A DNA stretch of 51,992 nt, taken from the IMG/VR virus record IMGVR_UViG_3300042923_000406, positions 1 through 51,992 of that record; one strand, given 5' to 3'. This DNA is from a virus. The translations under genes and the position numbers were made by a program. Positions 1 to 51,992 of the stretch are shown one piece after another (positions within the stretch are counted from its first letter, which is position 1; the number at the start of each line of letters is the position of its first letter). The notes under the pieces were generated by a model. It worked only from the letters and a program-made list of their open reading frames with translations, had not been told where the DNA came from and searched no databases.

Positions 1-2
1 CA

Positions 3-1328
3 TTGTTCGGAGCAAAGACTGAGTCACACTCACATATTGATGATACCCATATACCTAATACACCCTATTACGTTGTATCATACGATATGTTCAGAAAAGA
101 CCCTCATAAGTATCTTGATAAAACAGGTGCAGATACTATGATTGTCGATGAGATGCATAACTTTAGAAACCCTAATACTATTAACTACCAACAGATGAAG
201 TCTGTGCGCGGTAGGGTTAAGAATTTTATAGGTTTAACGGGTACACCTTTTAATAATCACCCGTATGACGTTGTGCCCCTTATAGATATAGTATCTAATG
301 GTAAGCACGGATTAGGTAAGAACCAGAAAGAGTTTAACCAGAGATACATAGCAGAGCAGTTTCAACGTGATATGAAGGGTAAGGCCACAGGAGAAAAGGT
401 TAATACTGTTATTAATAAGGAACACCTACAGAAAGAGTTGGGTAAGTGGATACACCACGCAGATAGTTCTGACCTTAACTCTGATGATGTGCCTAAGAAA
501 GTTGTACAGGATATAAACGTCGAAATGAGCCCTACACAGGTTGACCACTACAAGTTCGTAATGCGTAGAGTTCCATACCATGTCCGTGAGCGTATTCGTA
601 GAGGTATGCCTGTGAGTCGTAAGGAAGCTTTCCACGTACTTCCAATGCTACAGCAGTCACGTAACGTAATGAACGGTGTCCATTACTTAGATAAGAGAAT
701 ACCGTTAGAAGTATCAGCGGAGCGTACACCGAAGATTAGGCGCGTATTGGATGACATTGAGCAGCACATGGCAGAGACAAAGGATGCACAGATAGTTGTA
801 CATTCTCATATGCTAGAGGGTGGCGTAGACGTAGTATCAGCGGGATTAAAGGCTAGAGGTATACCTCATGGTATATTCACAGGTAAGGTTAATAAAGACG
901 AGCGTGACCAGGCGGTTAACGAGTATAACAAGGGTAAAAAGAGAGTAATGCTCATATCATCTGCGGGCACAACTGGGCTAAACTTACCTAACACAACTAT
1001 GCACGTAGCCTTAGACGGGCACTATAACCCTGGTGTAATAGACCAGATAGAAGCGCGAGGTGTTCGTGCTGGAGGTTTAGCGCATAGAGAGCCAGAGCGT
1101 CGTAACGTAATGGTAAGACGTTATAAATCCGTGTTCCCTGATAACTGGATGCATAAGATGGGTATACGCCGTAAAGATGTAAGCGTCGACGAGTGGATGT
1201 ACGGGTTAGCGGGTAATAAACAAGACTTGAATAATCAAGTAGACACGTTACTTAAGTCAGCGTCATTAGGCGATGGTTACAACATGTTAATAAGTCTTGG
1301 TTATGGTGAAGTTTTATTTAGTATTTAG
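3..1328 (+). CDS. SNF2/SWI2-family helicase, 3' part (5'-truncated by window edge)
   Basis: The reading frame is open at the window start, so only the C-terminal 441 residues or so are visible. A Walker-B type DEMH box is at visible residues 49-52, followed by the motif III region LTGTP near residue 80. The second RecA lobe carries HSHMLEGG, SSAGTTGLNL and the arginine-rich DQIEARGVRAG (helicase motifs IV-VI). The order and the long insert between the lobes are typical of SNF2-type ATPases that move along double-stranded DNA. It lies at the head of the late virion block, just before a promoter-like box, so it may be a virion-associated or packaging-related enzyme rather than part of the replication module. 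That role is inference; the family call is solid. Confidence 0.85.
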   Translation: MFGAKTESHSHIDDTHIPNTPYYVVSYDMFRKDPHKYLDKTGADTMIVDEMHNFRNPNTINYQQMKSVRGRVKNFIGLTGTPFNNHPYDVVPLIDIVSNGKHGLGKNQKEFNQRYIAEQFQRDMKGKATGEKVNTVINKEHLQKELGKWIHHADSSDLNSDDVPKKVVQDINVEMSPTQVDHYKFVMRRVPYHVRERIRRGMPVSRKEAFHVLPMLQQSRNVMNGVHYLDKRIPLEVSAERTPKIRRVLDDIEQHMAETKDAQIVVHSHMLEGGVDVVSAGLKARGIPHGIFTGKVNKDERDQAVNEYNKGKKRVMLISSAGTTGLNLPNTTMHVALDGHYNPGVIDQIEARGVRAGGLAHREPERRNVMVRRYKSVFPDNWMHKMGIRRKDVSVDEWMYGLAGNKQDLNNQVDTLLKSASLGDGYNMLISLGYGEVLFSI

Positions 1329-1335
1329 AGTATAG

Positions 1336-1356
1336 TTAGGTATAATAGTGTATAAG
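1336..1356 (+). promoter_or_regulatory. Late-type promoter box, copy 1
   Basis: TAGGTATAATAGT followed by GTATAAG, just after the helicase stop codon and 15 nt before the next start. The same box recurs at 7836-7856 and 17872-17892. TATAAT can serve as a -10 element, but no TTGACA-like -35 lies at the right distance. This suggests a phage-modified polymerase or an activator. Identity as a promoter is inferred from repetition and position. Confidence 0.7.
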
Positions 1357-1370
1357 AGGTGAAGATATAA

Positions 1371-3419
1371 ATGGCTACACACGACGCGTGGTATCAGCTA
1401 CCCCCTGATATGAACCAATGGCAAACTGCTATAATTGAAAACATATCTCGTAAAATACCAGAGATTCCACAATACATTGCGGGTATAGACTTCAATAAGG
1501 TTGACCCTATTGTTGGAGACGCCGATGGTCTTATGTATTTAATGGGAGGCTTAGCAGCTATACCTGTTACTGTACGGCAGAATAGATTAGCACCGCTAGA
1601 CCTAATGGTTACAAAGAACGAAGAGTTTTACCCTGTTAGCGAGGCGTTTTTACAAAAGGTATACGCTGATAACGTTATAGGAGAGACTTCAAACGCACCT
1701 GGTAGACAGGACGACCTACAAGAGGACGGACCTGCTAGGCAAATTAAGTATTATAATACCGTTGATAAAGTAAAACAGGCTAGCTACGATAAGAAGATAG
1801 AGCTTCGCAGCGCTATAGAGAAAAGTGCTAAATTACTAACCTTCTTCGATAAGCATAGACCTGAAATCCTAAGTGTTCTGTATAATGCACAACCTGATGC
1901 TGTTAAAGTTGCTAGTTCAGTAGTGCCAGAACTCGACGTACCTACCATCCACTTCCTGGCACGTGAGGGTGATGCTTACACGTTCAACTCTGATAATATT
2001 ACTACTAAGCAGGCCGCAGAGCTTATGGAAGCGTTTGGTATGACCGATGAAGAGAAAGCTTCCTTATTGCAGGGTGGACACGTATGCATGGACTACAGAG
2101 AAAAACACGCTACAGTAGTACAAGGTGGGGAAGTGTGCGGAAGTTCTTGTGGTGACTCAGGTACTAACATCGCTACAGTGTTAACACTAGATGGTGTTCC
2201 AGCAAAGGGTGTACTACACCGTATTATTGCTGGTGAGTATTCAGGTCAACTTCAACGTACCTACCACTCAGGGTATAGACATTTGTTTATAGCACCAGAC
2301 TTCCACTCTATACAGGACGATTTGTACATAGTAGACCAGACACCTGCAAAGGTAGAGGACATAGTAGCAACTATGACACCTACAGAGCCTATGATAGGGA
2401 TGTTTGGCGTAGTAGCAAGTCAGTATTCAATATCGATGCCACTACAGGTAAGCTCTGTTCAGAAGTTCGGTAAGATATGCATAATTAAAGCTTTAACACA
2501 TGAGTTAGACCCATGTGAACACACCATAGGTAGAGGCTCTAATTTCTATGTAATACCAGAGGAACGCAAGTCCCTAGCACGCAACGCAGACGATGCTATG
2601 CTTACCATGCCTGGTAGAAACTATACGCTTGGTCTTAATGGTGAAGGATGTCTAGTTATCAGCGGTGAATCCGTTAGTCATACTAATGCTGTGTACTCCT
2701 TAATGAATAAGATGGCTATGGAGTACGATGATGCAGTACGTATAGTAGATACCGCAACTCGCCAAGGAAGAGTAACGTTTAAGGTTGCCGAAGATAAGTC
2801 GGAGGATAAAAAGAAACCTGACTTCCCTGATAAAAAGGAAGAGTCCAGCGAAAAGAAGGAAGAGTCTAGCGACAAACCTAAGGATGGAGAAAAACCACCA
2901 GAAGATGACGCTAAAACTCCACCTAAAGATACGGACGCACCGCAGGGTGAGCCTCCACAGGAAGAACAGTCTGGTGACGCACCCCCAGGAGATAGACCAG
3001 TAGAGGAACAACCTCAAGATGGAGCCCCACAAGGTGAACCTATATCACCTGAACAAGCAGCAGAGGAGCAAGCTGCTGTAGACCAGCAACAGATAGCAGC
3101 AGCACAACAGCAAGGTGCAGCAGTAGAGCAAATGCCTGTACAGTCTGAGGACTTAGAGGACATAGCTAAAATAAATGACCCTACGCTAATGGACGCGTAC
3201 CTATCAGGTAAGCTTACTGACGTAAACACCGCAGGTAGAGAGCAGATGATGCAAGCATCTGACGCAATCGTTAATGGTATTAAAGCCGTAGGTAAAGTAC
3301 TATTCCTAGTTCGGTTAGGTAAAGTAGACTATGTTAAAGAGGAAGACGCTCAAATGGCTCTAAACAAGCTATCTGATGTTGCTCGGAGTATCGGTGTTGC
3401 ATCGTCACAATTAATGTAG
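1371..3419 (+). CDS. Unrecognised virion-type protein with acidic Pro/Gln-rich C-terminal region
   Basis: 682 residues; I do not recognise the family. Residues 1 to about 465 look globular, with a Cys-containing stretch around GGEVCGSSCGDSG. From about residue 470 to 600 the chain is dominated by Lys, Glu, Asp, Pro and Gln, so it is probably disordered. A shorter helical segment ends the protein. It contains several of the Lys-x-Ala motifs shared by neighbouring head proteins (KQAS, EKSA, VKVAS, FKVA). It is the first gene after a late-type promoter box and is followed within 20 nt by the next gene, so it is probably expressed with the capsid genes. A structural or morphogenesis role is inferred from position only. 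Confidence 0.75.
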   Translation: MATHDAWYQLPPDMNQWQTAIIENISRKIPEIPQYIAGIDFNKVDPIVGDADGLMYLMGGLAAIPVTVRQNRLAPLDLMVTKNEEFYPVSEAFLQKVYADNVIGETSNAPGRQDDLQEDGPARQIKYYNTVDKVKQASYDKKIELRSAIEKSAKLLTFFDKHRPEILSVLYNAQPDAVKVASSVVPELDVPTIHFLAREGDAYTFNSDNITTKQAAELMEAFGMTDEEKASLLQGGHVCMDYREKHATVVQGGEVCGSSCGDSGTNIATVLTLDGVPAKGVLHRIIAGEYSGQLQRTYHSGYRHLFIAPDFHSIQDDLYIVDQTPAKVEDIVATMTPTEPMIGMFGVVASQYSISMPLQVSSVQKFGKICIIKALTHELDPCEHTIGRGSNFYVIPEERKSLARNADDAMLTMPGRNYTLGLNGEGCLVISGESVSHTNAVYSLMNKMAMEYDDAVRIVDTATRQGRVTFKVAEDKSEDKKKPDFPDKKEESSEKKEESSDKPKDGEKPPEDDAKTPPKDTDAPQGEPPQEEQSGDAPPGDRPVEEQPQDGAPQGEPISPEQAAEEQAAVDQQQIAAAQQQGAAVEQMPVQSEDLEDIAKINDPTLMDAYLSGKLTDVNTAGREQMMQASDAIVNGIKAVGKVLFLVRLGKVDYVKEEDAQMALNKLSDVARSIGVASSQLM

Positions 3420-3435
3420 AAGGGAGGTGGCAGTC

Positions 3436-4167
3436 TTGAGTTTAATGTCACCACAACGTAGGACTATAAAACACCCTTCATGGCGAGTGTACAAGGCAGC
3501 TCAAGACTGTTCTATAGACCTCAAAGACTTTGGTTTAAAAGATATCGCAGTACATATGCCCTACACTAACAACGACGATTTAACGAACGAGCTATGTAGG
3601 GCTTTGTCAGATACAACATACCAAGACGGGTCTTATGAGATACAGTCTTGTCTAGAGCTTTTTATGAACCCTCCTGATAGACAGTTAATAGAAGCTATGC
3701 TTTTAAATAACAAGTCGTTATCCGAGGTATGTGACGTTATAGGTTGCTCTGACGTTTTTGCAATGACGTATTCTAGCCTGTTCTTCGATACATCAGTTTT
3801 TAGAAATAATGTAGAGAAGCTAGTATACGTAAAAGAAGGAACATGCGGAGACGAAGCCATACAAAAGAAAGTCGCAGTAACTAAGGGTGATGAGTACTTT
3901 AAGGCCAAACAAGGCGTACCTAGTTCTAAGTTAAACATGGATACAATACTAGCTGATACATTTGCTAAAGCGTATCTCGCTATGAACTCTAACGCTGACG
4001 TAGACGACATATCCTCACAGGAGATAGCCCAAGGATGGGGAACACTGATGCTAAAGATAGCACAGCATATGTCTAAGAATGGTGATAAAGAGGTTGGGCT
4101 AGACCAGTTGGTTATTGCGCTTCAAACAGCTTCTGCGCCTAAGCGTTCTATGGACCAACTAGATTAA
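3436..4167 (+). CDS. Hypothetical morphogenesis-region protein
   Basis: About 243 residues from a TTG start at 3436, chosen because GGGAGG lies 8-12 nt upstream. GTG 3427 overlaps that ribosome site, and ATG 3445 is a possible alternative. The sequence is mixed alpha/beta and has no motif I recognise. Part of the middle, around IEAMLLNNKSLSEVCDVIGC, could form a helix-turn-helix-like helical pair, but this is weak. It sits tightly between two other late genes and ends 15 nt before the next start. Function unknown. Confidence 0.75.
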   Translation: MSLMSPQRRTIKHPSWRVYKAAQDCSIDLKDFGLKDIAVHMPYTNNDDLTNELCRALSDTTYQDGSYEIQSCLELFMNPPDRQLIEAMLLNNKSLSEVCDVIGCSDVFAMTYSSLFFDTSVFRNNVEKLVYVKEGTCGDEAIQKKVAVTKGDEYFKAKQGVPSSKLNMDTILADTFAKAYLAMNSNADVDDISSQEIAQGWGTLMLKIAQHMSKNGDKEVGLDQLVIALQTASAPKRSMDQLD

Positions 4168-4182
4168 TATAGAGGTGATATA

Positions 4183-4908
4183 ATGGCTAGTGTTACTGAG
4201 GACTCTTTAAACTTAGCTGCACATCAGATAGTAGCTGAATTTATAGACGACAGCGTAGACCTAAACACTGGTGTCAGGAAGAAAGCGTCTGACCTAGGTT
4301 TAAATAGGGAACAGACCGCACGCCTTATAGAGCGCACTAACAGCGAGGCATTCTTAAAGGTTTTCCCTGATAAAACCGACTTTGCAGTAGCTGACCCTAG
4401 TGTAGTTCTTAGTAGCTCAGAGAAAGTTGCTAGTGCAGGTTCTGTAAATAAGACAACTTATGCTGGGTACCTAAACAGAGACCCGTATGATATATTCGGA
4501 GTAGCAAACGAAAAGACAGCTAGCTACGATACGTCAGGAAGTACATCAGCAAGAGGTAAACTCTTAGACATGGTATACAGTAGAAGTATTGAAGAAGCCT
4601 GTCGTGTAGAAAAGACTGCTAAACTTATGGAAATAGAGGCTGCACAAGCTAATCTATGGCAAATATTTAAGACAGCAGCTTATAGCGGTACACGCGTAGG
4701 TGACATGGAAGTAGAGCTACTTCTAGCTTTCCCCGATAAACCTTTCGAGGTAATTGACATGGTTGACTCTATGACTGAGAAGTTGGCTAGTTCGTTACTA
4801 GCACCAGAGATTATGGAACGTGCACAAGCAGAGAACTTCGAGCCTAACGAGGTAGTACTAGAGTCTCCTATCATAAGAGCCTTTAGAGAGGTGATGGACG
4901 TTGTTTAG
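4183..4908 (+). CDS. Hypothetical virion-type protein with repeated Lys-x-Ala motifs
   Basis: 241 residues, largely helical, starting at ATG 4183 after AGAGGTGAT. Six copies of the short motif shared by head-region proteins are spread along the chain: RKKASD, SEKVAS, NEKTAS, VEKTAK, FKTAA and TEKLAS. This spacing would fit serial processing sites or repeated contacts with a protease or scaffold, but that is inference. The 3' end overlaps the TTG start of the next gene, suggesting coupled translation. No enzyme or structural family is recognised. Confidence 0.75.
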   Translation: MASVTEDSLNLAAHQIVAEFIDDSVDLNTGVRKKASDLGLNREQTARLIERTNSEAFLKVFPDKTDFAVADPSVVLSSSEKVASAGSVNKTTYAGYLNRDPYDIFGVANEKTASYDTSGSTSARGKLLDMVYSRSIEEACRVEKTAKLMEIEAAQANLWQIFKTAAYSGTRVGDMEVELLLAFPDKPFEVIDMVDSMTEKLASSLLAPEIMERAQAENFEPNEVVLESPIIRAFREVMDVV

Positions 4909-5626
4909 TAAGGAAGCTGACCTAAACCGTATAGAGCCCAATAAGCCTGTGATACCTAAGAGCCCAGTTTCGGGTATGAATACAAAAACAGTAGGGAGGG
5001 TGGCACCTTTGGAACCAATTAAACAAGAAGTAGTTAAACAAGCAGCAGAGAAAGCCTCTGTTGAGAAGGTAGCGGCAGAAAAAACAGCCTCAACTCTAGG
5101 TAGCTTCATGGGTAGTGACGCAGCCAAGTCTTTCGTAGGTAACGTAGCAGGGGGTTTAGGTGCTGTGGCAGCAATTGGTGTCGCTAACTTGGCTAGCAGT
5201 AAGATTAATAAAATGGTATCAAGCGCAGAATATAAGCGTGCGTTAGATAAGGCTATCTCTATTAACCCTAGATTACAACAAAGACCTCGTGCAGAATTAG
5301 AGCAGTACTTTGGTTTAATTGTAGAAGCATCTCCTTCTGTAGCACGTAACCCGCTTTTAGTAGCTAATTACCTTGAGTTCTTATTAGACCATCAAGGACA
5401 GCTTAACTATACAGCGTACACTAACTTGGTTAACCTTGAAAGTCAGATACTTTCTAACAGAACTAATTCTAACCCGCTTACAGGTCAAGTACAAAAAGCC
5501 GTTGTTGACGCTTCTGTACGTGGAGCATTTGATAACTACGCTAAAGCCGATAAGCGTGACATAGAAAATAGAGCTCATCAAAAAGGCTTTGATGCAGCAG
5601 TTAGACGTTATAACATTCAACCGTAG
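4901..5626 (+). CDS. Hypothetical virion-type protein with hydrophobic Gly/Ala segment
   Basis: 241 residues from a TTG start at 4901, overlapping the previous stop. AGAGGTGAT lies about 10 nt upstream. The first 60 residues are charged and carry three packed motif copies (EKASVEKVAAEKTAS). A Gly/Ala-rich, possibly membrane-active stretch follows at about residues 75-100 (VAGGLGAVAAIGVANLAS). The rest is helical with many Asn and Gln. It resembles an internal virion or ejection protein in composition. No family is recognised. Confidence 0.7.
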   Translation: MFSKEADLNRIEPNKPVIPKSPVSGMNTKTVGRVAPLEPIKQEVVKQAAEKASVEKVAAEKTASTLGSFMGSDAAKSFVGNVAGGLGAVAAIGVANLASSKINKMVSSAEYKRALDKAISINPRLQQRPRAELEQYFGLIVEASPSVARNPLLVANYLEFLLDHQGQLNYTAYTNLVNLESQILSNRTNSNPLTGQVQKAVVDASVRGAFDNYAKADKRDIENRAHQKGFDAAVRRYNIQP

Positions 5627-5637
5627 GAGGTAATGAT

Positions 5638-5925
5638 ATGGACACAGTTACTTTGGATAACAGTGGTTTTAATAAGCTAGCTTTATGCCTTATGCTTGCC
5701 TACGACACTCCTGTAGGCGACAGAGCATGGCAGACAAAAACAGCCTGCGAATCTCCGCAAGGTCTAGACGAAGCGTTCCTAGCAGGTTTTTATGGCGGTA
5801 TGCTTCCTAAACAGGCATCCGACAACGAAACATACATACTAGGTTCTGAGTTAGGCAAGGAGTTAGGTATTAACATTCTGTATAACATGAAAGAATCGTT
5901 AAGAGATTTAACTCAGGCTATATAA
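5638..5925 (+). CDS. Small hypothetical protein preceding the prohead protease
   Basis: 95 residues with ATG 5638 after GGAGGTAATGAT. Two head-region motifs are visible (TKTAC near residue 38 and PKQAS near residue 60). It stops 15 nt before the protease start, with the protease ribosome site in the gap. Its place immediately upstream of the protease gene suggests a morphogenesis or core role. No family is recognised. Confidence 0.7.
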   Translation: MDTVTLDNSGFNKLALCLMLAYDTPVGDRAWQTKTACESPQGLDEAFLAGFYGGMLPKQASDNETYILGSELGKELGINILYNMKESLRDLTQAI

Positions 5926-5940
5926 TAGGAGGTTTCAGCT

Positions 5941-7836
5941 ATGCTAGGTAAAATACATGACCTAGGAGCTTACCTCGAAGATACGGGTGAGGTCAGGGTA
6001 AAAATAGCTAATATGAATGAGATAGAACAGTTCATGCAAGGCTTTACCCCTGACCCCGCTTTTATGTATCTCCATGTTATTGCTATGGGAGCAGGCGAGT
6101 TCTACGGTTGTAACAAAAACGGCGATTATTTCCCAGACAAGTCGTTAGCAATGTATCACCATACGTTTGAACAAAACGCTAAGGTATTCAAAGAACACGA
6201 CAATAAACCTACAAGCCCAGACTATGGTAAAGTAGCTAAGTCTTGGTACAATACTACGATGCACAGAGTAGAGTTAGTATTAGCCGTTGACCGTAAGAAA
6301 GCACCAGATATCGTAGCTAAAATGGATAGAGGAGAGCACCCAGAGGTATCTATGGGTTGCCGAGTACCACATGATGTTTGTAGTATATGCGGTAACAAAG
6401 CAGCTAAGAAAAACGAGTATTGTGAACACATACGCTTCGAAAACAAGAAGGTTTACCCTGATGGTCGTCAGGTGTATATGTTAAATATTCAACCTACGTT
6501 CTTTGACATTAGCTTCGTGTTTAGACGCGCAGATAAGATAGCATATACGTTACGTAAGGTAGCGTCAGAGTATGGTAGCTTAGACCACATATTCGACATC
6601 GAAGATAAGGTTGCTAGTGTAACAAAGAGTGTTCCTGCTGAGGCTGTAGTTAAAGTCCTTAATACTGGTATGTTTAATACTCTGGACAAACTAGACGATG
6701 CAGAGCCAGATTTACCGCCAGCTATGCTAGACAAGATGGCGCTAAGACACAGTCTTAACGATATCCTAACTAGTTTCTTACATAACTTAGTACCTATGAA
6801 ACCAAAAGAAGTAACTCGTATAATCATAGTACAAAACGGTTTACCTATGGATTCATATGAACAGGTTCTAGGCGGGGTATTGGCAGCGAAGAGAGAACAG
6901 GCTCCTACACTAGGAGAGTATAGTCCTGAAATAGGTAGATTACTCGAACCGTTTTTACAGCACCGTTCATCTTATGGGCCTCTTGTTGTTAGACGGGTAT
7001 TATCAATGGGTATACCTAAACAGGCTAATGAAGATATATTTTCAGCTCCGTATAAGGACGCACCTTACTACGACCCCGCATTTGCTAACGAACTCAACCA
7101 CTATAAGCATAACTACTCTAGTGTGCCTGTAATGTATACACCTGAAGAATACCAACGTAGACGCTACGAGTTAGCCAACAGACCACAACTACGTAAACCT
7201 CTAAACCCATTTGCTATAGGTTTAATGTTAGGTGCTATGTACGCTTCGTATAGAGGTGTAACAGGTCTGAAAAGTGCCGTTGATACTATGACATCAACTA
7301 AGGGTATACTCGGCGCTGGAGCACTAGCCCTGGCTACTGTAGGTGCTGTAAAAGGTGACGGTGTTAAACAGGCTAACTTGTTAGACAACAAACTCGTTAC
7401 ACATTTCGCAATGCCATTCGTAGGTGCTCATCTAGCGTCAGCCCATTACCGTAATAAGTATATGCGCGGCGAGGAACTGAACGGAGTACAGAAGTTCGTA
7501 GCGGAAAACCCTGATTACCTATCCGTAGCCGCACCTTTTGCGATGCACTTTGCAAGTAAAAAGTACAAAGGCTTCATAGGTAAAGTTGCTTCCCAAGAAA
7601 AGTTAGCAGATTTTGCAGATACTCTTTCACAAGCAGCATTAACAGGTATAATATTCCGTGGGAGAGGCTTATCAGGAGCTAACAACGTTGTTGACCAAAC
7701 AGTAGATACAACTCTAATGCATCAAGCGGTTAAACACCTAAATGCCCCTCAGCATTCGAATCAAACTGCTAGCCAGGTATACCCTCAAAAATTTCCTAAA
7801 CAAAATACACAATTAGGTTTTCCAGAACATAGTTAG
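5941..7836 (+). CDS. Prohead (head maturation) protease with C-terminal extension
   Basis: 631 residues. The N-terminal 160 residues fit a prohead protease. His86 in EHDNKPTSPDYGKV and Ser137 in PEVSMGCRV occupy the positions of the catalytic His and Ser of herpesvirus-like phage proteases. The Ser region runs into a cysteine cluster (CSIC at 147-150 and CEH at 161-163) that may bind zinc. The C-terminal two thirds is unusual: helices, then Gly/Ala-rich hydrophobic stretches near 440-480 and 500-560, and several Lys-x-Ala motifs (RKVAS, DKVAS, PKQA, VKQA, GKVAS). The protease could therefore cleave its own extension. Position before the scaffold-like and capsid genes supports the call; catalytic residues are inferred from pattern. 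Confidence 0.75.
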   Translation: MLGKIHDLGAYLEDTGEVRVKIANMNEIEQFMQGFTPDPAFMYLHVIAMGAGEFYGCNKNGDYFPDKSLAMYHHTFEQNAKVFKEHDNKPTSPDYGKVAKSWYNTTMHRVELVLAVDRKKAPDIVAKMDRGEHPEVSMGCRVPHDVCSICGNKAAKKNEYCEHIRFENKKVYPDGRQVYMLNIQPTFFDISFVFRRADKIAYTLRKVASEYGSLDHIFDIEDKVASVTKSVPAEAVVKVLNTGMFNTLDKLDDAEPDLPPAMLDKMALRHSLNDILTSFLHNLVPMKPKEVTRIIIVQNGLPMDSYEQVLGGVLAAKREQAPTLGEYSPEIGRLLEPFLQHRSSYGPLVVRRVLSMGIPKQANEDIFSAPYKDAPYYDPAFANELNHYKHNYSSVPVMYTPEEYQRRRYELANRPQLRKPLNPFAIGLMLGAMYASYRGVTGLKSAVDTMTSTKGILGAGALALATVGAVKGDGVKQANLLDNKLVTHFAMPFVGAHLASAHYRNKYMRGEELNGVQKFVAENPDYLSVAAPFAMHFASKKYKGFIGKVASQEKLADFADTLSQAALTGIIFRGRGLSGANNVVDQTVDTTLMHQAVKHLNAPQHSNQTASQVYPQKFPKQNTQLGFPEHS

Positions 7837-7856
7837 TAGGTATAATAGTACATAAG
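7836..7856 (+). promoter_or_regulatory. Late-type promoter box, copy 2
   Basis: GTAGGTATAATAGT followed by ACATAAG, overlapping the protease stop codon and about 35 nt before the scaffold-like gene. It is nearly identical to the boxes at 1336 and 17872, again without a recognisable -35. It would boost transcription of the capsid cluster. Confidence 0.7.
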
Positions 7857-7890
7857 TACCACTACATCTTAAAGGAAGGTGCAAAGTTCA

Positions 7891-8508
7891 ATGGATATTG
7901 CTAATATTCTAGCACGGTATCGCACAGACGCAGTAAAAACTGCTGGCGTAGAAAAAGTTGAGACTGCGGTAGAGAGTGCGGTAAAGACTGCTCACGAAAA
8001 TGGTGCGCGCGAAGCTGATAATATGATGAAAGTAGCTGCCGCTATGGGAGACGTAATCGGTAATCGTATTGCTGACATTGTGTCCTCACGTATCGCTGAA
8101 TCCTTTGGTTATGACCCTGAGGTAACAAAAACTGCTTCACTACAAGAAATTATGTACGATGCTATGTTAAGCGTAGCCGAACAAGTTAAAGTAGCAGAGC
8201 AAGTAACTGGTAACACTTTCAATGGCGCTGTGTCTACACAGAAAGCAGAAGAAGTGCAGATTCAAGAATTAGCTGCTCATCACGCTAACTTAGCTGCTCA
8301 ATCCGCCTCTGACGCAGTTCAATCCTTACAGCAAGGTGACGAACATACTGCTGCTCAAGCTATGAACACAGCTGCTAACGCTATCGAAGTTGCTAAACAA
8401 CTAGCTGGTCGTATTCCTGCTAATGCTGCTGTTGCTAACCACGTTAATGAAGCTTCCTCGATTGTATCCGAAGCCGCTAACATGGCAGCTGCACACGCAC
8501 AAGCGTAA
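7891..8508 (+). CDS. Scaffold-like Ala-rich coiled protein
   Basis: 205 residues from ATG 7891, chosen because AAGGAAGG ends 11 nt upstream; GTG 7879 lies inside that site. The protein is almost entirely helical and very rich in Ala, Glu and Gln, as expected of a capsid scaffold or core protein. It opens with densely packed motif copies (VKTAG, VEKVETA, VKTAH, MKVAA, TKTAS, VKVAE). It lies between the prohead protease and the major capsid protein, the usual position of a scaffold. The assignment rests on composition and position; no homologue is recognised by sequence. Confidence 0.65.
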   Translation: MDIANILARYRTDAVKTAGVEKVETAVESAVKTAHENGAREADNMMKVAAAMGDVIGNRIADIVSSRIAESFGYDPEVTKTASLQEIMYDAMLSVAEQVKVAEQVTGNTFNGAVSTQKAEEVQIQELAAHHANLAAQSASDAVQSLQQGDEHTAAQAMNTAANAIEVAKQLAGRIPANAAVANHVNEASSIVSEAANMAAAHAQA

Positions 8509-8520
8509 GGAGGTGTCCCT

Positions 8521-8670
8521 ATGGATACCAATAAGCTAATCGAAGACCTTGAAAAAACCGCTTCTGAGCTGGAAGCTATTGCTGATGCACCTGTTAAGCA
8601 GGCGTCAAGTACTGAGAACCACTACACGACCTTCTTGGACGGGATGGTAAAGCAGCTTGGAATCGAATAG
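8521..8670 (+). CDS. Small 49-residue head-region protein
   Basis: A short gene with a strong AAGGAGGTGTCCCT ribosome site directly before ATG 8521. The peptide is acidic and helical and carries two copies of the head-region motif (LEKTAS and VKQAS) in 49 residues. Its end overlaps the TTG start of the next gene by 14 nt. It could be a core or scaffold accessory protein; no family is recognised. Confidence 0.65.
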   Translation: MDTNKLIEDLEKTASELEAIADAPVKQASSTENHYTTFLDGMVKQLGIE

Positions 8671-9280
8671 CATAACATCCAGCTTAGATAAAGAGGCAGC
8701 ATATAAAGAGGCATTCGTAAAGGGCCTACTCGCTGGTGGTAAAACACTAGCTACTAAGTTTAATGGGTCTTATGTTATGGATGCCGTACGTAAAAGCCAC
8801 CTACAACATCTAAGGGCTGTAGCAGACGAACCGATGACCCTTCATGGCATGGCTTTGAAGGCAATGGAAGAGAATGGTGCAGTCGGTGCTAAAGCTATAC
8901 GTAACGGGGTCAATAAGGCTAGAATACTAGTCGGAGATGTCGATACAGCACTAGGCGCGATGGCTGTAGGTAAGAAAGGTATGACAGACCCTAACCATAA
9001 CAGTCTAAGGAAAACAATGTTTACCTTCCGAAAGGATAACTATAAGAAGGTAAACTTTAAGGCTCCTAACCCTGCTGACCCTAACAACCCTATTAGGAAA
9101 CATAAACTAATAAATCAAGAACGGGCAAGTATATCGGCTCCTTTGCATACTATATCAGGGATGGTAGTTCCAGGTTTAGCTATGATGAAAGGTCAGGAGC
9201 TTCTTGAGAACTACAAAAACAGGGGCAATGCAACCCCAGCACAAGGAGGTTATCCTAGTGGAGAGAGAACTACTAATTAA
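8657..9280 (+). CDS. Hypothetical head-region protein
   Basis: 207 residues if read from TTG 8657, which overlaps the preceding gene; the next in-frame ATG is about 120 nt further on. The N-terminal part contains DKEAAYKEAFVKG, a variant of the head-region motif. The chain is basic and helical, with a DPNHNSLRKT segment near the middle and a short hydrophobic stretch near residue 175. The last 23 nt overlap the next gene. No family is recognised. Confidence 0.65.
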   Translation: MESNSITSSLDKEAAYKEAFVKGLLAGGKTLATKFNGSYVMDAVRKSHLQHLRAVADEPMTLHGMALKAMEENGAVGAKAIRNGVNKARILVGDVDTALGAMAVGKKGMTDPNHNSLRKTMFTFRKDNYKKVNFKAPNPADPNNPIRKHKLINQERASISAPLHTISGMVVPGLAMMKGQELLENYKNRGNATPAQGGYPSGERTTN

Positions 9281-9560
9281 GGCAGCTGGTCTTTGCAGAC
9301 AGGCAGCTGAGAGACTCCGCGCTGGAGACACCCCTGAGAAACAAGCCTCAGAGATTGCAACAACAATGGTATCAAAAGGCTTAATACCTTCAGGGGAGCG
9401 AGAACGCTATTCACAGTATCTCCAAGCGAACCCAGAGAAAATCGCTAGTATGAAGGAAAGTATAGCATCGTTGCCTGCGAGGGTAGACGCCATAGGTGAG
9501 CTTAGCTCGATGCCTGTAAGTGGCTCAAAAGATGCAATGGATTCATTCATTTATAACTAA
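9258..9560 (+). CDS. Small helical head-region protein
   Basis: About 100 residues from GTG 9258, chosen because AAGGAGG lies 8 nt upstream. A longer frame upstream has no ribosome site and lies within the previous gene. The chain is helical and carries IKAAG, EKQAS and EKIAS motif copies. It precedes the decoration-type protein by 33 nt. Possibly a core or scaffold accessory protein; function unknown. Confidence 0.65.
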   Translation: MERELLIKAAGLCRQAAERLRAGDTPEKQASEIATTMVSKGLIPSGERERYSQYLQANPEKIASMKESIASLPARVDAIGELSSMPVSGSKDAMDSFIYN

Positions 9561-9593
9561 GTACGCTAACAGCGTTAAGGAGGACAAGCCACA

Positions 9594-10010
9594 ATGTTTA
9601 ATCTATTAAGTGGTTATGAAACTGCTAACATTAAATCCTACGCCTTCAAAACTGGTGAGGTAATTAAAGACGGCGAATGGGTGGTATTCGATACAGCAAC
9701 AGGTAAGTTGAAGAAACAAGTTGGTGCGTATGACCCTATTACTCAAGGATTGGTAATGCCAGTTTTTGGTGGGAATGACGTACGTTTTGATTCCAAGTTC
9801 ATGGGCGCAGTGAGCTGTGTAACATCTACATCGTTCAGCGGTGAAACTGATGTTGTTCAAGCTGTTACTATTAACCCTGGTGATGCTCTAACTATCCTTG
9901 ATGGTAAGCTTACCAAAGCTACAGTAGCAGAAACAACTGTTGTTGGTACCATCGTAGGATATGCAACAAGACCAAATACTAACGGCGTAATTGAATTTAT
10001 CCGCGCCTAA
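9594..10010 (+). CDS. Capsid decoration/stabilisation-type protein
   Basis: 138 residues, predicted all-beta, with the pattern of small head-stabilising proteins: a VKDGEWVVFDTATGKLKK-like hairpin opening, an acidic loop, then NPGDALTILDGKLTKA and a closing VVGTIVGYAT strand. It lies immediately upstream of the major capsid gene (24 nt gap, same operon), which is the classical decoration-protein position. It has no copies of the Lys-x-Ala motif. A clean AAGGAGG site precedes ATG 9594. Confidence 0.7.
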   Translation: MFNLLSGYETANIKSYAFKTGEVIKDGEWVVFDTATGKLKKQVGAYDPITQGLVMPVFGGNDVRFDSKFMGAVSCVTSTSFSGETDVVQAVTINPGDALTILDGKLTKATVAETTVVGTIVGYATRPNTNGVIEFIRA

Positions 10011-10034
10011 TAAATAAGGGAAGGTGTAGAACAT

Positions 10035-10949
10035 ATGTCTATTATCATGGACCAAAACCAAGCGCTTGTAGATAACCAAGCATTCCTGCACAGCCTTAAC
10101 ACTAAGGGCGTGGAAAAAGCCGCTAGTGCTATGACTGACTTTGTACGTGTAAAGATTCGTGAGGCGTCCTTTGCTCGTAAAATTTTGCCTCCTAAACCTG
10201 TTACTTCAACAGACCTTGTTCAGTCCTTAGATACTGACCAACCAATGCGTATCGTAGAAATGGATAGAATCTCCGAAGCGTATCCTGTTACATTCTTAGA
10301 GCAAGCACATCAACGTTACTACAAAGGTATCAAATTCCCAGTGTACTACCAAAAGTTCATGTCTGAGGAATTTTACAAACCTATCGAAGAAATCATGATG
10401 TACCGCGTGCCTATCAAAACATTGGTACAGGAAAACTACCTAAAAGACTTGCAAATCGCTGAGGATAAGATGTTTATCGACACCATCGATAGAATCATCG
10501 CTGACCGTGAAGCCAAACTTGCTGGTGATGCAGTGTTCACAACAAGTGGTACATTCACTCCTGCTATCTTAGCTGAGGGTATGAAGAAAATCATAAGTAA
10601 AGAGATTCCTATGGGAACCATCCTTATTAATGAACTTGACTTCGTAGACTTACTGAAATTGCAGCAAAATGCCGTTGGTTCTTCTGTAATTGAAGATATC
10701 GTAGTTAACGGTTTCAGCTACACTAAATTGCTAGGTCACACTTTCATCCGTACTACTAAGATGGACGTAGTTAAACCAGGTTCTATCTACTTGTTCACTA
10801 CTCCTGAGTTCTTAGGTGTATTTGATATCTTAACGGATGTTAAAGCTTATATCGAGCAAAAAGGTTCGCACTTACGCTTCCACTTATACGAAACTATCGG
10901 AATTTCCTTTGGTAACGTAAACGGTGTAGCTAAAATTGTACTTCAATAG
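10035..10949 (+). CDS. Major capsid protein (HK97-like fold)
   Basis: 304 residues. A helical N-terminal arm carries VEKAAS near residue 27, a possible maturation-cleavage point. The E-loop and P-domain pattern follows (FARKILPPKPVT, then a long helix around FIDTIDRIIADREAKL) and an A-domain-like ending GISFGNVNGVAKIVLQ. Length, position downstream of protease, scaffold-like and decoration genes, and smooth codon use all fit the main coat protein. The start is ATG 10035 after GGAAGGTG. A stable hairpin follows the stop. Cleavage at VEKAAS is inference. Confidence 0.8.
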   Translation: MSIIMDQNQALVDNQAFLHSLNTKGVEKAASAMTDFVRVKIREASFARKILPPKPVTSTDLVQSLDTDQPMRIVEMDRISEAYPVTFLEQAHQRYYKGIKFPVYYQKFMSEEFYKPIEEIMMYRVPIKTLVQENYLKDLQIAEDKMFIDTIDRIIADREAKLAGDAVFTTSGTFTPAILAEGMKKIISKEIPMGTILINELDFVDLLKLQQNAVGSSVIEDIVVNGFSYTKLLGHTFIRTTKMDVVKPGSIYLFTTPEFLGVFDILTDVKAYIEQKGSHLRFHLYETIGISFGNVNGVAKIVLQ

Positions 10950-10961
10950 TATAAAGTGTTA

Positions 10962-10985
10962 GAGGGGTTCCGCGTTGGACCCCTC
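10962..10985 (+). terminator. Hairpin after the capsid gene (weak terminator or mRNA stabiliser)
   Basis: A 9-bp stem (GAGGGGTTC with GGACCCCTC) and CGCGTT loop start 12 nt after the capsid stop. Only a short T run follows, so it may attenuate transcription or protect capsid mRNA rather than terminate fully. Confidence 0.55.
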
Positions 10986-11016
10986 GACCTTTAAGTAAGA
11001 AAGGACGGGTATAAAC

Positions 11017-11340
11017 ATGTTCGTAACTAATTTAGCCAACCATCCCCTCGGAGTAGACGGTATCGTCATTCTTAAACCTGGGGAAGAAAGTAGATATATC
11101 GAAGAAACCGAAGACTTGGTTAGCCGTGTTGAGCGCCTTAAAGGTGTAGGTCTAGTGACTGTAAAGTACGAAGAGGGACTAGTTAAAGACGGACTACCTA
11201 CAGAGTTAGAACCAGAAGTTAAGGTTACAGTAACACCTGAACCTGAGACAGAAGTTGTAACTGAGACTAAGGTAGTAACTACAGCCAAGGAGGAGCCTAC
11301 TGCTAAACCAAAAGCACGAGGTGTTAGAGGTGCAAAGTAA
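11017..11340 (+). CDS. Hypothetical protein with Thr/Glu/Pro-rich C-terminus
   Basis: 107 residues. The first 60 look like a small beta domain (HPLGVDGIVILKPGEES). The rest is a low-complexity Val/Thr/Glu/Pro/Lys tail ending in a basic patch. The domain start resembles short phage proteins found next to capsid genes, but I do not recognise a family. The end overlaps the GTG start of the following gene. Confidence 0.6.
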   Translation: MFVTNLANHPLGVDGIVILKPGEESRYIEETEDLVSRVERLKGVGLVTVKYEEGLVKDGLPTELEPEVKVTVTPEPETEVVTETKVVTTAKEEPTAKPKARGVRGAK

Positions 11341-11656
11341 ACTTGATAAGTATGCATCTGAGGCTTGCAGCTTAGTGCTAAAAAAACAAGCGGAAGAAGA
11401 GGCTCAGACATATGCAGGTTCAGGCTTCAAAAATGGAATTATCGGTGGTGCTACGCTCGGTGTAGCTTACCCCTTATACAACTGGGCAGCAAGAGGCGTA
11501 AAACCTGGTCTACCAAGGTCGAAAGGCTCAGTGGTAGGTGCGCTAATAAAAGGTTCTTTATCAACATCCCTACTGGGTGGTGTTGTTGGTGGTCTAGGTG
11601 GCGGAATGGTAAAACGTAAAGCGCAGCCTACACAAGAACAAAGTTACTATGTATAA
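11330..11656 (+). CDS. Small hydrophobic Gly-rich protein
   Basis: 108 residues from GTG 11330, preceded by GAGGTGTTAGAG; GTG 11321 is a possible alternative. After a charged N-terminus with DKYASEA and KKQAEEE, there are two hydrophobic Gly-rich segments (around GIIGGATLGVAYPLYNWAA and LLGGVVGGLGGG). It may associate with membranes or form helical bundles. It belongs to the run of glycine-rich proteins between capsid and neck genes. Confidence 0.6.
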   Translation: MQSKLDKYASEACSLVLKKQAEEEAQTYAGSGFKNGIIGGATLGVAYPLYNWAARGVKPGLPRSKGSVVGALIKGSLSTSLLGGVVGGLGGGMVKRKAQPTQEQSYYV

Positions 11657-11673
11657 CACGGAGGTTGACATAA

Positions 11674-12615
11674 ATGTCGCAACTACTTGAAATGGCGATG
11701 CTTGCCAAGAAGGCGGCTGCCGCAGACCCAGAGGCTAGCGACGCCGTACAACATCTTACACGCAGTCAAGCTGCTAAAATGATGGGTGCAGGTGGAGCCG
11801 CTATTGGCGCTGTTACTGGGGCAATTAGAGGTGTATCACAAGGTCCTGCTGGCGCAGTTAAAGGCGCTTTAGGTGGCGCTGTTACGGGTGGTGTTGGCTC
11901 AGCAGTAGCTGGAGCAGTACTAGGTAAAGGTGTAGAGGTTACAGATGATGCACACGAAACTGGAACTAATGTAAGTAAACGCTACGGCGAATACGTAGGT
12001 AAAGGTCTAGGCGCATTAGGCGTACTCGGTGGAGCAGCAGCTGGTGCCGTAGCAAAAGGGTTACCAGGAGCACTTGCAGGAGCAGCACTTGGTGGCGCTG
12101 CATACGGAGGTTTAGGATACGTCGGCGGGCGTGTTGGTGGTTACATGGACGGACGCGTAGGACACACAATTGTAGGTAAAACTAAGGAGGCTTCCGAAAT
12201 GATTACTATGGACGATATTCAGTTAGCTAAAACTGCTGCTGAGGAACTATACAATGAGGCTATTGCTGAGGCTAATGAAAAAATTGCTTTCGCACAAATG
12301 TTATTCAACGAAGCAAATGGTGCAGAACACGCTGTAAAAGTGGCTCAAGATAACGGCCCTGCTATTGGCGTTCCTTACATAGACCAAGTCAAAACGCCTG
12401 CTGGTGCAGCTGCTTTAGGCGCTGGCGCTGGAGTGGGCGGCGTACTTGGGTACATGAAGAACCCTAGTGCTGTAGGTGCAGTTGGTGGTGGAGTACTTGG
12501 TGCTGGTGTAGTAGCTGGTGCTGGTGCACTTAAATCATTCATTGACCAACACAGAATGGCTCGTGCACAGCAACACGCACAGCAAATGGGCAACCTAGAA
12601 CGCGCTGGACAATAA
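11674..12615 (+). CDS. Glycine-zipper membrane-active protein, probable internal virion protein
   Basis: 313 residues. Two blocks (about 35-170 and 240-290) are full of GxxxG-type glycine zippers with Ala and Val, able to pack into membrane-spanning helices. A charged helical linker with KEASE, LAKTAAEE, EKIAF and VKVAQ motifs separates them. Such proteins in phages often form part of the DNA-ejection apparatus or the cargo packed inside the head; that role is inferred. An intrinsic terminator follows at 12630. The start has a GGAGGTTGACATAA ribosome region. Confidence 0.7.
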   Translation: MSQLLEMAMLAKKAAAADPEASDAVQHLTRSQAAKMMGAGGAAIGAVTGAIRGVSQGPAGAVKGALGGAVTGGVGSAVAGAVLGKGVEVTDDAHETGTNVSKRYGEYVGKGLGALGVLGGAAAGAVAKGLPGALAGAALGGAAYGGLGYVGGRVGGYMDGRVGHTIVGKTKEASEMITMDDIQLAKTAAEELYNEAIAEANEKIAFAQMLFNEANGAEHAVKVAQDNGPAIGVPYIDQVKTPAGAAALGAGAGVGGVLGYMKNPSAVGAVGGGVLGAGVVAGAGALKSFIDQHRMARAQQHAQQMGNLERAGQ

Positions 12616-12629
12616 GATAAACAATGTAA

Positions 12630-12664
12630 AGGCCGCTGCTGGCTAATCGGCGGCGGTCTTTTTT
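12630..12664 (+). terminator. Rho-independent terminator
   Basis: A 10-bp GC-rich stem (AGGCCGCTGC with GGCGGCGGTCT, two G-T pairs) and a 10-nt loop run into TTTTTT. It follows the glycine-zipper gene. No promoter box was seen before the next gene, so read-through is probably partial. Confidence 0.85.
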
Positions 12665-12684
12665 AATATTGATTGGAGGTTGCT

Positions 12685-14502
12685 ATGGACATACAGAATT
12701 TTAGTATAAAAGTCGCTGACTTTGTAGATAGCTGGCATTACCCTTTGGATGAAGACAGACACGTAAATGCCCCACTGAAAAATCCTACACTAGGTAACGT
12801 ATTAGGTAATGCAGCCGCAGGTACTGTTATTGGCGGTGCTCTAGGTGTAGTACCAAGTATCTTCTTGGGTAATAAAGCTGTAGGATTAGGAGCATTAGCT
12901 GGCGCAGGTATTGGTGCATACGCTGGTATAGAGAGTAACAAGGCACGTAGTAAAGACCTAGAAGACCCAGAATCTGCGTACACTAGGCGCTCAAACCAAT
13001 TTAAGCATCATATACTACCAGCCTTACAACAGCAGGAGCATGAGTACATACAGGCTATAGAGGATAATGCTTATAGTCACTCACAGCATGCATACGGTGC
13101 CGCTATACAGGGTGGTATAGGTGCGATGCACGCTTATAAGTCAGTGAAGCGAGAAGATAATGGTAGGGTATCAATAGACCCATATAGTGCCGCTATAACA
13201 GCTAACATGGCACATGAAACATATAAGAAGCAACAACTTGCTAAAGCGCAGAAAGAGGAATATAATAGACGTAAGAACACACCCCAAGAGGACTTAGCTC
13301 TAGAAGAACAAGCTGTACGTGAGAGATATAGAGCACTGCACCCCGACAGACGAGAGGCTGAGTACGAAAGGGTAGTATTTGGCTCACAACCATCTAGATT
13401 AGCAAAGAGTGCTAGCATACTAGGTAAGATGACTACTTCTGGTAAGATAGTAGGCGCGGCGTCCGCGTTAGGCGCAACGGCAGGTGTAGGGTATCATTTG
13501 GGAAGAGGTGTACAGATAGTGAAGCAGTCACAGGCTAAGACAGCAGGCGTACGTGAGGCATTCAGCAAGTACTTAGCAAACCTTAAAGGTGTAAATGTCA
13601 GCTCTGCAAAAGAAAAACTTAGAACAGCTTCTGTTAAATTAGATGTAGCCAAGATAAATAATGACGCGCATAACGCCGTTTTTGGAAATGTATTTGGAGG
13701 CGCTAGACAAGGCGGTGGTGTAGCTGACCATTTTATTCGTAATATGAATAAACAACATGCTGATAACTTAGCAGGAGCTGAGCAGGCATTTAACTCAGCT
13801 AAGGGTCACTATGATAGTACATTAAATTCACACCTAAAGGCTGTAGGTGGTACCGCAGTAGGTATAGGCGCGGTAGTTGGAGGAGGAGCATATATGAACA
13901 GTAATAAAACAGAGAAGTTAGCTTCTAGGGCAGTAGAGTTAGTAAACGGTAAAACAGTTACAGATAAAGCTAAGCAATTAGTAGAGAGTGGATTCAAAGG
14001 TAAGGACTTTGCAGGAAAGAAAGCACCATACATAAACGTTAATTCTCGTAGTTTAAGTGCTAAAGCTATGGCTATTCTAGGCACAGGTGCGGCTGCATCA
14101 GGAGCTATCGCTGCATACAACGCTCACAAAGATAATAAGGCACAAGCTGAGAAAAGCGCAGGGATTGTAGAGAGAGCTAACCAGTTCTTAAATAATGATA
14201 AGCCTAAAGGAATGGACTCTGAGAAAGTAGCGAGCTTCTTATCTACAGCAGCCAAGTTTGTAACTAAGAACCCAACTAGAGCTTTAGCTACCGCAGGAGC
14301 TGGCGTAGGCGCTGTATCTGGTGCAGCCGCTGCTGGTGATGGCAACCGTGTTCAAGGTGCTATTACAGGTGGTGCAGTCGGTGGTGCTCTCGGAGCCGCT
14401 GGTGGTAAGTACATGGCTAGTAAGGCAAACCCTGACATTGGTAAGTTAAAGTCATTTGCACCTAACCAAATTGCAGCTCAGAATATGACATCTAAAGTTT
14501 AG
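12685..14502 (+). CDS. Large glycine-zipper protein, probable internal virion/ejection protein
   Basis: About 605 residues from ATG 12685 after TTGGAGGTTGCT. Hydrophobic glycine-zipper segments occur near residues 35-80, 255-275, 385-400, 460-475 and 535-580, separated by charged helical spacers. Motif copies IKVAD, AKSAS, AKTAG, EKLAS, EKSAG and EKVAS sit at the spacer-zipper borders, which is what would be expected if a protease trims the spacers. Predicted function: packaged with or within the head and inserted into the host envelope at infection. This is inferred from composition; no family is recognised. Confidence 0.7.
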   Translation: MDIQNFSIKVADFVDSWHYPLDEDRHVNAPLKNPTLGNVLGNAAAGTVIGGALGVVPSIFLGNKAVGLGALAGAGIGAYAGIESNKARSKDLEDPESAYTRRSNQFKHHILPALQQQEHEYIQAIEDNAYSHSQHAYGAAIQGGIGAMHAYKSVKREDNGRVSIDPYSAAITANMAHETYKKQQLAKAQKEEYNRRKNTPQEDLALEEQAVRERYRALHPDRREAEYERVVFGSQPSRLAKSASILGKMTTSGKIVGAASALGATAGVGYHLGRGVQIVKQSQAKTAGVREAFSKYLANLKGVNVSSAKEKLRTASVKLDVAKINNDAHNAVFGNVFGGARQGGGVADHFIRNMNKQHADNLAGAEQAFNSAKGHYDSTLNSHLKAVGGTAVGIGAVVGGGAYMNSNKTEKLASRAVELVNGKTVTDKAKQLVESGFKGKDFAGKKAPYINVNSRSLSAKAMAILGTGAAASGAIAAYNAHKDNKAQAEKSAGIVERANQFLNNDKPKGMDSEKVASFLSTAAKFVTKNPTRALATAGAGVGAVSGAAAAGDGNRVQGAITGGAVGGALGAAGGKYMASKANPDIGKLKSFAPNQIAAQNMTSKV

Positions 14503-14514
14503 GAGGATTAGCGT

Positions 14515-14928
14515 ATGCCCGTTATAACTGTAGACGATGTTCGTCTCTACCTTATGGATTTCGAAGATGTTAATATACCCCTTATGATTGAGTATCTTAG
14601 GGACGAGGATATACAGAAGTGCATAGACGAAACTGTATACGACTTTAATGAGACTCCTCCGATACTATATAGACAGTATACGCTAGAGGACTTCCCCTTT
14701 AAGAAGTTACTCCTTGATGGTGCAGTCGTAGAAGCCCTTAAGCTTACAGTGCTTAAGGAGCTTCGCGGCGAGATGCAGTACAACGATGGGGGCATAGCCT
14801 CCTCCGTGTACTATAAGAGTCCTCAGTTTACTGCACTTCGCCAAGAATACGAGCAGAAGTACGAGATAGATAAGCAGCGTCGTAAGAAGCACTTAAATAT
14901 AGAGATGTGCTACGGAGGTACAAACTAA
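14515..14928 (+). CDS. Probable head-tail connector/neck-region protein
   Basis: 137 residues, all-helical, beginning with TVDDVRLYLMDF, the layout of small connector or adaptor proteins that line up after capsid genes. The chain ends in a basic helix (KQRRKKH) and contains no Lys-x-Ala motif. It starts at ATG 14515 after AGGAGGATTAGC, and its stop overlaps the next ATG. The connector call comes from length, fold impression and position, so it is tentative. Confidence 0.55.
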   Translation: MPVITVDDVRLYLMDFEDVNIPLMIEYLRDEDIQKCIDETVYDFNETPPILYRQYTLEDFPFKKLLLDGAVVEALKLTVLKELRGEMQYNDGGIASSVYYKSPQFTALRQEYEQKYEIDKQRRKKHLNIEMCYGGTN

Positions 14929-15524
14929 TGAATTTCTTTGAAAAGGTAGCGGCATTCTCAGGTAAATATGGCTCTAAAGAGCATGAGGACTATGTAGCTA
15001 AGTGGATGCCACAACATCCCTCTTTCATACCTGGTACTGAGTACGGTATAACCGAAGACGAAGCTAGGCATTTATTTAGTAAAGACACGAAGCAGTCACA
15101 TGCTACGGCTGAGCATGCTGAGAAATACTGGAATGACATAGCCGCTAAGCAGCAGTTTAAAAAACAAGCATCTGAGTACCTAGACTTAGCCACGTACCCT
15201 AACCACGTAGTCAACGCTGCGTACAACATATACTCACAGTTACCAGAGAAAAGCGCGAGCTTAGTACTAGGTGCTATGGATAGTACTACAGACGAAAATG
15301 CTAAACTAGCGTTCGAGGTTGTCGCGGCTGTATTGATTAAACAAGCTAACCCATTAGCGGCTGTAGGTAGTGCGGTAGGTGGAGCGTTATCTAGTGCTGC
15401 TAAACACGTAGGACTACACGGAGCTTTCGGTGCTGTATCTTTGGCCCCTAAGTTAACTCAGAAAACAGACAGCATATCCCAGGGAAGTAAAGTAACGCAA
15501 CCAATGGAAGGAGTGGCACACTAA
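14928..15524 (+). CDS. Hypothetical virion-type protein with Lys-x-Ala motifs
   Basis: 198 residues from ATG 14928, overlapping the previous TAA, with CGGAGGTACAAACTA upstream. The protein opens FFEKVAAFSG and later has KKQASE, EKSAS, AKLAF and IKQAN, so it belongs to the motif-bearing group. A short hydrophobic Gly/Ala patch lies near residue 150. The ATG of the following gene overlaps its stop. No family is recognised. Confidence 0.65.
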   Translation: MNFFEKVAAFSGKYGSKEHEDYVAKWMPQHPSFIPGTEYGITEDEARHLFSKDTKQSHATAEHAEKYWNDIAAKQQFKKQASEYLDLATYPNHVVNAAYNIYSQLPEKSASLVLGAMDSTTDENAKLAFEVVAAVLIKQANPLAAVGSAVGGALSSAAKHVGLHGAFGAVSLAPKLTQKTDSISQGSKVTQPMEGVAH

Positions 15525-15910
15525 TGAGCGCTAACCTACAGATATATACGAAACCAACATGTTTACCGTCTGAGGAGCTAATAGTAGCTGGTACGGACTA
15601 CGACCTTACTATAGGGCCTAGCACTGGGTTAGACGGGGATACAGGTGACAGAGCAGACATCGTTTTATACATAAAAAACACGGGTGATAAACCTGCTATA
15701 GATATACGTCTCTCAAAGGATAACGATGTAGCGGATTTAGCTGAATTTAGGTTATCAACTGTTACAACGTATGCAAAGAACAATGTTAGTCTAGGCGACC
15801 TTCTACCTACAGAGGTTATGGCGCTATACGTACGTGTCACCGTTACTAAAGGTACGGTAGCAGCTCTTGTTGCACCTAACTTTACATTTAAGTTTAAGAG
15901 TCTACCTTAA
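15524..15910 (+). CDS. Hypothetical beta-rich structural protein
   Basis: 128 residues, predicted all-beta: alternating hydrophobic strands such as IVLYIKNTGDKPAIDIRLS and ALYVRVTVTKGT look like an immunoglobulin-type or jelly-roll domain. It starts by ATG overlap with the preceding TAA, so translation is probably coupled. A neck, tail-completion or decoration role is possible but not shown by sequence. Confidence 0.6.
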   Translation: MSANLQIYTKPTCLPSEELIVAGTDYDLTIGPSTGLDGDTGDRADIVLYIKNTGDKPAIDIRLSKDNDVADLAEFRLSTVTTYAKNNVSLGDLLPTEVMALYVRVTVTKGTVAALVAPNFTFKFKSLP

Positions 15911-15922
15911 GGAGGTGCACTT

Positions 15923-16207
15923 ATGAGTACTATTAATCCCCACCCACAGGGTTCAGTATATGGTCGCGACCCCTACTATACAACCCTATACGGGCAGGAA
16001 GCTTTAGAGGACAGACAAGTTGTAGTACACGCTAATATTAGTATCATAGGTGGCTTTAAGCGGGTAGTACACGCCAAGTACCGTATAAAGGCGAGATACA
16101 GTGGTTCAGAGGCAAGCATTGAGGACGTATACTCATACGCTACCGTAAGGTATATGATGCTCGGCTGCCTCGACGGCCCTATATTCCCACATAAAACTGA
16201 GGCGTAG
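15923..16207 (+). CDS. Hypothetical small neck/tail-region protein
   Basis: 94 residues with strong AAGGAGGTGCACTT before ATG 15923. Beta-rich, with Arg and Tyr clusters (RYRIKARYSG after FKRVVHAK). It lies in the neck gene run between connector-like and sheath genes. No recognised family. Confidence 0.6.
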   Translation: MSTINPHPQGSVYGRDPYYTTLYGQEALEDRQVVVHANISIIGGFKRVVHAKYRIKARYSGSEASIEDVYSYATVRYMMLGCLDGPIFPHKTEA

Positions 16208-16218
16208 GTGATAACTTT

Positions 16219-17106
16219 ATGGCTACTGTAATTGAACTAATATCTAGAACTGTGCAGGTTACATACGTTACTGACGAAGGTTGCGTATTAGTTAATGCTA
16301 AAGGTAAATTAAAGGTAGAGCCTATTACTGCTAGGACTTCGAAGATTATGTGGAGAGACATACCTGTAACAGACACAGAAGAGGTGTTCTACATACAAAA
16401 GTCAGGTAGTCCTACTAGTGGTTGGGTTACGATAGGCAGAGCAACCATATTGGACTCTGCTTTCGTAGACGAATATGCTAATAACACAATGAACAGGCAC
16501 GATGTAGAGTACTATAGAATACTTGCGCCAACGTCGCTATACGTTATAGGCATTGCTAAAGTTGAAGGCTTTATAGATTTATATGGCGCAGAAATAGCAC
16601 GTAGGCATAGTATAATTCTTAGACGAGGTCTAGGCGGTAATAAGACTTACGTATTTATAAAGGTGCGTAAAGGTCCAAGATGCCCAGATTGCTGGGATGA
16701 AATACTTCAACAACGTTCTAGAACCCAATGTGAGACATGTGACGACACAGGCTACATAGGAGGCTACTATAACCCTATAAAGACTTTTGTGTCATTTGGC
16801 CCTGAGCCAATAGCTATTCAGGATGAATTGGACGGTCCTACTACCGCACCAGATACGGTAACTGCTTGGACGAGCAACTACCCGTTACTCAACGTAAGCG
16901 ACCTAATATACGAACCCAAAGGTGGTAGGTTTTGGGAAGTAACACAGAATAATATTACTATGCATAAGCGTGTAGTAACAAAGCAGGAACTATCACTTGT
17001 TAAACAGGAAGGCGATGACCCTGTACTGCGCTTAATACACCGCATTCCTGAGGAGGTAGATGAATATGGGCAAAGCATTTTCCAAGATGACACCCCGTAT
17101 CGCTAG
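16219..17106 (+). CDS. Hypothetical neck/tail-completion protein with a zinc-knuckle insert
   Basis: 295 residues. The N-terminal half is beta-rich. At about residues 154-175 two CxxC pairs (CPDC and CETC, 16 residues apart) form a likely zinc knuckle, set between KVRKGPR and a GYIGGYYNP turn. Position before the tail sheath suggests a head-closure or tail-terminator neighbour. Comparable Cys-knuckle proteins occur in neck regions of large myophages as I recall them, but I cannot name the family. Its last 41 nt overlap the next gene. Confidence 0.6.
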   Translation: MATVIELISRTVQVTYVTDEGCVLVNAKGKLKVEPITARTSKIMWRDIPVTDTEEVFYIQKSGSPTSGWVTIGRATILDSAFVDEYANNTMNRHDVEYYRILAPTSLYVIGIAKVEGFIDLYGAEIARRHSIILRRGLGGNKTYVFIKVRKGPRCPDCWDEILQQRSRTQCETCDDTGYIGGYYNPIKTFVSFGPEPIAIQDELDGPTTAPDTVTAWTSNYPLLNVSDLIYEPKGGRFWEVTQNNITMHKRVVTKQELSLVKQEGDDPVLRLIHRIPEEVDEYGQSIFQDDTPYR

Positions 17107-17875
17107 GGTGTTTACTATAGTAGCATTACAAAACTATATGGCACACCACCCTGAGTATCCGTGGAACCCTGATAGAGGTAAGACTGCACTATTTATACAG
17201 AGTGACTTCGCCAAGGATGCAAAACATCAGAACGTTGACCCTATAATAGTTGTGGAGGGTAGTGGTATAAACTACTCCCAAACAGGGTTAACAAACAATA
17301 TGGCTAACTTCACAGTGGATAATTTATACCAAATGCAGACACATCATCAGTTTCTTGCAGAGAGTAGCATTAATATACACTGTATGTGTACGTCCAGTGA
17401 CGCCGCTGAGGAGCTTGGTTTTGAGGTTGCAATGTTTGTGCAGTCTCTGCGCTTAATAGCCGCTGAGATGATACAGTTTCAGCATATAACAATGCCACAG
17501 CAATCTAAGGCGCAAGCAGTAGCTCGCAATGACTGGACAGGTAAATTCGACTCCATTGTGTCCTTTGGGTACAGCTTCGCACTTAGACGTAGACATACCC
17601 CTGTAGACAAGGGCGAGCTTCTAAAAATGATAGAGTTCTACCTAACACATCCTTTAGACACACCTATGCCTGGAGACAAAGACGCAGAAGGTAACCCTGT
17701 TAATATTGGTAACGAACCTGGAAATAAAGGTGGTACTAATACTGGTGGTCAGAACGGCAACTGGGGTGGAACAGGCGGTACTAATGACGAAGCTAACGCG
17801 GATGGTATAGATGATGGCTACGTTACCCTTGAGATGAAAATATCCAAGGATGACATCATTGTGGGTGAAAATTAG
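17066..17875 (+). CDS. Hypothetical neck/tail-terminator-region protein with Gly/Asn-rich tail
   Basis: About 269 residues from ATG 17066, preferred over ATG 17060 because GAGGAGG then lies 9 nt upstream. The first 195 residues are alpha/beta and compact. Residues 205-245 are a flexible Gly/Asn/Thr/Asp linker with GGTNTGGQNGNWGG-like runs, followed by a short amphipathic end. It is the last gene before the sheath promoter box. Tail-terminator or baseplate-attachment roles are possible; not demonstrated. Confidence 0.6.
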   Translation: MGKAFSKMTPRIARVFTIVALQNYMAHHPEYPWNPDRGKTALFIQSDFAKDAKHQNVDPIIVVEGSGINYSQTGLTNNMANFTVDNLYQMQTHHQFLAESSINIHCMCTSSDAAEELGFEVAMFVQSLRLIAAEMIQFQHITMPQQSKAQAVARNDWTGKFDSIVSFGYSFALRRRHTPVDKGELLKMIEFYLTHPLDTPMPGDKDAEGNPVNIGNEPGNKGGTNTGGQNGNWGGTGGTNDEANADGIDDGYVTLEMKISKDDIIVGEN

Positions 17876-17892
17876 GTATAATAGTACGTAAG
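17872..17892 (+). promoter_or_regulatory. Late-type promoter box, copy 3 (before tail sheath)
   Basis: TTAGGTATAATAGT followed by ACGTAAG, overlapping the stop of the preceding gene and 38 nt before the sheath start. It matches the copies at 1336 and 7836 in all but two or three positions. It is placed where a separate tail transcript would begin. Confidence 0.7.
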
Positions 17893-17929
17893 GTTAATTT
17901 TTAAAATATCTAAAGGTAGGTGTACATAA

Positions 17930-19969
17930 ATGCCATTTACACGTCCAGCCATACACGTATACCAGAAGTTGGTGTCAGTTAATCCTTCAACGGCTACACC
18001 ATTCTTTGAGCTATGCGTAGTAGGCCCTTCATACCAAGTATTAAAGAGCATAGCTTTCCCTAACTATGATGCGGCGGCAGCGTACGAATCTATATACGTT
18101 GACCAGCTTCCTGGCACCGTAGTAGATAAAGATTCTGTAGTGGTAACATTAAAGGATTCATACATGAAGATTTGGCCTTCAACTTCTGCATTAGAGCGTG
18201 AAGTAGAGGTAGCGTTATCGGGTGCTCTATCCACTATTTCCGTCAAAACTGCCGACTTCCCTGCGTATAGCTTCACAAGCTCTGCGGTTCGTATTGGTGA
18301 CATAGTTAAAGTTACGTATACTGACGCATCCGTCACTCCTAGCAAAGTAACTAAGTACACTTCGTTTGTACAGGAAATTAACACCGTAGGTGACATCGTA
18401 ACACTTAAACGTAACATACCAGCACCAACAGTAGACGAAGTCGCTGTAGTTACTATCGAGCGTCCTACTGGTAGCGACATCGTAGTAGCGCCTAGTTTAC
18501 TTACTGTAGACGGCCTAGGTATTAAAGTTACTGTACAAGGTTCCTTGACTACTACGGTATCAAATACCAGCTATACTATCACTCGTGGTAGCGTTAAGGT
18601 TGACTACAGAGCACTACGTACGTACTTAGCAGGAGACTTCCTAACTATAAACAACATGAGCGATGTTCGTGCTAATCTAGGTGACGTTGACGCTGACAAC
18701 CCTCTTGCTACAGCTTGTGGTATAGTGTTCTCTAATGCTAACGTAACATTCAAAGTATTACCTGTAGAAACAGACGACAATGAGGGTTACATAAAAGCCT
18801 TAGACCTTCTATCTACAAACGAAAAGGTATACGTAATTGTACCTTTGACCCAAGATAAAGATGTTGTATCCGCGTACGCTAATCATTGTACGACAATGAG
18901 TACTCCAGAGAAGAGTAAATGGCGCATAACCTACGCCAACCTACGTATGCCACAGAACAAGGTTATGGTAGACCGTAATGATGGTGAGGTAGCTAAAGGT
19001 GCACCCGCACAACCTCCTAGTGGAACTTTCCAAGGTGTACCTGCTACTAACTACGTAAAAGACATAGCTAACGGTATGTTCATTACAAACTCTACCCGTG
19101 TCGGTGACTTCGTAGACGTATACGACTACACTGAGGATGCTACACTTGGGGATTACCAGTACTCCTTGAAGATTAAAGAATTACTGAACGACACTGTTTG
19201 CGAGACTTACAGCGACAGATATGTAAAAACAGATGAGGGCTACGTAATTTCCACTACTTCGCCAACTATCGTTATTACAGCTAATGCTCCTGTAAGCTAC
19301 GAAGTAACTCGGGTGTTAACTCCACAAGGTATCTCTGAGGCTATGGTAGACGTTGCAAAAAGCTTTAGCAATAAACGTTTACGTTTAGTACAACCTGACG
19401 TAGTAATGTTAAACATTAACAGTGTAGACTACATCATGCCTGGTTACTACTTATGTGTAGCTTATGGCGCGATGCGTGCAGGTTTCCCTCCACACCAAGG
19501 TTTTACGACATTAGGTGTTGGCGGTATCAAACGTATATTCCGTTCTAACAAGTACTTCAAAGATACACAGCTTGACGAGATGGCTGGTGGTGGTGTATTC
19601 TGGGTAATCCAAGATGAGCCTGAAGCCCTTCCATACTGCATCTACCAAACTACAACCGATACAACTCAACTTGAGACTATCGAGGATAGTGTAGTAGCTA
19701 CAATTGACTTTGCTAGTAAGTTCTACAAGGATAACCTTAAAGCTGTTCTAGGAAGATTCAACGTAAACGAAATATCCGTTAAGTACGTTAGTGCGGTAAT
19801 TAAGGACGTAACAGATAAAATGCTACGTATGAGCTACCCTTACATCGGGTCTATAATTCTTAGCGGTCAGTTAAAGACAATTACCACATCGGCTGATAAG
19901 ATTATACCTACTGTTGTAATTAAAGTACCATTCCCTGTTAACGCAGTAGACTTATACTTAGAGGTGTAG
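17930..19969 (+). CDS. Contractile tail sheath protein
   Basis: 679 residues. It opens with RPAIHVYQ, the style of sheath N-termini. It carries a long variable beta-rich middle and a well-formed C-terminal sheath core: RLRLVQPDVV, a YIMPGYYLCVAYGAMRAG stretch, GGIKRIF, GGGVFWVIQDE, then LETIEDSVVATIDFA. The final beta strand ends VDLYLEV. It has its own late-type promoter box and is followed by tube-like genes, the standard order for myoviruses. Only one Lys-x-Ala motif (VKTAD) is seen. This makes the phage contractile-tailed. Confidence 0.8.
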   Translation: MPFTRPAIHVYQKLVSVNPSTATPFFELCVVGPSYQVLKSIAFPNYDAAAAYESIYVDQLPGTVVDKDSVVVTLKDSYMKIWPSTSALEREVEVALSGALSTISVKTADFPAYSFTSSAVRIGDIVKVTYTDASVTPSKVTKYTSFVQEINTVGDIVTLKRNIPAPTVDEVAVVTIERPTGSDIVVAPSLLTVDGLGIKVTVQGSLTTTVSNTSYTITRGSVKVDYRALRTYLAGDFLTINNMSDVRANLGDVDADNPLATACGIVFSNANVTFKVLPVETDDNEGYIKALDLLSTNEKVYVIVPLTQDKDVVSAYANHCTTMSTPEKSKWRITYANLRMPQNKVMVDRNDGEVAKGAPAQPPSGTFQGVPATNYVKDIANGMFITNSTRVGDFVDVYDYTEDATLGDYQYSLKIKELLNDTVCETYSDRYVKTDEGYVISTTSPTIVITANAPVSYEVTRVLTPQGISEAMVDVAKSFSNKRLRLVQPDVVMLNINSVDYIMPGYYLCVAYGAMRAGFPPHQGFTTLGVGGIKRIFRSNKYFKDTQLDEMAGGGVFWVIQDEPEALPYCIYQTTTDTTQLETIEDSVVATIDFASKFYKDNLKAVLGRFNVNEISVKYVSAVIKDVTDKMLRMSYPYIGSIILSGQLKTITTSADKIIPTVVIKVPFPVNAVDLYLEV

Positions 19970-19981
19970 GAGGAAGCACAG

Positions 19982-20239
19982 GTGTTACAGAAAATTATTG
20001 GAGCATACCAGAAAAACGTGGCTTCTATGGACTTAGTAAAGCGATTGATGAAAGACACATCAGTCGCCTCACACCTGTCTAAGTCTGACAAGTTACTTAA
20101 GATGAACCAGCACCAACAAGTACTTAGTGGTCTAGAGAACAAGCATAAAATGCTGACTGATGCGTACCATAAATATTCAGATGGTAAAAATATGGCTCGT
20201 GGTGGTATTAACGGGCTTAAGATGGCGCAGGAAATTTAG
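19982..20239 (+). CDS. Small helical tail-region protein
   Basis: 85 residues from GTG 19982 with AGGAGGAAGCACAG upstream. Entirely helical and charged, with a Gln-rich centre (KMNQHQQVLSG). It sits between sheath and the tube-like paralogues. A tail assembly chaperone or tube accessory protein is conceivable; there is no sequence support for either. Confidence 0.6.
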   Translation: MLQKIIGAYQKNVASMDLVKRLMKDTSVASHLSKSDKLLKMNQHQQVLSGLENKHKMLTDAYHKYSDGKNMARGGINGLKMAQEI

Positions 20240-20263
20240 AATAATTAAGGTAGGTGAGACACA

Positions 20264-20935
20264 GTGGCATATAGTATTACACCAATCACAGCCCTTGGGG
20301 GCGTTCTTGGTACGAAAACTATAACTGAATTAGTAGCAGGTGAGAACACGCCACATACAACGTGGGTAGAACGTCTCCGTTTAGCTACTGATTTCATTAC
20401 CCCCGATAATTCGCTAATCTGTGTAGCTGATAAATGGCTGCATGAGGATGTTGTGAATGTCACACCTATTGGTATCGCGCAGAGCTTTGGATACTCTGAG
20501 GCGCTAGCAGCTATGCTAGCCCCAGAGATTGGCTCACGTAGAAAGCGCGCTATCGTAGGTAGTTCACAGGGTGGTAGCGTAAATATTTCCAAGATGGTCT
20601 GCATGGGCGTAAGTCCATTGGCTATACTAGCACAGAATGGTAGTGCTATGGGAATAAACCCTGACCACTGGACAGAGAAAGAGTGGACGGCTATGATTGG
20701 GTTAAACAATGATAGACTTCGTACTCCAATAGGCTTAGTTGTTATAGAGGGAGCTCCTGATGGTCGAAACTACTCGGCTTACATGTTTGAGCAATGCTTA
20801 ATGCAGGGGCAGTCAAGAGGTTTCCAAGCTGGACAGCATCTAGTAGTAGATAACTTCCAGTTAATATACGAGCAAATTGTACCACTATGGGGTGTATCCG
20901 CTGAGGAGGGAGTAGACTATGGCTCAACCATCTAA
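20264..20935 (+). CDS. Tube-like tail protein, paralogue 1
   Basis: 223 residues from GTG 20264 after AAGGTAGGTGAGACACA. Two blocks are shared with the next two genes: IGIAQSFGYSEALA with PEIGSRR, and FEQCLMQGQSRGFQAGQH before a closing beta strand. It lies directly after sheath, where the tail tube gene is expected. Tube and baseplate-tube proteins share one fold in contractile machines, so this is the best candidate for the tube subunit, while its sisters may be tube-initiator or baseplate components. Confidence 0.65.
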   Translation: MAYSITPITALGGVLGTKTITELVAGENTPHTTWVERLRLATDFITPDNSLICVADKWLHEDVVNVTPIGIAQSFGYSEALAAMLAPEIGSRRKRAIVGSSQGGSVNISKMVCMGVSPLAILAQNGSAMGINPDHWTEKEWTAMIGLNNDRLRTPIGLVVIEGAPDGRNYSAYMFEQCLMQGQSRGFQAGQHLVVDNFQLIYEQIVPLWGVSAEEGVDYGSTI

Positions 20936-21671
20936 CCGTATAGTAAGTTCAGAGCAACTTAGTAAGGCGGACTGGAGGAATCAGTTTCTCGAAGTAGCTA
21001 CATCAGCAGATGATTTCGCATCAGGCGAGTGTTCTCTTGTATTAGCTACAGTACCTTTCCTACCAGCAGGCGATAACTTCGTAGACATACCTTTATACCC
21101 AGTAGGCTTAGCGCAGAGCTTCGCTTACAATGAAGGTTTAGCTGGTCAGATGGTACCTGAAATTGGCTCTTCACGTAAAATAAATACTGCTGGTACTGCA
21201 ATGGGTTCAGGTAGTATCTCTAAACTAATAATCCACGGTAACTCATTGGTTGGTTCATTGTACAGACCTGCCATAGCTTTTATAAATAGCACCGAGACGT
21301 TATCAGTACTTAGTAGCAAATTAGTTGGCGGTGGAGGCCAAGCTGCATGGATTAAAGGTCTTATGGCTCAAGACGTAGATTTATTCTCTTCCGAGTTAAC
21401 TGACTACGTAGACCGTGTTATAGCACAGGGTGGTCTAAACTCCATTCTTTACAAAATACCGTTTGGTCTTGTAGAGGTTAAACGTGACCCTCGCCAGCGT
21501 GTACTAGCTATAAACTTCTTAGAGCAATGCGGCCTTAGAGGAACACAGTCAGGCTTAAACGCAGGTCAGTTCCAGATGATAGACCAACTAAGCTTTGAGT
21601 TTGAACGTGTTAGACCTCTACTAGCTGCAGGTCCGTTTTCACTTAGTAATGATACTACTCTAGGGATGTAG
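20919..21671 (+). CDS. Tube-like tail protein, paralogue 2
   Basis: 250 residues. It aligns with the previous protein over VGLAQSFAYNEGLA, PEIGSSRK and FLEQCGLRGTQSGLNAGQFQ. Compared with it, a longer insert (around GGGGQAAWIKGLM) separates the two conserved blocks. It overlaps the preceding gene by 17 nt, and GAGGAGG lies before the ATG. Probably another tube or baseplate-tube component. Confidence 0.6.
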   Translation: MAQPSNRIVSSEQLSKADWRNQFLEVATSADDFASGECSLVLATVPFLPAGDNFVDIPLYPVGLAQSFAYNEGLAGQMVPEIGSSRKINTAGTAMGSGSISKLIIHGNSLVGSLYRPAIAFINSTETLSVLSSKLVGGGGQAAWIKGLMAQDVDLFSSELTDYVDRVIAQGGLNSILYKIPFGLVEVKRDPRQRVLAINFLEQCGLRGTQSGLNAGQFQMIDQLSFEFERVRPLLAAGPFSLSNDTTLGM

Positions 21672-21683
21672 GGATGTGATACC

Positions 21684-22925
21684 ATGTGTGCTAGTTTTAA
21701 CTTAACCCGTTTAGTGAATACTAGCGGACTTGCGGGTAAAGCATTTGATGAACTACTTAACATTGGAGCTAACACTGTAAAAAAAACTGTTATATCTAAA
21801 ATTATCACACCCGCAGTTCTTGGTGTGGATGGGTATAGTACCTTTACTGGGGGCGGCACTACAAATGCGTATGCCGCTTCTTCTACTACCAGCGCTAGTT
21901 CAAGCCCTGATACCAGTACAAGTAATAAGGTACAAGTTAGCTCAGCAGGTGCCGCCACAGGTGCGTTTAAGTGGGTACAGCAGATGGTTACACCAGACAT
22001 GTTCGCCACTCCTGATTCTTGTCTTATAGGTTTTGGTTCCCCAATAATGCTTGATAACGTTGCTGGACAGGACTTCAAGCTTATGGGTTTCTGCCAAAGT
22101 CTCAGTATAAATACAGGTGTTAATGTCGTAACTTTTAAAGAACTACGTAACGAGCGTACAATAGTTATACCTACTAAGTCTACACCTGGTTCTATAGGTA
22201 TAGCTAGGTTGCTAGGAAACATGCCCGACTTTGTAAGCGCTGTAGTAGGCGGTACAGGGTGGCGCATGGATTCCCACGCAGTAGATTGTAAACAGTTATT
22301 CGGCTTAGCCATAATATTTATGTCTCCTAGTAGGAAGGATACTATATGTACGTTATATGCAGAGCGTTGCGCTGTACAAACTATGTCCATACCTGTACAA
22401 GCAGGTCAGTTCCAACTATACCAGAACATACAGATAGTGTTCGATAGGTTAGTTGATAACACTACTAGTGTTTCTAACAATACAGGCGGCTTATCTAGCT
22501 CGTCTATTGCAGAGTATAGCTCTACACCATCTATGGTTTCTGGTACGGGCACAGTTGTTGGTCCTAGCGGTGTTACAGACGCTACTATTAGTAGCCTAGG
22601 AAGCTCTGGTATCGATAGCTTCAACGCAGACAGCACCAACACAGCTAGCGCTACTGCTGCTGATGAGTTAGCCCGTGTCACGAACTCGCTGAAAGACCCT
22701 CAGTTCGAAACAACCGTTAAAGAGGCACAACGTACGAAACGGCAGACTGAGATAGAGTCAGAGGCTAAACGTATAGCAAGCTACACAGAATTAACTGCTG
22801 ACGCTAGACTACAATTAACACTAGACTCTAACGCACGTATGAACGTTAAGTACAGAAGCTTAGAGCCGCTTACAGAGCGTGGTACAGATTCCAAGGGATA
22901 CGTTATGGTAGGTAAATCTACGTAG
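21684..22925 (+). CDS. Tube-like/baseplate protein, paralogue 3 with extensions
   Basis: 413 residues. The middle part repeats the paralogue pattern (FKLMGFCQSLSIN, then RCAVQTMSIPVQAGQFQLYQNIQ). It has a Ser/Thr-rich linker (around residues 60-85) before the domain. It also has an additional Ser/Gly/Thr-rich region and a charged helix after it, up to residue 413. These additions suggest a baseplate position that contacts other parts, like tube initiators with attached arms. ATG 21684 follows GGGATGTGATACC, a weaker ribosome site. Confidence 0.6.
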   Translation: MCASFNLTRLVNTSGLAGKAFDELLNIGANTVKKTVISKIITPAVLGVDGYSTFTGGGTTNAYAASSTTSASSSPDTSTSNKVQVSSAGAATGAFKWVQQMVTPDMFATPDSCLIGFGSPIMLDNVAGQDFKLMGFCQSLSINTGVNVVTFKELRNERTIVIPTKSTPGSIGIARLLGNMPDFVSAVVGGTGWRMDSHAVDCKQLFGLAIIFMSPSRKDTICTLYAERCAVQTMSIPVQAGQFQLYQNIQIVFDRLVDNTTSVSNNTGGLSSSSIAEYSSTPSMVSGTGTVVGPSGVTDATISSLGSSGIDSFNADSTNTASATAADELARVTNSLKDPQFETTVKEAQRTKRQTEIESEAKRIASYTELTADARLQLTLDSNARMNVKYRSLEPLTERGTDSKGYVMVGKST

Positions 22926-22934
22926 GAGGTAGTT

Positions 22935-23684
22935 ATGGCAGGAAACGCTCAGGGAACAATTGAATTGGGTATTGTTAATTCTTGGGACCCAGCAACTATG
23001 ACTGCTGAGATAACGGCGTTCGACGGTTCGTCTCGCTACTATAATGTCGGTGTCGCTATGCAGTCATGTGATATAGGAAATGGGGTATATTCATTTACCC
23101 CTCCCAGCATAGGTGCCCCATGTGTGTTTACCAGAGTTAGCGGTGAAACAATGATACTAGGACAATATGCCCCACCTAATCTAGGTGGAAATGAAGGTAT
23201 ATCTAGTACCACAGGTTCTACCTTAAATAGGTCTGTTGAAGAGATGCCCAACGCAGACCATCTACCTGGTGACCAAATTATGACATCACAAAGCGGTGTT
23301 CAAGTATACCTTAGGAACATGGTATATGGTATCGAGATGTCACCTATATTCTACTCAATATGGAATTTAATGAATAGTGTATGGGATACTATGTGTAACA
23401 TATTTAAGTTTAGCGCGCCAGCCGCTGACATACTAGTAGATGTTGACGGAGGTGGCAGCACTAACGTAGACATATCAGTTAGACGTAACGCGGGTGAGCG
23501 CAACGGTATCCCCGCTATAAACTTAAACATGGGTGCTAACGCAGGCGTTATTAACCTAAAGATAAATGGGCAGAGTTTTCTACACGTAGACATAGAACGT
23601 AATGTAACCCTTAATGTAAAAAAAATGACAGTAATTGGTGACGAGGTTAATATGCTCGGAGTTCAAGCTGTGAAGTTACCGTAA
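22935..23684 (+). CDS. Baseplate spike/hub protein with N-terminal OB fold
   Basis: 249 residues. The first 85 follow the gp5/gpV-type OB-domain pattern: a strand ELGIVNSWDPATMTAEITAF, a central acidic hairpin, then GAPCVFTRVSGETMILGQY. The C-terminal 100 residues are repetitive beta strands (AGVINLKINGQSFLHVDIE and similar) as in a spike beta-helix. A PAAR tip gene lies 600 nt downstream. Together they would form the membrane-piercing spike. Intrinsic terminator 23689 follows directly. Confidence 0.7.
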   Translation: MAGNAQGTIELGIVNSWDPATMTAEITAFDGSSRYYNVGVAMQSCDIGNGVYSFTPPSIGAPCVFTRVSGETMILGQYAPPNLGGNEGISSTTGSTLNRSVEEMPNADHLPGDQIMTSQSGVQVYLRNMVYGIEMSPIFYSIWNLMNSVWDTMCNIFKFSAPAADILVDVDGGGSTNVDISVRRNAGERNGIPAINLNMGANAGVINLKINGQSFLHVDIERNVTLNVKKMTVIGDEVNMLGVQAVKLP

Positions 23685-23688
23685 AAAA

Positions 23689-23711
23689 GGTGAGCTTAGC
23701 TCGCCTCTTTT
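23689..23711 (+). terminator. Terminator closing the main late operon
   Basis: GGTGAGC, TTA loop, GCTCGCC, then TCTTTT; an A run on the upstream side means it could work from both directions. It overlaps the end of the leftward small gene at 23696, so it separates convergent transcripts. Confidence 0.8.
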
Positions 23712-23872
23712 GGTCTATGGAACTTAACACTTAGAGGGCTAATTCCATTCTCCATCATGGTTACGTATATAGCCATCATTATTAGGTACATAGCCCATTG
23801 TGGTTGTCCCATAATCATGCACGCTATGCTCGCGATAAATATTATATTTGAGAAATCGCTGTCTATGTTCAT
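23696..23872 (-). CDS. Small membrane protein (58 residues)
   Basis: A short leftward gene starting ATG 23872, 4 nt after the stop of the upstream gene at 23877, so probably co-translated with it. The peptide is mostly hydrophobic: a continuous stretch FIASIACMIMG then WAMYLIMMAIYVTMM forms one or two membrane helices, with a basic C-terminus (KFHRPKEAS). Size and topology allow a holin-like or host-takeover membrane role; nothing specific is recognised. Its TAA lies inside the terminator loop. Confidence 0.6.
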   Translation of the reverse strand: MNIDSDFSNIIFIASIACMIMGQPQWAMYLIMMAIYVTMMENGISPLSVKFHRPKEAS

Positions 23873-23876
23873 ACGT

Positions 23877-24239
23877 TTATACCAAGTCCATTAGAGGTGT
23901 AAGTCTACGCCTCAGCATTAGAAACGGTTCAAGCTGTACATCAACGTCTGCACCATCGTCAGCCATTTTATCTACCATCAACATATACAATACACACATA
24001 GCCCCAATGTTACCTAGAGAGTCAGTAAGCTCTTTAGTGACTGGTATTTTGAGAGGGTTATCTGATGGTATGTTTGTTAAGCTACTTATAAGTTCCTCTA
24101 TATCATTATGTTTGCTACTTTTAAATGCTTCCCTAATAGTTCGTACCTCGGCATCCGTTGCCGCTTTTACACGTTTGCACATATCAACATCGTGCGCCAG
24201 TGTTACTACTATCTCTTCCATTATTTCTTCTTTTTTCAT
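23877..24239 (-). CDS. Hypothetical helical protein
   Basis: 120 residues, highly charged and helical, with AAAGGGG about 10 nt before ATG 24239. No motif is recognised. It is a two-gene leftward unit with the small membrane protein downstream, inserted between the rightward spike and PAAR genes, so probably an accessory insertion. The opposite-strand frame over the same region has no ribosome site and is a shadow. Confidence 0.6.
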   Translation of the reverse strand: MKKEEIMEEIVVTLAHDVDMCKRVKAATDAEVRTIREAFKSSKHNDIEELISSLTNIPSDNPLKIPVTKELTDSLGNIGAMCVLYMLMVDKMADDGADVDVQLEPFLMLRRRLTPLMDLV

Positions 24240-24263
24240 ATTTATTTCCCCTTTTTAATTTGT

Positions 24264-24280
24264 TATACTATGTATAGGAG
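24264..24280 (+). promoter_or_regulatory. Possible promoter for the PAAR gene
   Basis: TTATACTATGTATAGGAGG before the isolated rightward PAAR gene. It resembles the three late boxes (TATAATAGTGTATAAG) with one base missing and partial sequence change. It is the only visible promoter candidate for this single-gene unit. Weak evidence. Confidence 0.45.
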
Positions 24281-24288
24281 GTTTTTAC

Positions 24289-24561
24289 ATGGGTGCTGTT
24301 TTAGTAGTTGGTGACCCAGATTCACATGGCGGTGCAGTAACTTCAGGTTCATCACGTACAACTGTTGCAGGTATAAATGTAGCACACGTTGGTAGTTCTG
24401 TATCGTCAGACCCACGACCTGGACATTCTGGAAAGTCAATCGTTGGACCCGCTGCTAGTGGTAAAACTACAGTAGGCGGTATTGCTGTAGCAGGTAATGG
24501 GGCGCCAGTTAGCTGTGGTGCTACAGTGTCAGCTACGCATAGCAGGACAACCTTAGCATAA
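24289..24561 (+). CDS. PAAR-repeat spike tip protein
   Basis: 90 residues, small and Gly/Ser/Val-rich, with the PAAR layout: GDPDSHGGAV near the start, a central HSGKSIVGPAASGKTTVGG repeat, and CGATVS near the end. His, Cys and Asp at tip-facing positions could bind a metal at the cone apex. PAAR proteins cap the beta-helical spike of contractile tails. The OB-fold spike gene at 22935 is the likely partner. A strong AGGAGG lies before ATG 24289 and a terminator follows. Confidence 0.8.
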   Translation: MGAVLVVGDPDSHGGAVTSGSSRTTVAGINVAHVGSSVSSDPRPGHSGKSIVGPAASGKTTVGGIAVAGNGAPVSCGATVSATHSRTTLA

Positions 24562-24611
24562 TAACCCACTACACCATGCTTATACCATTAATTTATAAGA
24601 ATTTCCACTAA

Positions 24612-24638
24612 AAAAGGGAGCCGTTACGGGCTCCTTTT
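24612..24638 (+). terminator. Intrinsic terminator (PAAR unit), shared with convergent gene
   Basis: AAAAAGGGAGCC, short loop, GGCTCCTTTT: a stem with A and T runs on both sides, able to stop transcripts from both strands. The stop codon of the leftward zinc-protein gene lies in the loop. Confidence 0.85.
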
Positions 24639-24803
24639 CGCATTTCTAAAATTAGCCGCTCTTTGTGCGCATCCGCACTTTTTAGTGCAGTATAGTTGGT
24701 TAGGTCTAGCGGCTTTAAATAGTATATTACAATTAGCGTTTTTACATCTTTTAACGTTTGAGGTGTTAATGTCTATGGACGCCCGAAGTAAATTGGTTAT
24801 CAT
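24624..24803 (-). CDS. Small zinc-ribbon-like protein (59 residues)
   Basis: Leftward gene from ATG 24803, with GGAG 12 nt upstream. Cysteines are arranged CKNANC, then YCTKKCGC, followed by a basic end (QRAANFRNAKR): the C-x4-C ... C-x3-C pattern of tiny zinc-binding, nucleic-acid-associated proteins. It is the last gene of the leftward transcript that contains the RNA ligase, after a structured RNA element. Function unknown. Confidence 0.65.
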   Translation of the reverse strand: MITNLLRASIDINTSNVKRCKNANCNILFKAARPNQLYCTKKCGCAQRAANFRNAKRSP

Positions 24804-24836
24804 AGCTCATTTTAACTCCTTAATATAAAGTTATAA

Positions 24837-24902
24837 GAGGCTCTAAATATTGAGTACGATAGTTTGTATATCCTCTATCATTTTCTCTCAACCTAGAGCC
24901 TC
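24837..24902. other. Three-tier nested hairpin between RNA ligase and zinc-protein genes
   Basis: Three nested perfect stems: GAGGCTCTA (24837-24845) with TAGAGCCTC (24894-24902); TTGAG (24850) with CTCAA (24887); and GATAG (24858) with CTATC (24875). The innermost loop is 12 nt. There is no T run, so it is not a standard terminator. It could be a leader or processing element in the leftward transcript. Confidence 0.6.
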
Positions 24903-24946
24903 CTAGGTGCCTTAGAATCGATTTTAACTTAAAATTTTATAGCGCT

Positions 24947-26068
24947 TTACTCTTTGAAGCTTAAGAGCCACTCTGGGCTAACTGCCTTAAATGATACTCG
25001 ACCTCTAACTAGACCTTCTAGGCCGAAGTCTAACGTGTCTACAGGTGGTCTAAATACTAAACCTTCGCGTAGTACTTTAGGGTTAAGAGCAGACTTACCA
25101 GTAGATAGTTTTACTAAGGTATCAATATCATTAGTCATAGTGAAGTTAACATCGAGCACTGGTACTGTTTCAAGGTCTAGGTAGTCCATCATTCGTACGA
25201 ACTCTGTATGGTCTACGTAGCGTTGTTTATCAATGTTAAACGCGTTGAAGAAGAATATGTGCTTCTCAGTAAGCTCAAGTTTATTACCCTGAATACCAGG
25301 CCCTGCAAGCTCACCTTGTAGTGCCCAGCTTCCACTAATACTACGAAGAATGTTCTCCATACCTAACTGCTTAGACACACCAACGTGCTCAAGCGTACGG
25401 TTGTTCATATCTAAGTCAACGTTACGACTGCAAACACCGTAGTCACCTTTGTTCATGTATACAGTAATAGACTGACCATCAATCTTTTCAGTTATAACGA
25501 ACTTTTCACCTTTCCACTTATCTAGAAGCGGTTGCATTACTTGTACACGAGTTTCATCTGTCTTAGGCACGAATGGTGGGAAGCTGTCACCTGCGTTAAC
25601 CGTTAGCACCTTGTATAACCAGTAGCAGTTGTCCCACAGCCAGTGCATTATAGGACTAGGAATCCATCCAAAGCGGTATACGCGTTTCGTTACTATTTTA
25701 CCTCCTGCTCCTATTACTACAGGTTTAGGAGCATTGAATTGCTCTACACTTAAGAGCTTAGTAACGTCGTCACCCTCATCCACTTTTAGACCTGATAGAA
25801 TAGACAACGGCATTACTAGACCTTGGCTAATCTCACCGCGCATTTTCATTGTTTTAATTTTAAAGTCCCTCTTACGTAGGAACTCAAACTCAGGCTTTTC
25901 AGGCACCTTAGAATCAATTTCGAAGTAGACACACAAATCGCCCACTTTCATGCCATCGTTTTTATTAATAATTACACTCCACCCTAGTACACGGGCTACC
26001 TGTAGTAAGTCTGTACCTGCTACATCCCTAATATCCAGTATTCTTTGTACACTCGCTAATTTTCTCAT
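24947..26068 (-). CDS. RNA ligase, DRB0094/Rnl5-like
   Basis: 373 residues. An N-terminal OB-like domain (to about 120; KVGDLCVYFEIDSKVPE and MRGEISQGLVMPL) matches the RNA ligase family typified by Deinococcus DRB0094. The nucleotidyltransferase follows with Lys195 in EKIDG as the AMP-acceptor, VCSRN near 212, ALQGELAGPG, EGLVFRP and SFKAVSPEW, which are the conserved ligase motifs. It seals nicked RNA. In a phage with many tRNAs, repair of tRNAs cut by host anticodon nucleases is a plausible job, though no kinase/phosphatase partner is seen here. ATG 26068 lies at the end of a leftward operon. Confidence 0.85.
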   Translation of the reverse strand: MRKLASVQRILDIRDVAGTDLLQVARVLGWSVIINKNDGMKVGDLCVYFEIDSKVPEKPEFEFLRKRDFKIKTMKMRGEISQGLVMPLSILSGLKVDEGDDVTKLLSVEQFNAPKPVVIGAGGKIVTKRVYRFGWIPSPIMHWLWDNCYWLYKVLTVNAGDSFPPFVPKTDETRVQVMQPLLDKWKGEKFVITEKIDGQSITVYMNKGDYGVCSRNVDLDMNNRTLEHVGVSKQLGMENILRSISGSWALQGELAGPGIQGNKLELTEKHIFFFNAFNIDKQRYVDHTEFVRMMDYLDLETVPVLDVNFTMTNDIDTLVKLSTGKSALNPKVLREGLVFRPPVDTLDFGLEGLVRGRVSFKAVSPEWLLSFKE

Positions 26069-26084
26069 GTTTATACCTTCTTTC

Positions 26085-26363
26085 TTAATTTTCTAAGTCA
26101 TGCCCATAGAATTTCTTAACGGCAGCACGTATACGCTGGTCCTGCCAACGTTCGTATTTCAAGCTTTCTTCTTCTCTGGATAGCGCCTTAAGCTCACCAC
26201 TAGCGTTGTTTGTCAGCGTAAACGCTATGTCAGTCTTAACTAAAGACATAAATAAACCTAGCACAGCCTCTACAAAAAGACTTAATGCTAACAGCAGTCT
26301 GTACGATGCTGCTTTTAAAAGGGATAGTCTTGCTCTATGCGTATATGCTTTAATTACGTACAT
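26085..26363 (-). CDS. Small membrane protein
   Basis: 92 residues. A basic N-terminus (YTHRARLSLLKAASYR) leads into a transmembrane helix LLLALSLFVEAVLGLFMSLV, then a charged cytoplasm-type helix (REEESLKYERWQDQR). It starts at ATG 26363 after GGGGAGGG and overlaps the preceding gene by 14 nt. No family is recognised. Confidence 0.65.
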   Translation of the reverse strand: MYVIKAYTHRARLSLLKAASYRLLLALSLFVEAVLGLFMSLVKTDIAFTLTNNASGELKALSREEESLKYERWQDQRIRAAVKKFYGHDLEN

Positions 26364-26631
26364 TTGGGCCCTCCCCTGAGTAGCGTACTTCTGGCGCTAC
26401 ATATTTAATTGGAATAACCTTGAAGTCATTGTTTATTTTTTCTAGGGTTATAGTTGTAGTCCGTGTTCTGCCCGTGTCCTCTGCATAGTGCGAAACATCG
26501 AGCTTTACGAAGCTGCTCGCTGTTACTATGCCACAAACTGGGTTCTTAAATTTCTCAACTATCCATACACCACTACCGACTGTGAATACTTTAGGGTCAA
26601 ATACTTCCATTGTTGTTAGCCCGTTGCTCAT
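26350..26631 (-). CDS. Hypothetical protein
   Basis: 93 residues from ATG 26631, with AGAGGAGCTAACGTT upstream; a longer reading from TTG lacks a good site. Small alpha/beta protein with an internal VWIVEKFKNPVCGIVT strand pair and a TRTTTITLEKI strand. No motif is recognised. In an operon with its neighbours (5 nt gap upstream, overlap downstream). Confidence 0.65.
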   Translation of the reverse strand: MSNGLTTMEVFDPKVFTVGSGVWIVEKFKNPVCGIVTASSFVKLDVSHYAEDTGRTRTTTITLEKINNDFKVIPIKYVAPEVRYSGEGPNVRN

Positions 26632-26635
26632 AACG

Positions 26636-26995
26636 TTAGCTCCTCTCTGTTCTATCAAAATGACATAAGTTTACGAAGTACTGTGTTCCATGAGGCTGAA
26701 AGTGTCTCTTAAAAGACCTCACTGGGTCTAGGAAGTACTCGATGGGGCATTCATACACAGCTTTATCAGATATAATTTTTACTCTTTTAAAACCGTCAGC
26801 TACCATGTCAACGCAACGCTTGGCGTCGATACCCCACGCGGCTGTGCCTTCGCTTAGGGCTTGTACTAAAGGTTTACGCCCACCTCTGAACATGTGCTTC
26901 TCTTCATTCCTGTGCGATATAAACACATCATTAATAGTTTTACCTACACTACGGAATGTTCCATCCTCTTGTTTAATTACCTCACGGTTATCCAC
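26636..26995 (-). CDS. Hypothetical protein
   Basis: About 119 residues from GTG 26995. This start is preferred because GAGAGGTG sits 8 nt upstream, whereas ATG 27001 is nearly inside that site. Mixed alpha/beta chain with RGGRKPLVQALSEGTAAWG and a Cys-containing KRCVDMVADGFKRVKII segment; no family is recognised. It is the first gene after the secreted Ser/Gly-rich protein and a UUCG hairpin. Confidence 0.65.
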   Translation of the reverse strand: MDNREVIKQEDGTFRSVGKTINDVFISHRNEEKHMFRGGRKPLVQALSEGTAAWGIDAKRCVDMVADGFKRVKIISDKAVYECPIEYFLDPVRSFKRHFQPHGTQYFVNLCHFDRTERS

Positions 26996-27021
26996 GTACA
27001 TCACCTCTCATAAATTAGGGA

Positions 27022-27037
27022 GGAGGGCGAACCCTCC
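27022..27037 (-). terminator. UUCG hairpin after the secreted-protein gene
   Basis: Leftward transcript: GGAGGG, TTCG, CCCTCC immediately after the stop of the Ser/Gly-rich gene, followed by TCCCTAATTT. The stable tetraloop hairpin has only a weak T tract, so partial termination or 3'-end protection is likely. Confidence 0.5.
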
Positions 27038-27044
27038 AACTTTA

Positions 27045-27719
27045 CTACCATTTGAACTTGTATGCATCGGAACCTTTTTCTGCTTTGCGCTTTGCCCACC
27101 ACTTACTAATAAACTTGTATAACCAATAGCAAATACCTGCAATCAAAGCAAGCTGAATAAGAGTAAGTATAATCATAAAGAAGCTACCAATTAAACTAGG
27201 GCTACTTTCAACTGGTTGTGCATAACCATTTTGTACAGGGGCACTACCTCTATTTAGCATACTACCTAAGAATAAACCACCTGCGAAGCTACCCATGCTT
27301 AGTCCACTCCCACTACTGGATGGGGCATGGTATACATTAGTAGTACTAGGTTGGCTTGGCTGTGTTGGTTGCACAGGCGTAGTTTTAGAGCCACCAAATG
27401 AGCCTGACGCTGATTTGTCAGTAGTAGATGTAGAAGGTTTAGAGCCACCAAATGAGCCTGACGCTGATTTGTCAGTAGTAGATGTAGAAGGTTTAGACGA
27501 AGACGATGAAGACTTTGAACCTCCGAAACTACCTGAGCTAGAGGATGACGACGATGGAGCGGCCTGCTTAATTAGCGACGGTGCGCTGGGTTTAGAAGTA
27601 GAAACACTTGTTTTAGACGAGGACGATGAAGACTTTGAACCTCCGAAACTACCAGCAGCGAATGCTAGGTTTGACATTAGAAATACTAAAGCGAGTACTA
27701 ATATACCAATTCTACGCAT
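27045..27719 (-). CDS. Secreted or membrane-anchored Ser/Gly repeat protein
   Basis: 224 residues. A signal peptide (MRRIGILVLALVFLMSNLAFA) is followed by about 90 residues of Ser/Lys/Thr repeats punctuated by GSFGGSK at least four times. Two tandem 18-residue units are identical at DNA level. A Pro/Gln stretch and a Gly/Met patch follow, then a C-terminal membrane helix (FFMIILTLIQLALIAGICYW) and a basic tail. It is probably exported and anchored, exposing the repeat region outside the cell or in the wall space. Superinfection exclusion or cell-surface modification are guesses. Confidence 0.7.
   Translation of the reverse strand: MRRIGILVLALVFLMSNLAFAAGSFGGSKSSSSSSKTSVSTSKPSAPSLIKQAAPSSSSSSSGSFGGSKSSSSSSKPSTSTTDKSASGSFGGSKPSTSTTDKSASGSFGGSKTTPVQPTQPSQPSTTNVYHAPSSSGSGLSMGSFAGGLFLGSMLNRGSAPVQNGYAQPVESSPSLIGSFFMIILTLIQLALIAGICYWLYKFISKWWAKRKAEKGSDAYKFKW
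27384..27491 (-). repeat. Two tandem 54-bp coding repeats
   Basis: Positions 27384-27437 and 27438-27491 are identical 54-bp units in frame within the secreted Ser/Gly protein. A second, imperfect pair of about 40 bp (near 27492-27534 and 27610-27652) encodes the neighbouring Ser-rich GSFGGS segments. Such repeats can expand or shrink by slippage, changing repeat number. Confidence 0.85.
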
Positions 27720-27720
27720 G

Positions 27721-27912
27721 TTATAGTCCTCCTTTTAAGGTAAACGAACCAATGTTATCTGTCACTAATACCTCTGTGTCACCGTTATCCTGGTCAGCGC
27801 CATAGAAACGTTCGCTCATTATCTCCATGATAGCCTCTTGTGCGTTTTCAGCCTGAATACTTACTAGTACTTGACGACCACCTACGTGTGCTACTAATTT
27901 TACTGTTTTCAT
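27721..27912 (-). CDS. Small hypothetical protein
   Basis: 63 residues from ATG 27912, with AAGGAAGG 8 nt upstream. Sequence begins MKTVKLVAHVGGRQVLVSIQAENAQE in spirit: a short beta-beta-alpha domain with an acidic C-terminal half (GADQDNGDTEV). No recognised family. Its end lies one base from the secreted protein's upstream region, in the same leftward operon. Confidence 0.65.
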   Translation of the reverse strand: MKTVKLVAHVGGRQVLVSIQAENAQEAIMEIMSERFYGADQDNGDTEVLVTDNIGSFTLKGGL

Positions 27913-27913
27913 T

Positions 27914-28222
27914 TTAATTACCTTCCTTTTCATATTTTGTGCCTATCTGTTCGAATTTATCCTTACCAGTTACCCTAAACTTTACATCATTAAAGGAATC
28001 TTCACCAGCGTGAATACCACCCCATATAGCTGTACCTGCGTAACGACCATTGATATGCACCGAGTACTGCACACCCAATTCTAAACCGCCACATAGACCT
28101 AGTGACTCAATGGAATCCAAGCATGGTGCGTATATTCTGTCACCCTCGACTCTACCTAGTAACCTACAACCCATCTTATTCCCCTCCAAGCATGATATGT
28201 GAATATCTTTATCATCGCTCAT
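27914..28222 (-). CDS. Hypothetical protein coupled to the DNA ligase gene
   Basis: 102 residues. The ATG at 28222 overlaps the DNA ligase stop (ATGA), so it is probably translated by coupling. It has several Cys (CLEGNKMGC, PCLDS, LGLCGGLELG) and a beta-rich second half. No motif assignable. Likely replication-associated by position. Confidence 0.65.
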   Translation of the reverse strand: MSDDKDIHISCLEGNKMGCRLLGRVEGDRIYAPCLDSIESLGLCGGLELGVQYSVHINGRYAGTAIWGGIHAGEDSFNDVKFRVTGKDKFEQIGTKYEKEGN

Positions 28223-29142
28223 TCTGCCACACAATCCCTAGGAGACTTATCATCGCGCATCCGTAAGAACTGCGGGTGCCTAAATGCTCCTGCTTTAGTA
28301 GGCTCCATAGCATGTATTTCCATAACCCTACCTAGGTAAGACCCCTGGTTCTTAGTCATGTCTAAGCGGAGTGCATCTGTGAAGCCGCTGCATGTACCTT
28401 TTCTTACTATCTTACCATATGGTTTATCATACTGACCAAATATTACGGAGCCTATTTGACCATCATACTTTCCTTTACCTGATTCGAAGCCCATGATGAT
28501 AACGTCAATAGGGTAGTCCTTCTTAACCTTGTACCATACGTGTTCAGGCCGCTTATCTACGTGGTATGCAGCATTGACGTTCTTTAACATTATGCCCTCT
28601 TCACCTATTTTTAACATGTGGTCGAGGAAGTTTCGTTTATCGCCGTAATGTACGTACGATAGGTCTATGTGGTTGCTATGTAACAAATGGCCTAGATACA
28701 GCTTCTCTAGTATGTCCCTTCGCTCTTTCCACGGAAGACCTGTTACGTCCTTACCATTGTAGTGAAGTACATCGTATACGCAGTAACGTATAGGATTACC
28801 CTCTTGACGCGCCAAGGCTTTAGCAGGTAGGGCTCCCATTACGCTAGTAACGAGGTTACTGTTACCTCCTGGATAGTAAATCTCACCGTCTAGTATTGTA
28901 CCAGATGGTAGACGTTGGAGTTCTTTCTGTATGTGTGGTACATTGTTAGTTTTCTCAACAGGCATACCATCTTTAACCGATAAACGTCTACTGAACATTC
29001 TACCATCAACACTTAGGTACCTAGCACCATCAATCTTCTTCTCTGCTATGTAGTCATCGCTATCGAGCAGCATATCTTTCTTTTTACCGCAGTCTTTAGC
29101 GTTCATAGGTAGCAGTGGGTTATCCCAACCGTAATGCGCCAT
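28219..29142 (-). CDS. ATP-dependent DNA ligase
   Basis: About 307 residues from ATG 29142 (GTG 29154 is an alternative). Motif I is EKKIDGAR, with the AMP-binding Lys near residue 36. Motif III is YCVYDVLHYNG, motif IV GEEGIMLKN, and motif V VWYKVKK. An OB domain follows (IGSVIFGQYDKPYGKIVRKG). It joins nicks in phage DNA during replication and repair. Short, like other phage minimal ligases. The next gene's ATG overlaps its stop. Confidence 0.9.
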   Translation of the reverse strand: MAHYGWDNPLLPMNAKDCGKKKDMLLDSDDYIAEKKIDGARYLSVDGRMFSRRLSVKDGMPVEKTNNVPHIQKELQRLPSGTILDGEIYYPGGNSNLVTSVMGALPAKALARQEGNPIRYCVYDVLHYNGKDVTGLPWKERRDILEKLYLGHLLHSNHIDLSYVHYGDKRNFLDHMLKIGEEGIMLKNVNAAYHVDKRPEHVWYKVKKDYPIDVIIMGFESGKGKYDGQIGSVIFGQYDKPYGKIVRKGTCSGFTDALRLDMTKNQGSYLGRVMEIHAMEPTKAGAFRHPQFLRMRDDKSPRDCVAE

Positions 29143-29167
29143 TATTTTTATCACTTCATTGCCTGTC

Positions 29168-29536
29168 TCACTCGTCAGTCACCACCTTAATTAGCATACC
29201 ATCAGGCCACGTTGTTAGTACCATAACTTTCATTTTACGTTCAGCAACGTCACCACTGTCAAACATGTATAGTTTATCAACTGACATACCTCTGAACGCA
29301 TCTACGCCACCAGTTGACCTAGACCACGCTATTGCCTTATTTGGGAAGGCTACGTAGTTTTTATTATCCGCAGTAGCAGGCATCTTAACTTTAAACTCTG
29401 CTACAATAGACTTTGTTATAATACGTGCCTCGTCGAGGTTCTTGTGCGCTATGATTATACGTTTACCACATACAATGTCCCAGCATATAGCATCCATAAC
29501 TACATTGGAGCCTATTATACTATTTTCCATACCCAT
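29168..29536 (-). CDS. Hypothetical protein
   Basis: 122 residues from ATG 29536, chosen because AAGGAGG sits 8 nt upstream. A KRIIIAHKNLDEARII segment and a WSRSTGGVDAFRGM segment vaguely recall nucleotide-binding proteins, but no complete motif is visible. It lies between a small gene and the DNA ligase, so may belong to DNA metabolism. Confidence 0.6.
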   Translation of the reverse strand: MGMENSIIGSNVVMDAICWDIVCGKRIIIAHKNLDEARIITKSIVAEFKVKMPATADNKNYVAFPNKAIAWSRSTGGVDAFRGMSVDKLYMFDSGDVAERKMKVMVLTTWPDGMLIKVVTDE

Positions 29537-29549
29537 AAGCTGTACCTCC

Positions 29550-29726
29550 TTATGTCCCATCTCTGTAAAACACTAACGCCGTGTAAATTGTGTATCCATT
29601 GTACCCCAACTGGTACTGCGTCTCCACATACTCTTTACCATTAGTCTGTGCCATACGTAACGCATCTCGTAAATCGATATCGAAACTCCCTTCTGACATG
29701 CTACTTACTAGTATGTGCTTTACCAT
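29550..29726 (-). CDS. Small hypothetical protein (58 residues)
   Basis: A short gene with a perfect AAGGAGGTG site 7 nt before ATG 29726. Its stop overlaps the ribosome site of the next gene. The peptide is mixed alpha/beta with GSFDIDLRDALRMAQ and a Tyr-rich end (YQLGYNGYTIYTALVFYRDG). Function unknown. Confidence 0.65.
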   Translation of the reverse strand: MVKHILVSSMSEGSFDIDLRDALRMAQTNGKEYVETQYQLGYNGYTIYTALVFYRDGT

Positions 29727-29728
29727 TT

Positions 29729-30454
29729 TTACACCTCCTTACTTTTTAAGTTAAGGTTACATAGAGCGTCTACTATATTCTCTGAGTAAGTACTCATGGC
29801 ACCTTCTATAGCCAGCACCGCCGTAGGATGAAGCTCTTTTATCTCTAAGTTCTTAGCTAGATTTATAAGCTCAAACCACATATCTTGGCAGTTATATAGT
29901 ATTTGAACGTTAGATAGCGGCTTAATTTCTTCCCCACTAACAATAGGTAATGGAGGCTCTTGTTTTTCAACAGCTTCTAAGGCATTAGTACTTACTAACC
30001 CCAGTACTTGGGGCTTCTGCTCTACGGTTAACTTTTCAATCCTGGACTCTATCGCAGGTATAGTCTTAGCTGTTACGTATAAGTACTCACCATTAGCCAT
30101 AGATTTAGCGCCTACTAACTTTTTTATGTAGCAATCAGATACTAACTTTCTAAGTACAGACTGTACAGATTGGAGGCTTAAACCCACTCTCTTGCCGCTG
30201 TCTGCTATCGTTAGGGCTGATAGAACCCCAACATGACCTGCGACTATCAATGGCCTGATTTTGTCGAGTATATACATATGTAGGCGCATAGACCTCGAGA
30301 GTGACGAGCCGTACCTCCTTGCTACAAACGTTACCAATTGGTCGCTACTAACGTAAGCGTCGTCGTAGTTGCTTGCTAGTACCAGAGTATGCCTACTTTT
30401 ACCTATGCTAACTGGGACCTTCAATGAGTATGTACCATAGTTTACTGTTTCCAT
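29729..30454 (-). CDS. Probable winged-helix DNA-binding protein
   Basis: 241 residues. Residues 75-120 contain a helix-turn-helix-like unit with a following wing (SVQSVLRKLVSDCYIKKLVGA and YLYVTAKT), as in transcription factors and some replication initiators. The rest is helical with an acidic linker. It lies between the DNA polymerase and small DNA-metabolism genes. It could regulate the leftward operons or bind the origin; neither is shown. ATG 30454 follows AAGGAGG. Confidence 0.6.
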   Translation of the reverse strand: METVNYGTYSLKVPVSIGKSRHTLVLASNYDDAYVSSDQLVTFVARRYGSSLSRSMRLHMYILDKIRPLIVAGHVGVLSALTIADSGKRVGLSLQSVQSVLRKLVSDCYIKKLVGAKSMANGEYLYVTAKTIPAIESRIEKLTVEQKPQVLGLVSTNALEAVEKQEPPLPIVSGEEIKPLSNVQILYNCQDMWFELINLAKNLEIKELHPTAVLAIEGAMSTYSENIVDALCNLNLKSKEV

Positions 30455-30479
30455 TTTATATGCCTCCTTGTAATTTAAA

Positions 30480-30497
30480 GGGCGACTTTCGCCGCCC
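30480..30497 (-). terminator. GNRA hairpin after the DNA polymerase gene
   Basis: Leftward: GGGCGGC, GAAA, GTCGCCC, then TTTAAATT. It begins a few bases after the polymerase stop. A 7-bp stem with a tetraloop and a moderate T run suggests partial termination or transcript stabilisation. Confidence 0.5.
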
Positions 30498-30505
30498 AGT
30501 ACTAA

Positions 30506-33097
30506 CTAAAACTTGATTTCTTCCATTGTACCGTACTTTGGACCCATTTCAAATTCTGCCACTAAAGGTATGATGTCTAAGAATTTAAGACGCTCACCTC
30601 TGAAATGTGGGTTTTCTAAGCAGTCCTTTATAATAGGCAACGCTTCATCCAAGTAGTCATTGCGTACCTCTATAAGCACAGAATCGTGTACCGTTGCGAC
30701 TAACCTAGCTCTGGTCATATCAAGACGTTTACGGATATTCACAATACCCAGCATCATAATATCTGAACCAGCAGACTGTATAGGTGTGTTAATAGCCATA
30801 CGTAGAGCACTGGCTTTTTCTTTCCACACTTTACTCTTAAGCTGTGGCAACCAACGACGACGACCAAATAGCGTAAAAGTATAACCATTCTTAATAGCGA
30901 AGTTCTGCATATCCTTTAGCCATTTGCTCAATTTCTTGAACTGTGCGTGGAAGCGGTCAATCATTACTTGGCACTCTTCGTCAGACCATTCTTTACCTTT
31001 AGACCGTGTTTTGGAGTCAAGGTCGAATTTAAGGCCCCACTTAGACATGCCGTAGAGCACCCCAAAGGATACTGATTTAGCAGCAGTACGTTTGTCTCCG
31101 TGTGTATTCTTAATTACCTGTAACTCATCTTTAAGCACCGCTAAACGCCATTCCTCTGAGTCCTTAAGAAGACCCATAAGCTTAACCTTTTCCATAATAG
31201 CAGTTAAGTCACTTACTATATTGAAGCATATCTTAGCGTTTAGACTATGCATGTCAATACCGTTACTATAAGAATATACCAATTCAGGGTCATTAGATAC
31301 TATACCTGCGACACGCATCTCTAGCTGTGATTGGTCAGCCTGCACTAACGTCCAACCCATAGGCGCAACGATAGCATTCTTTACCTTGTACTCTACTAAG
31401 TCATAGTAGCCTACGTCATCTTTAGACATTGCTCTTGGTAAGTTCTGTAGATTAGGTTCATCAGAGCTCAGACGTCCAGTTTCTGTACTGTTTAACCAGT
31501 AGTTGGCTCTTAGTCTGCCATCGTGTTCAACCTTTGAGAAGTACCCTTTGAAGTATGTATTGCATAGTTTAGATGTTTTACGATACTTACGCATTACAGC
31601 CGTGAATGGTGTGTTGATTCGGTCTAACGCCTCATCGTCCGTAGGATACGTATCCGAGTTTGCACCATATGGGTTTTTGTACTCTAGTACCTCATATAGT
31701 AGTTTTCCAAGCTCTTTAGGTGAGTTCCAATCGTAGCGTCCCCCAGCTAGTTCTGTCAACTGTGCGTCGTATCCTTCTAAAAGGGACTCTAGCTTAGGTA
31801 TGGTGTCTTTTACGAACTCCTGGTCTATAAGAACACCATTTATCTGGAGGTCGCATATAACGTATATAGCCTCAGCCATAAGTTCAGTAACGCTATTCAT
31901 GTTGTACTCAGACAACTGTTTGTAGAATAGCTTATAGATTTGAAGAGTGGCATCGCAATCACATATGTTATACGTAGCCAACGTCAGCATATCTATCTTT
32001 TCCCACTTAGTTCTTATTACCACACCGTCTTCGTCTACATCGTCTTCGAGCTCTTTTACCTCAGTCTCATACGCACCTAAGTCTGTATGTTCCTGTGATA
32101 GGGGCTTAAGACCATAGCCGTACTTACCCCTTGTCGGGTCTAATGTATACGCCATTAACATAGTATCAGCCACTAAGCGGTTAACTATAATACCGTGTAC
32201 TACCCTCATAAAACTTAAATCGAATGTGGCGTTGTGAAATATAAACCTAACGTCAGAGCTGAATAACTTTATAAGTAGTGGTAGATAACCATCAACGTTT
32301 TCCTCGAAAGGTACGCATAGTCCGTAACCAGTGGCCCAACTGAATGCGATACTCCGCATCCTAGCCCTAGAATCAAATAGGTAATGTCCACTGGTCTCGA
32401 TATCGCTTGCCACTATAAACTTATCTTTATTAGCTATAACCTTGTCAACCCAGATAGCGAACTCAGCAGGTGTCTCTACTAAGTTATAGTGTTCTGGCGG
32501 TTTAATTTCAACGTTACTGCAAAACTTCTCAGCCTTTTTAAACGATGAGTAGAACTCTGTATTAAGCGATATATCGCTTAACATCTTATCTAGCGGGTAC
32601 GTTACAACTAGTTTAGGTTTGCACCCCTTTAAACCTGATACGTCAAAAACCCCGTTTTTTATATGGTCTAGTTTACCTGCCATGTTAAACACTGTAGCAG
32701 GGCCTTTACCTAGACATAGAATAACATTAGGTTGTATTGTTTCAAGTTCTGTACGAAGGCTAGACTCACAACACTCAATCATAAGCTTCGTAGGTGCCTT
32801 GTTGTGCCCGCATTTAACTACTGGTGTAATGTACACAGTGTCTACCTTTATGTTACGTAAAGCGTTGTTAATCAACACAAGCTCTGCGTCACTAAACACT
32901 GTACGTGGACCTCTAGCGTACTCAGCTAGTACTACTATTATTTTCTCGTCTGCGCTCTTACGCTTAGGAGGCTTTAAAGTGAAGAGGGGGGTTTGCCCCT
33001 CCTTCCTTAGTTTACATTTTCGGCAGTTATTGCCATCAGTTAAGGATAGCGCCGTCTTCCTCAAACCGAACTTCGCTACTCGCATATTCGGAATCAT
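30506..33097 (-). CDS. DNA polymerase: UDG-like domain, 3'-5' exonuclease, PolA polymerase
   Basis: About 863 residues. The start ATG 33097 is preferred (AAGG 5 nt upstream); GTG 33112 is possible. The N-terminal 200 residues resemble a family-4 uracil-DNA glycosylase. Four Fe-S type cysteines are kept (CRKC, VVKC, IEC), but the catalytic motifs are changed: TYPLDKML replaces the usual HP motif. Exonuclease motifs follow: SDIETSG, NATFD and YNICDCD. The polymerase has TGRLSS with NLQNLPRA, motif A QADQSQLEMR, motif B KSVSFGVLYGM and motif C VHDSVLIEV. It replicates phage DNA. Its start overlaps the primase gene. Confidence 0.9.
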   Translation of the reverse strand: MIPNMRVAKFGLRKTALSLTDGNNCRKCKLRKEGQTPLFTLKPPKRKSADEKIIVVLAEYARGPRTVFSDAELVLINNALRNIKVDTVYITPVVKCGHNKAPTKLMIECCESSLRTELETIQPNVILCLGKGPATVFNMAGKLDHIKNGVFDVSGLKGCKPKLVVTYPLDKMLSDISLNTEFYSSFKKAEKFCSNVEIKPPEHYNLVETPAEFAIWVDKVIANKDKFIVASDIETSGHYLFDSRARMRSIAFSWATGYGLCVPFEENVDGYLPLLIKLFSSDVRFIFHNATFDLSFMRVVHGIIVNRLVADTMLMAYTLDPTRGKYGYGLKPLSQEHTDLGAYETEVKELEDDVDEDGVVIRTKWEKIDMLTLATYNICDCDATLQIYKLFYKQLSEYNMNSVTELMAEAIYVICDLQINGVLIDQEFVKDTIPKLESLLEGYDAQLTELAGGRYDWNSPKELGKLLYEVLEYKNPYGANSDTYPTDDEALDRINTPFTAVMRKYRKTSKLCNTYFKGYFSKVEHDGRLRANYWLNSTETGRLSSDEPNLQNLPRAMSKDDVGYYDLVEYKVKNAIVAPMGWTLVQADQSQLEMRVAGIVSNDPELVYSYSNGIDMHSLNAKICFNIVSDLTAIMEKVKLMGLLKDSEEWRLAVLKDELQVIKNTHGDKRTAAKSVSFGVLYGMSKWGLKFDLDSKTRSKGKEWSDEECQVMIDRFHAQFKKLSKWLKDMQNFAIKNGYTFTLFGRRRWLPQLKSKVWKEKASALRMAINTPIQSAGSDIMMLGIVNIRKRLDMTRARLVATVHDSVLIEVRNDYLDEALPIIKDCLENPHFRGERLKFLDIIPLVAEFEMGPKYGTMEEIKF

Positions 33098-36038
33098 CGT
33101 AACCTTGGTCACTCTCTTCTAACACTCCCTTCTGAAACTTAAGTACTCTAAAACTGCTACCATCTACTTTTATTACATGCGAAGGCTTATCCCCTTGAGG
33201 TATCAGCTGCCTAGCGTGAATAAGCTGGTCGTAGATAGCACCCGCAGAGTATTTAATTGGAGTACCTGTTAGACGTTGTCTCAAGGTGTTCGCTTCTGCT
33301 AAAGCAGTACTTCCTAGTAAGTAAGTGTAGTCTGGACATATCCACCCTAGCCGTTTAGCATGGTCATCATGAGGTGTACTGTTAGCACCTTTTATACCCT
33401 CTAAGTAGAAACCACCCGACGATAGTAACTCCCACACCATGTCAACAAACAACGAACCAGCTTGCTCAGCTTTGGTTGTTCTATCCATGTTCTTAAGTGT
33501 CTCTTGGGCTACTTCGTAATACTTAGGAGATAAGTCCTCAAAGCCCATAAACTCTGCGAATATGTCCCAAGCTAATGAGTTAGCCGCGAAGTTCTCTCTA
33601 ATACGAGAATGTGATGCAGGAAATATCTTCTGTTTCTCCCGTATTATGGCTATCAGTTGGTCTTCCTTATACTTCTTCTGAGCCAGGAACTGAATGTACT
33701 TAGCCATTACTCCTGGTAAGTGCTTAGAATGCATTTGAGACCTTGTTAAGCGGTCACTATCACCAGAACCTTTTACCTGTAACAGCAATGTTCTAGCAAG
33801 TACGGATGCTTCACCTGATGGTGTATCCTCTGCTGTAACAGTCATAACGCCCCTAATGTGCCATGTCTTCTGGTTACTAGTATCACTACGTAGACGAGAA
33901 CGACCATGTCTATCAGCGTAATTCTGCATAAGAGTTGTTACCTGCTTATCGTTTACGTCAATCTTTTTGTAATCGTCGATTACGTAGCTAACATCTTTTA
34001 GGAAGTACCCATTCTTCTCAATTGAGTTAACTGTAGAACGAAATGTCTCAAAGTCCGCAGTTCTAAAGTCACCCCATAAGCAATTAAGTAAACCCATATA
34101 AGATGTTTTAAACGAACCAGTTAACCCTTGCACCCATAGGCAGTAAGGCTTAGTATCAGGCATAAAGTGTAACAATGGCCCCAAGAACATATGCGCTATA
34201 GCAGGTAGAGTTACATGGTAAGGGAATACTTTGAGTACGTCCTCCCTTATTATCTGCTTTATAAGAGCCATGTCAGCAGGAGGTGGGGCAGTCTTATACC
34301 GAGTAAACATAGATGGATTAGTAGGCAACTCGACTCTGACGTTCTCTAAGTCGTGGAATCCGTCCTCGTCTATGTAACCATTAGGCATTAAGAACTTGCC
34401 TTCCTTCCACCCTGTGTGCGTATGCACTAGCTCCTCTGACTTAGCTCTTCCTGTTTTAGGTAGAATAGCTGCTGCCTCTTTTACATACATAAGGTGCTTA
34501 GGCTTAACCCACATATCTGAACCTAGTTTATCAAGTATAAAGGCACTAAACCTTTTATCATCGTTATAGTCACTAGCACTTAAGCTTACTGTCATTTCCT
34601 TATGTGCCATTAGCAACCTAAGGACTAAGTGTCGTACTGTTTCCCCACTACCATCATCCATTATAAGGTCGCTATCGTTCTCGATTATAACGTTGGATAT
34701 AGGGTCCCACATCGTTTCACCTTTCTTAAGTGGTATGCTCATTTGTATACCAAAACCTTCGGTTGTAAGCACTTTACGATAACGTACTCTGTCGTTGTTT
34801 TGCACTTCCTCCCAAAGACTATTGAAACTAGCACCAGTTATAGGCGCGTAAGCTTTTAAGAATAGCTCACGGTTCGTAGGGGTAAGCTTCTTAGCGTATG
34901 TTATTACTTTTTCCTTTGCATGACTCTGCTCTTCTAGTGTTCCGTTTTGAACCTCTTCGGCTAGGCGTTTGCCTATCCATGCAAATGCTGGGATACGCTG
35001 CCTATACGCCGTTTGCAAGTCATCAAAGTTATGACCACCAGACCAACTAGCAGGGTCATCCCCATCAGCGTAGTCTTCTGGTATTATAATGAATGAATGC
35101 GGATGGTTCTCTGCAATACTAAAGGCGTACTCAATACCAGGACCATCGTTATCTGGGAATGTGTACTGGTTCTCTACACCCATGTTCGTCAGAATCTCTA
35201 CACCTTTATCCATCGTACCACCTGAACCGAAACAATACAGAGGCTCTATGCACTCAGGGTCGTAATCCCTACACATAGAAAACACCGCTAAGCAGTCAAA
35301 CTCACCTTCAACGATGATAGCGTGCTCTGTGTATAGTCCTTCCATAGATGCAGCGAAGAATCCTTCACGAGACTTAGCCTTATGGCCTCCTAAGTATATA
35401 ACAGCCTTCTCTTTATCATCCTTTTTCTCAGACAATACATTACGCAGTTTAATACGACTAAACTGGTCATGCGCTGAACGATAGAAGAACGCTATAGAAC
35501 CTTCTGCTATATGCTTAGTATGTGACATTGGAAGTATTTCTTCCGCTACAGCCTCTGGTACATTGTTCGTTGCAATCCATACTTCAACCTCTTGCACTGT
35601 GGGGTAATACCCTATAGGTGCTAGTGGAATTATCGCAGCTCTAACGTGCCTACTCGCTATATAAGCCCTCAACCCCGCAGCCCGTGGGTCGTTTATGAGT
35701 AAACTGTTAAGCCACTTGTAAAACGCATGGTATACCTCATTTCGTGCGCGCTCTTTAGCTTCTACTTCAGTTTCTTGCATGTACCCGTGTGATACTAGCC
35801 ACCTGTTAGCCGCATCTTTAGCCATACCCTTATTAGAGAGCATTACGGCGTCTATGTCGCTACCACTAGCTTGACACGCAAAGCACTTAAACCTTACCTT
35901 ACCTCTTGCATCCTTGTAGATACTTAGTGAACGGGTTCTTTTATCCGCGTGGAAACAGCAAAACCCTAAGGCTGTGTCACCCTTTTTCTTCCACTTAAAT
36001 GAATGGCTCGGCTGCAAATCGTCAAACAGTTCTATCAT
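33036..36038 (-). CDS. Primase-ATPase: CHC2 zinc finger, Toprim, C-terminal P-loop
   Basis: 1000 residues. The zinc finger has CCFH at 27-30 and CFAC at 52-55. The Toprim domain has VEGEFD (near 240) and PDNDGPG (near 295) with DGDDP. A long C-terminal ATPase carries Walker A GLTGSFKTS (near 640) and Walker B YVIDDYKK, followed by a TVTAEDTPSGEASV sensor-like segment, recalling DUF927 or D5-type helicases. One polypeptide would therefore prime and unwind or load at the fork. ATG 36038 follows AAGGAGC. The 3' end overlaps the polymerase gene by about 60 nt. Confidence 0.85.
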   Translation of the reverse strand: MIELFDDLQPSHSFKWKKKGDTALGFCCFHADKRTRSLSIYKDARGKVRFKCFACQASGSDIDAVMLSNKGMAKDAANRWLVSHGYMQETEVEAKERARNEVYHAFYKWLNSLLINDPRAAGLRAYIASRHVRAAIIPLAPIGYYPTVQEVEVWIATNNVPEAVAEEILPMSHTKHIAEGSIAFFYRSAHDQFSRIKLRNVLSEKKDDKEKAVIYLGGHKAKSREGFFAASMEGLYTEHAIIVEGEFDCLAVFSMCRDYDPECIEPLYCFGSGGTMDKGVEILTNMGVENQYTFPDNDGPGIEYAFSIAENHPHSFIIIPEDYADGDDPASWSGGHNFDDLQTAYRQRIPAFAWIGKRLAEEVQNGTLEEQSHAKEKVITYAKKLTPTNRELFLKAYAPITGASFNSLWEEVQNNDRVRYRKVLTTEGFGIQMSIPLKKGETMWDPISNVIIENDSDLIMDDGSGETVRHLVLRLLMAHKEMTVSLSASDYNDDKRFSAFILDKLGSDMWVKPKHLMYVKEAAAILPKTGRAKSEELVHTHTGWKEGKFLMPNGYIDEDGFHDLENVRVELPTNPSMFTRYKTAPPPADMALIKQIIREDVLKVFPYHVTLPAIAHMFLGPLLHFMPDTKPYCLWVQGLTGSFKTSYMGLLNCLWGDFRTADFETFRSTVNSIEKNGYFLKDVSYVIDDYKKIDVNDKQVTTLMQNYADRHGRSRLRSDTSNQKTWHIRGVMTVTAEDTPSGEASVLARTLLLQVKGSGDSDRLTRSQMHSKHLPGVMAKYIQFLAQKKYKEDQLIAIIREKQKIFPASHSRIRENFAANSLAWDIFAEFMGFEDLSPKYYEVAQETLKNMDRTTKAEQAGSLFVDMVWELLSSGGFYLEGIKGANSTPHDDHAKRLGWICPDYTYLLGSTALAEANTLRQRLTGTPIKYSAGAIYDQLIHARQLIPQGDKPSHVIKVDGSSFRVLKFQKGVLEESDQGYDDSEYASSEVRFEEDGAILN

Positions 36039-36059
36039 ACTTGTCGCGCTCCTTAAGTC

Positions 36060-36296
36060 CTATTCGTCTGTTCTTACCGCACTACCGTTAAAGGTGTCGT
36101 CTTTAACCTTAATGATGTCATCAACATTTAATACAACATCTAACGATACGTCGCATATCTTTAGTAAAGCTGTAACTGGTTCGTTCGGAACGATAAGAAT
36201 GTGCACCGCTGTAACACCGTGTATAGGTTTACCCTCGCTGTCCAACACTAGCGTATTCTCAGGTGTTCCGTCACTTACAATTTTTATTGTATTCAT
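36060..36296 (-). CDS. Small hypothetical protein
   Basis: 78 residues, acidic, beta-rich, with alternating Val/Ile strands (IKIVSDG, VHILIVPNEPV, VDDIIKVKDD). Start ATG 36296 after CTGGAGG. No family is recognised. It is the first gene upstream of the primase gene in the leftward operon. Confidence 0.6.
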   Translation of the reverse strand: MNTIKIVSDGTPENTLVLDSEGKPIHGVTAVHILIVPNEPVTALLKICDVSLDVVLNVDDIIKVKDDTFNGSAVRTDE

Positions 36297-36412
36297 ATAC
36301 TATCATACCTCCAGTTGTTTGTAAATAGCAAAAATGAAAGCAGTAATACTAAAAGTGTAACCTCCCAGTACTACTGCTAAAATTAATTTTTATGGTGTAG
36401 AATCGCTGCCGT

Positions 36413-37183
36413 TTAGGGGCACTCCCCTTTAAAACTGCACCATCTGCAAGCTACCCCTTTGGTTCTTTCCCAGTTATCCGTCTCGTAAGCTTTCACTATA
36501 CGGTCTTCCAATATAGACAGTAGATGTAAGTAACGCTTACCGAACTCTTCCATCTCTTTCTGGTTTACGCCAGCCCATACTATTTTATTGTGACGTACAA
36601 AGTGCAGTGCTATATGCGCTCTTTCCCATTCGAGATTAAACATTCTGGTCAGCATCAAAACATACAAATTTAGCTGAGTATGGTCTTTTACAGCGTTAGC
36701 ACTTATAGCACTCTTACTACTTTTATGGTCTATAACTATGAGCTTCTTGTTAGCTTCGTCTAGGGCCCATAAGTCAAAGACCCCGCGTATGTACGCGTCT
36801 TTAGCCATGAACCCTGTCTTTTTGAAATCCCTAGTCATAGCATACTTTTGCTCTATAGTAGCCTCAAGAGAACCTTTACTACACAGGTCAGTCCACCGCT
36901 TGTTGAAGTCTACTATGTTATTAGACCAACTGTAGATTTCTGGGTCTACCCCACCTTTATCGTCTAGCCTTGCTATAAGCTTATCTAGGCTCGTGTTGCG
37001 GGATACTATCTCTTCTGCCATAATGTCGTGGAAGGCACTTCCCAGTGACAGTGCGTGTGATGCTTCCTTCACTCCATCTCCATAAACACGGCGGAATTTG
37101 TGCATGCATTGAGACGCGCAGTCGGCCTTACTAGTTGACCATACGAAGTCTAAAAGTTTACTGTAGTCCTTTGGTTTACTCAT
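36413..37183 (-). CDS. Cas4/RecB-like PD-(D/E)XK nuclease with Fe-S cysteines
   Basis: 256 residues. Nuclease motifs: GSAFHD (catalytic His), RGVFDLW (Asp), VIDHKSSK (the Asp-x-Lys core) and QLNLYVL (Gln and Tyr). Cysteines near the N-terminus (C22, C26) and C-terminus (CRWCSFKGEC at 246-255) match the Fe-S arrangement of Cas4/AddB-type nucleases. It probably trims DNA ends in recombination or replication. The opposite-strand frame is a shadow. It overlaps the homing-endonuclease gene by 8 nt. Confidence 0.8.
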   Translation of the reverse strand: MSKPKDYSKLLDFVWSTSKADCASQCMHKFRRVYGDGVKEASHALSLGSAFHDIMAEEIVSRNTSLDKLIARLDDKGGVDPEIYSWSNNIVDFNKRWTDLCSKGSLEATIEQKYAMTRDFKKTGFMAKDAYIRGVFDLWALDEANKKLIVIDHKSSKSAISANAVKDHTQLNLYVLMLTRMFNLEWERAHIALHFVRHNKIVWAGVNQKEMEEFGKRYLHLLSILEDRIVKAYETDNWERTKGVACRWCSFKGECP

Positions 37184-37691
37184 TTATTACCTCCAATGGG
37201 CTGTTTTCGCCAAAATATTTTAGTTCACCTTTACGCCTGGCGGCTACAGCGTCATCGAAGTTATGGTAGTAACCAAGACTCTTGGTCTTGCCCCTAACCA
37301 TTATCTGAGAAAACCATTTCTTAGAATTTTTACTCCATGTTACACCGCGCACACCAGACGTATTGCTGCTATGCACTTTACTATTTATACTATTAATGTC
37401 TTTCGTGGCAACACGTAAGTTTGTGCGTACATTATTAGCTCGTACTCTGTCTATATGGTCTATTAGCTGACCTTTAACCGCGCACATTATAAACCTATGT
37501 AGGTATACCTTTTTACCATTTATATGAGTAGCTATGTACTCGTGCTCTCCATCGAGATACCATGTATATTTTGATACTCTTTCAAGGTCATCTATACTAA
37601 CGTAGAAGGGCTCACCATAGACGGTGAAACCCGTTGCTACGTCATTATACATGACATACATGTTACCTTTGGGCTTCTTACTCTTACGCAT
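37176..37691 (-). CDS. HNH-AP2 homing endonuclease
   Basis: 171 residues. An HNH_3-type core (YLHRFIM followed by LIDHIDRVRANNVRTNLR, with catalytic His and Asn) is followed by an AP2-like DNA-binding domain (SGVRGVTWSKNSKKWF and KSLGYYHNFDDAVAAR). This is the standard layout of free-standing phage homing endonucleases. It is inserted between the HD hydrolase and Cas4-like nuclease genes with 2 and 8 nt junctions, so both neighbours look intact. Confidence 0.85.
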   Translation of the reverse strand: MRKSKKPKGNMYVMYNDVATGFTVYGEPFYVSIDDLERVSKYTWYLDGEHEYIATHINGKKVYLHRFIMCAVKGQLIDHIDRVRANNVRTNLRVATKDINSINSKVHSSNTSGVRGVTWSKNSKKWFSQIMVRGKTKSLGYYHNFDDAVAARRKGELKYFGENSPLEVINE

Positions 37692-37693
37692 AT

Positions 37694-38281
37694 CTACCGT
37701 ATCTCTGTCGGGAAGTCAAAGTCAATTAATATGTCCTTCCTCGATGCAAGGTAATCAGCTAGATGTACTAGGAAGGATATACGGTTACCAGGCTTATTAG
37801 CACCCCAAGAGCCCATGTGTGACAGTACTAATTTGGCTATTGAATCACCTGTTTCTTCCATATCATCAATTAAAGCTGCGCATTTGACGATTTCGTCGTG
37901 TGCTACTTTAGCGTGGTCTTTAACTGTGTGCCCAGTTTCACCCTTACGTCCTTGTTTAAACGCATCATGCAGTATTGTAGCTGATATCATTTTATCCCTA
38001 GTTATAGGGTCGATACGTAGGTACTCTAAGCTAGTAATGTGAACTACGAATTTTACAGCGGCTATAGTATGTCGTACTAGCCCTCCGTCGCCCAAAGCAT
38101 ACACTGGATGATACTTACCACTTGAACTAGCTGGTACTGTACGGAAATACTCAGGCACTTCGTTATCCATCATGTGCTCGGTAAACTCTCTAATGGCCTT
38201 ATTCTTTATAAGCTTAGTCATACCTCTGAGAGTAACGTAATCTTTAATCGCATCGTGTTCACCGTATTTAATGTTTGACAT
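37694..38281 (-). CDS. HD-domain phosphohydrolase
   Basis: About 195 residues from ATG 38281 with AAAGGGG upstream; an upstream in-frame start lacks a site. Metal ligands of an HD domain: His71 (GGLVRHT), the HD pair at 105-106 (ATILHDAF), His123 region (TVKDHAKVA), and SHMGSWG near the C-terminus. Such proteins hydrolyse nucleotides or nucleotide signals. Position in the replication block suggests nucleotide metabolism; the substrate is unknown. Confidence 0.75.
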   Translation of the reverse strand: MSNIKYGEHDAIKDYVTLRGMTKLIKNKAIREFTEHMMDNEVPEYFRTVPASSSGKYHPVYALGDGGLVRHTIAAVKFVVHITSLEYLRIDPITRDKMISATILHDAFKQGRKGETGHTVKDHAKVAHDEIVKCAALIDDMEETGDSIAKLVLSHMGSWGANKPGNRISFLVHLADYLASRKDILIDFDFPTEIR

Positions 38282-38286
38282 TTTGT

Positions 38287-38634
38287 TTACCCCTTTCTGC
38301 TGCCTCTTGTTTTGAATATATACTGATGACGCTCCCATTTGTCGAGAGCAACCTGGGCGAAGTCATCGACAGCATGGGGTCTTTTCAGTGTGTAATTTTC
38401 GAACTTACCGTAAACTGTATGTATGACTAGTGTCGAGTTAGACTTACTAATAACAAAAACGTAGTCTTTTATTTTTACTATTAGCCTACCTCTTTTAGCA
38501 GGCTCTAACACTAAGTACCTATTGTTCTTAAACATCTGCTCTATATAGTGTTCCAAGTTTCTAACATCAATTTTATCATCAATTCGTTCAGGCCATCGGT
38601 AAAGCACATGCGACTTTACCTTAATGTTCTTCAT
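38287..38634 (-). CDS. Hypothetical protein
   Basis: 115 residues, basic, mixed alpha/beta (MKNIKVKSHVLYRWPER opening; a KIKDYVFVISKSNSTLVIHT beta hairpin). No family recognised. It may bind nucleic acid, judging by charge only. Ends 6 nt before the HD hydrolase start. Confidence 0.65.
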   Translation of the reverse strand: MKNIKVKSHVLYRWPERIDDKIDVRNLEHYIEQMFKNNRYLVLEPAKRGRLIVKIKDYVFVISKSNSTLVIHTVYGKFENYTLKRPHAVDDFAQVALDKWERHQYIFKTRGSRKG

Positions 38635-38649
38635 TTAATAAGTGCTAGT

Positions 38650-38859
38650 TTAACAACAATGATTAGGGCCATAGCCACTACCCCTATCATCATCGTAGTG
38701 CGGTGAGTAGTCATAATTGCCAGGCCCTCGGCTAGTGTGACTTACCTCGCTTCGTTTTGGCTGTTTAAGGGTCTTTGTTCTTTTGCAGTTATTGCAGTCT
38801 TGACTTACCATTTGACAATCAGGGCAGTTATACCCTTTATGCCTAGCGGACTCGTTCAT
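38650..38859 (-). CDS. Small cysteine-rich zinc-type protein
   Basis: 69 residues. CPDC and DCNNC pairs near residues 12-27 form a probable zinc ribbon. The rest is a disordered Arg/Ser/Tyr/Asp tail ending GPNHCC. It overlaps the upstream gene's 3' end by 17 nt. Could bind nucleic acid or a protein partner; unknown. Confidence 0.6.
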   Translation of the reverse strand: MNESARHKGYNCPDCQMVSQDCNNCKRTKTLKQPKRSEVSHTSRGPGNYDYSPHYDDDRGSGYGPNHCC

Positions 38860-39205
38860 ACCACTTTACACCCTCTTCCTGTTGTCCATCTTTACGCCTA
38901 GCTTCTGAGAATAGTTCGTACTCAGACCTAAAGCTCGGGTTGTATGCGTTATCGTTACCATGTACCTGTTTCTGCAAACCGTCCAGTGCAGTATCCTCGT
39001 ACACGACTGTTCCACCTCTATCAGGCCAGCAGCTACAACCAGACACGGCTATATACGCGTATCTATTGTTAGCCAGTTTAAATACTGCGAACATATCTAT
39101 TTCGTAAGAAGCACTCTCGTCTATCTCTGCTAAAACCTGTATAGGCTCTGCAGACAATTCAGGTTCTTGCGCAAAGAAGGAGTACTTATACATTTCTCTT
39201 ACCAT
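38843..39205 (-). CDS. Hypothetical protein
   Basis: About 120 residues from ATG 39205, placed 6 nt after GAAGGT; an upstream ATG at 39223 has no site. Alpha/beta chain with an acidic N-terminal half and a VSGCSCWPDRGGTVVYEDT segment whose two cysteines may bind metal. A terminator lies between it and the next leftward gene upstream, so it starts a new transcript or depends on read-through. Confidence 0.6.
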   Translation of the reverse strand: MVREMYKYSFFAQEPELSAEPIQVLAEIDESASYEIDMFAVFKLANNRYAYIAVSGCSCWPDRGGTVVYEDTALDGLQKQVHGNDNAYNPSFRSEYELFSEARRKDGQQEEGVKWYERVR

Positions 39206-39228
39206 TAGCGCACCTTCTTTCATACTTT

Positions 39229-39273
39229 AAAAAAAAAGTAGACGGAGGGGCACTTGGCCCCTTAACCATCTAC
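39229..39273 (-). terminator. Strong intrinsic terminator after the SSB-like gene
   Basis: Leftward: a long stem (GTAGA...AGGGGC with GCCCCT...TCTAC) and a run of nine T residues. It lies a few nt beyond the stop of the gene at 39284, the only strong terminator in the replication block. It separates the abundant SSB-like transcript from downstream genes. Confidence 0.85.
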
Positions 39274-39283
39274 AGTTGGTCGC

Positions 39284-40081
39284 TTATAAAAGCGCATCAC
39301 CGTTGGATTCTACTTGCTCAGTAGTAGCTGCGTCTCCAGCATCTTGCAATGCTCCGAACTCAGCGTCTACCGACTGCCCCTCGTTAAGGTTAGCGTAGAA
39401 CTCATCTAGGCTGCTCTTGCGGAGTTCCGTTACTAGTTTGAAGTTAGAAGACAATGCAGGGAAATGCTCTCTGTCTACTAAACCAACAGGTTTTACTTCA
39501 AACACGAAGTAGTAGCTATTACTAGCTTCATTCTTCAAACGTTTAGTACTCAGTTTAAATTTAACACCGTAGATAGGAAGCTTATTCTTTTGGCACTCTG
39601 ATTTAAGAGTGTTCTCTAGAGTTCTGCCTACTTTGTAGTTAGATTTAGCGAATATTAAACGATACATTTCATCTGGGTTTTCCGCAGGCGCTACAACGAA
39701 GAACCGTTGGTCTTGGCACTTATCCTTAAGGTTGAAGTCACGGAATGCGCACTCAGCACACTTGCCGTATGTACGACCACAAATATTATCTGGAGAGAAA
39801 CACTCAATAGGCCCGTTATCTCCGCGAGGAGGGAACTTTGTTCTTCCAGGCCATAACTTGTAGGCGATTAGTTCAATCTCTGCACCTAAAGGCAATTTAG
39901 TAGTGTTGTTCATCAACACACCAGCTTTAAGTCCTTCAATTTCACCTTCTACTACCTCAGGGGTTTGTGATTGTGCCAGTGCTAAAATAGGTAAAGTTTG
40001 AAGCGTAATCGCTGACTCTTCAAAACCCTCCATACCATATTCTTCGACCTCAGGAGCTGCGTTTGTAGTTTGTTTAGCCAT
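39284..40081 (-). CDS. Probable single-stranded DNA-binding protein (zinc-containing)
   Basis: 265 residues. An OB-like beta region with a four-cysteine insert (CGRTYGKCAEC near 105 plus KCQDQ) is followed by an acidic, flexible C-terminus (AEFGALQDAGDAATTEQ and the last residues), the feature SSBs use to recruit partners. It has its own strong promoter (40175-40203) and terminator, fitting an abundant protein. The SSB call is inferred from architecture; an alternative is another structural zinc protein of replication. Confidence 0.55.
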   Translation of the reverse strand: MAKQTTNAAPEVEEYGMEGFEESAITLQTLPILALAQSQTPEVVEGEIEGLKAGVLMNNTTKLPLGAEIELIAYKLWPGRTKFPPRGDNGPIECFSPDNICGRTYGKCAECAFRDFNLKDKCQDQRFFVVAPAENPDEMYRLIFAKSNYKVGRTLENTLKSECQKNKLPIYGVKFKLSTKRLKNEASNSYYFVFEVKPVGLVDREHFPALSSNFKLVTELRKSSLDEFYANLNEGQSVDAEFGALQDAGDAATTEQVESNGDALL

Positions 40082-40174
40082 TTTACATTACATCCTTTCG
40101 TTTACACGTTTTTTGTTTGACGTCTTAGTATACCTTTTTTCTGTGGGAAATTCTAAAGCCCCACCGACAAACTT

Positions 40175-40203
40175 AGTATATCATAGCTATTATGCTAAGT
40201 CAA
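40175..40203 (-). promoter_or_regulatory. Host sigma-A-type promoter for the SSB-like gene
   Basis: On the minus strand: TTGACT, 17-nt spacer, TATACT. It lies about 95 nt upstream of ATG 40081. Consistent with early or middle expression by unmodified host polymerase. Confidence 0.75.
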
Positions 40204-40361
40204 TACTAAATTTAATGATAGGGCTTTAAAATTTATAAATGCTGTATTCTATAAGTCGTTATCACGTATAGAACGTGCACCACAACAGCATCTCACTCGT
40301 AACGTTCTGTGCCACAATACGTCTGGGAGGACGCCTAAACCTCCATCTGTCCACGTGTTCA
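40204..40361 (-). other. Non-coding stretch with hairpins, element 4 of the RNA family
   Basis: No gene seen. It contains a perfect 7-bp stem (40270-40276 with 40302-40308) and a 5-bp GGAGG/CCTCC hairpin with a 9-nt loop (40326-40344). The second has the shared context seen in elements at 40474, 44188 and 44269: AT before and CAG after on the minus strand. Lies downstream of the tRNA-Gln. Function unknown. Confidence 0.5.
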
Positions 40362-40432
40362 CGCTGTGATGGGAATTGAACCCACGATTATGCCGTCAAA
40401 CAGCACGCCTTAAACCACTTGGCTACACACCT
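40362..40432 (-). tRNA. tRNA-Gln (TTG)
   Basis: Leftward tRNA with D-arm GCCAAGTGGTTTAAGGC, anticodon loop GTTTGAC (anticodon TTG) and T-loop TTCAATT. The TAGCCAAG opening is typical of tRNA-Gln. The acceptor stem has two mismatches (pairs 1 and 3), so function may be reduced. Reads CAA codons. Confidence 0.7.
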
Positions 40433-40755
40433 ACTTACATGGGTCGAAGCAGACTTTCTCCGCTCAGCTCATAGTTTACTCTGGTGGGACGGTCAACCCC
40501 ACATCCACACACTAAACCTCTATAATGTTGGGTATACACCCCGCCTACTCACACGCAGAGCCACGGTAAACTCTACGTGTCTGGGCTATTCTAGTGGTAA
40601 CGTATGTATTGCTATACGTATACTTTATCCTGCGGGCGCTAAGGCCCTTGATTTTCCATGGTCATAACCTCCACCTAAGCGTCCATTGTACTTAAGCTTC
40701 TTTGGTGATTTAGTATGTAGTGGCGACCTTTCCACTTTCAGAGTTAATATAGTAA
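40433..40755 (-). other. Non-coding spacer, mostly unassigned
   Basis: No gene was recognised. Besides the element at 40474, small hairpins are visible (GGGC/GCCC near 40636, ACGTAT/ATACGT near 40605). Their meaning is unclear. Confidence 0.4.
40474..40571 (-). ncRNA. Structured element 3 of the 9-nt-loop hairpin family
   Basis: Ends pair as GTTTA (40474) with TAAAC (40567) and CTCTG (40479) with CAGAG (40556), enclosing GTGGG/CCCAC with a 9-nt loop directly next to the CTG/CAG pair. This is the same local arrangement as elements 1 and 2. An internal GGGT/ACCC hairpin is also present. Orientation is uncertain. Confidence 0.45.
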
Positions 40756-40758
40756 CAT

Positions 40759-40823
40759 ACGCCTGACTGGAGTCGAACCAGCATCCAGTGTTACTGTACT
40801 CTACCAGGTTGAGTTACAGGCGC
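40759..40823 (-). tRNA. Shortened tRNA-like gene (about 65 nt), anticodon arm reduced
   Basis: A sound 7-bp acceptor stem (one G-T), D-arm ACTC/GAGT with a GG-containing loop, and a perfect T-arm with TTCGACT. Only 14 nt remain for anticodon arm and variable loop, able to form CAGT-AAC-ACTG. It resembles the tRNA-Met at 51488 in acceptor and D-arm. Either a decayed tRNA or a tRNA mimic; isotype cannot be assigned. Confidence 0.55.
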
Positions 40824-40837
40824 GTTGAACTACCGAA

Positions 40838-41368
40838 TTAATCAGGTTTATTATCATTACATACAAACAAGTTTGAAGTATTTATAGGAGATACTGCTGT
40901 TACAATTGTTGATGTGTCGAAACCTAGTTCATCGAGGTAAGCTACAGCAGCTTTGGGTTTCATGGAGTAACATTTATCTACTAATGCTTTATACTCAGAA
41001 GTTACAGCTCTGTATTTCTCTATAGCAGCCATAACTATGGCGTGCTCCTTAGGATACTTATCTTTATTTTTACTAATAATGAACCCTACGGCATGTAGTG
41101 GTCCACCGCCACTGGTATACATCCCATTCCACTCAAACCCACTAGTAGACACAATAACTGTAACAAAGTCACACTTATTCTCTTTATACACGTTCTGTAG
41201 GTTATACGCAGCTACTATATACTCGGCTGCCTCTTTATGAATCGCCTTTAACTTTAGGTTACCCGCTATTAACACAGCTAGTTCAACCTCGTGTGCCTCC
41301 AGTATACTCTTAAGAGCTTTCTGCTGACACTTACATATCCAATTCCGTATATCTGTCTTTGTTACCAC
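40838..41368 (-). CDS. Hypothetical protein
   Basis: 176 residues from GTG 41368, which follows the preceding stop directly with GGGGGAG upstream. Helical N-terminus with two cysteines (WICKCQQK), then alpha/beta with FVTVIVSTSGFEWNGMYTSGGG. Acidic C-terminus with isolated Cys. No recognised family. Co-transcribed with the NADAR unit. Confidence 0.65.
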   Translation of the reverse strand: MVTKTDIRNWICKCQQKALKSILEAHEVELAVLIAGNLKLKAIHKEAAEYIVAAYNLQNVYKENKCDFVTVIVSTSGFEWNGMYTSGGGPLHAVGFIISKNKDKYPKEHAIVMAAIEKYRAVTSEYKALVDKCYSMKPKAAVAYLDELGFDTSTIVTAVSPINTSNLFVCNDNKPD

Positions 41369-41530
41369 TTATACTCCCCCTAATTCTTCTTTAACTGCGG
41401 CTCTAAGTCTAGAGCGCGTTGCTTGATGGTGTACCTGTTTAGCCCGACGTTTAAAACGACATTTACTGCTTACACATAGTTCCTCATAACCTTTTCGTTC
41501 TTTGTTTCCGAAGATTTTCCACAAGTCCAT
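41369..41530 (-). CDS. Small basic hypothetical protein (53 residues)
   Basis: ATG 41530 with GGAGGTGCCTC upstream. Begins MDLWKIFG, then a very basic region (SSKCRFKRRAKQVHH with many Arg). Possibly a nucleic-acid binder. It lies between the NADAR gene and the 176-residue gene, joined to the latter by an adjacent TAA-GTG junction. Confidence 0.65.
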   Translation of the reverse strand: MDLWKIFGNKERKGYEELCVSSKCRFKRRAKQVHHQATRSRLRAAVKEELGGV

Positions 41531-41545
41531 GAGGCACCTCCTACT

Positions 41546-42022
41546 TTACTCCTTAATTCCATCCCTAATACGAGTTAGTATCTCACCTAGCAAGTTCTGA
41601 CCAAGCCACGTATCTCTATTTAAAGCACGTGGGTCGTCCTCTGCTAAACCAATACCCCAAATAGGGTCTACAGGGCTAGCCTCAACTAGAGTAGTACCCC
41701 TAGTGGCTAACAAGGTCCGTTTAAGATGCGCGTTTTGGTTAAACTTAGCGTAGTTAGCATCGTAGACAATCTGCTGGCATATGTGCTCCCAATGTGATGC
41801 ATCGAAGTTCTTGACACTTCTTCCTAATCTTTTCTGCATATTAGGATTCGTAGCCTTCATTATCATCTTCATTATGTCTATGTCATTGAAGTACTCTGCT
41901 TTCTTGAACATCATGTACTGCTCTGCACAATTAAACTCTACTCCAGCAATTCTGTACCTTGACGGGTGCCACTGTGAAAAGGGTGATTTAGTACGCCAGA
42001 AGAATGTAAACTGCTCGTCCAT
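41546..42022 (-). CDS. NADAR/YbiA-like N-glycosidase family protein
   Basis: 158 residues matching the NADAR (DUF1768) layout: FFWRTKSPFSQWHPSRY near the N-terminus, FNCAEQYMMFKKAEYF, IVYDANYAKFNQN, and the closing LVEASPVDPIWGIGLAEDDP. Family members act on ADP-ribose compounds; some remove ADP-ribose from modified guanine in DNA, and others protect against NAD-linked phage defence. In a phage it may counter ADP-ribosylation defences. That role is inferred from the family. A terminator precedes it at 42041. Confidence 0.85.
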   Translation of the reverse strand: MDEQFTFFWRTKSPFSQWHPSRYRIAGVEFNCAEQYMMFKKAEYFNDIDIMKMIMKATNPNMQKRLGRSVKNFDASHWEHICQQIVYDANYAKFNQNAHLKRTLLATRGTTLVEASPVDPIWGIGLAEDDPRALNRDTWLGQNLLGEILTRIRDGIKE

Positions 42023-42040
42023 TACTTAACCTCCTTTTTA

Positions 42041-42091
42041 AAATTAATAAACCCATGTACTGTTAACCTTGTTAGGCGTTCAGTACACGGG
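42041..42091 (-). terminator. Terminator after the seven-tRNA operon
   Basis: Leftward: CCCGTGTACTG, 18-nt loop, CAGTACATGGG (11 bp, one G-T), then TTTATTAATTTT. Directly downstream of the tRNA array. Confidence 0.75.
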
Positions 42092-42101
42092 TAAACTTAG
42101 T

Positions 42102-42175
42102 TGGAAGCGGGAGACAGGTTCGAACTGTCGTACTCGGGGCATGAACCCGATAAGTAGCCTCTACTTTATCCCGCA
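42102..42175 (-). tRNA. tRNA-Met (CAT) with initiator features
   Basis: Anticodon arm TCGGG-TTCATGC-CCCGA has three consecutive G:C pairs next to the loop. Position 1-72 is an unpaired T-T, and D-stem pair 11-24 is A-T. All three are hallmarks of bacterial initiator tRNA. CCA is encoded; the discriminator T73 is atypical. D-loop is short but keeps GG. A lysidine-type tRNA-Ile2 is the alternative. Confidence 0.75.
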
Positions 42176-42177
42176 TG

Positions 42178-42251
42178 TGGAGCTCCGTGACAGAGTCGAA
42201 CTGTCGTAGACGGTTTACAAAACCGTTGCACTACCACTATGCTAACAGAGC
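42178..42251 (-). tRNA. tRNA-Thr (TGT)
   Basis: Acceptor GCTCTGT/ACGGAGC, anticodon loop TTTGTAA (TGT), T-loop TTCGACT, discriminator T and encoded CCA. Part of the seven-gene leftward array. Reads ACA. Confidence 0.85.
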
Positions 42252-42254
42252 GTA

Positions 42255-42330
42255 TGGTCTGGATGACAAGACTTGAACTTGTGACTTCTCCCTTCCAAGG
42301 GGAGCACTCTACCAACTGAGCTACATCCAG
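42255..42330 (-). tRNA. tRNA-Pro (TGG)
   Basis: Acceptor CTGGATG/CATCCAG, anticodon arm CTCCC-CTTGGAA-GGGAG (TGG), T-loop TTCAAGT, A73 and encoded CCA. Reads CCA. Confidence 0.85.
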
Positions 42331-42335
42331 AAAAA

Positions 42336-42423
42336 TGGAGGAACAAGTAGGATTTGAACCTACGGAGCTGTTACACCCACTTGTTTAGCAAACAAGTACC
42401 ATAAGCCTCTCGGACATTGTTCC
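42336..42423 (-). tRNA. tRNA-Ser (GCT)
   Basis: Type II tRNA with a long variable arm. Acceptor GGAACAA/TTGTTCC, anticodon arm CTTGT-TTGCTAA-ACAAG (GCT), T-loop TTCAAAT, CCA encoded. Reads AGC/AGT. Confidence 0.85.
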
Positions 42424-42428
42424 TTATA

Positions 42429-42513
42429 TGGAGGAAGGTTAGAGAATCGAACTCTATAGGCTGTTACGCCACGACAGTTTTCAAGACTGCTTCACACCAT
42501 TGTGCTACCTTCC
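42429..42513 (-). tRNA. tRNA-Ser (TGA)
   Basis: Type II. Acceptor GGAAGGT/ACCTTCC, anticodon loop CTTGAAA (TGA), long variable arm, T-loop TTCGATT, CCA encoded. Reads TCA. Confidence 0.85.
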
Positions 42514-42522
42514 GTTTATAAC

Positions 42523-42602
42523 TGGTGGACCTGGCGAGAATCGAACTCGCGTGCCGAACAGTGCGCATTGGCTTTAAGCCCAGACGAAACCATAACAGGC
42601 CC
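42523..42602 (-). tRNA. tRNA-Leu (TAA), short D region, isotype tentative
   Basis: Perfect acceptor GGGCCTG/CAGGTCC (one G-T) and T-arm; CCA encoded. The loop CTTAAAG suggests anticodon TAA, with a TGC/GCA variable arm. In that reading the D-arm is about 7 nt short and two anticodon-stem pairs fail. So it may be degenerate or differently folded. Confidence 0.55.
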
Positions 42603-42605
42603 ACT

Positions 42606-42681
42606 TGGGGAGAAGTGCGGGAATTGAACCCGCGATAACGCATTCACAGTGCGCCGTGTTAGCCATTTCACCAACCACTCC
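42606..42681 (-). tRNA. tRNA-His (GTG)
   Basis: First gene of the array. It has an encoded G(-1) opposite C73, the His identity pair, acceptor GAGTGGT, anticodon loop CTGTGAA (GTG), T-arm GCGGG/CCCGC and encoded CCA. A further perfect complement to the 3' acceptor (GAGAAGT) lies about 12 nt upstream of the 5' end, of unknown meaning. Confidence 0.85.
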
Positions 42682-42701
42682 ATTAACTTCTCATTAGGTG
42701 T

Positions 42702-42731
42702 AGTATAACATAAACAACTTTAACTTGTCAA
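42702..42731 (-). promoter_or_regulatory. Promoter of the seven-tRNA operon
   Basis: Minus strand TTGACA, 18-nt spacer, TATACT, with TATACT ending about 20 nt before tRNA-His. Its AAAAAAGTGTTGACAAG context is nearly the same as at the tRNA promoter 45278, an internal duplication signal. Confidence 0.85.
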
Positions 42732-42744
42732 CACTTTTTTAAAA

Positions 42745-42969
42745 TTATTTTGCAGGTACTACTTGCATCTGCGCGTGCGTGTGATTTGGGTTTAATATGT
42801 AAACTCTGTCACCATTGTATTTGTTTACACCTACTACTAATGTAGTGTACGGCCCACCGTAGTTAACCTCACCAGTCCATTCTACAAATTCATCAGCGTT
42901 AGCGCCGACAGGAGAGGTCCACATTGAGTACCCAAATACTAGTGCTATAATTAATTTCTTTAACGTCAT
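42745..42969 (-). CDS. Small secreted protein
   Basis: 74 residues with an N-terminal signal peptide (KKLIIALVFGYSMWTSPVGANA) and a short beta-rich mature part. No cysteines or binding motif. Probably released to the cell surface or envelope. Starts at ATG 42969, 3 nt before the upstream gene's end. Confidence 0.65.
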   Translation of the reverse strand: MTLKKLIIALVFGYSMWTSPVGANADEFVEWTGEVNYGGPYTTLVVGVNKYNGDRVYILNPNHTHAQMQVVPAK

Positions 42970-42971
42970 TT

Positions 42972-43205
42972 CTACACCTCCTTATATTGTTCAGCTCGTA
43001 AATTATAGTATAATACTTTATCTCCTGGGTATGAAAACTCTATCCTTGCATAATCTTCGTGCACACTCACTACTTCACCCTTTTGGCCCTTACTCCATAT
43101 TTTCTCAGGTGCTCCTATATCAAAGCCTCTTTTACCTCTGTCATCGAAGCTTCTGTGGTACCCGTCTGATGTAGCTACAACTTTGTCTCCTACGCTTAGT
43201 GCCAC
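42972..43205 (-). CDS. Small SH3/KOW-like protein
   Basis: 77 residues, beta-rich, opening ALSVGDKVVATSDG and continuing KGQKGEVVSVHEDYARIEF: the repeated short strands of small SH3-like barrels. It may bind a protein or nucleic acid. No family name assignable. Strong AGGAGGTGTAATAG before ATG/GTG region. Confidence 0.65.
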   Translation of the reverse strand: MALSVGDKVVATSDGYHRSFDDRGKRGFDIGAPEKIWSKGQKGEVVSVHEDYARIEFSYPGDKVLYYNLRAEQYKEV

Positions 43206-43207
43206 TA

Positions 43208-43363
43208 TTACACCTCCTTATTATCTGTCGGTACAAACTTAACACACGTGCCATCTACTCTACAAGGTTTGTAAAGTGCTATGTTGCACATATTAAATCT
43301 AAGGCTTACTTCCGCACATATTAGACACTCACTATACCAGTATACAGGTATCGAATATAGCAC
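43208..43363 (-). CDS. Small cysteine-rich protein (51 residues)
   Basis: GTG 43363 overlaps the preceding TAG by one base, with AGGGGG 8 nt upstream. Five cysteines (ECLIC, MC, PC, TC) in a short peptide suggest a metal site or disulfides. The next gene's ribosome site lies inside its end. Function unknown. Confidence 0.6.
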   Translation of the reverse strand: MLYSIPVYWYSECLICAEVSLRFNMCNIALYKPCRVDGTCVKFVPTDNKEV

Positions 43364-43614
43364 TAGTACAACCCCCTATTTCTACGATTTAGGTAGGTTA
43401 TAATTAGTGCGTTAATGAATATAGCGATAGTGGATATTAAAATAGATAAAGCTAAACCCCATAATACTCCATACGCATTGCACACATCCGTAACTAGAAC
43501 AATGGAAGCATAGAGTGCTATCATTAGTATACTTATAATGGTGCACAGCTTTGCACAAATAACCCACAGAGTAGCAGCGCACTTAGCAGACTCCTTAATA
43601 TAATCCCTAAACAT
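43363..43614 (-). CDS. Small two-helix membrane protein
   Basis: 83 residues. Two transmembrane helices (around LCTIISILMIALYASIVLV and LALSILISTIAIFINALI) joined by a short polar loop, with a basic C-terminus (NRRNRG). Could be a holin-like or membrane-modifying protein, but there is no lysis gene next to it. It precedes the small Cys-rich gene by overlap. Confidence 0.65.
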   Translation of the reverse strand: MFRDYIKESAKCAATLWVICAKLCTIISILMIALYASIVLVTDVCNAYGVLWGLALSILISTIAIFINALIITYLNRRNRGLY

Positions 43615-43627
43615 TAGTACTAACCTC

Positions 43628-43963
43628 CTACTTTACCAGCCTATCCTCGATAGTCTTAGCTAACTCTCTAACCCGTTTGCGCACTTTCTTTCTTTCTTCC
43701 AGCTCTTCCTTAGTAGGGTTATTTAACTTACGTATAAGTTCTTTAGCAGCGTCACCTACAACTATTACGCGTCTACCGTCATAACCTGATAACTCTACTG
43801 TGGGGCCTTCTTCTTTAATTTGCTTTACATGGTCACCCTTTAGTTTAACCTTTTCTTTAAGGTCTGCAATACTAACTACTTCATCCTCTACAGTTAGTGT
43901 AGCCTTATCAGGCATCATATCTAAAGCATCCCATATAGCCACTAGTTCTCCATAGCTAAACAT
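43628..43963 (-). CDS. Hypothetical charged protein
   Basis: 111 residues, opening with a helix (FSYGELVAIWDALD), then a small beta part (RRVIVVGDAAKEL) and a long basic-acidic C-terminal helix (EELEERKKVRKRVRELAKT), possibly a coiled coil. ATG 43963 after AGGAGG. No recognised family. A terminator lies just upstream at 43981. Confidence 0.65.
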   Translation of the reverse strand: MFSYGELVAIWDALDMMPDKATLTVEDEVVSIADLKEKVKLKGDHVKQIKEEGPTVELSGYDGRRVIVVGDAAKELIRKLNNPTKEELEERKKVRKRVRELAKTIEDRLVK

Positions 43964-43980
43964 AAAACACCTCCTAAAAT

Positions 43981-44007
43981 AATAAAACCCCTAGCCGAAG
44001 CTAGAGG
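43981..44007 (-). terminator. Terminator after the second tRNA group
   Basis: Leftward: CCTCTAGC, TTCG, GCTAGGGG, TTTTATT, an ideal UUCG terminator. It lies 13 nt below the tRNA-Leu(TAG) 3' end. Confidence 0.9.
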
Positions 44008-44019
44008 ATTATAAACATT

Positions 44020-44096
44020 TGGTACAGAAGGTGGGACTCGAACCCACAGAATCTGGTTTCTAAGACCAGCACGTATGCCAATTCCATCACTTCTGC
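44020..44096 (-). tRNA. tRNA-Leu (TAG)
   Basis: Acceptor GCAGAAG/CTTCTGT, D-arm GGAATTGGCA, anticodon arm CTGGT-CTTAGAA-ACCAG (TAG), T-loop TTCGAGT, A73 and encoded CCA. The variable loop is short (5 nt), so it is not a standard type II Leu tRNA. Reads CTA, a frequent codon here. Confidence 0.8.
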
Positions 44097-44100
44097 ATTT

Positions 44101-44176
44101 TGGTACCTACCCACGGATTCGAACCGTGACTTTGTGAGGCTTAAACTCACTGCCTCTGCCGTTGGGCTAGGTAGGC
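44101..44176 (-). tRNA. tRNA-Leu (TAA)
   Basis: Acceptor GCCTACC/GGTAGGT, anticodon arm GTGAG-TTTAAGC-CTCAC (TAA), T-loop TTCGAAT, A73 and encoded CCA. The variable loop has 5 nt, unusual for Leu. Reads TTA. Confidence 0.75.
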
Positions 44177-44187
44177 AATATAATAAT

Positions 44188-44263
44188 CCCTGGCGGCTGG
44201 TCTTTCCGCATAGTCTCATATGCTTACGCATTAGACGGTGGCTACCTGTTCCACTCCTCAGGG
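44188..44263 (-). ncRNA. tRNA-sized structured RNA, element 1
   Basis: 76 nt with closing stem CCCTG/CAGGG. Arm 1 is GTGG-(AACAGGTAG)-CCAC, arm 2 GTCT-A-ATGC-GTAA-GCAT-ATG-AGAC, and arm 3 GCGG-(9 nt)-CCGC. It is clover-leaf-like in size and number of arms, but has no T-loop, no usual anticodon loop and no CCA. Closely resembles element 2. Confidence 0.5.
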
Positions 44264-44268
44264 TATAT

Positions 44269-44346
44269 AATAATCTGGTGGGTTGACCGTTCCCACATAT
44301 AGCTCATGGCTAGCAGGTTGCCAGTTCCTGTCGTCAGAGAATTATT
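44269..44346 (-). ncRNA. tRNA-sized structured RNA, element 2
   Basis: 78 nt. Closing pairs are AATAAT/ATTATT and CTG/CAG. Arm 1 is CAGG-(AACTGGCAA)-CCTG, arm 2 TAGC-CATGA-GCTA, and arm 3 GTGGG-(AACGGTCAA)-CCCAC. Same order as element 1, including TAT before arm 3. Directly precedes the end of the HNH gene. Confidence 0.5.
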
Positions 44347-44348
44347 GT

Positions 44349-44774
44349 TTACTCGTACTTGTATGAACGCCCATGTTTAATGCCTATAATAGATACGTGT
44401 GAACATTCATACTGTTTGGCTATACTTCTTAATGAAACTCCTGAGTCTAATAGCCTTCTTATGTTTGCTACGTCCTCAGGTTTTAAGGACGACCTGTGAT
44501 TGTTACACCCAGATATCACTCTTATGTCTTTTATGTCAGCCCCACTTGGATGGTGATGCTTCGAGTGCTCACTTCTAGTAAGTAGTTCAAGGTTGCTGAA
44601 TATGTTATCGTGCTTGTTCTCATTTATGTGGTGAACCAGGTGTGTCTTTGTATTTATGACTTCCCCTGTGTTTAACCACCAAACAAGAACGTGCTCGTAT
44701 ACGTATCTTTGTCTATACCTCTTACCTGGGTAGTATTCTGGTGCAACTACCATAATGTATTCACCATTTTTCAT
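44349..44774 (-). CDS. HNH homing endonuclease with C-terminal helix-turn-helix
   Basis: 141 residues. Core HNH pattern: YEHVLVWW, then THLVHHINENKHDNIFSNLELLT with the His and Asn residues of the metal site, and EHSKHHH. The C-terminus (PEDVANIRRLLDSGVSLRSIAKQYECSHVSII) is a helix-turn-helix. It sits within the tRNA cluster, next to element 2, a common place for free-standing homing endonucleases. Confidence 0.85.
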   Translation of the reverse strand: MKNGEYIMVVAPEYYPGKRYRQRYVYEHVLVWWLNTGEVINTKTHLVHHINENKHDNIFSNLELLTRSEHSKHHHPSGADIKDIRVISGCNNHRSSLKPEDVANIRRLLDSGVSLRSIAKQYECSHVSIIGIKHGRSYKYE

Positions 44775-44805
44775 AGCTACACCTCTATATAAATTTAATT
44801 GTATT

Positions 44806-44878
44806 CTGCGCTGGCAGGCATCGAACCTGCAACCTTCTCCTTAACAGGGAGCTAAACGACCAATCGTTCTGCAGCGCA
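44806..44878 (-). tRNA. tRNA-Asn (GTT)
   Basis: Perfect acceptor TGCGCTG/CAGCGCA, anticodon arm GCTCC-CTGTTAA-GGAGA (GTT, one mismatch), T-loop TTCGATG, G73, no encoded CCA. Reads AAC/AAT. Confidence 0.8.
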
Positions 44879-44882
44879 ATAT

Positions 44883-44957
44883 TGGCGGAACGTACGAGAA
44901 TTGAACTCGTGACTCTACCGTGACAGGGTAGCATCATAGCCACTTGACCAACGTTCC
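44883..44957 (-). tRNA. tRNA-Asp (GTC)
   Basis: Acceptor GGAACGT/ACGTTCC, anticodon arm CTACC-CTGTCAC-GGTAG (GTC), T-loop TTCAATT, G73 and encoded CCA. Confidence 0.85.
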
Positions 44958-44958
44958 G

Positions 44959-45034
44959 TGGTGGAATTGATGAGACTTGAACTCATGACATGCTCCCGTC
45001 TAAGAGCCTGCTCTACCGACTGAGCTACAATCCC
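44959..45034 (-). tRNA. tRNA of undetermined isotype, possible 8-nt anticodon loop
   Basis: Sound acceptor (GGGATTG/CAATTCC), D-arm GCTC/GAGC and T-arm with TTCAAGT; CCA encoded; 76 nt. The anticodon arm pairs well only when slipped: GCTC/GAGC closing an 8-nt loop TTAGACGG. The canonical register would give AGA (Ser) with two broken pairs and C37. An enlarged loop could permit frameshift decoding. Confidence 0.65.
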
Positions 45035-45040
45035 AGGTGA

Positions 45041-45091
45041 GGTACTAGGAGTGCTATCTCCTCAGCCGCCGTACAAAGGCTGCATAGTACC
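45041..45091 (-). ncRNA. 51-nt two-hairpin RNA element with perfect acceptor-like stem
   Basis: GGTACTA/TAGTACC close the element (7 bp). Inside are CAGCC-(10 nt)-GGCTG and GGAG-(6 nt)-CTCC. It lies between tRNA genes. It lacks one arm relative to a clover leaf and has no CCA. It could be an eroded tRNA or an independent small RNA. Confidence 0.45.
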
Positions 45092-45095
45092 CATA

Positions 45096-45170
45096 TGGCA
45101 TACCCTCTACGAATCTAACGCAGTCATGGTGAGTTTGGAGCTCACTGCCTTCACACTTGGCTAAGGGTAC
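45096..45170 (-). tRNA. tRNA-Trp (CCA)
   Basis: Acceptor GTACCCT/AGGGTAT, D-stem GCC/GGC, anticodon arm GTGAG-CTCCAAA-CTCAC (CCA), G73 and encoded CCA. The T-loop is TTAGATT, where nearly all tRNAs have TTC, so it may escape standard searches. Confidence 0.75.
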
Positions 45171-45178
45171 ATAATAAT

Positions 45179-45264
45179 TGGTGCGCCAGGATGGATTTGA
45201 ACCACCGTATCCCGAAGGAGGCGGGTTTACAGCCCGCTGCCATTAGCCACTCGACCACTGACGC
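45179..45264 (-). tRNA. tRNA-Tyr (GTA)
   Basis: Type II, first gene of the group. Acceptor GCGTCAG/CTGGCGC, anticodon arm GCGGG-CTGTAAA-CCCGC (GTA), long variable arm, T-loop TTCAAAT, A73 and encoded CCA. Confidence 0.85.
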
Positions 45265-45277
45265 TTAGTATATATGA

Positions 45278-45307
45278 AGTATAACATTGTGACTAAGCAC
45301 TTGTCAA
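45278..45307 (-). promoter_or_regulatory. Promoter of the 45-kb tRNA group
   Basis: Minus strand TTGACA, 18-nt spacer, TATACT, 14 nt before tRNA-Tyr. The same spacer length and AAAAAAGT leader occur at 42702, so the two tRNA groups probably share a duplicated promoter. Confidence 0.85.
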
Positions 45308-45325
45308 TACTTTTTTAAATTATTT

Positions 45326-45718
45326 TTATAATGGTTCTGCGTCTTCAAAGAGTTCGGTTAAAACTCTAGGTTTGTACGCCCTAGGGTTAGACACGTAGGA
45401 GTGCTGTCTTAGCATGTCACCATACATGTTGTCCATCGGAGCTAAAGTTTTACGGTTATTAGTTACCCACTCACCGAATGGACGCAATACTAGTAAGTTA
45501 TCACTAGCTATTCTACGTCTGTTACTGTACTCCTTGCCTAACCTGGAAATCTCTTTCCTCTTCTTAGCGCTTGCCTTGTTTAACTCGAAAAAGTGACGTA
45601 TGTCTCCCATAGCCATATCGCAGTGGTTTACCTCATCATCATAGTGGGATATAGCTGTGTTTACGTCTCTAACCAACTTCCTAAAGTCTGCTATTATTCG
45701 TACCGCGTCTTCATACAT
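45326..45718 (-). CDS. Hypothetical protein
   Basis: 130 residues, strongly helical and charged (DAVRIIADFRKLVRDVNT; KKRKEISRLGKEYSNRRR). A C-terminal stretch rich in Asn and Arg follows. No recognised family; a coiled or regulatory helical protein. Stop is 20 nt from the tRNA-group promoter. Confidence 0.65.
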   Translation of the reverse strand: MYEDAVRIIADFRKLVRDVNTAISHYDDEVNHCDMAMGDIRHFFELNKASAKKRKEISRLGKEYSNRRRIASDNLLVLRPFGEWVTNNRKTLAPMDNMYGDMLRQHSYVSNPRAYKPRVLTELFEDAEPL

Positions 45719-45738
45719 CCTCTTCCCTCCTACTTATT

Positions 45739-46128
45739 TTATACCATACCTTTAAGTCTTAGTGCACATATAAACAATACTATAATGTGCCATATTTGGT
45801 CTATGCATATAGTCAACCATAGAGTATCTTTGTCTCTATCTGGAGGCATTAACTTAATCTTTCTCTTCCACCAGCTATGGAAACTATAGTCATCTAGCAG
45901 TATATGAGTTACGAATAGGAACAAAACAACGAGCAACTCATCTGGGGACTTTATACCTAGCATACGGGTACCTATCGCCACAAACATGCACATACCCGCG
46001 CTATACAGTACGCAGTGTTCTAACAGCACGCTACGAGACTTACTCTTAAATATTGCCTGCCTATCAGTTTGAAGTAGCCAGTCGAATACGAAATGTCCTA
46101 TTAATAGAAATAAGAATATGTCAGCCAT
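45739..46128 (-). CDS. DUF3307-family membrane protein
   Basis: 129 residues. Family hallmarks: HFVFDWLLQTD near the N-terminus, LLEHCVLYSAGM, VTHILLDDYSFHSWWK and IDQIWHIIVLFI, with four membrane helices. DUF3307 members are uncharacterised. Often found in phages as small inner-membrane proteins; function unknown. Its ATG overlaps the preceding stop by one base. Confidence 0.75.
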   Translation of the reverse strand: MADIFLFLLIGHFVFDWLLQTDRQAIFKSKSRSVLLEHCVLYSAGMCMFVAIGTRMLGIKSPDELLVVLFLFVTHILLDDYSFHSWWKRKIKLMPPDRDKDTLWLTICIDQIWHIIVLFICALRLKGMV

Positions 46129-46490
46129 TATTCATCCCTCCGAATTTCTACATTGTGCTTTACGCCTTCTGATGTGTAGAAGAATATTTTATAATCCTCA
46201 AGGGAATCTGCTATACCGCTGTTACACTCATAAGGCCACTCATCACTTAGTAGGTCATAGAAACCATCAACGTTGGAGTACCCTGGGGTACCTCCCGCGT
46301 AGTAGACACTACTAATACTCATTCTATCTAGTAACTCAATATATTTTGTTAGAATGTCAGTATCGGCAGCCTTAATCTCAATGTTAACATAGTGGGTATC
46401 GTCGGCGTCGCCCTCCATCGTCCTAATTAACAACTCAAACACGTCTAGCTTCTTTCTTTCATGCACTGGTGCTCCTACTATGAATTGCAT
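46128..46490 (-). CDS. Hypothetical protein
   Basis: 120 residues, mixed alpha/beta, opening with QFIVGAPVHERKK. It has an aromatic-rich middle (YAGGTPGYSNVDGFYDLL). No recognised family. Shares one base with the DUF3307 start and overlaps the zinc protein upstream by 13 nt, so the three are likely translated together. Confidence 0.65.
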   Translation of the reverse strand: MQFIVGAPVHERKKLDVFELLIRTMEGDADDTHYVNIEIKAADTDILTKYIELLDRMSISSVYYAGGTPGYSNVDGFYDLLSDEWPYECNSGIADSLEDYKIFFYTSEGVKHNVEIRRDE

Positions 46491-46888
46491 CGTGTTTCCT
46501 CCTTTATCCTAGCTTCATTCCTTCTGTACCATGAGTTCATACACGGCTCGCACGTAGTCATATGGCCCGCAGGATGGTGCTTACTACCTTTAGTCATTAG
46601 TACTGCTTGTCCCGATGGTGACACAGAATATAGGTTAAAGTGTGGTACAGGATTACCGTCGTGCACTAAACGCATCACGTTCCCTTTACGTCCGCACATC
46701 TGACACTTTGTACTCTTATTAAAATGTACAAACCTCTCAGAACTCACCTTAACCATAAAGTCCCCAAACTTAACATGAGTCTCAGGACCATCGGGGTCAG
46801 TTGCTAAATCTAGTACCTCCTGAACATCGTGCTCACTAACTATACTATACTTACCACCACGTATGTAATCTTTACCTACTCTTGCCAT
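46478..46888 (-). CDS. Zinc protein with MTKG-KHPxG-TTCE motif, paralogue 1
   Basis: 136 residues from ATG 46888, with GGAGG 8 nt upstream. CQMC near residue 62 and TTCEPCMNSW near the C-terminus are separated by about 47 residues containing VLMTKGSKHHPAGHM. This recalls treble-clef/HNH-like proteins with MTKDH-type cores, but the catalytic-style Asp-His is replaced by Gly-Ser/Lys. Most likely a zinc-stabilised fold without nuclease activity. Next gene upstream is a paralogue. Confidence 0.65.
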   Translation of the reverse strand: MARVGKDYIRGGKYSIVSEHDVQEVLDLATDPDGPETHVKFGDFMVKVSSERFVHFNKSTKCQMCGRKGNVMRLVHDGNPVPHFNLYSVSPSGQAVLMTKGSKHHPAGHMTTCEPCMNSWYRRNEARIKEETRCNS

Positions 46889-47276
46889 TTCTATTACCTC
46901 CAGCATTAGTAGCTCTCTGTAGTTGTGCTGACCATTTGTTCATGCACTTCTCACAAGTTGTGCGGTTACCCTCAGGATGCTTTTCATTGCCTTTAGTCAT
47001 TCGTACTAGGTCACCTTCACTATCATTCCCAAATAACACAAAGTTAGGTTCTAGGTCATTTATCTTCTCTAGAAGCATTACGTAACCCTCTATACCACAA
47101 TCAGCGCACACAGTGCTGTCTTGGTGTACTTGGTACTTTAGGAGGTTCATCTTAACAGGTACGCCTCCAAAAACTACTACAGATTGAGCATCAGGTGTTC
47201 CCAATGCCTTTCTATGCGGTAAAACATCACATACTAAATACCTACCTAGTATCGTTGTCGTTCTTTTCTGTGCCAT
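46872..47276 (-). CDS. Zinc protein with MTKG-KHPxG-TTCE motif, paralogue 2
   Basis: 134 residues. VCADCGIEGYVMLLEK, then RMTKGNEKHPEGNRTTCEKCMNKW, matching paralogue 1. The N-terminal halves differ. Start ATG 47276 after GGAGGAATTATAG. Overlap of 17 nt with paralogue 1. It may act with the radical SAM gene 28 nt upstream; that is inference from the shared operon. Confidence 0.65.
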   Translation of the reverse strand: MAQKRTTTILGRYLVCDVLPHRKALGTPDAQSVVVFGGVPVKMNLLKYQVHQDSTVCADCGIEGYVMLLEKINDLEPNFVLFGNDSEGDLVRMTKGNEKHPEGNRTTCEKCMNKWSAQLQRATNAGGNRNGKSR

Positions 47277-47304
47277 CTATAATTCCTCCAATTAATTTAA
47301 TATA

Positions 47305-48288
47305 CTAACAACCGCTGCTTCCGCAACTAGAGTAACCACAACTACTTACAGCGCGTGGTATAGGTTTAGCGCCACATCCGCTTACAAAACTACTACTAGA
47401 TACACCGCAACCTTGTGGTACTACTTCTTTATATATTCCGCCACCGCAGCCCCTAACCTCACGAATGTGCTGACTTATACCCGCCAACCTACTAGGCCCA
47501 TTATGTGTCCTAGACGGGAAGCTAAAAGGTTTATTACCCGCATAGTCCAATGTTAACTTACCCGTTGGTTGAAGAATAATCTCGTGTATGTCGTCCTTGA
47601 TAATATCAGAAGGCTCCATTACACCTGCGTGCCACGATACTTTCAATCCCTTGATAAGCTGTGTCTTAACCCTACAAACTGAACAAGAGCTTTCGTGTAT
47701 AGCACGTATGTCATTGAAGGACTTCTCTACATTACTCTCGCCTAACCCTAAGTTGTAGTCTCTACGTACCTTTAGCCCGCTGGCCCCTACAGCACGTGCT
47801 AACTGAACCATGTCCATCACATTACGACTAGTAGTTTGGTCTAACAGTGTCATAGATAAACTAACATCTATACCTAAGTTATTGCACCGCTCAATCATAT
47901 TATGCAGGTTATGCACGTAAGGTACTGTATCAGTTCCGAATATGGCTCGGTTTACCTTATCCATATTGCTATGTCTTGATATGTTCAAATGGTCTACTGC
48001 TCCGTCCAGTATCTCTGGGGTCAACTTGTACCCGTTTGTAGTCATTACTACCTTTGGAAACTTATGCTTATACTTCTTAATAATTCCTAGCGCTCCAATT
48101 AAGTAGGGTGACGCTGTAGGCTCTCCACCTGTAATGTTAAGCTCTTTGAAGTCTTCGGTAGCGTCACTAAGAGCTGTAACTAAACCACCTATCCAAGTAG
48201 GTGACGTAGGCTTAGTCTCACCCGCAAAACAAAATGAACACTTTGCATTACAACCACCAGGTATAATAATTTTAAAATCTCTTCCCAT
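47305..48288 (-). CDS. Radical SAM enzyme with six-cysteine C-terminal tail
   Basis: 327 residues. Cys13, Cys17 and Cys20 form the CxxxCxxC radical SAM cluster site. GGEP (54-57) contacts SAM. The beta/alpha-barrel continues to about 230, with a further CSVC pair at 202-205. The last 50 residues are Gly/Ser-rich and contain six cysteines (281, 294, 305, 317, 322, 327), several in GCG or SCG contexts, and the protein ends on Cys. This tail may be a peptide-like substrate or an auxiliary cluster ligand. MoaA-like in general style; substrate unknown. ATG 48288 follows AGGAGG. Confidence 0.8.
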   Translation of the reverse strand: MGRDFKIIIPGGCNAKCSFCFAGETKPTSPTWIGGLVTALSDATEDFKELNITGGEPTASPYLIGALGIIKKYKHKFPKVVMTTNGYKLTPEILDGAVDHLNISRHSNMDKVNRAIFGTDTVPYVHNLHNMIERCNNLGIDVSLSMTLLDQTTSRNVMDMVQLARAVGASGLKVRRDYNLGLGESNVEKSFNDIRAIHESSCSVCRVKTQLIKGLKVSWHAGVMEPSDIIKDDIHEIILQPTGKLTLDYAGNKPFSFPSRTHNGPSRLAGISQHIREVRGCGGGIYKEVVPQGCGVSSSSFVSGCGAKPIPRAVSSCGYSSCGSSGC

Positions 48289-48300
48289 CTATAATTCCTC

Positions 48301-48630
48301 CTATATTCTTTTTCTTTCTGACCAGTCTAAATATGCCTTATGTTCTCCTACTGTATAATTCTCATGTTGTAAACCTAACTGCCAATCAGCACTCTGGTCC
48401 TCATACTCTCCTGGGTCTGGCAGCTGTAACCCTCTTTGTAAAGCTTTCCATGTATTACTCTCATGTAATCTACTTCTGTGAATATGGGAATGACACCTAA
48501 GCTCCAAAAAACGCATCACATTGTATATATGTCGATGGTTCATTTCACCTCTAGCAGGGTGCCTCCGTACGCCATCTGCGGATGTCCAGTGAAAGTCCTC
48601 TAATACGGAGTAGTGTTCCTCCAAAATCAT
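48301..48630 (-). CDS. Hypothetical protein with His/Arg-rich centre
   Basis: About 109 residues from ATG 48630, with AGGAG close upstream. A His/Arg cluster (NHRHIYNVMRFLELRCHSHIHRSRLHESN) resembles a nucleic-acid-binding or nuclease-like segment but lacks a recognisable motif. It is the first gene upstream of the radical SAM gene. Confidence 0.6.
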   Translation of the reverse strand: MILEEHYSVLEDFHWTSADGVRRHPARGEMNHRHIYNVMRFLELRCHSHIHRSRLHESNTWKALQRGLQLPDPGEYEDQSADWQLGLQHENYTVGEHKAYLDWSERKRI

Positions 48631-48655
48631 CAACTCCTATGGAGTATAGGGGTGA

Positions 48656-49384
48656 CTACTCACCCACTATAGCCCTTCTTTTTACGTTAATTTTATGAAT
48701 AAGGAATGTTCCTAAGAATGTTGCGCCTAGCAAACCAAAGAATAAAGTGTCATTAATGTGCACTCCAAATGCAGAGGCTGTCAGTTTTCCACCGATTAAA
48801 GCAATTAGTACAAATGCTGTGCCCCCAAACTCAGGGAACTTCTCTAATAGTTTAACGAACAGCGTAGCTACGAATCGCATAGCAGTTATACCCAGTACTC
48901 CACCTAGGAACAGTACCCATGTTTGCTCACTAACCCCAAATGCTGCTAATATACTGTCGACGCTGAATGTTATATCCATGAGTTCAACCGTAGCTACTGT
49001 CATCCAGAAACCTCTCTGTACATACTTTGCAGCTGTGTCCTCAGGTTCGTTAGCACTAAAGAAGTGTACACGCGCCATATTTAATAAGTACAGTCCTCCG
49101 ATAAGCTTAACATACCACAGTTTAACCAATATAGTACCTACACCAATGGCTACGAATCTAAAGAAGTAAGCTCCGAAAATACCAAACTTTAGAGCCCTAT
49201 TGCGTTGCTCAGGCGGCAAGTCTTTAACTAGAATAGCTAGCACTAGTGCGTTGTCGGCAGATAGTAAACCTTCTAGTACTACTAGCCAACCAATAATTAA
49301 CCATGACTGTGGGTCTGACAAAATACCAATCAAGTTCGACATTGAGAACCCACCAAAGTTAAATAAACTATTAATTATATCCAA
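48656..49384 (-). CDS. terC: TerC-family membrane protein
   Basis: 242 residues from TTG 49384. Eight or so membrane helices with the family signature: LEGLLSADNALVLAILVKDLP near residue 40-60, then WWVKL-type KLWYVKLIGGLYLL, and VDSILAAFGV. It is close to the Bacillus YkoY/YceF style. Such proteins export or supply metal ions, including manganese, and associate with TerD-type stress proteins. In the phage it forms a cassette with the vWA and TerD genes downstream of each other. Start chosen by family length. Confidence 0.8.
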   Translation of the reverse strand: MDIINSLFNFGGFSMSNLIGILSDPQSWLIIGWLVVLEGLLSADNALVLAILVKDLPPEQRNRALKFGIFGAYFFRFVAIGVGTILVKLWYVKLIGGLYLLNMARVHFFSANEPEDTAAKYVQRGFWMTVATVELMDITFSVDSILAAFGVSEQTWVLFLGGVLGITAMRFVATLFVKLLEKFPEFGGTAFVLIALIGGKLTASAFGVHINDTLFFGLLGATFLGTFLIHKINVKRRAIVGE

Positions 49385-49409
49385 ACTAATACACCTCTTA
49401 TAATTAGTA

Positions 49410-49429
49410 GAGGGGCGAAGTCGTCCCTC
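49410..49429 (-). terminator. Hairpin between vWA and TerC genes
   Basis: Leftward: GAGGGACGA with TCGCCCCTC, just after the vWA gene stop, with no clear T run. Probably partial termination or mRNA protection. Confidence 0.45.
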
Positions 49430-49441
49430 CCTTTGTTGTTA

Positions 49442-50200
49442 CTACTTAAGTATACCCTTAGCTGTAGCTGCTTTAATCCAATCTGGGAACTCACCTAATA
49501 AACGTTGGTATAGCTCCTCATCGCCAATTTTACTCAAATCATTAAGTTCAAAGAAGTTAGCGTTGTCCACTACTCGTCCACTCATATTATCTAACTTCTC
49601 TAAGAAGCTAAAGCTTGCTGAACCTATACCAACAAACTGCCAGAATATAGGTTTACCAGAAGCGCTCTTAACCACATTCTCCGTAGCCGCATGGTCGCTG
49701 TTGTCACCATCTGTTATAAATATAACTAGAGCAGGTGCGTCTGAGTTATCATCATCGCAGTCTTTTATAATCTCAGTCATAGCAGGCGCATAATTTGTAC
49801 CACCCATGCAGTATATGTTCTTACTTACATAACCTTCAACGTTAGCCATTGATACAGAAGGTTTACGAGATACACCAGAGTTAAAGGACCACAACTCTAA
49901 GTCCCCATCATCATCCATTTTACTTGCAGCAGCATATAAGCGTTCTACAGTGTCCTGAACTGTATTATCTCTATACAACCTGTCCATAGAACCTGACTGG
50001 TCAATAGCAAACTTAACCCGTACCCGCTTACCAGCTAGGCCGCGTTTCTCTAACACTACAGCAACATTTTGCTTATGAAGGTTAATCTTTTTAACTAAGT
50101 CCACATTACCGTTAGAAGTGTACTCATCTGGGCTGATAGGTGTTGAACTACCTATGCTTGAACCGCCGAGCATACCTTTTAATTTATCCATGAATCCCAT
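49442..50200 (-). CDS. vWA-domain protein of Ter type (TerF-like)
   Basis: 252 residues. MIDAS residues are visible: DQSGS at 67-71, Thr135 (GGTNYAPAM) and the ITDGDN Asp at 164. The C-terminal extension (GEFPDWIKAATAKGIL) is as in TerF/TerY-like vWA proteins. Its N-terminal part is flexible. The neighbours TerC and TerD make a Ter assignment likely. In bacteria these proteins link to membrane stress, tellurite resistance and phage exclusion. Confidence 0.8.
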   Translation of the reverse strand: MGFMDKLKGMLGGSSIGSSTPISPDEYTSNGNVDLVKKINLHKQNVAVVLEKRGLAGKRVRVKFAIDQSGSMDRLYRDNTVQDTVERLYAAASKMDDDGDLELWSFNSGVSRKPSVSMANVEGYVSKNIYCMGGTNYAPAMTEIIKDCDDDNSDAPALVIFITDGDNSDHAATENVVKSASGKPIFWQFVGIGSASFSFLEKLDNMSGRVVDNANFFELNDLSKIGDEELYQRLLGEFPDWIKAATAKGILK

Positions 50201-50216
50201 ATCTATCTCTCCTCCC

Positions 50217-50801
50217 TTACGCCTGTAATCCGTAACTGCTTACAAGAGCCTTCAGGCCACCTGAATAACCGCTACCTACAGCATTAAATTTCCAGTCAGC
50301 ACCATTACGGTACAGCTCTCCAACTACCAAAGCGGTCTCACTGGAGAAGTCTTCTACTAGGTTATAACGAATAACCTCTTTGTTAGTGTCAGCATCTACT
50401 ACACGGATATACGCTTTATCTACTTGACCGAAGTTCTGCTTACGTGCTTCGTGGTCATAGATTGTAACAGTGAACGCAATCTTATCTACGCTGCCTGCTA
50501 CCTTATCTAAGTGAATAGTAAGAGATTCATCATCGTTGTCACCTGTACTACCTGTTAAATTGTCACCACCATAGATAATAGAACCATTAATATCCTTAGT
50601 GTTATTGTAGAATATCATGTCCGTAGTGCTAGTGCATTTACCATTTGTACCAAGTAAGAAAGCGGAAGCGTCCAAGTCAAACTCATGCCCACCACTATAC
50701 TTACGTGTTGACCACCCTAAGCCTACAATAATATTCTTAATGTTAGTACCTTTGGTTAGTTCTACTCTTTGACCCTTAGTTAAGTTTACAGTTGTGCTCA
50801 T
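50217..50801 (-). CDS. terD: TerD-family stress protein
   Basis: 194 residues. TerD pattern: LTKGQRVELTKG opening, GLGWSTRKYSGGHEFDLDASAFLL, calcium-site-like SDDDE-type GSTGDNDDESLTI, YDHEARKQNFGQVDKAYIRVVD, and YRNGADWKFNAVGSGYSGGL ending. Acidic loops bind Ca2+. Start ATG 50801 (GGAGG 7 nt upstream) over ATG 50804. Forms the Ter cassette with the vWA and TerC genes. Confidence 0.85.
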   Translation of the reverse strand: MSTTVNLTKGQRVELTKGTNIKNIIVGLGWSTRKYSGGHEFDLDASAFLLGTNGKCTSTTDMIFYNNTKDINGSIIYGGDNLTGSTGDNDDESLTIHLDKVAGSVDKIAFTVTIYDHEARKQNFGQVDKAYIRVVDADTNKEVIRYNLVEDFSSETALVVGELYRNGADWKFNAVGSGYSGGLKALVSSYGLQA

Positions 50802-50854
50802 CATAATTCCTCCTAGTATTTTTGTTTTATATTTACGCGTATAAGCGTATATAC

Positions 50855-51415
50855 CTATTTAAGGTGAAACTTAAAATCTAACTCTCTTATGTGTACCTCT
50901 ATCTCTTGACTGTTAGTTAACCTAACTATTAACCTCTTATCAATACCATAGTCAGGAGAATCTTTGACCCTGGATATAATGTCTACAGGTTCACCCTTAA
51001 GCGTTGCCTTGCTATTATGCATTATCTGAGAACCGTACTGTATTTTATAACTGTCACCTATGTCCCCGTTTATGTCACATAGAATGAAATTCTCCTCTAT
51101 GTCCTCTTCACATAATAGCGTAGTGACGTAGTCCCTAACCTTTATAGCTACATCTCTACTGAACCAGTGTATGTCTTCATCGCATTTACGACCCTTCTTT
51201 ATAGAGAATGCAACAGGTTCATCGTCTAGAAAATACATCTTGTACCCAACGTGTGAGTCTGTACAGTACCAGCTACCTATCCAGTAACTTTTGAGCCTGC
51301 TCTGCTCCACCCATTCCATATTTATACCTAGAATACTCGCAATGTCCATAATAGATACGTAACTCTCATTCGCAGATGACTTATCAATGCTCTTTGCTAT
51401 ATCAACTAACTTCAT
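50855..51415 (-). CDS. Hypothetical protein upstream of the Ter cassette
   Basis: 186 residues, mixed alpha/beta and acidic, with a possible N-terminal HTH-like segment (YVSIMDIASILGINMEWVE). No family recognised. ATG 51415 after GGGAGG. It ends about 50 nt before the TerD start, so possibly in one transcript with the Ter genes. Confidence 0.65.
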   Translation of the reverse strand: MKLVDIAKSIDKSSANESYVSIMDIASILGINMEWVEQSRLKSYWIGSWYCTDSHVGYKMYFLDDEPVAFSIKKGRKCDEDIHWFSRDVAIKVRDYVTTLLCEEDIEENFILCDINGDIGDSYKIQYGSQIMHNSKATLKGEPVDIISRVKDSPDYGIDKRLIVRLTNSQEIEVHIRELDFKFHLK

Positions 51416-51439
51416 ACTGTACCTCCCTTACTAATACTG

Positions 51440-51473
51440 AAAAAAAAGAGACTCTAGTTTTATCTAGAATCTC
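51440..51473 (-). terminator. Terminator upstream of the Ter region
   Basis: Leftward: GAGATTCTAG, ATAAAA, CTAGAGTCTC, then eight T residues. Follows tRNA-Met at 51488 and stops transcription entering the accessory block. Confidence 0.9.
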
Positions 51474-51487
51474 GTGCTACTTGTTTA

Positions 51488-51562
51488 TGGTGGGCCTGAT
51501 GTGAGTCGAACACATAACCGTCCCGTTATGAGCGGGATACTCTACCATTGAGTTACAGGCCC
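51488..51562 (-). tRNA. tRNA-Met (CAT), elongator or Ile2
   Basis: Acceptor GGGCCTG/CAGGCCC, anticodon arm TCCCG-CTCATAA-CGGGA (CAT), T-loop TTCGACT, A73, encoded CCA. Lacks the initiator features of the tRNA at 42102. Could instead be the AUA-reading tRNA-Ile2; not decidable here. Confidence 0.8.
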
Positions 51563-51881
51563 GTATGCAATGCTTGACGTAGCAGCCTAGTCCTCCAAAC
51601 TACACTGGATACAATACCAGCGGAGAATCATCTCCAAAGTCGGATTAAGGATTTATTCTAACTACTGTCAACTGAGCACTAAACGCTTACCATGCTAAAC
51701 ACTGAACACTGAATGCTAAAGACTCAGCACTAATGTGAGTAAGATTTAACCTACCTAAGATAAGCTAATATCAAGCTTTCATCTGTAGTGTTCTTTTTAT
51801 GCAAAAGAAGCATTAAGTATTTTTTGTGTAGCTTATTCTACGCTACGCCAAGCATTGTTTTAAAGTACATTAAGTATTTAA
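51563..51881. other. Repeat-rich non-coding stretch
   Basis: About 320 nt with no gene seen. Between 51660 and 51720 the words ATGCTAAA and ACTGAA recur two or three times, and CATTAAGTATTT occurs twice between 51805 and 51890. AT-rich overall. Could hold an origin, a protein-binding array or a decayed gene; nothing certain is visible. Confidence 0.45.
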
Positions 51882-51992
51882 CTAGTATATAGTGATATCG
51901 GTTACAGCATTAACTTCGTTAAGTGTGCCGTTTATCTCTGCCTTAAACACTGTTACAAACTCATTAAGCGTCTTTATTTCATCAAACTTAAC
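51882..51992 (-). CDS. Partial hypothetical gene (3' end)
   Basis: The last 36 codons of a leftward gene cut by the window edge, reading ...VKFDEIKTLNEFVTVF and ending in TAG. Helical, charged. Too little to assign; its continuation lies beyond the window. Confidence 0.5.
   Translation of the reverse strand, partial: VKFDEIKTLNEFVTVFKAEINGTLNEVNAVTDITIY

Follow-up and report, generated by a model that had tools for sequence, protein, structure and literature searches.

The head region of this phage raises the question of whether a short Lys-x-Ala(-Ser) motif that recurs through its proteins is a genuine signal and, if so, what it directs. The window analysed here is a 51,992-nucleotide stretch of viral DNA (IMG/VR record IMGVR_UViG_3300042923_000406, positions 1 to 51,992), and the features discussed below are collected in Table 1.

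Enrichment of K-x-A(-S) in Head Proteins

A sequence-only reading of the window had described the motif as repeated across the head proteins and scarce in the tail and replication proteins, and both statements hold. In the 18 head-region proteins (1371-15524), K.AS occurs 24 times as compared with 2.3 expected from per-protein residue shuffles, which correct for the Lys and Ala content of each protein, and K.A[SG] occurs 29 times as compared with 5.4 expected; neither count was matched in any of 2000 shuffles. The bare K.A pattern is observed 72 times where 35 are expected. The tail proteins (15524-23684) contain no K.AS (0.75 expected) and the minus-strand proteins of the window contain 6 (2.8 expected), so that the frequency in replication proteins does not equal that in head proteins after correction for Ala and Lys. 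K.AS is carried by 13 of the 18 head proteins (shuffle mean 2.0, maximum 6), being absent from those at 3427, 8676, 9594, 11017, and 14515, and it ranks first among all X.YZ patterns with a z of 13, the runner-up reaching 4.8. Because the 24 copies are spelled by 16 different codon combinations, a DNA-level repeat is ruled out as their source and the signal lies at the level of protein. Of the signals with Glu at P1, neither L.E nor A.E is clearly in excess in the same proteins (L.E, 19 versus 22; A.E, 40 versus 32.5; I.E, 21 versus 14.5). Every protein that the earlier reading had named carries a copy, including the capsid with VEKAAS at residue 28, and its coordinates were right apart from small slips; it had missed the KYAS protein at 11321-11656.

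Table 1. Motif-bearing head genes of the window and predicted sites within them (↓, predicted bond)
Feature	Position	Strand	Motif copies or remarks
Arash gp218 homologue (gene order, family)	1371..3419	+	VKQAS, VKVAS
Internal head protein, Arash gp220 homologue	4183..4908	+	4 K.AS and 1 K.AA sites; blastp 1e-8
Internal head protein (seeded with Arash gp221)	4901..5626	+	VEKVAA, AEKTAS
95-aa protein	5638..5925	+	PKQAS
Prohead protease precursor, 631 aa	5941..7836	+	catalytic domain ~residues 24-208
Protease N-terminal K-x-A site, residues 21-24	6001..6012	+	KIA↓N; predicted propeptide cut
Protease C-terminal K-x-A site, residues 206-209	6556..6567	+	KVA↓S; predicted self-release site
Further K-x-A site in protease tail, residue 223	6607..6618	+	KVA↓S
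Scaffold-like protein just after protease	7879..8508	+	KTAG, KVAA, KTAS, KVAE
49-aa protein	8521..8670	+	LEKTAS, VKQAS
Small protein before decoration and capsid genes	9258..9560	+	EKQAS, EKIAS
Major capsid protein, HK97 fold	10035..10949	+	~30-residue N-terminal leader
Capsid K-x-A site, residues 28-31 (within VEKAAS)	10116..10127	+	KAA↓S; predicted leader removal
111-aa protein	11321..11656	+	DKYAS
Gly/Ala-rich internal protein	11674..12615	+	KEAS, KTAA and others
Large Gly/Ala-rich protein	12685..14502	+	KSAS, KTAG, EKLAS, EKSAG, EKVAS
Protein starting MNFFEKVAAFSG	14928..15524	+	KQAS, EKSAS

The Signal in Related Phages

Searches of IMG/VR with single sequences gave no matches, and relatives there were recovered only with alignments. 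The set compared contains 1,288 dereplicated ORFs from the head loci of Salmonella phage Arash, Vibrio phage D181, and many IMG/VR contigs, and comparison of the motif-bearing homologues, which the earlier reading had proposed, finds the same signal there. An unbiased scan of the set placed L.K.A first among gapped triplets (1028 versus 186), with EK.A and K.AS close behind, and the signal is sharpened to [LMF]-E-K-x-A-[SEA]. Its density peaks in the first 30 residues of the head ORFs, and the minus-strand ORFs of these loci contain 19 copies where 14 are expected. In Arash the head proteins contain 31 copies versus 2.2 expected and the tail proteins 2 versus 2.0, the proteins not annotated as structural in the record contain 14 versus 11, and the head proteins have no clear L.E or A.E excess. 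We conclude that the K-x-A(-S) repeat through the head proteins of this phage and its relatives is real.

More distantly, proteases homologous to that of the window are present in Bacillus phage G (gp19) and in mycobacteriophage cluster C and Rhodococcus phage E3 relatives. Like the window, phage G has a site, LEKVAS, where the protease domain ends, and K.A ranks second in its head proteins, but unlike the window its capsid, gp27, has neither leader nor site. The head proteins of Myrna lean to R.A (48 versus 29.7) whereas those of the window lean to K.A, and the motif scan of Rhodococcus E3 gave no significant K.A excess.

Position of the Motif in the Protease, Capsid, and Internal Proteins

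The window protease belongs to the caudoviral prohead proteases (assemblin-like serine proteases). It matches the head maturation protease family phrog_18299 (7.8e-13), has tblastn homologues in phages D181, Arash, and G, and presents its catalytic His and Ser in the order expected for that group, with H86, S137, and E111 invariant in an alignment of 40 relatives. Its AF2 model matches phage G gp19 in BFVD (1.6e-18), where many further prohead proteases are matched at ~1e-8 and better. No match was obtained in a Pfam search with the protease or in a search of the record for PF04586 (S78), a PDB sequence search found nothing, and the PDB structure matches of the model are not significant, with HCMV protease at prob 0.63 and E 0.18 and its weak matches spanning E 0.18-0.29. 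As expected of a prohead protease, the gene lies between portal/scaffold genes and that of the capsid, and the gene order of protease (5941), scaffold-like protein (7879), and capsid (10035) is alike in Arash and D181.

In ~40 prohead proteases, K.A stands at both ends of the catalytic domain while the neighboring residues vary. At the N-terminal site, which lies where the ordered core begins in the AF2 model, K21 and A23 are at least 90% conserved among relatives, and the same is true of K206, V207, and A208 at the C-terminal site, which follows the last strand (202-207).

The capsid protein matches phrog_2522 (6.5e-11) and the Arash major capsid protein (tblastn 5e-34), and its AF2 model (pLDDT 86.9) matches HK97 heads and encapsulins in Foldseek at ~1e-9. 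Its K-x-A site sits in the leader immediately before the HK97 N-arm; K28 and A30 are each kept in 61 of 62 relatives, with variable neighbors, and are two of the 12 invariant columns of the alignment. AlphaFold places this site inside a predicted helix (26-44), right after a Gly25 hinge, which we count against cleavage.

Among the divergent internal proteins, K.A marks the most conserved columns. The family of 4183..4908 has four conserved K.A columns in 63 members, the EKVAS column of 12685..14502 is conserved in 9 members, and in the motif columns of the scaffold family K and A reach 98-100% as compared with a mean of 0.45. The scaffold-like 7879..8508, for which a profile search yielded no homologue, occupies the position of Arash gp223, and 9258..9560 that of gp225 (blastp weak, 0.06). 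Arash gp218 is a virion protein by MS.

Comparison with Known Cleavage Signals

To our knowledge, very few phage prohead proteases have a cleavage signal that has been worked out. In each of the large myoviruses that we compared (T4, phiKZ, 201phi2-1, and SPN3US), the signal ends in Glu. When the same blind scan was applied to T4 head proteins, I.E came first and L.E third, recovering the known [I/L]xE site; SPN3US was a weak positive control (A.E, 31 versus 23), and the head proteins of both phages have little or no K.A excess. The T4 gp21 signal, [L/I]-x-E↓, resembles that of the window in being a short P3-x-P1 element that recurs many times in scaffold and internal head proteins and is cut in the N-terminal leader of the capsid, but it has Leu/Ile at P3 and Glu at P1 where the window has Lys and Ala. 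The two proteases share a faint profile similarity (hhalign prob 6.5), in which S137 aligns, at low probability, with the VSS serine of gp21.

Herpesvirus assemblin release and maturation sites have an A↓S bond. As in these, Ala would stand at P1 in the window, often with Ser at P1′, and the protease domain would end in a self-release site, but assemblin sites have a hydrophobic P3 rather than Lys. The predicted substrates in the window, unlike those of herpesviruses, are a separate leader on the capsid and many internal proteins, and the fold match is not significant.

Known members of this protease class cut after P3-x-P1 and auto-cleave C-terminally, and that of SPN3US favors Ser at P1′ (PMC10052503, PMC5694885). 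SPN3US gp245 (A-x-E↓) and phiKZ gp175 (S/A/G-x-E↓) have the P3-x-P1 layout of the window, together with a Ser preference at P1′, several sites per propeptide, and a protease that cleaves itself C-terminally (PMC10052503, PMC5694885), but their P1 is Glu rather than Ala, and the N-terminus of gp245 is uncut whereas the N-terminal protease site is conserved in the window clade. We found no published report of a K-x-A(-S)-type head signal, in a search that reached few subscription journals, and no cleavage data for this phage clade in the papers covered.

Discussion

The motif is enriched, confined to head proteins, conserved in position, and co-occurs with the protease family, and its placement around the protease domain and near invariance in the capsid leader point to proteolysis. 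On these grounds K-x-A(-S) probably marks where the phage's own prohead protease (5941-7836) recognizes and cuts its substrates; the proteolysis itself, the exact bond cut, and the order of events are what we infer. The signal is best explained as one formatted like the LxE↓ of T4 and the AxE↓ of SPN3US but of a new specificity, with Lys at P3, Ala at P1, and a small residue, preferably Ser, at P1′, where a hydrophobic P5 and Glu at P4 may assist recognition. Once the prohead is assembled, release of the protease itself would come first, through cuts at the K-x-A sites that flank its catalytic domain. Removal of the ~30-residue capsid leader at K28-A-A30↓S31 would follow, along with cuts at the many sites of scaffold-like and internal proteins, which would allow the head to mature and fill with DNA.

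The sequence-only reading had left cleavage and packaging side by side. The protease ends, the capsid leader, the scaffold columns, and the T4 control favor the cleavage part, and a general packaging tag is weakened by Arash RNAP beta′, sigma, helicase, and portal, which published MS identifies as virion proteins and in which the hydrophobic-x-K-x-A-small motif is absent, so that the motif is unnecessary for incorporation. These same proteins weigh against a narrower proposal, that internal proteins use the motif as an uncut docking or targeting tag to bind the protease, scaffold, or inner shell and so enter the prohead core. Many copies per protein, densest near the N-terminus, would suit such a tag, T4 propeptides also serve core targeting (PMC10052503), and motif-rich proteins remain in virions: Arash gp220, gp223, and gp242 are still detectable there, gp242 abundantly. 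Their persistence means, for the cleavage reading, that some sites may go uncut and that products may stay inside. Sites at the protease domain ends and before the capsid N-arm suit cutting better, however, and only K and A are conserved while their neighbors are free; we therefore consider docking unlikely. The Arash proteome paper nowhere mentions a protease or processing and names no deposit of peptide data, and although it gives 86.64% MS coverage for the major capsid protein, its coverage values are unusable as a cleavage test since it credits proteins having 2 unique peptides with 100%.

A structural role, in which the motif starts or caps a helix in a scaffold repeat (LEKxAAVxxLxxxGxxxxxAxxLVKxAS) that spread by duplication among head proteins, would account for the ~35-residue helical modules of gp223-like scaffolds, which have the motif at either edge, and for the predicted helix at the capsid site. 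We regard this as very improbable, because the motif also ends a beta strand in the protease and occurs in non-homologous Gly/Ala-rich proteins, helix capping does not call for a preference for Ser after Ala or for an invariant K and A, and the helical scaffold proteins of T4 are without it. The Ala richness of the head proteins (11.5%) might suggest chance or an artefact of Lys/Ala composition, but the composition-keeping shuffles, which never attain the observed count, rule out the artefact, and the enrichment recurs independently in relatives, leaving such an origin a negligible probability.

Beyond the window, we lean toward the view that a widespread clade of ~130-210 kb phages, whose diverged relatives include Bacillus phage G and actinophages, has a prohead protease with a new specificity, basic-x-Ala↓Ser/Ala/Glu, which would form a third recognition class bridging the phage P3-x-P1 and herpesvirus Ala↓Ser signals. 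Because trypsin cuts two residues away, a K-x-A cut would escape routine tryptic proteomics. If true, a Lys-x-Ala↓Ser signal would widen the known range of prohead protease specificity, make mature termini predictable for dozens of uncharacterised virion proteins in many environmental phages, allow cleaved head proteins to be annotated from sequence alone, and provide a way to test the link between the maturation of phages and that of herpesviruses.

K-x-A in the head proteins of the window

The plus strand of the 51,992-base virus record carries head genes and then tail genes up to ~23.7 kb, and the minus strand carries replication and other genes along with 15 tRNAs. The SNF2-type helicase fragment in the head block is probably an injected enzyme.

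Head block and other features of the window
Feature	Position	Strand	Remarks
SNF2-type helicase fragment	3-1328		head block; same position as gp217 of Salmonella phage Arash
Genes before protease	1371, 3427, 4183, 4901, 5638	+	head block; gene starts
Prohead protease	5941-7836	+	head block
Zinc-ribbon-like insert	6379-6429		protease residues 147-163
Genes between protease and capsid	7879/7891, 8521, 8676, 9258, 9594	+	head block; gene starts
Major capsid protein	10035-10949	+	head block
Genes after capsid	11017, 11321, 11674, 12685, 14515, 14928	+	head block; gene starts
tRNA with four-base anticodon (agac)	44959-45034	-	inside phage tRNA cluster; ARAGORN call
Radical-SAM-like protein (CNAKCSFCFAG)	47305-48288	-	tail rich in Cys/Ser/Gly
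Adjacent genes resembling TerC membrane protein, VWA-domain protein and TerD-type tellurium-resistance protein	48656-50804	-	judged by eye

The 18 head proteins (4,593 aa) contain 24 copies of K.AS (dot, any residue) versus 2.3 expected when residues are permuted with the composition of every protein kept, and 13 of the 18 have at least one copy (shuffle mean 2.0). K.AS is the top-ranked X.YZ pattern in these proteins (z 13; runner-up 4.8). It is absent from the 10 tail proteins and occurs 6 times in the 38 minus-strand proteins (2.8 expected from shuffles). Thus, the Lys-x-Ala(-Ser) repetition that a sequence-only reading had noticed across head proteins is real, and its scarcity in tail and replication proteins is borne out. 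Because K.AS is spelled by 16 different codon combinations in the head proteins, a DNA-level repeat is excluded as its source.

As a control, we ran a blind scan over all gapped residue pairs in six head proteins of T4, whose protease cuts after [L/I]xE. I.E ranked first and L.E third, and T4 tail proteins gave no such signal. In the same scan K.A led the ranking in window and Arash heads and came second in phage G, with little or no K.A excess in T4 and SPN3US heads. In SPN3US heads, where sites are fewer, A.E was only weakly in excess, and the scan can therefore miss sparse signals.

K-x-A in related phages

Protein searches found distant relatives in Arash, Vibrio phages D181/D148/D69, and Bacillus phage G, and, by protease alone, in mycobacteriophage cluster C types, Gordonia phages, and Rhodococcus phage E3; alignment-based IMG/VR scans gave 160 loci. 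In the comparison with related phages that the earlier reading had proposed, most of the clade's head loci have more K.A[SAG] than expected, typically with z 3-12, a few loci being near background. A blind gapped-triplet scan of 1,288 dereplicated plus-strand ORFs from related loci placed L.K.A on top (1028 versus 186 expected), with EK.A (840 versus 150) and K.AS (708 versus 153) also in the top five. L/M/F is preferred two residues before Lys, E directly before it, Q/V/E/T in the middle, and S/E/A after Ala, and motif density peaks within the first 30 residues. Minus-strand ORFs from the same loci are close to expectation (19 versus 14).

In actinophages whose protease is related (Myrna, L165; E3, L164), head proteins have R-x-A[SAG] in place of K-x-A (Myrna R.A, 48 versus 29.7 expected); as a lead only, these relatives may use an R-x-A signal. 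Capsids related to phage G gp27 (L142-L162) carry L.KYAS within an N-terminal extension, proteases being identified in a minority of their loci; gp27 itself (compared at L003:19584-20432) has neither extension nor motif.

The Arash genome record flags many proteins as structural after a published virion MS study (PMC10585845). [LIVMF].K.A[SAGNE] occurs 31 times in nine Arash head proteins versus 2.2 expected, and twice in tail proteins versus 2.0. Proteins without structural annotation have 14 versus 11 expected, a group not purely non-virion because some virion proteins in the MS table go unmarked in the record (PMC10585845). That table gives coverage only, with two-unique-peptide proteins entered at 100%, and so is undecisive on cleavage (PMC10585845); the capsid coverage of 86.64% would fit loss of the leader but proves nothing.

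Conserved positions in the protease, capsid, and internal proteins

In ~40 dereplicated proteases, one motif lies ~30 residues ahead of the first core strand and a second right behind the last, and in the alignment of 40 conservation is 90% or higher at K21, A23, K206, V207, and A208. An AF2 model of the protease has a confident core at ~25-210, with both K-x-A sites at its edges. Hits for the model include phage G gp19 (1.6e-18) and many proteins annotated as prohead proteases; its match to the HCMV protease structure is below significance, and hhalign against T4 gp21 gives prob 6.5. Homology of protease and capsid to model systems is distant. In the protease, an invariant CxxC-x10-CxH zinc-ribbon-like insert (DVCSICGNKAAKKNEYCEH) lies just past the catalytic serine; phage G gp19 and actinophage relatives have the insert too.

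K28 and A30 are each present in 61 of 62 capsids amid variable residues, and are two of 12 invariant columns among 49 aligned capsids. The capsid model has the HK97 fold, in which the first helix (7-24) is the leader and Gly25 a hinge, with the K-x-A site opening the next helix. The family of Arash scaffold-like gp223 has seven prominent K.A columns, up to 98-100% conserved versus a mean of 0.45, and that of internal head protein gp220 has four. The gp223 family (L001:12487-13254, L002:12630-13439) is built of tandem modules of ~35 residues, LEKxAAVxxLxxxGxxxxxAxxLVKxAS, each edge bearing one K-x-A site.

Cleavage signal or packaging tag

Known signals of this protease class read P3-x-P1↓ (arrow, cut) with several sites per propeptide; Ser is favoured at P1' in SPN3US, and class proteases self-cleave C-terminally (PMC10052503, PMC5694885). 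K-x-A↓[S/A/E] is alike in layout but different in specificity. The herpesvirus A↓S bond offers a comparison for K-x-A↓S. We found no published account of a K-x-A signal in the literature searched, most subscription journals lying outside its scope.

The earlier reading left the choice between a prohead-protease cleavage signal and a packaging signal. Arash virions hold RNAP beta and beta' subunits, with gp206 the top protein by spectra, and helicase gp217 was detected in them by MS (PMC10585845). A tag required for packaging is unlikely because four proteins that MS places in virions (RNAP beta' gp216, sigma gp10, helicase gp217, and portal gp204) lack the hydrophobic-x-K-x-A-small motif. The cleavage half of the claim gains support from the motif's positions at the protease ends and in the capsid leader. 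K-x-A is enriched in head proteins, restricted to them, and held at conserved positions, and the protease would cut there, the likely bond being the one after Ala; the motif may also have a docking function alongside cleavage.
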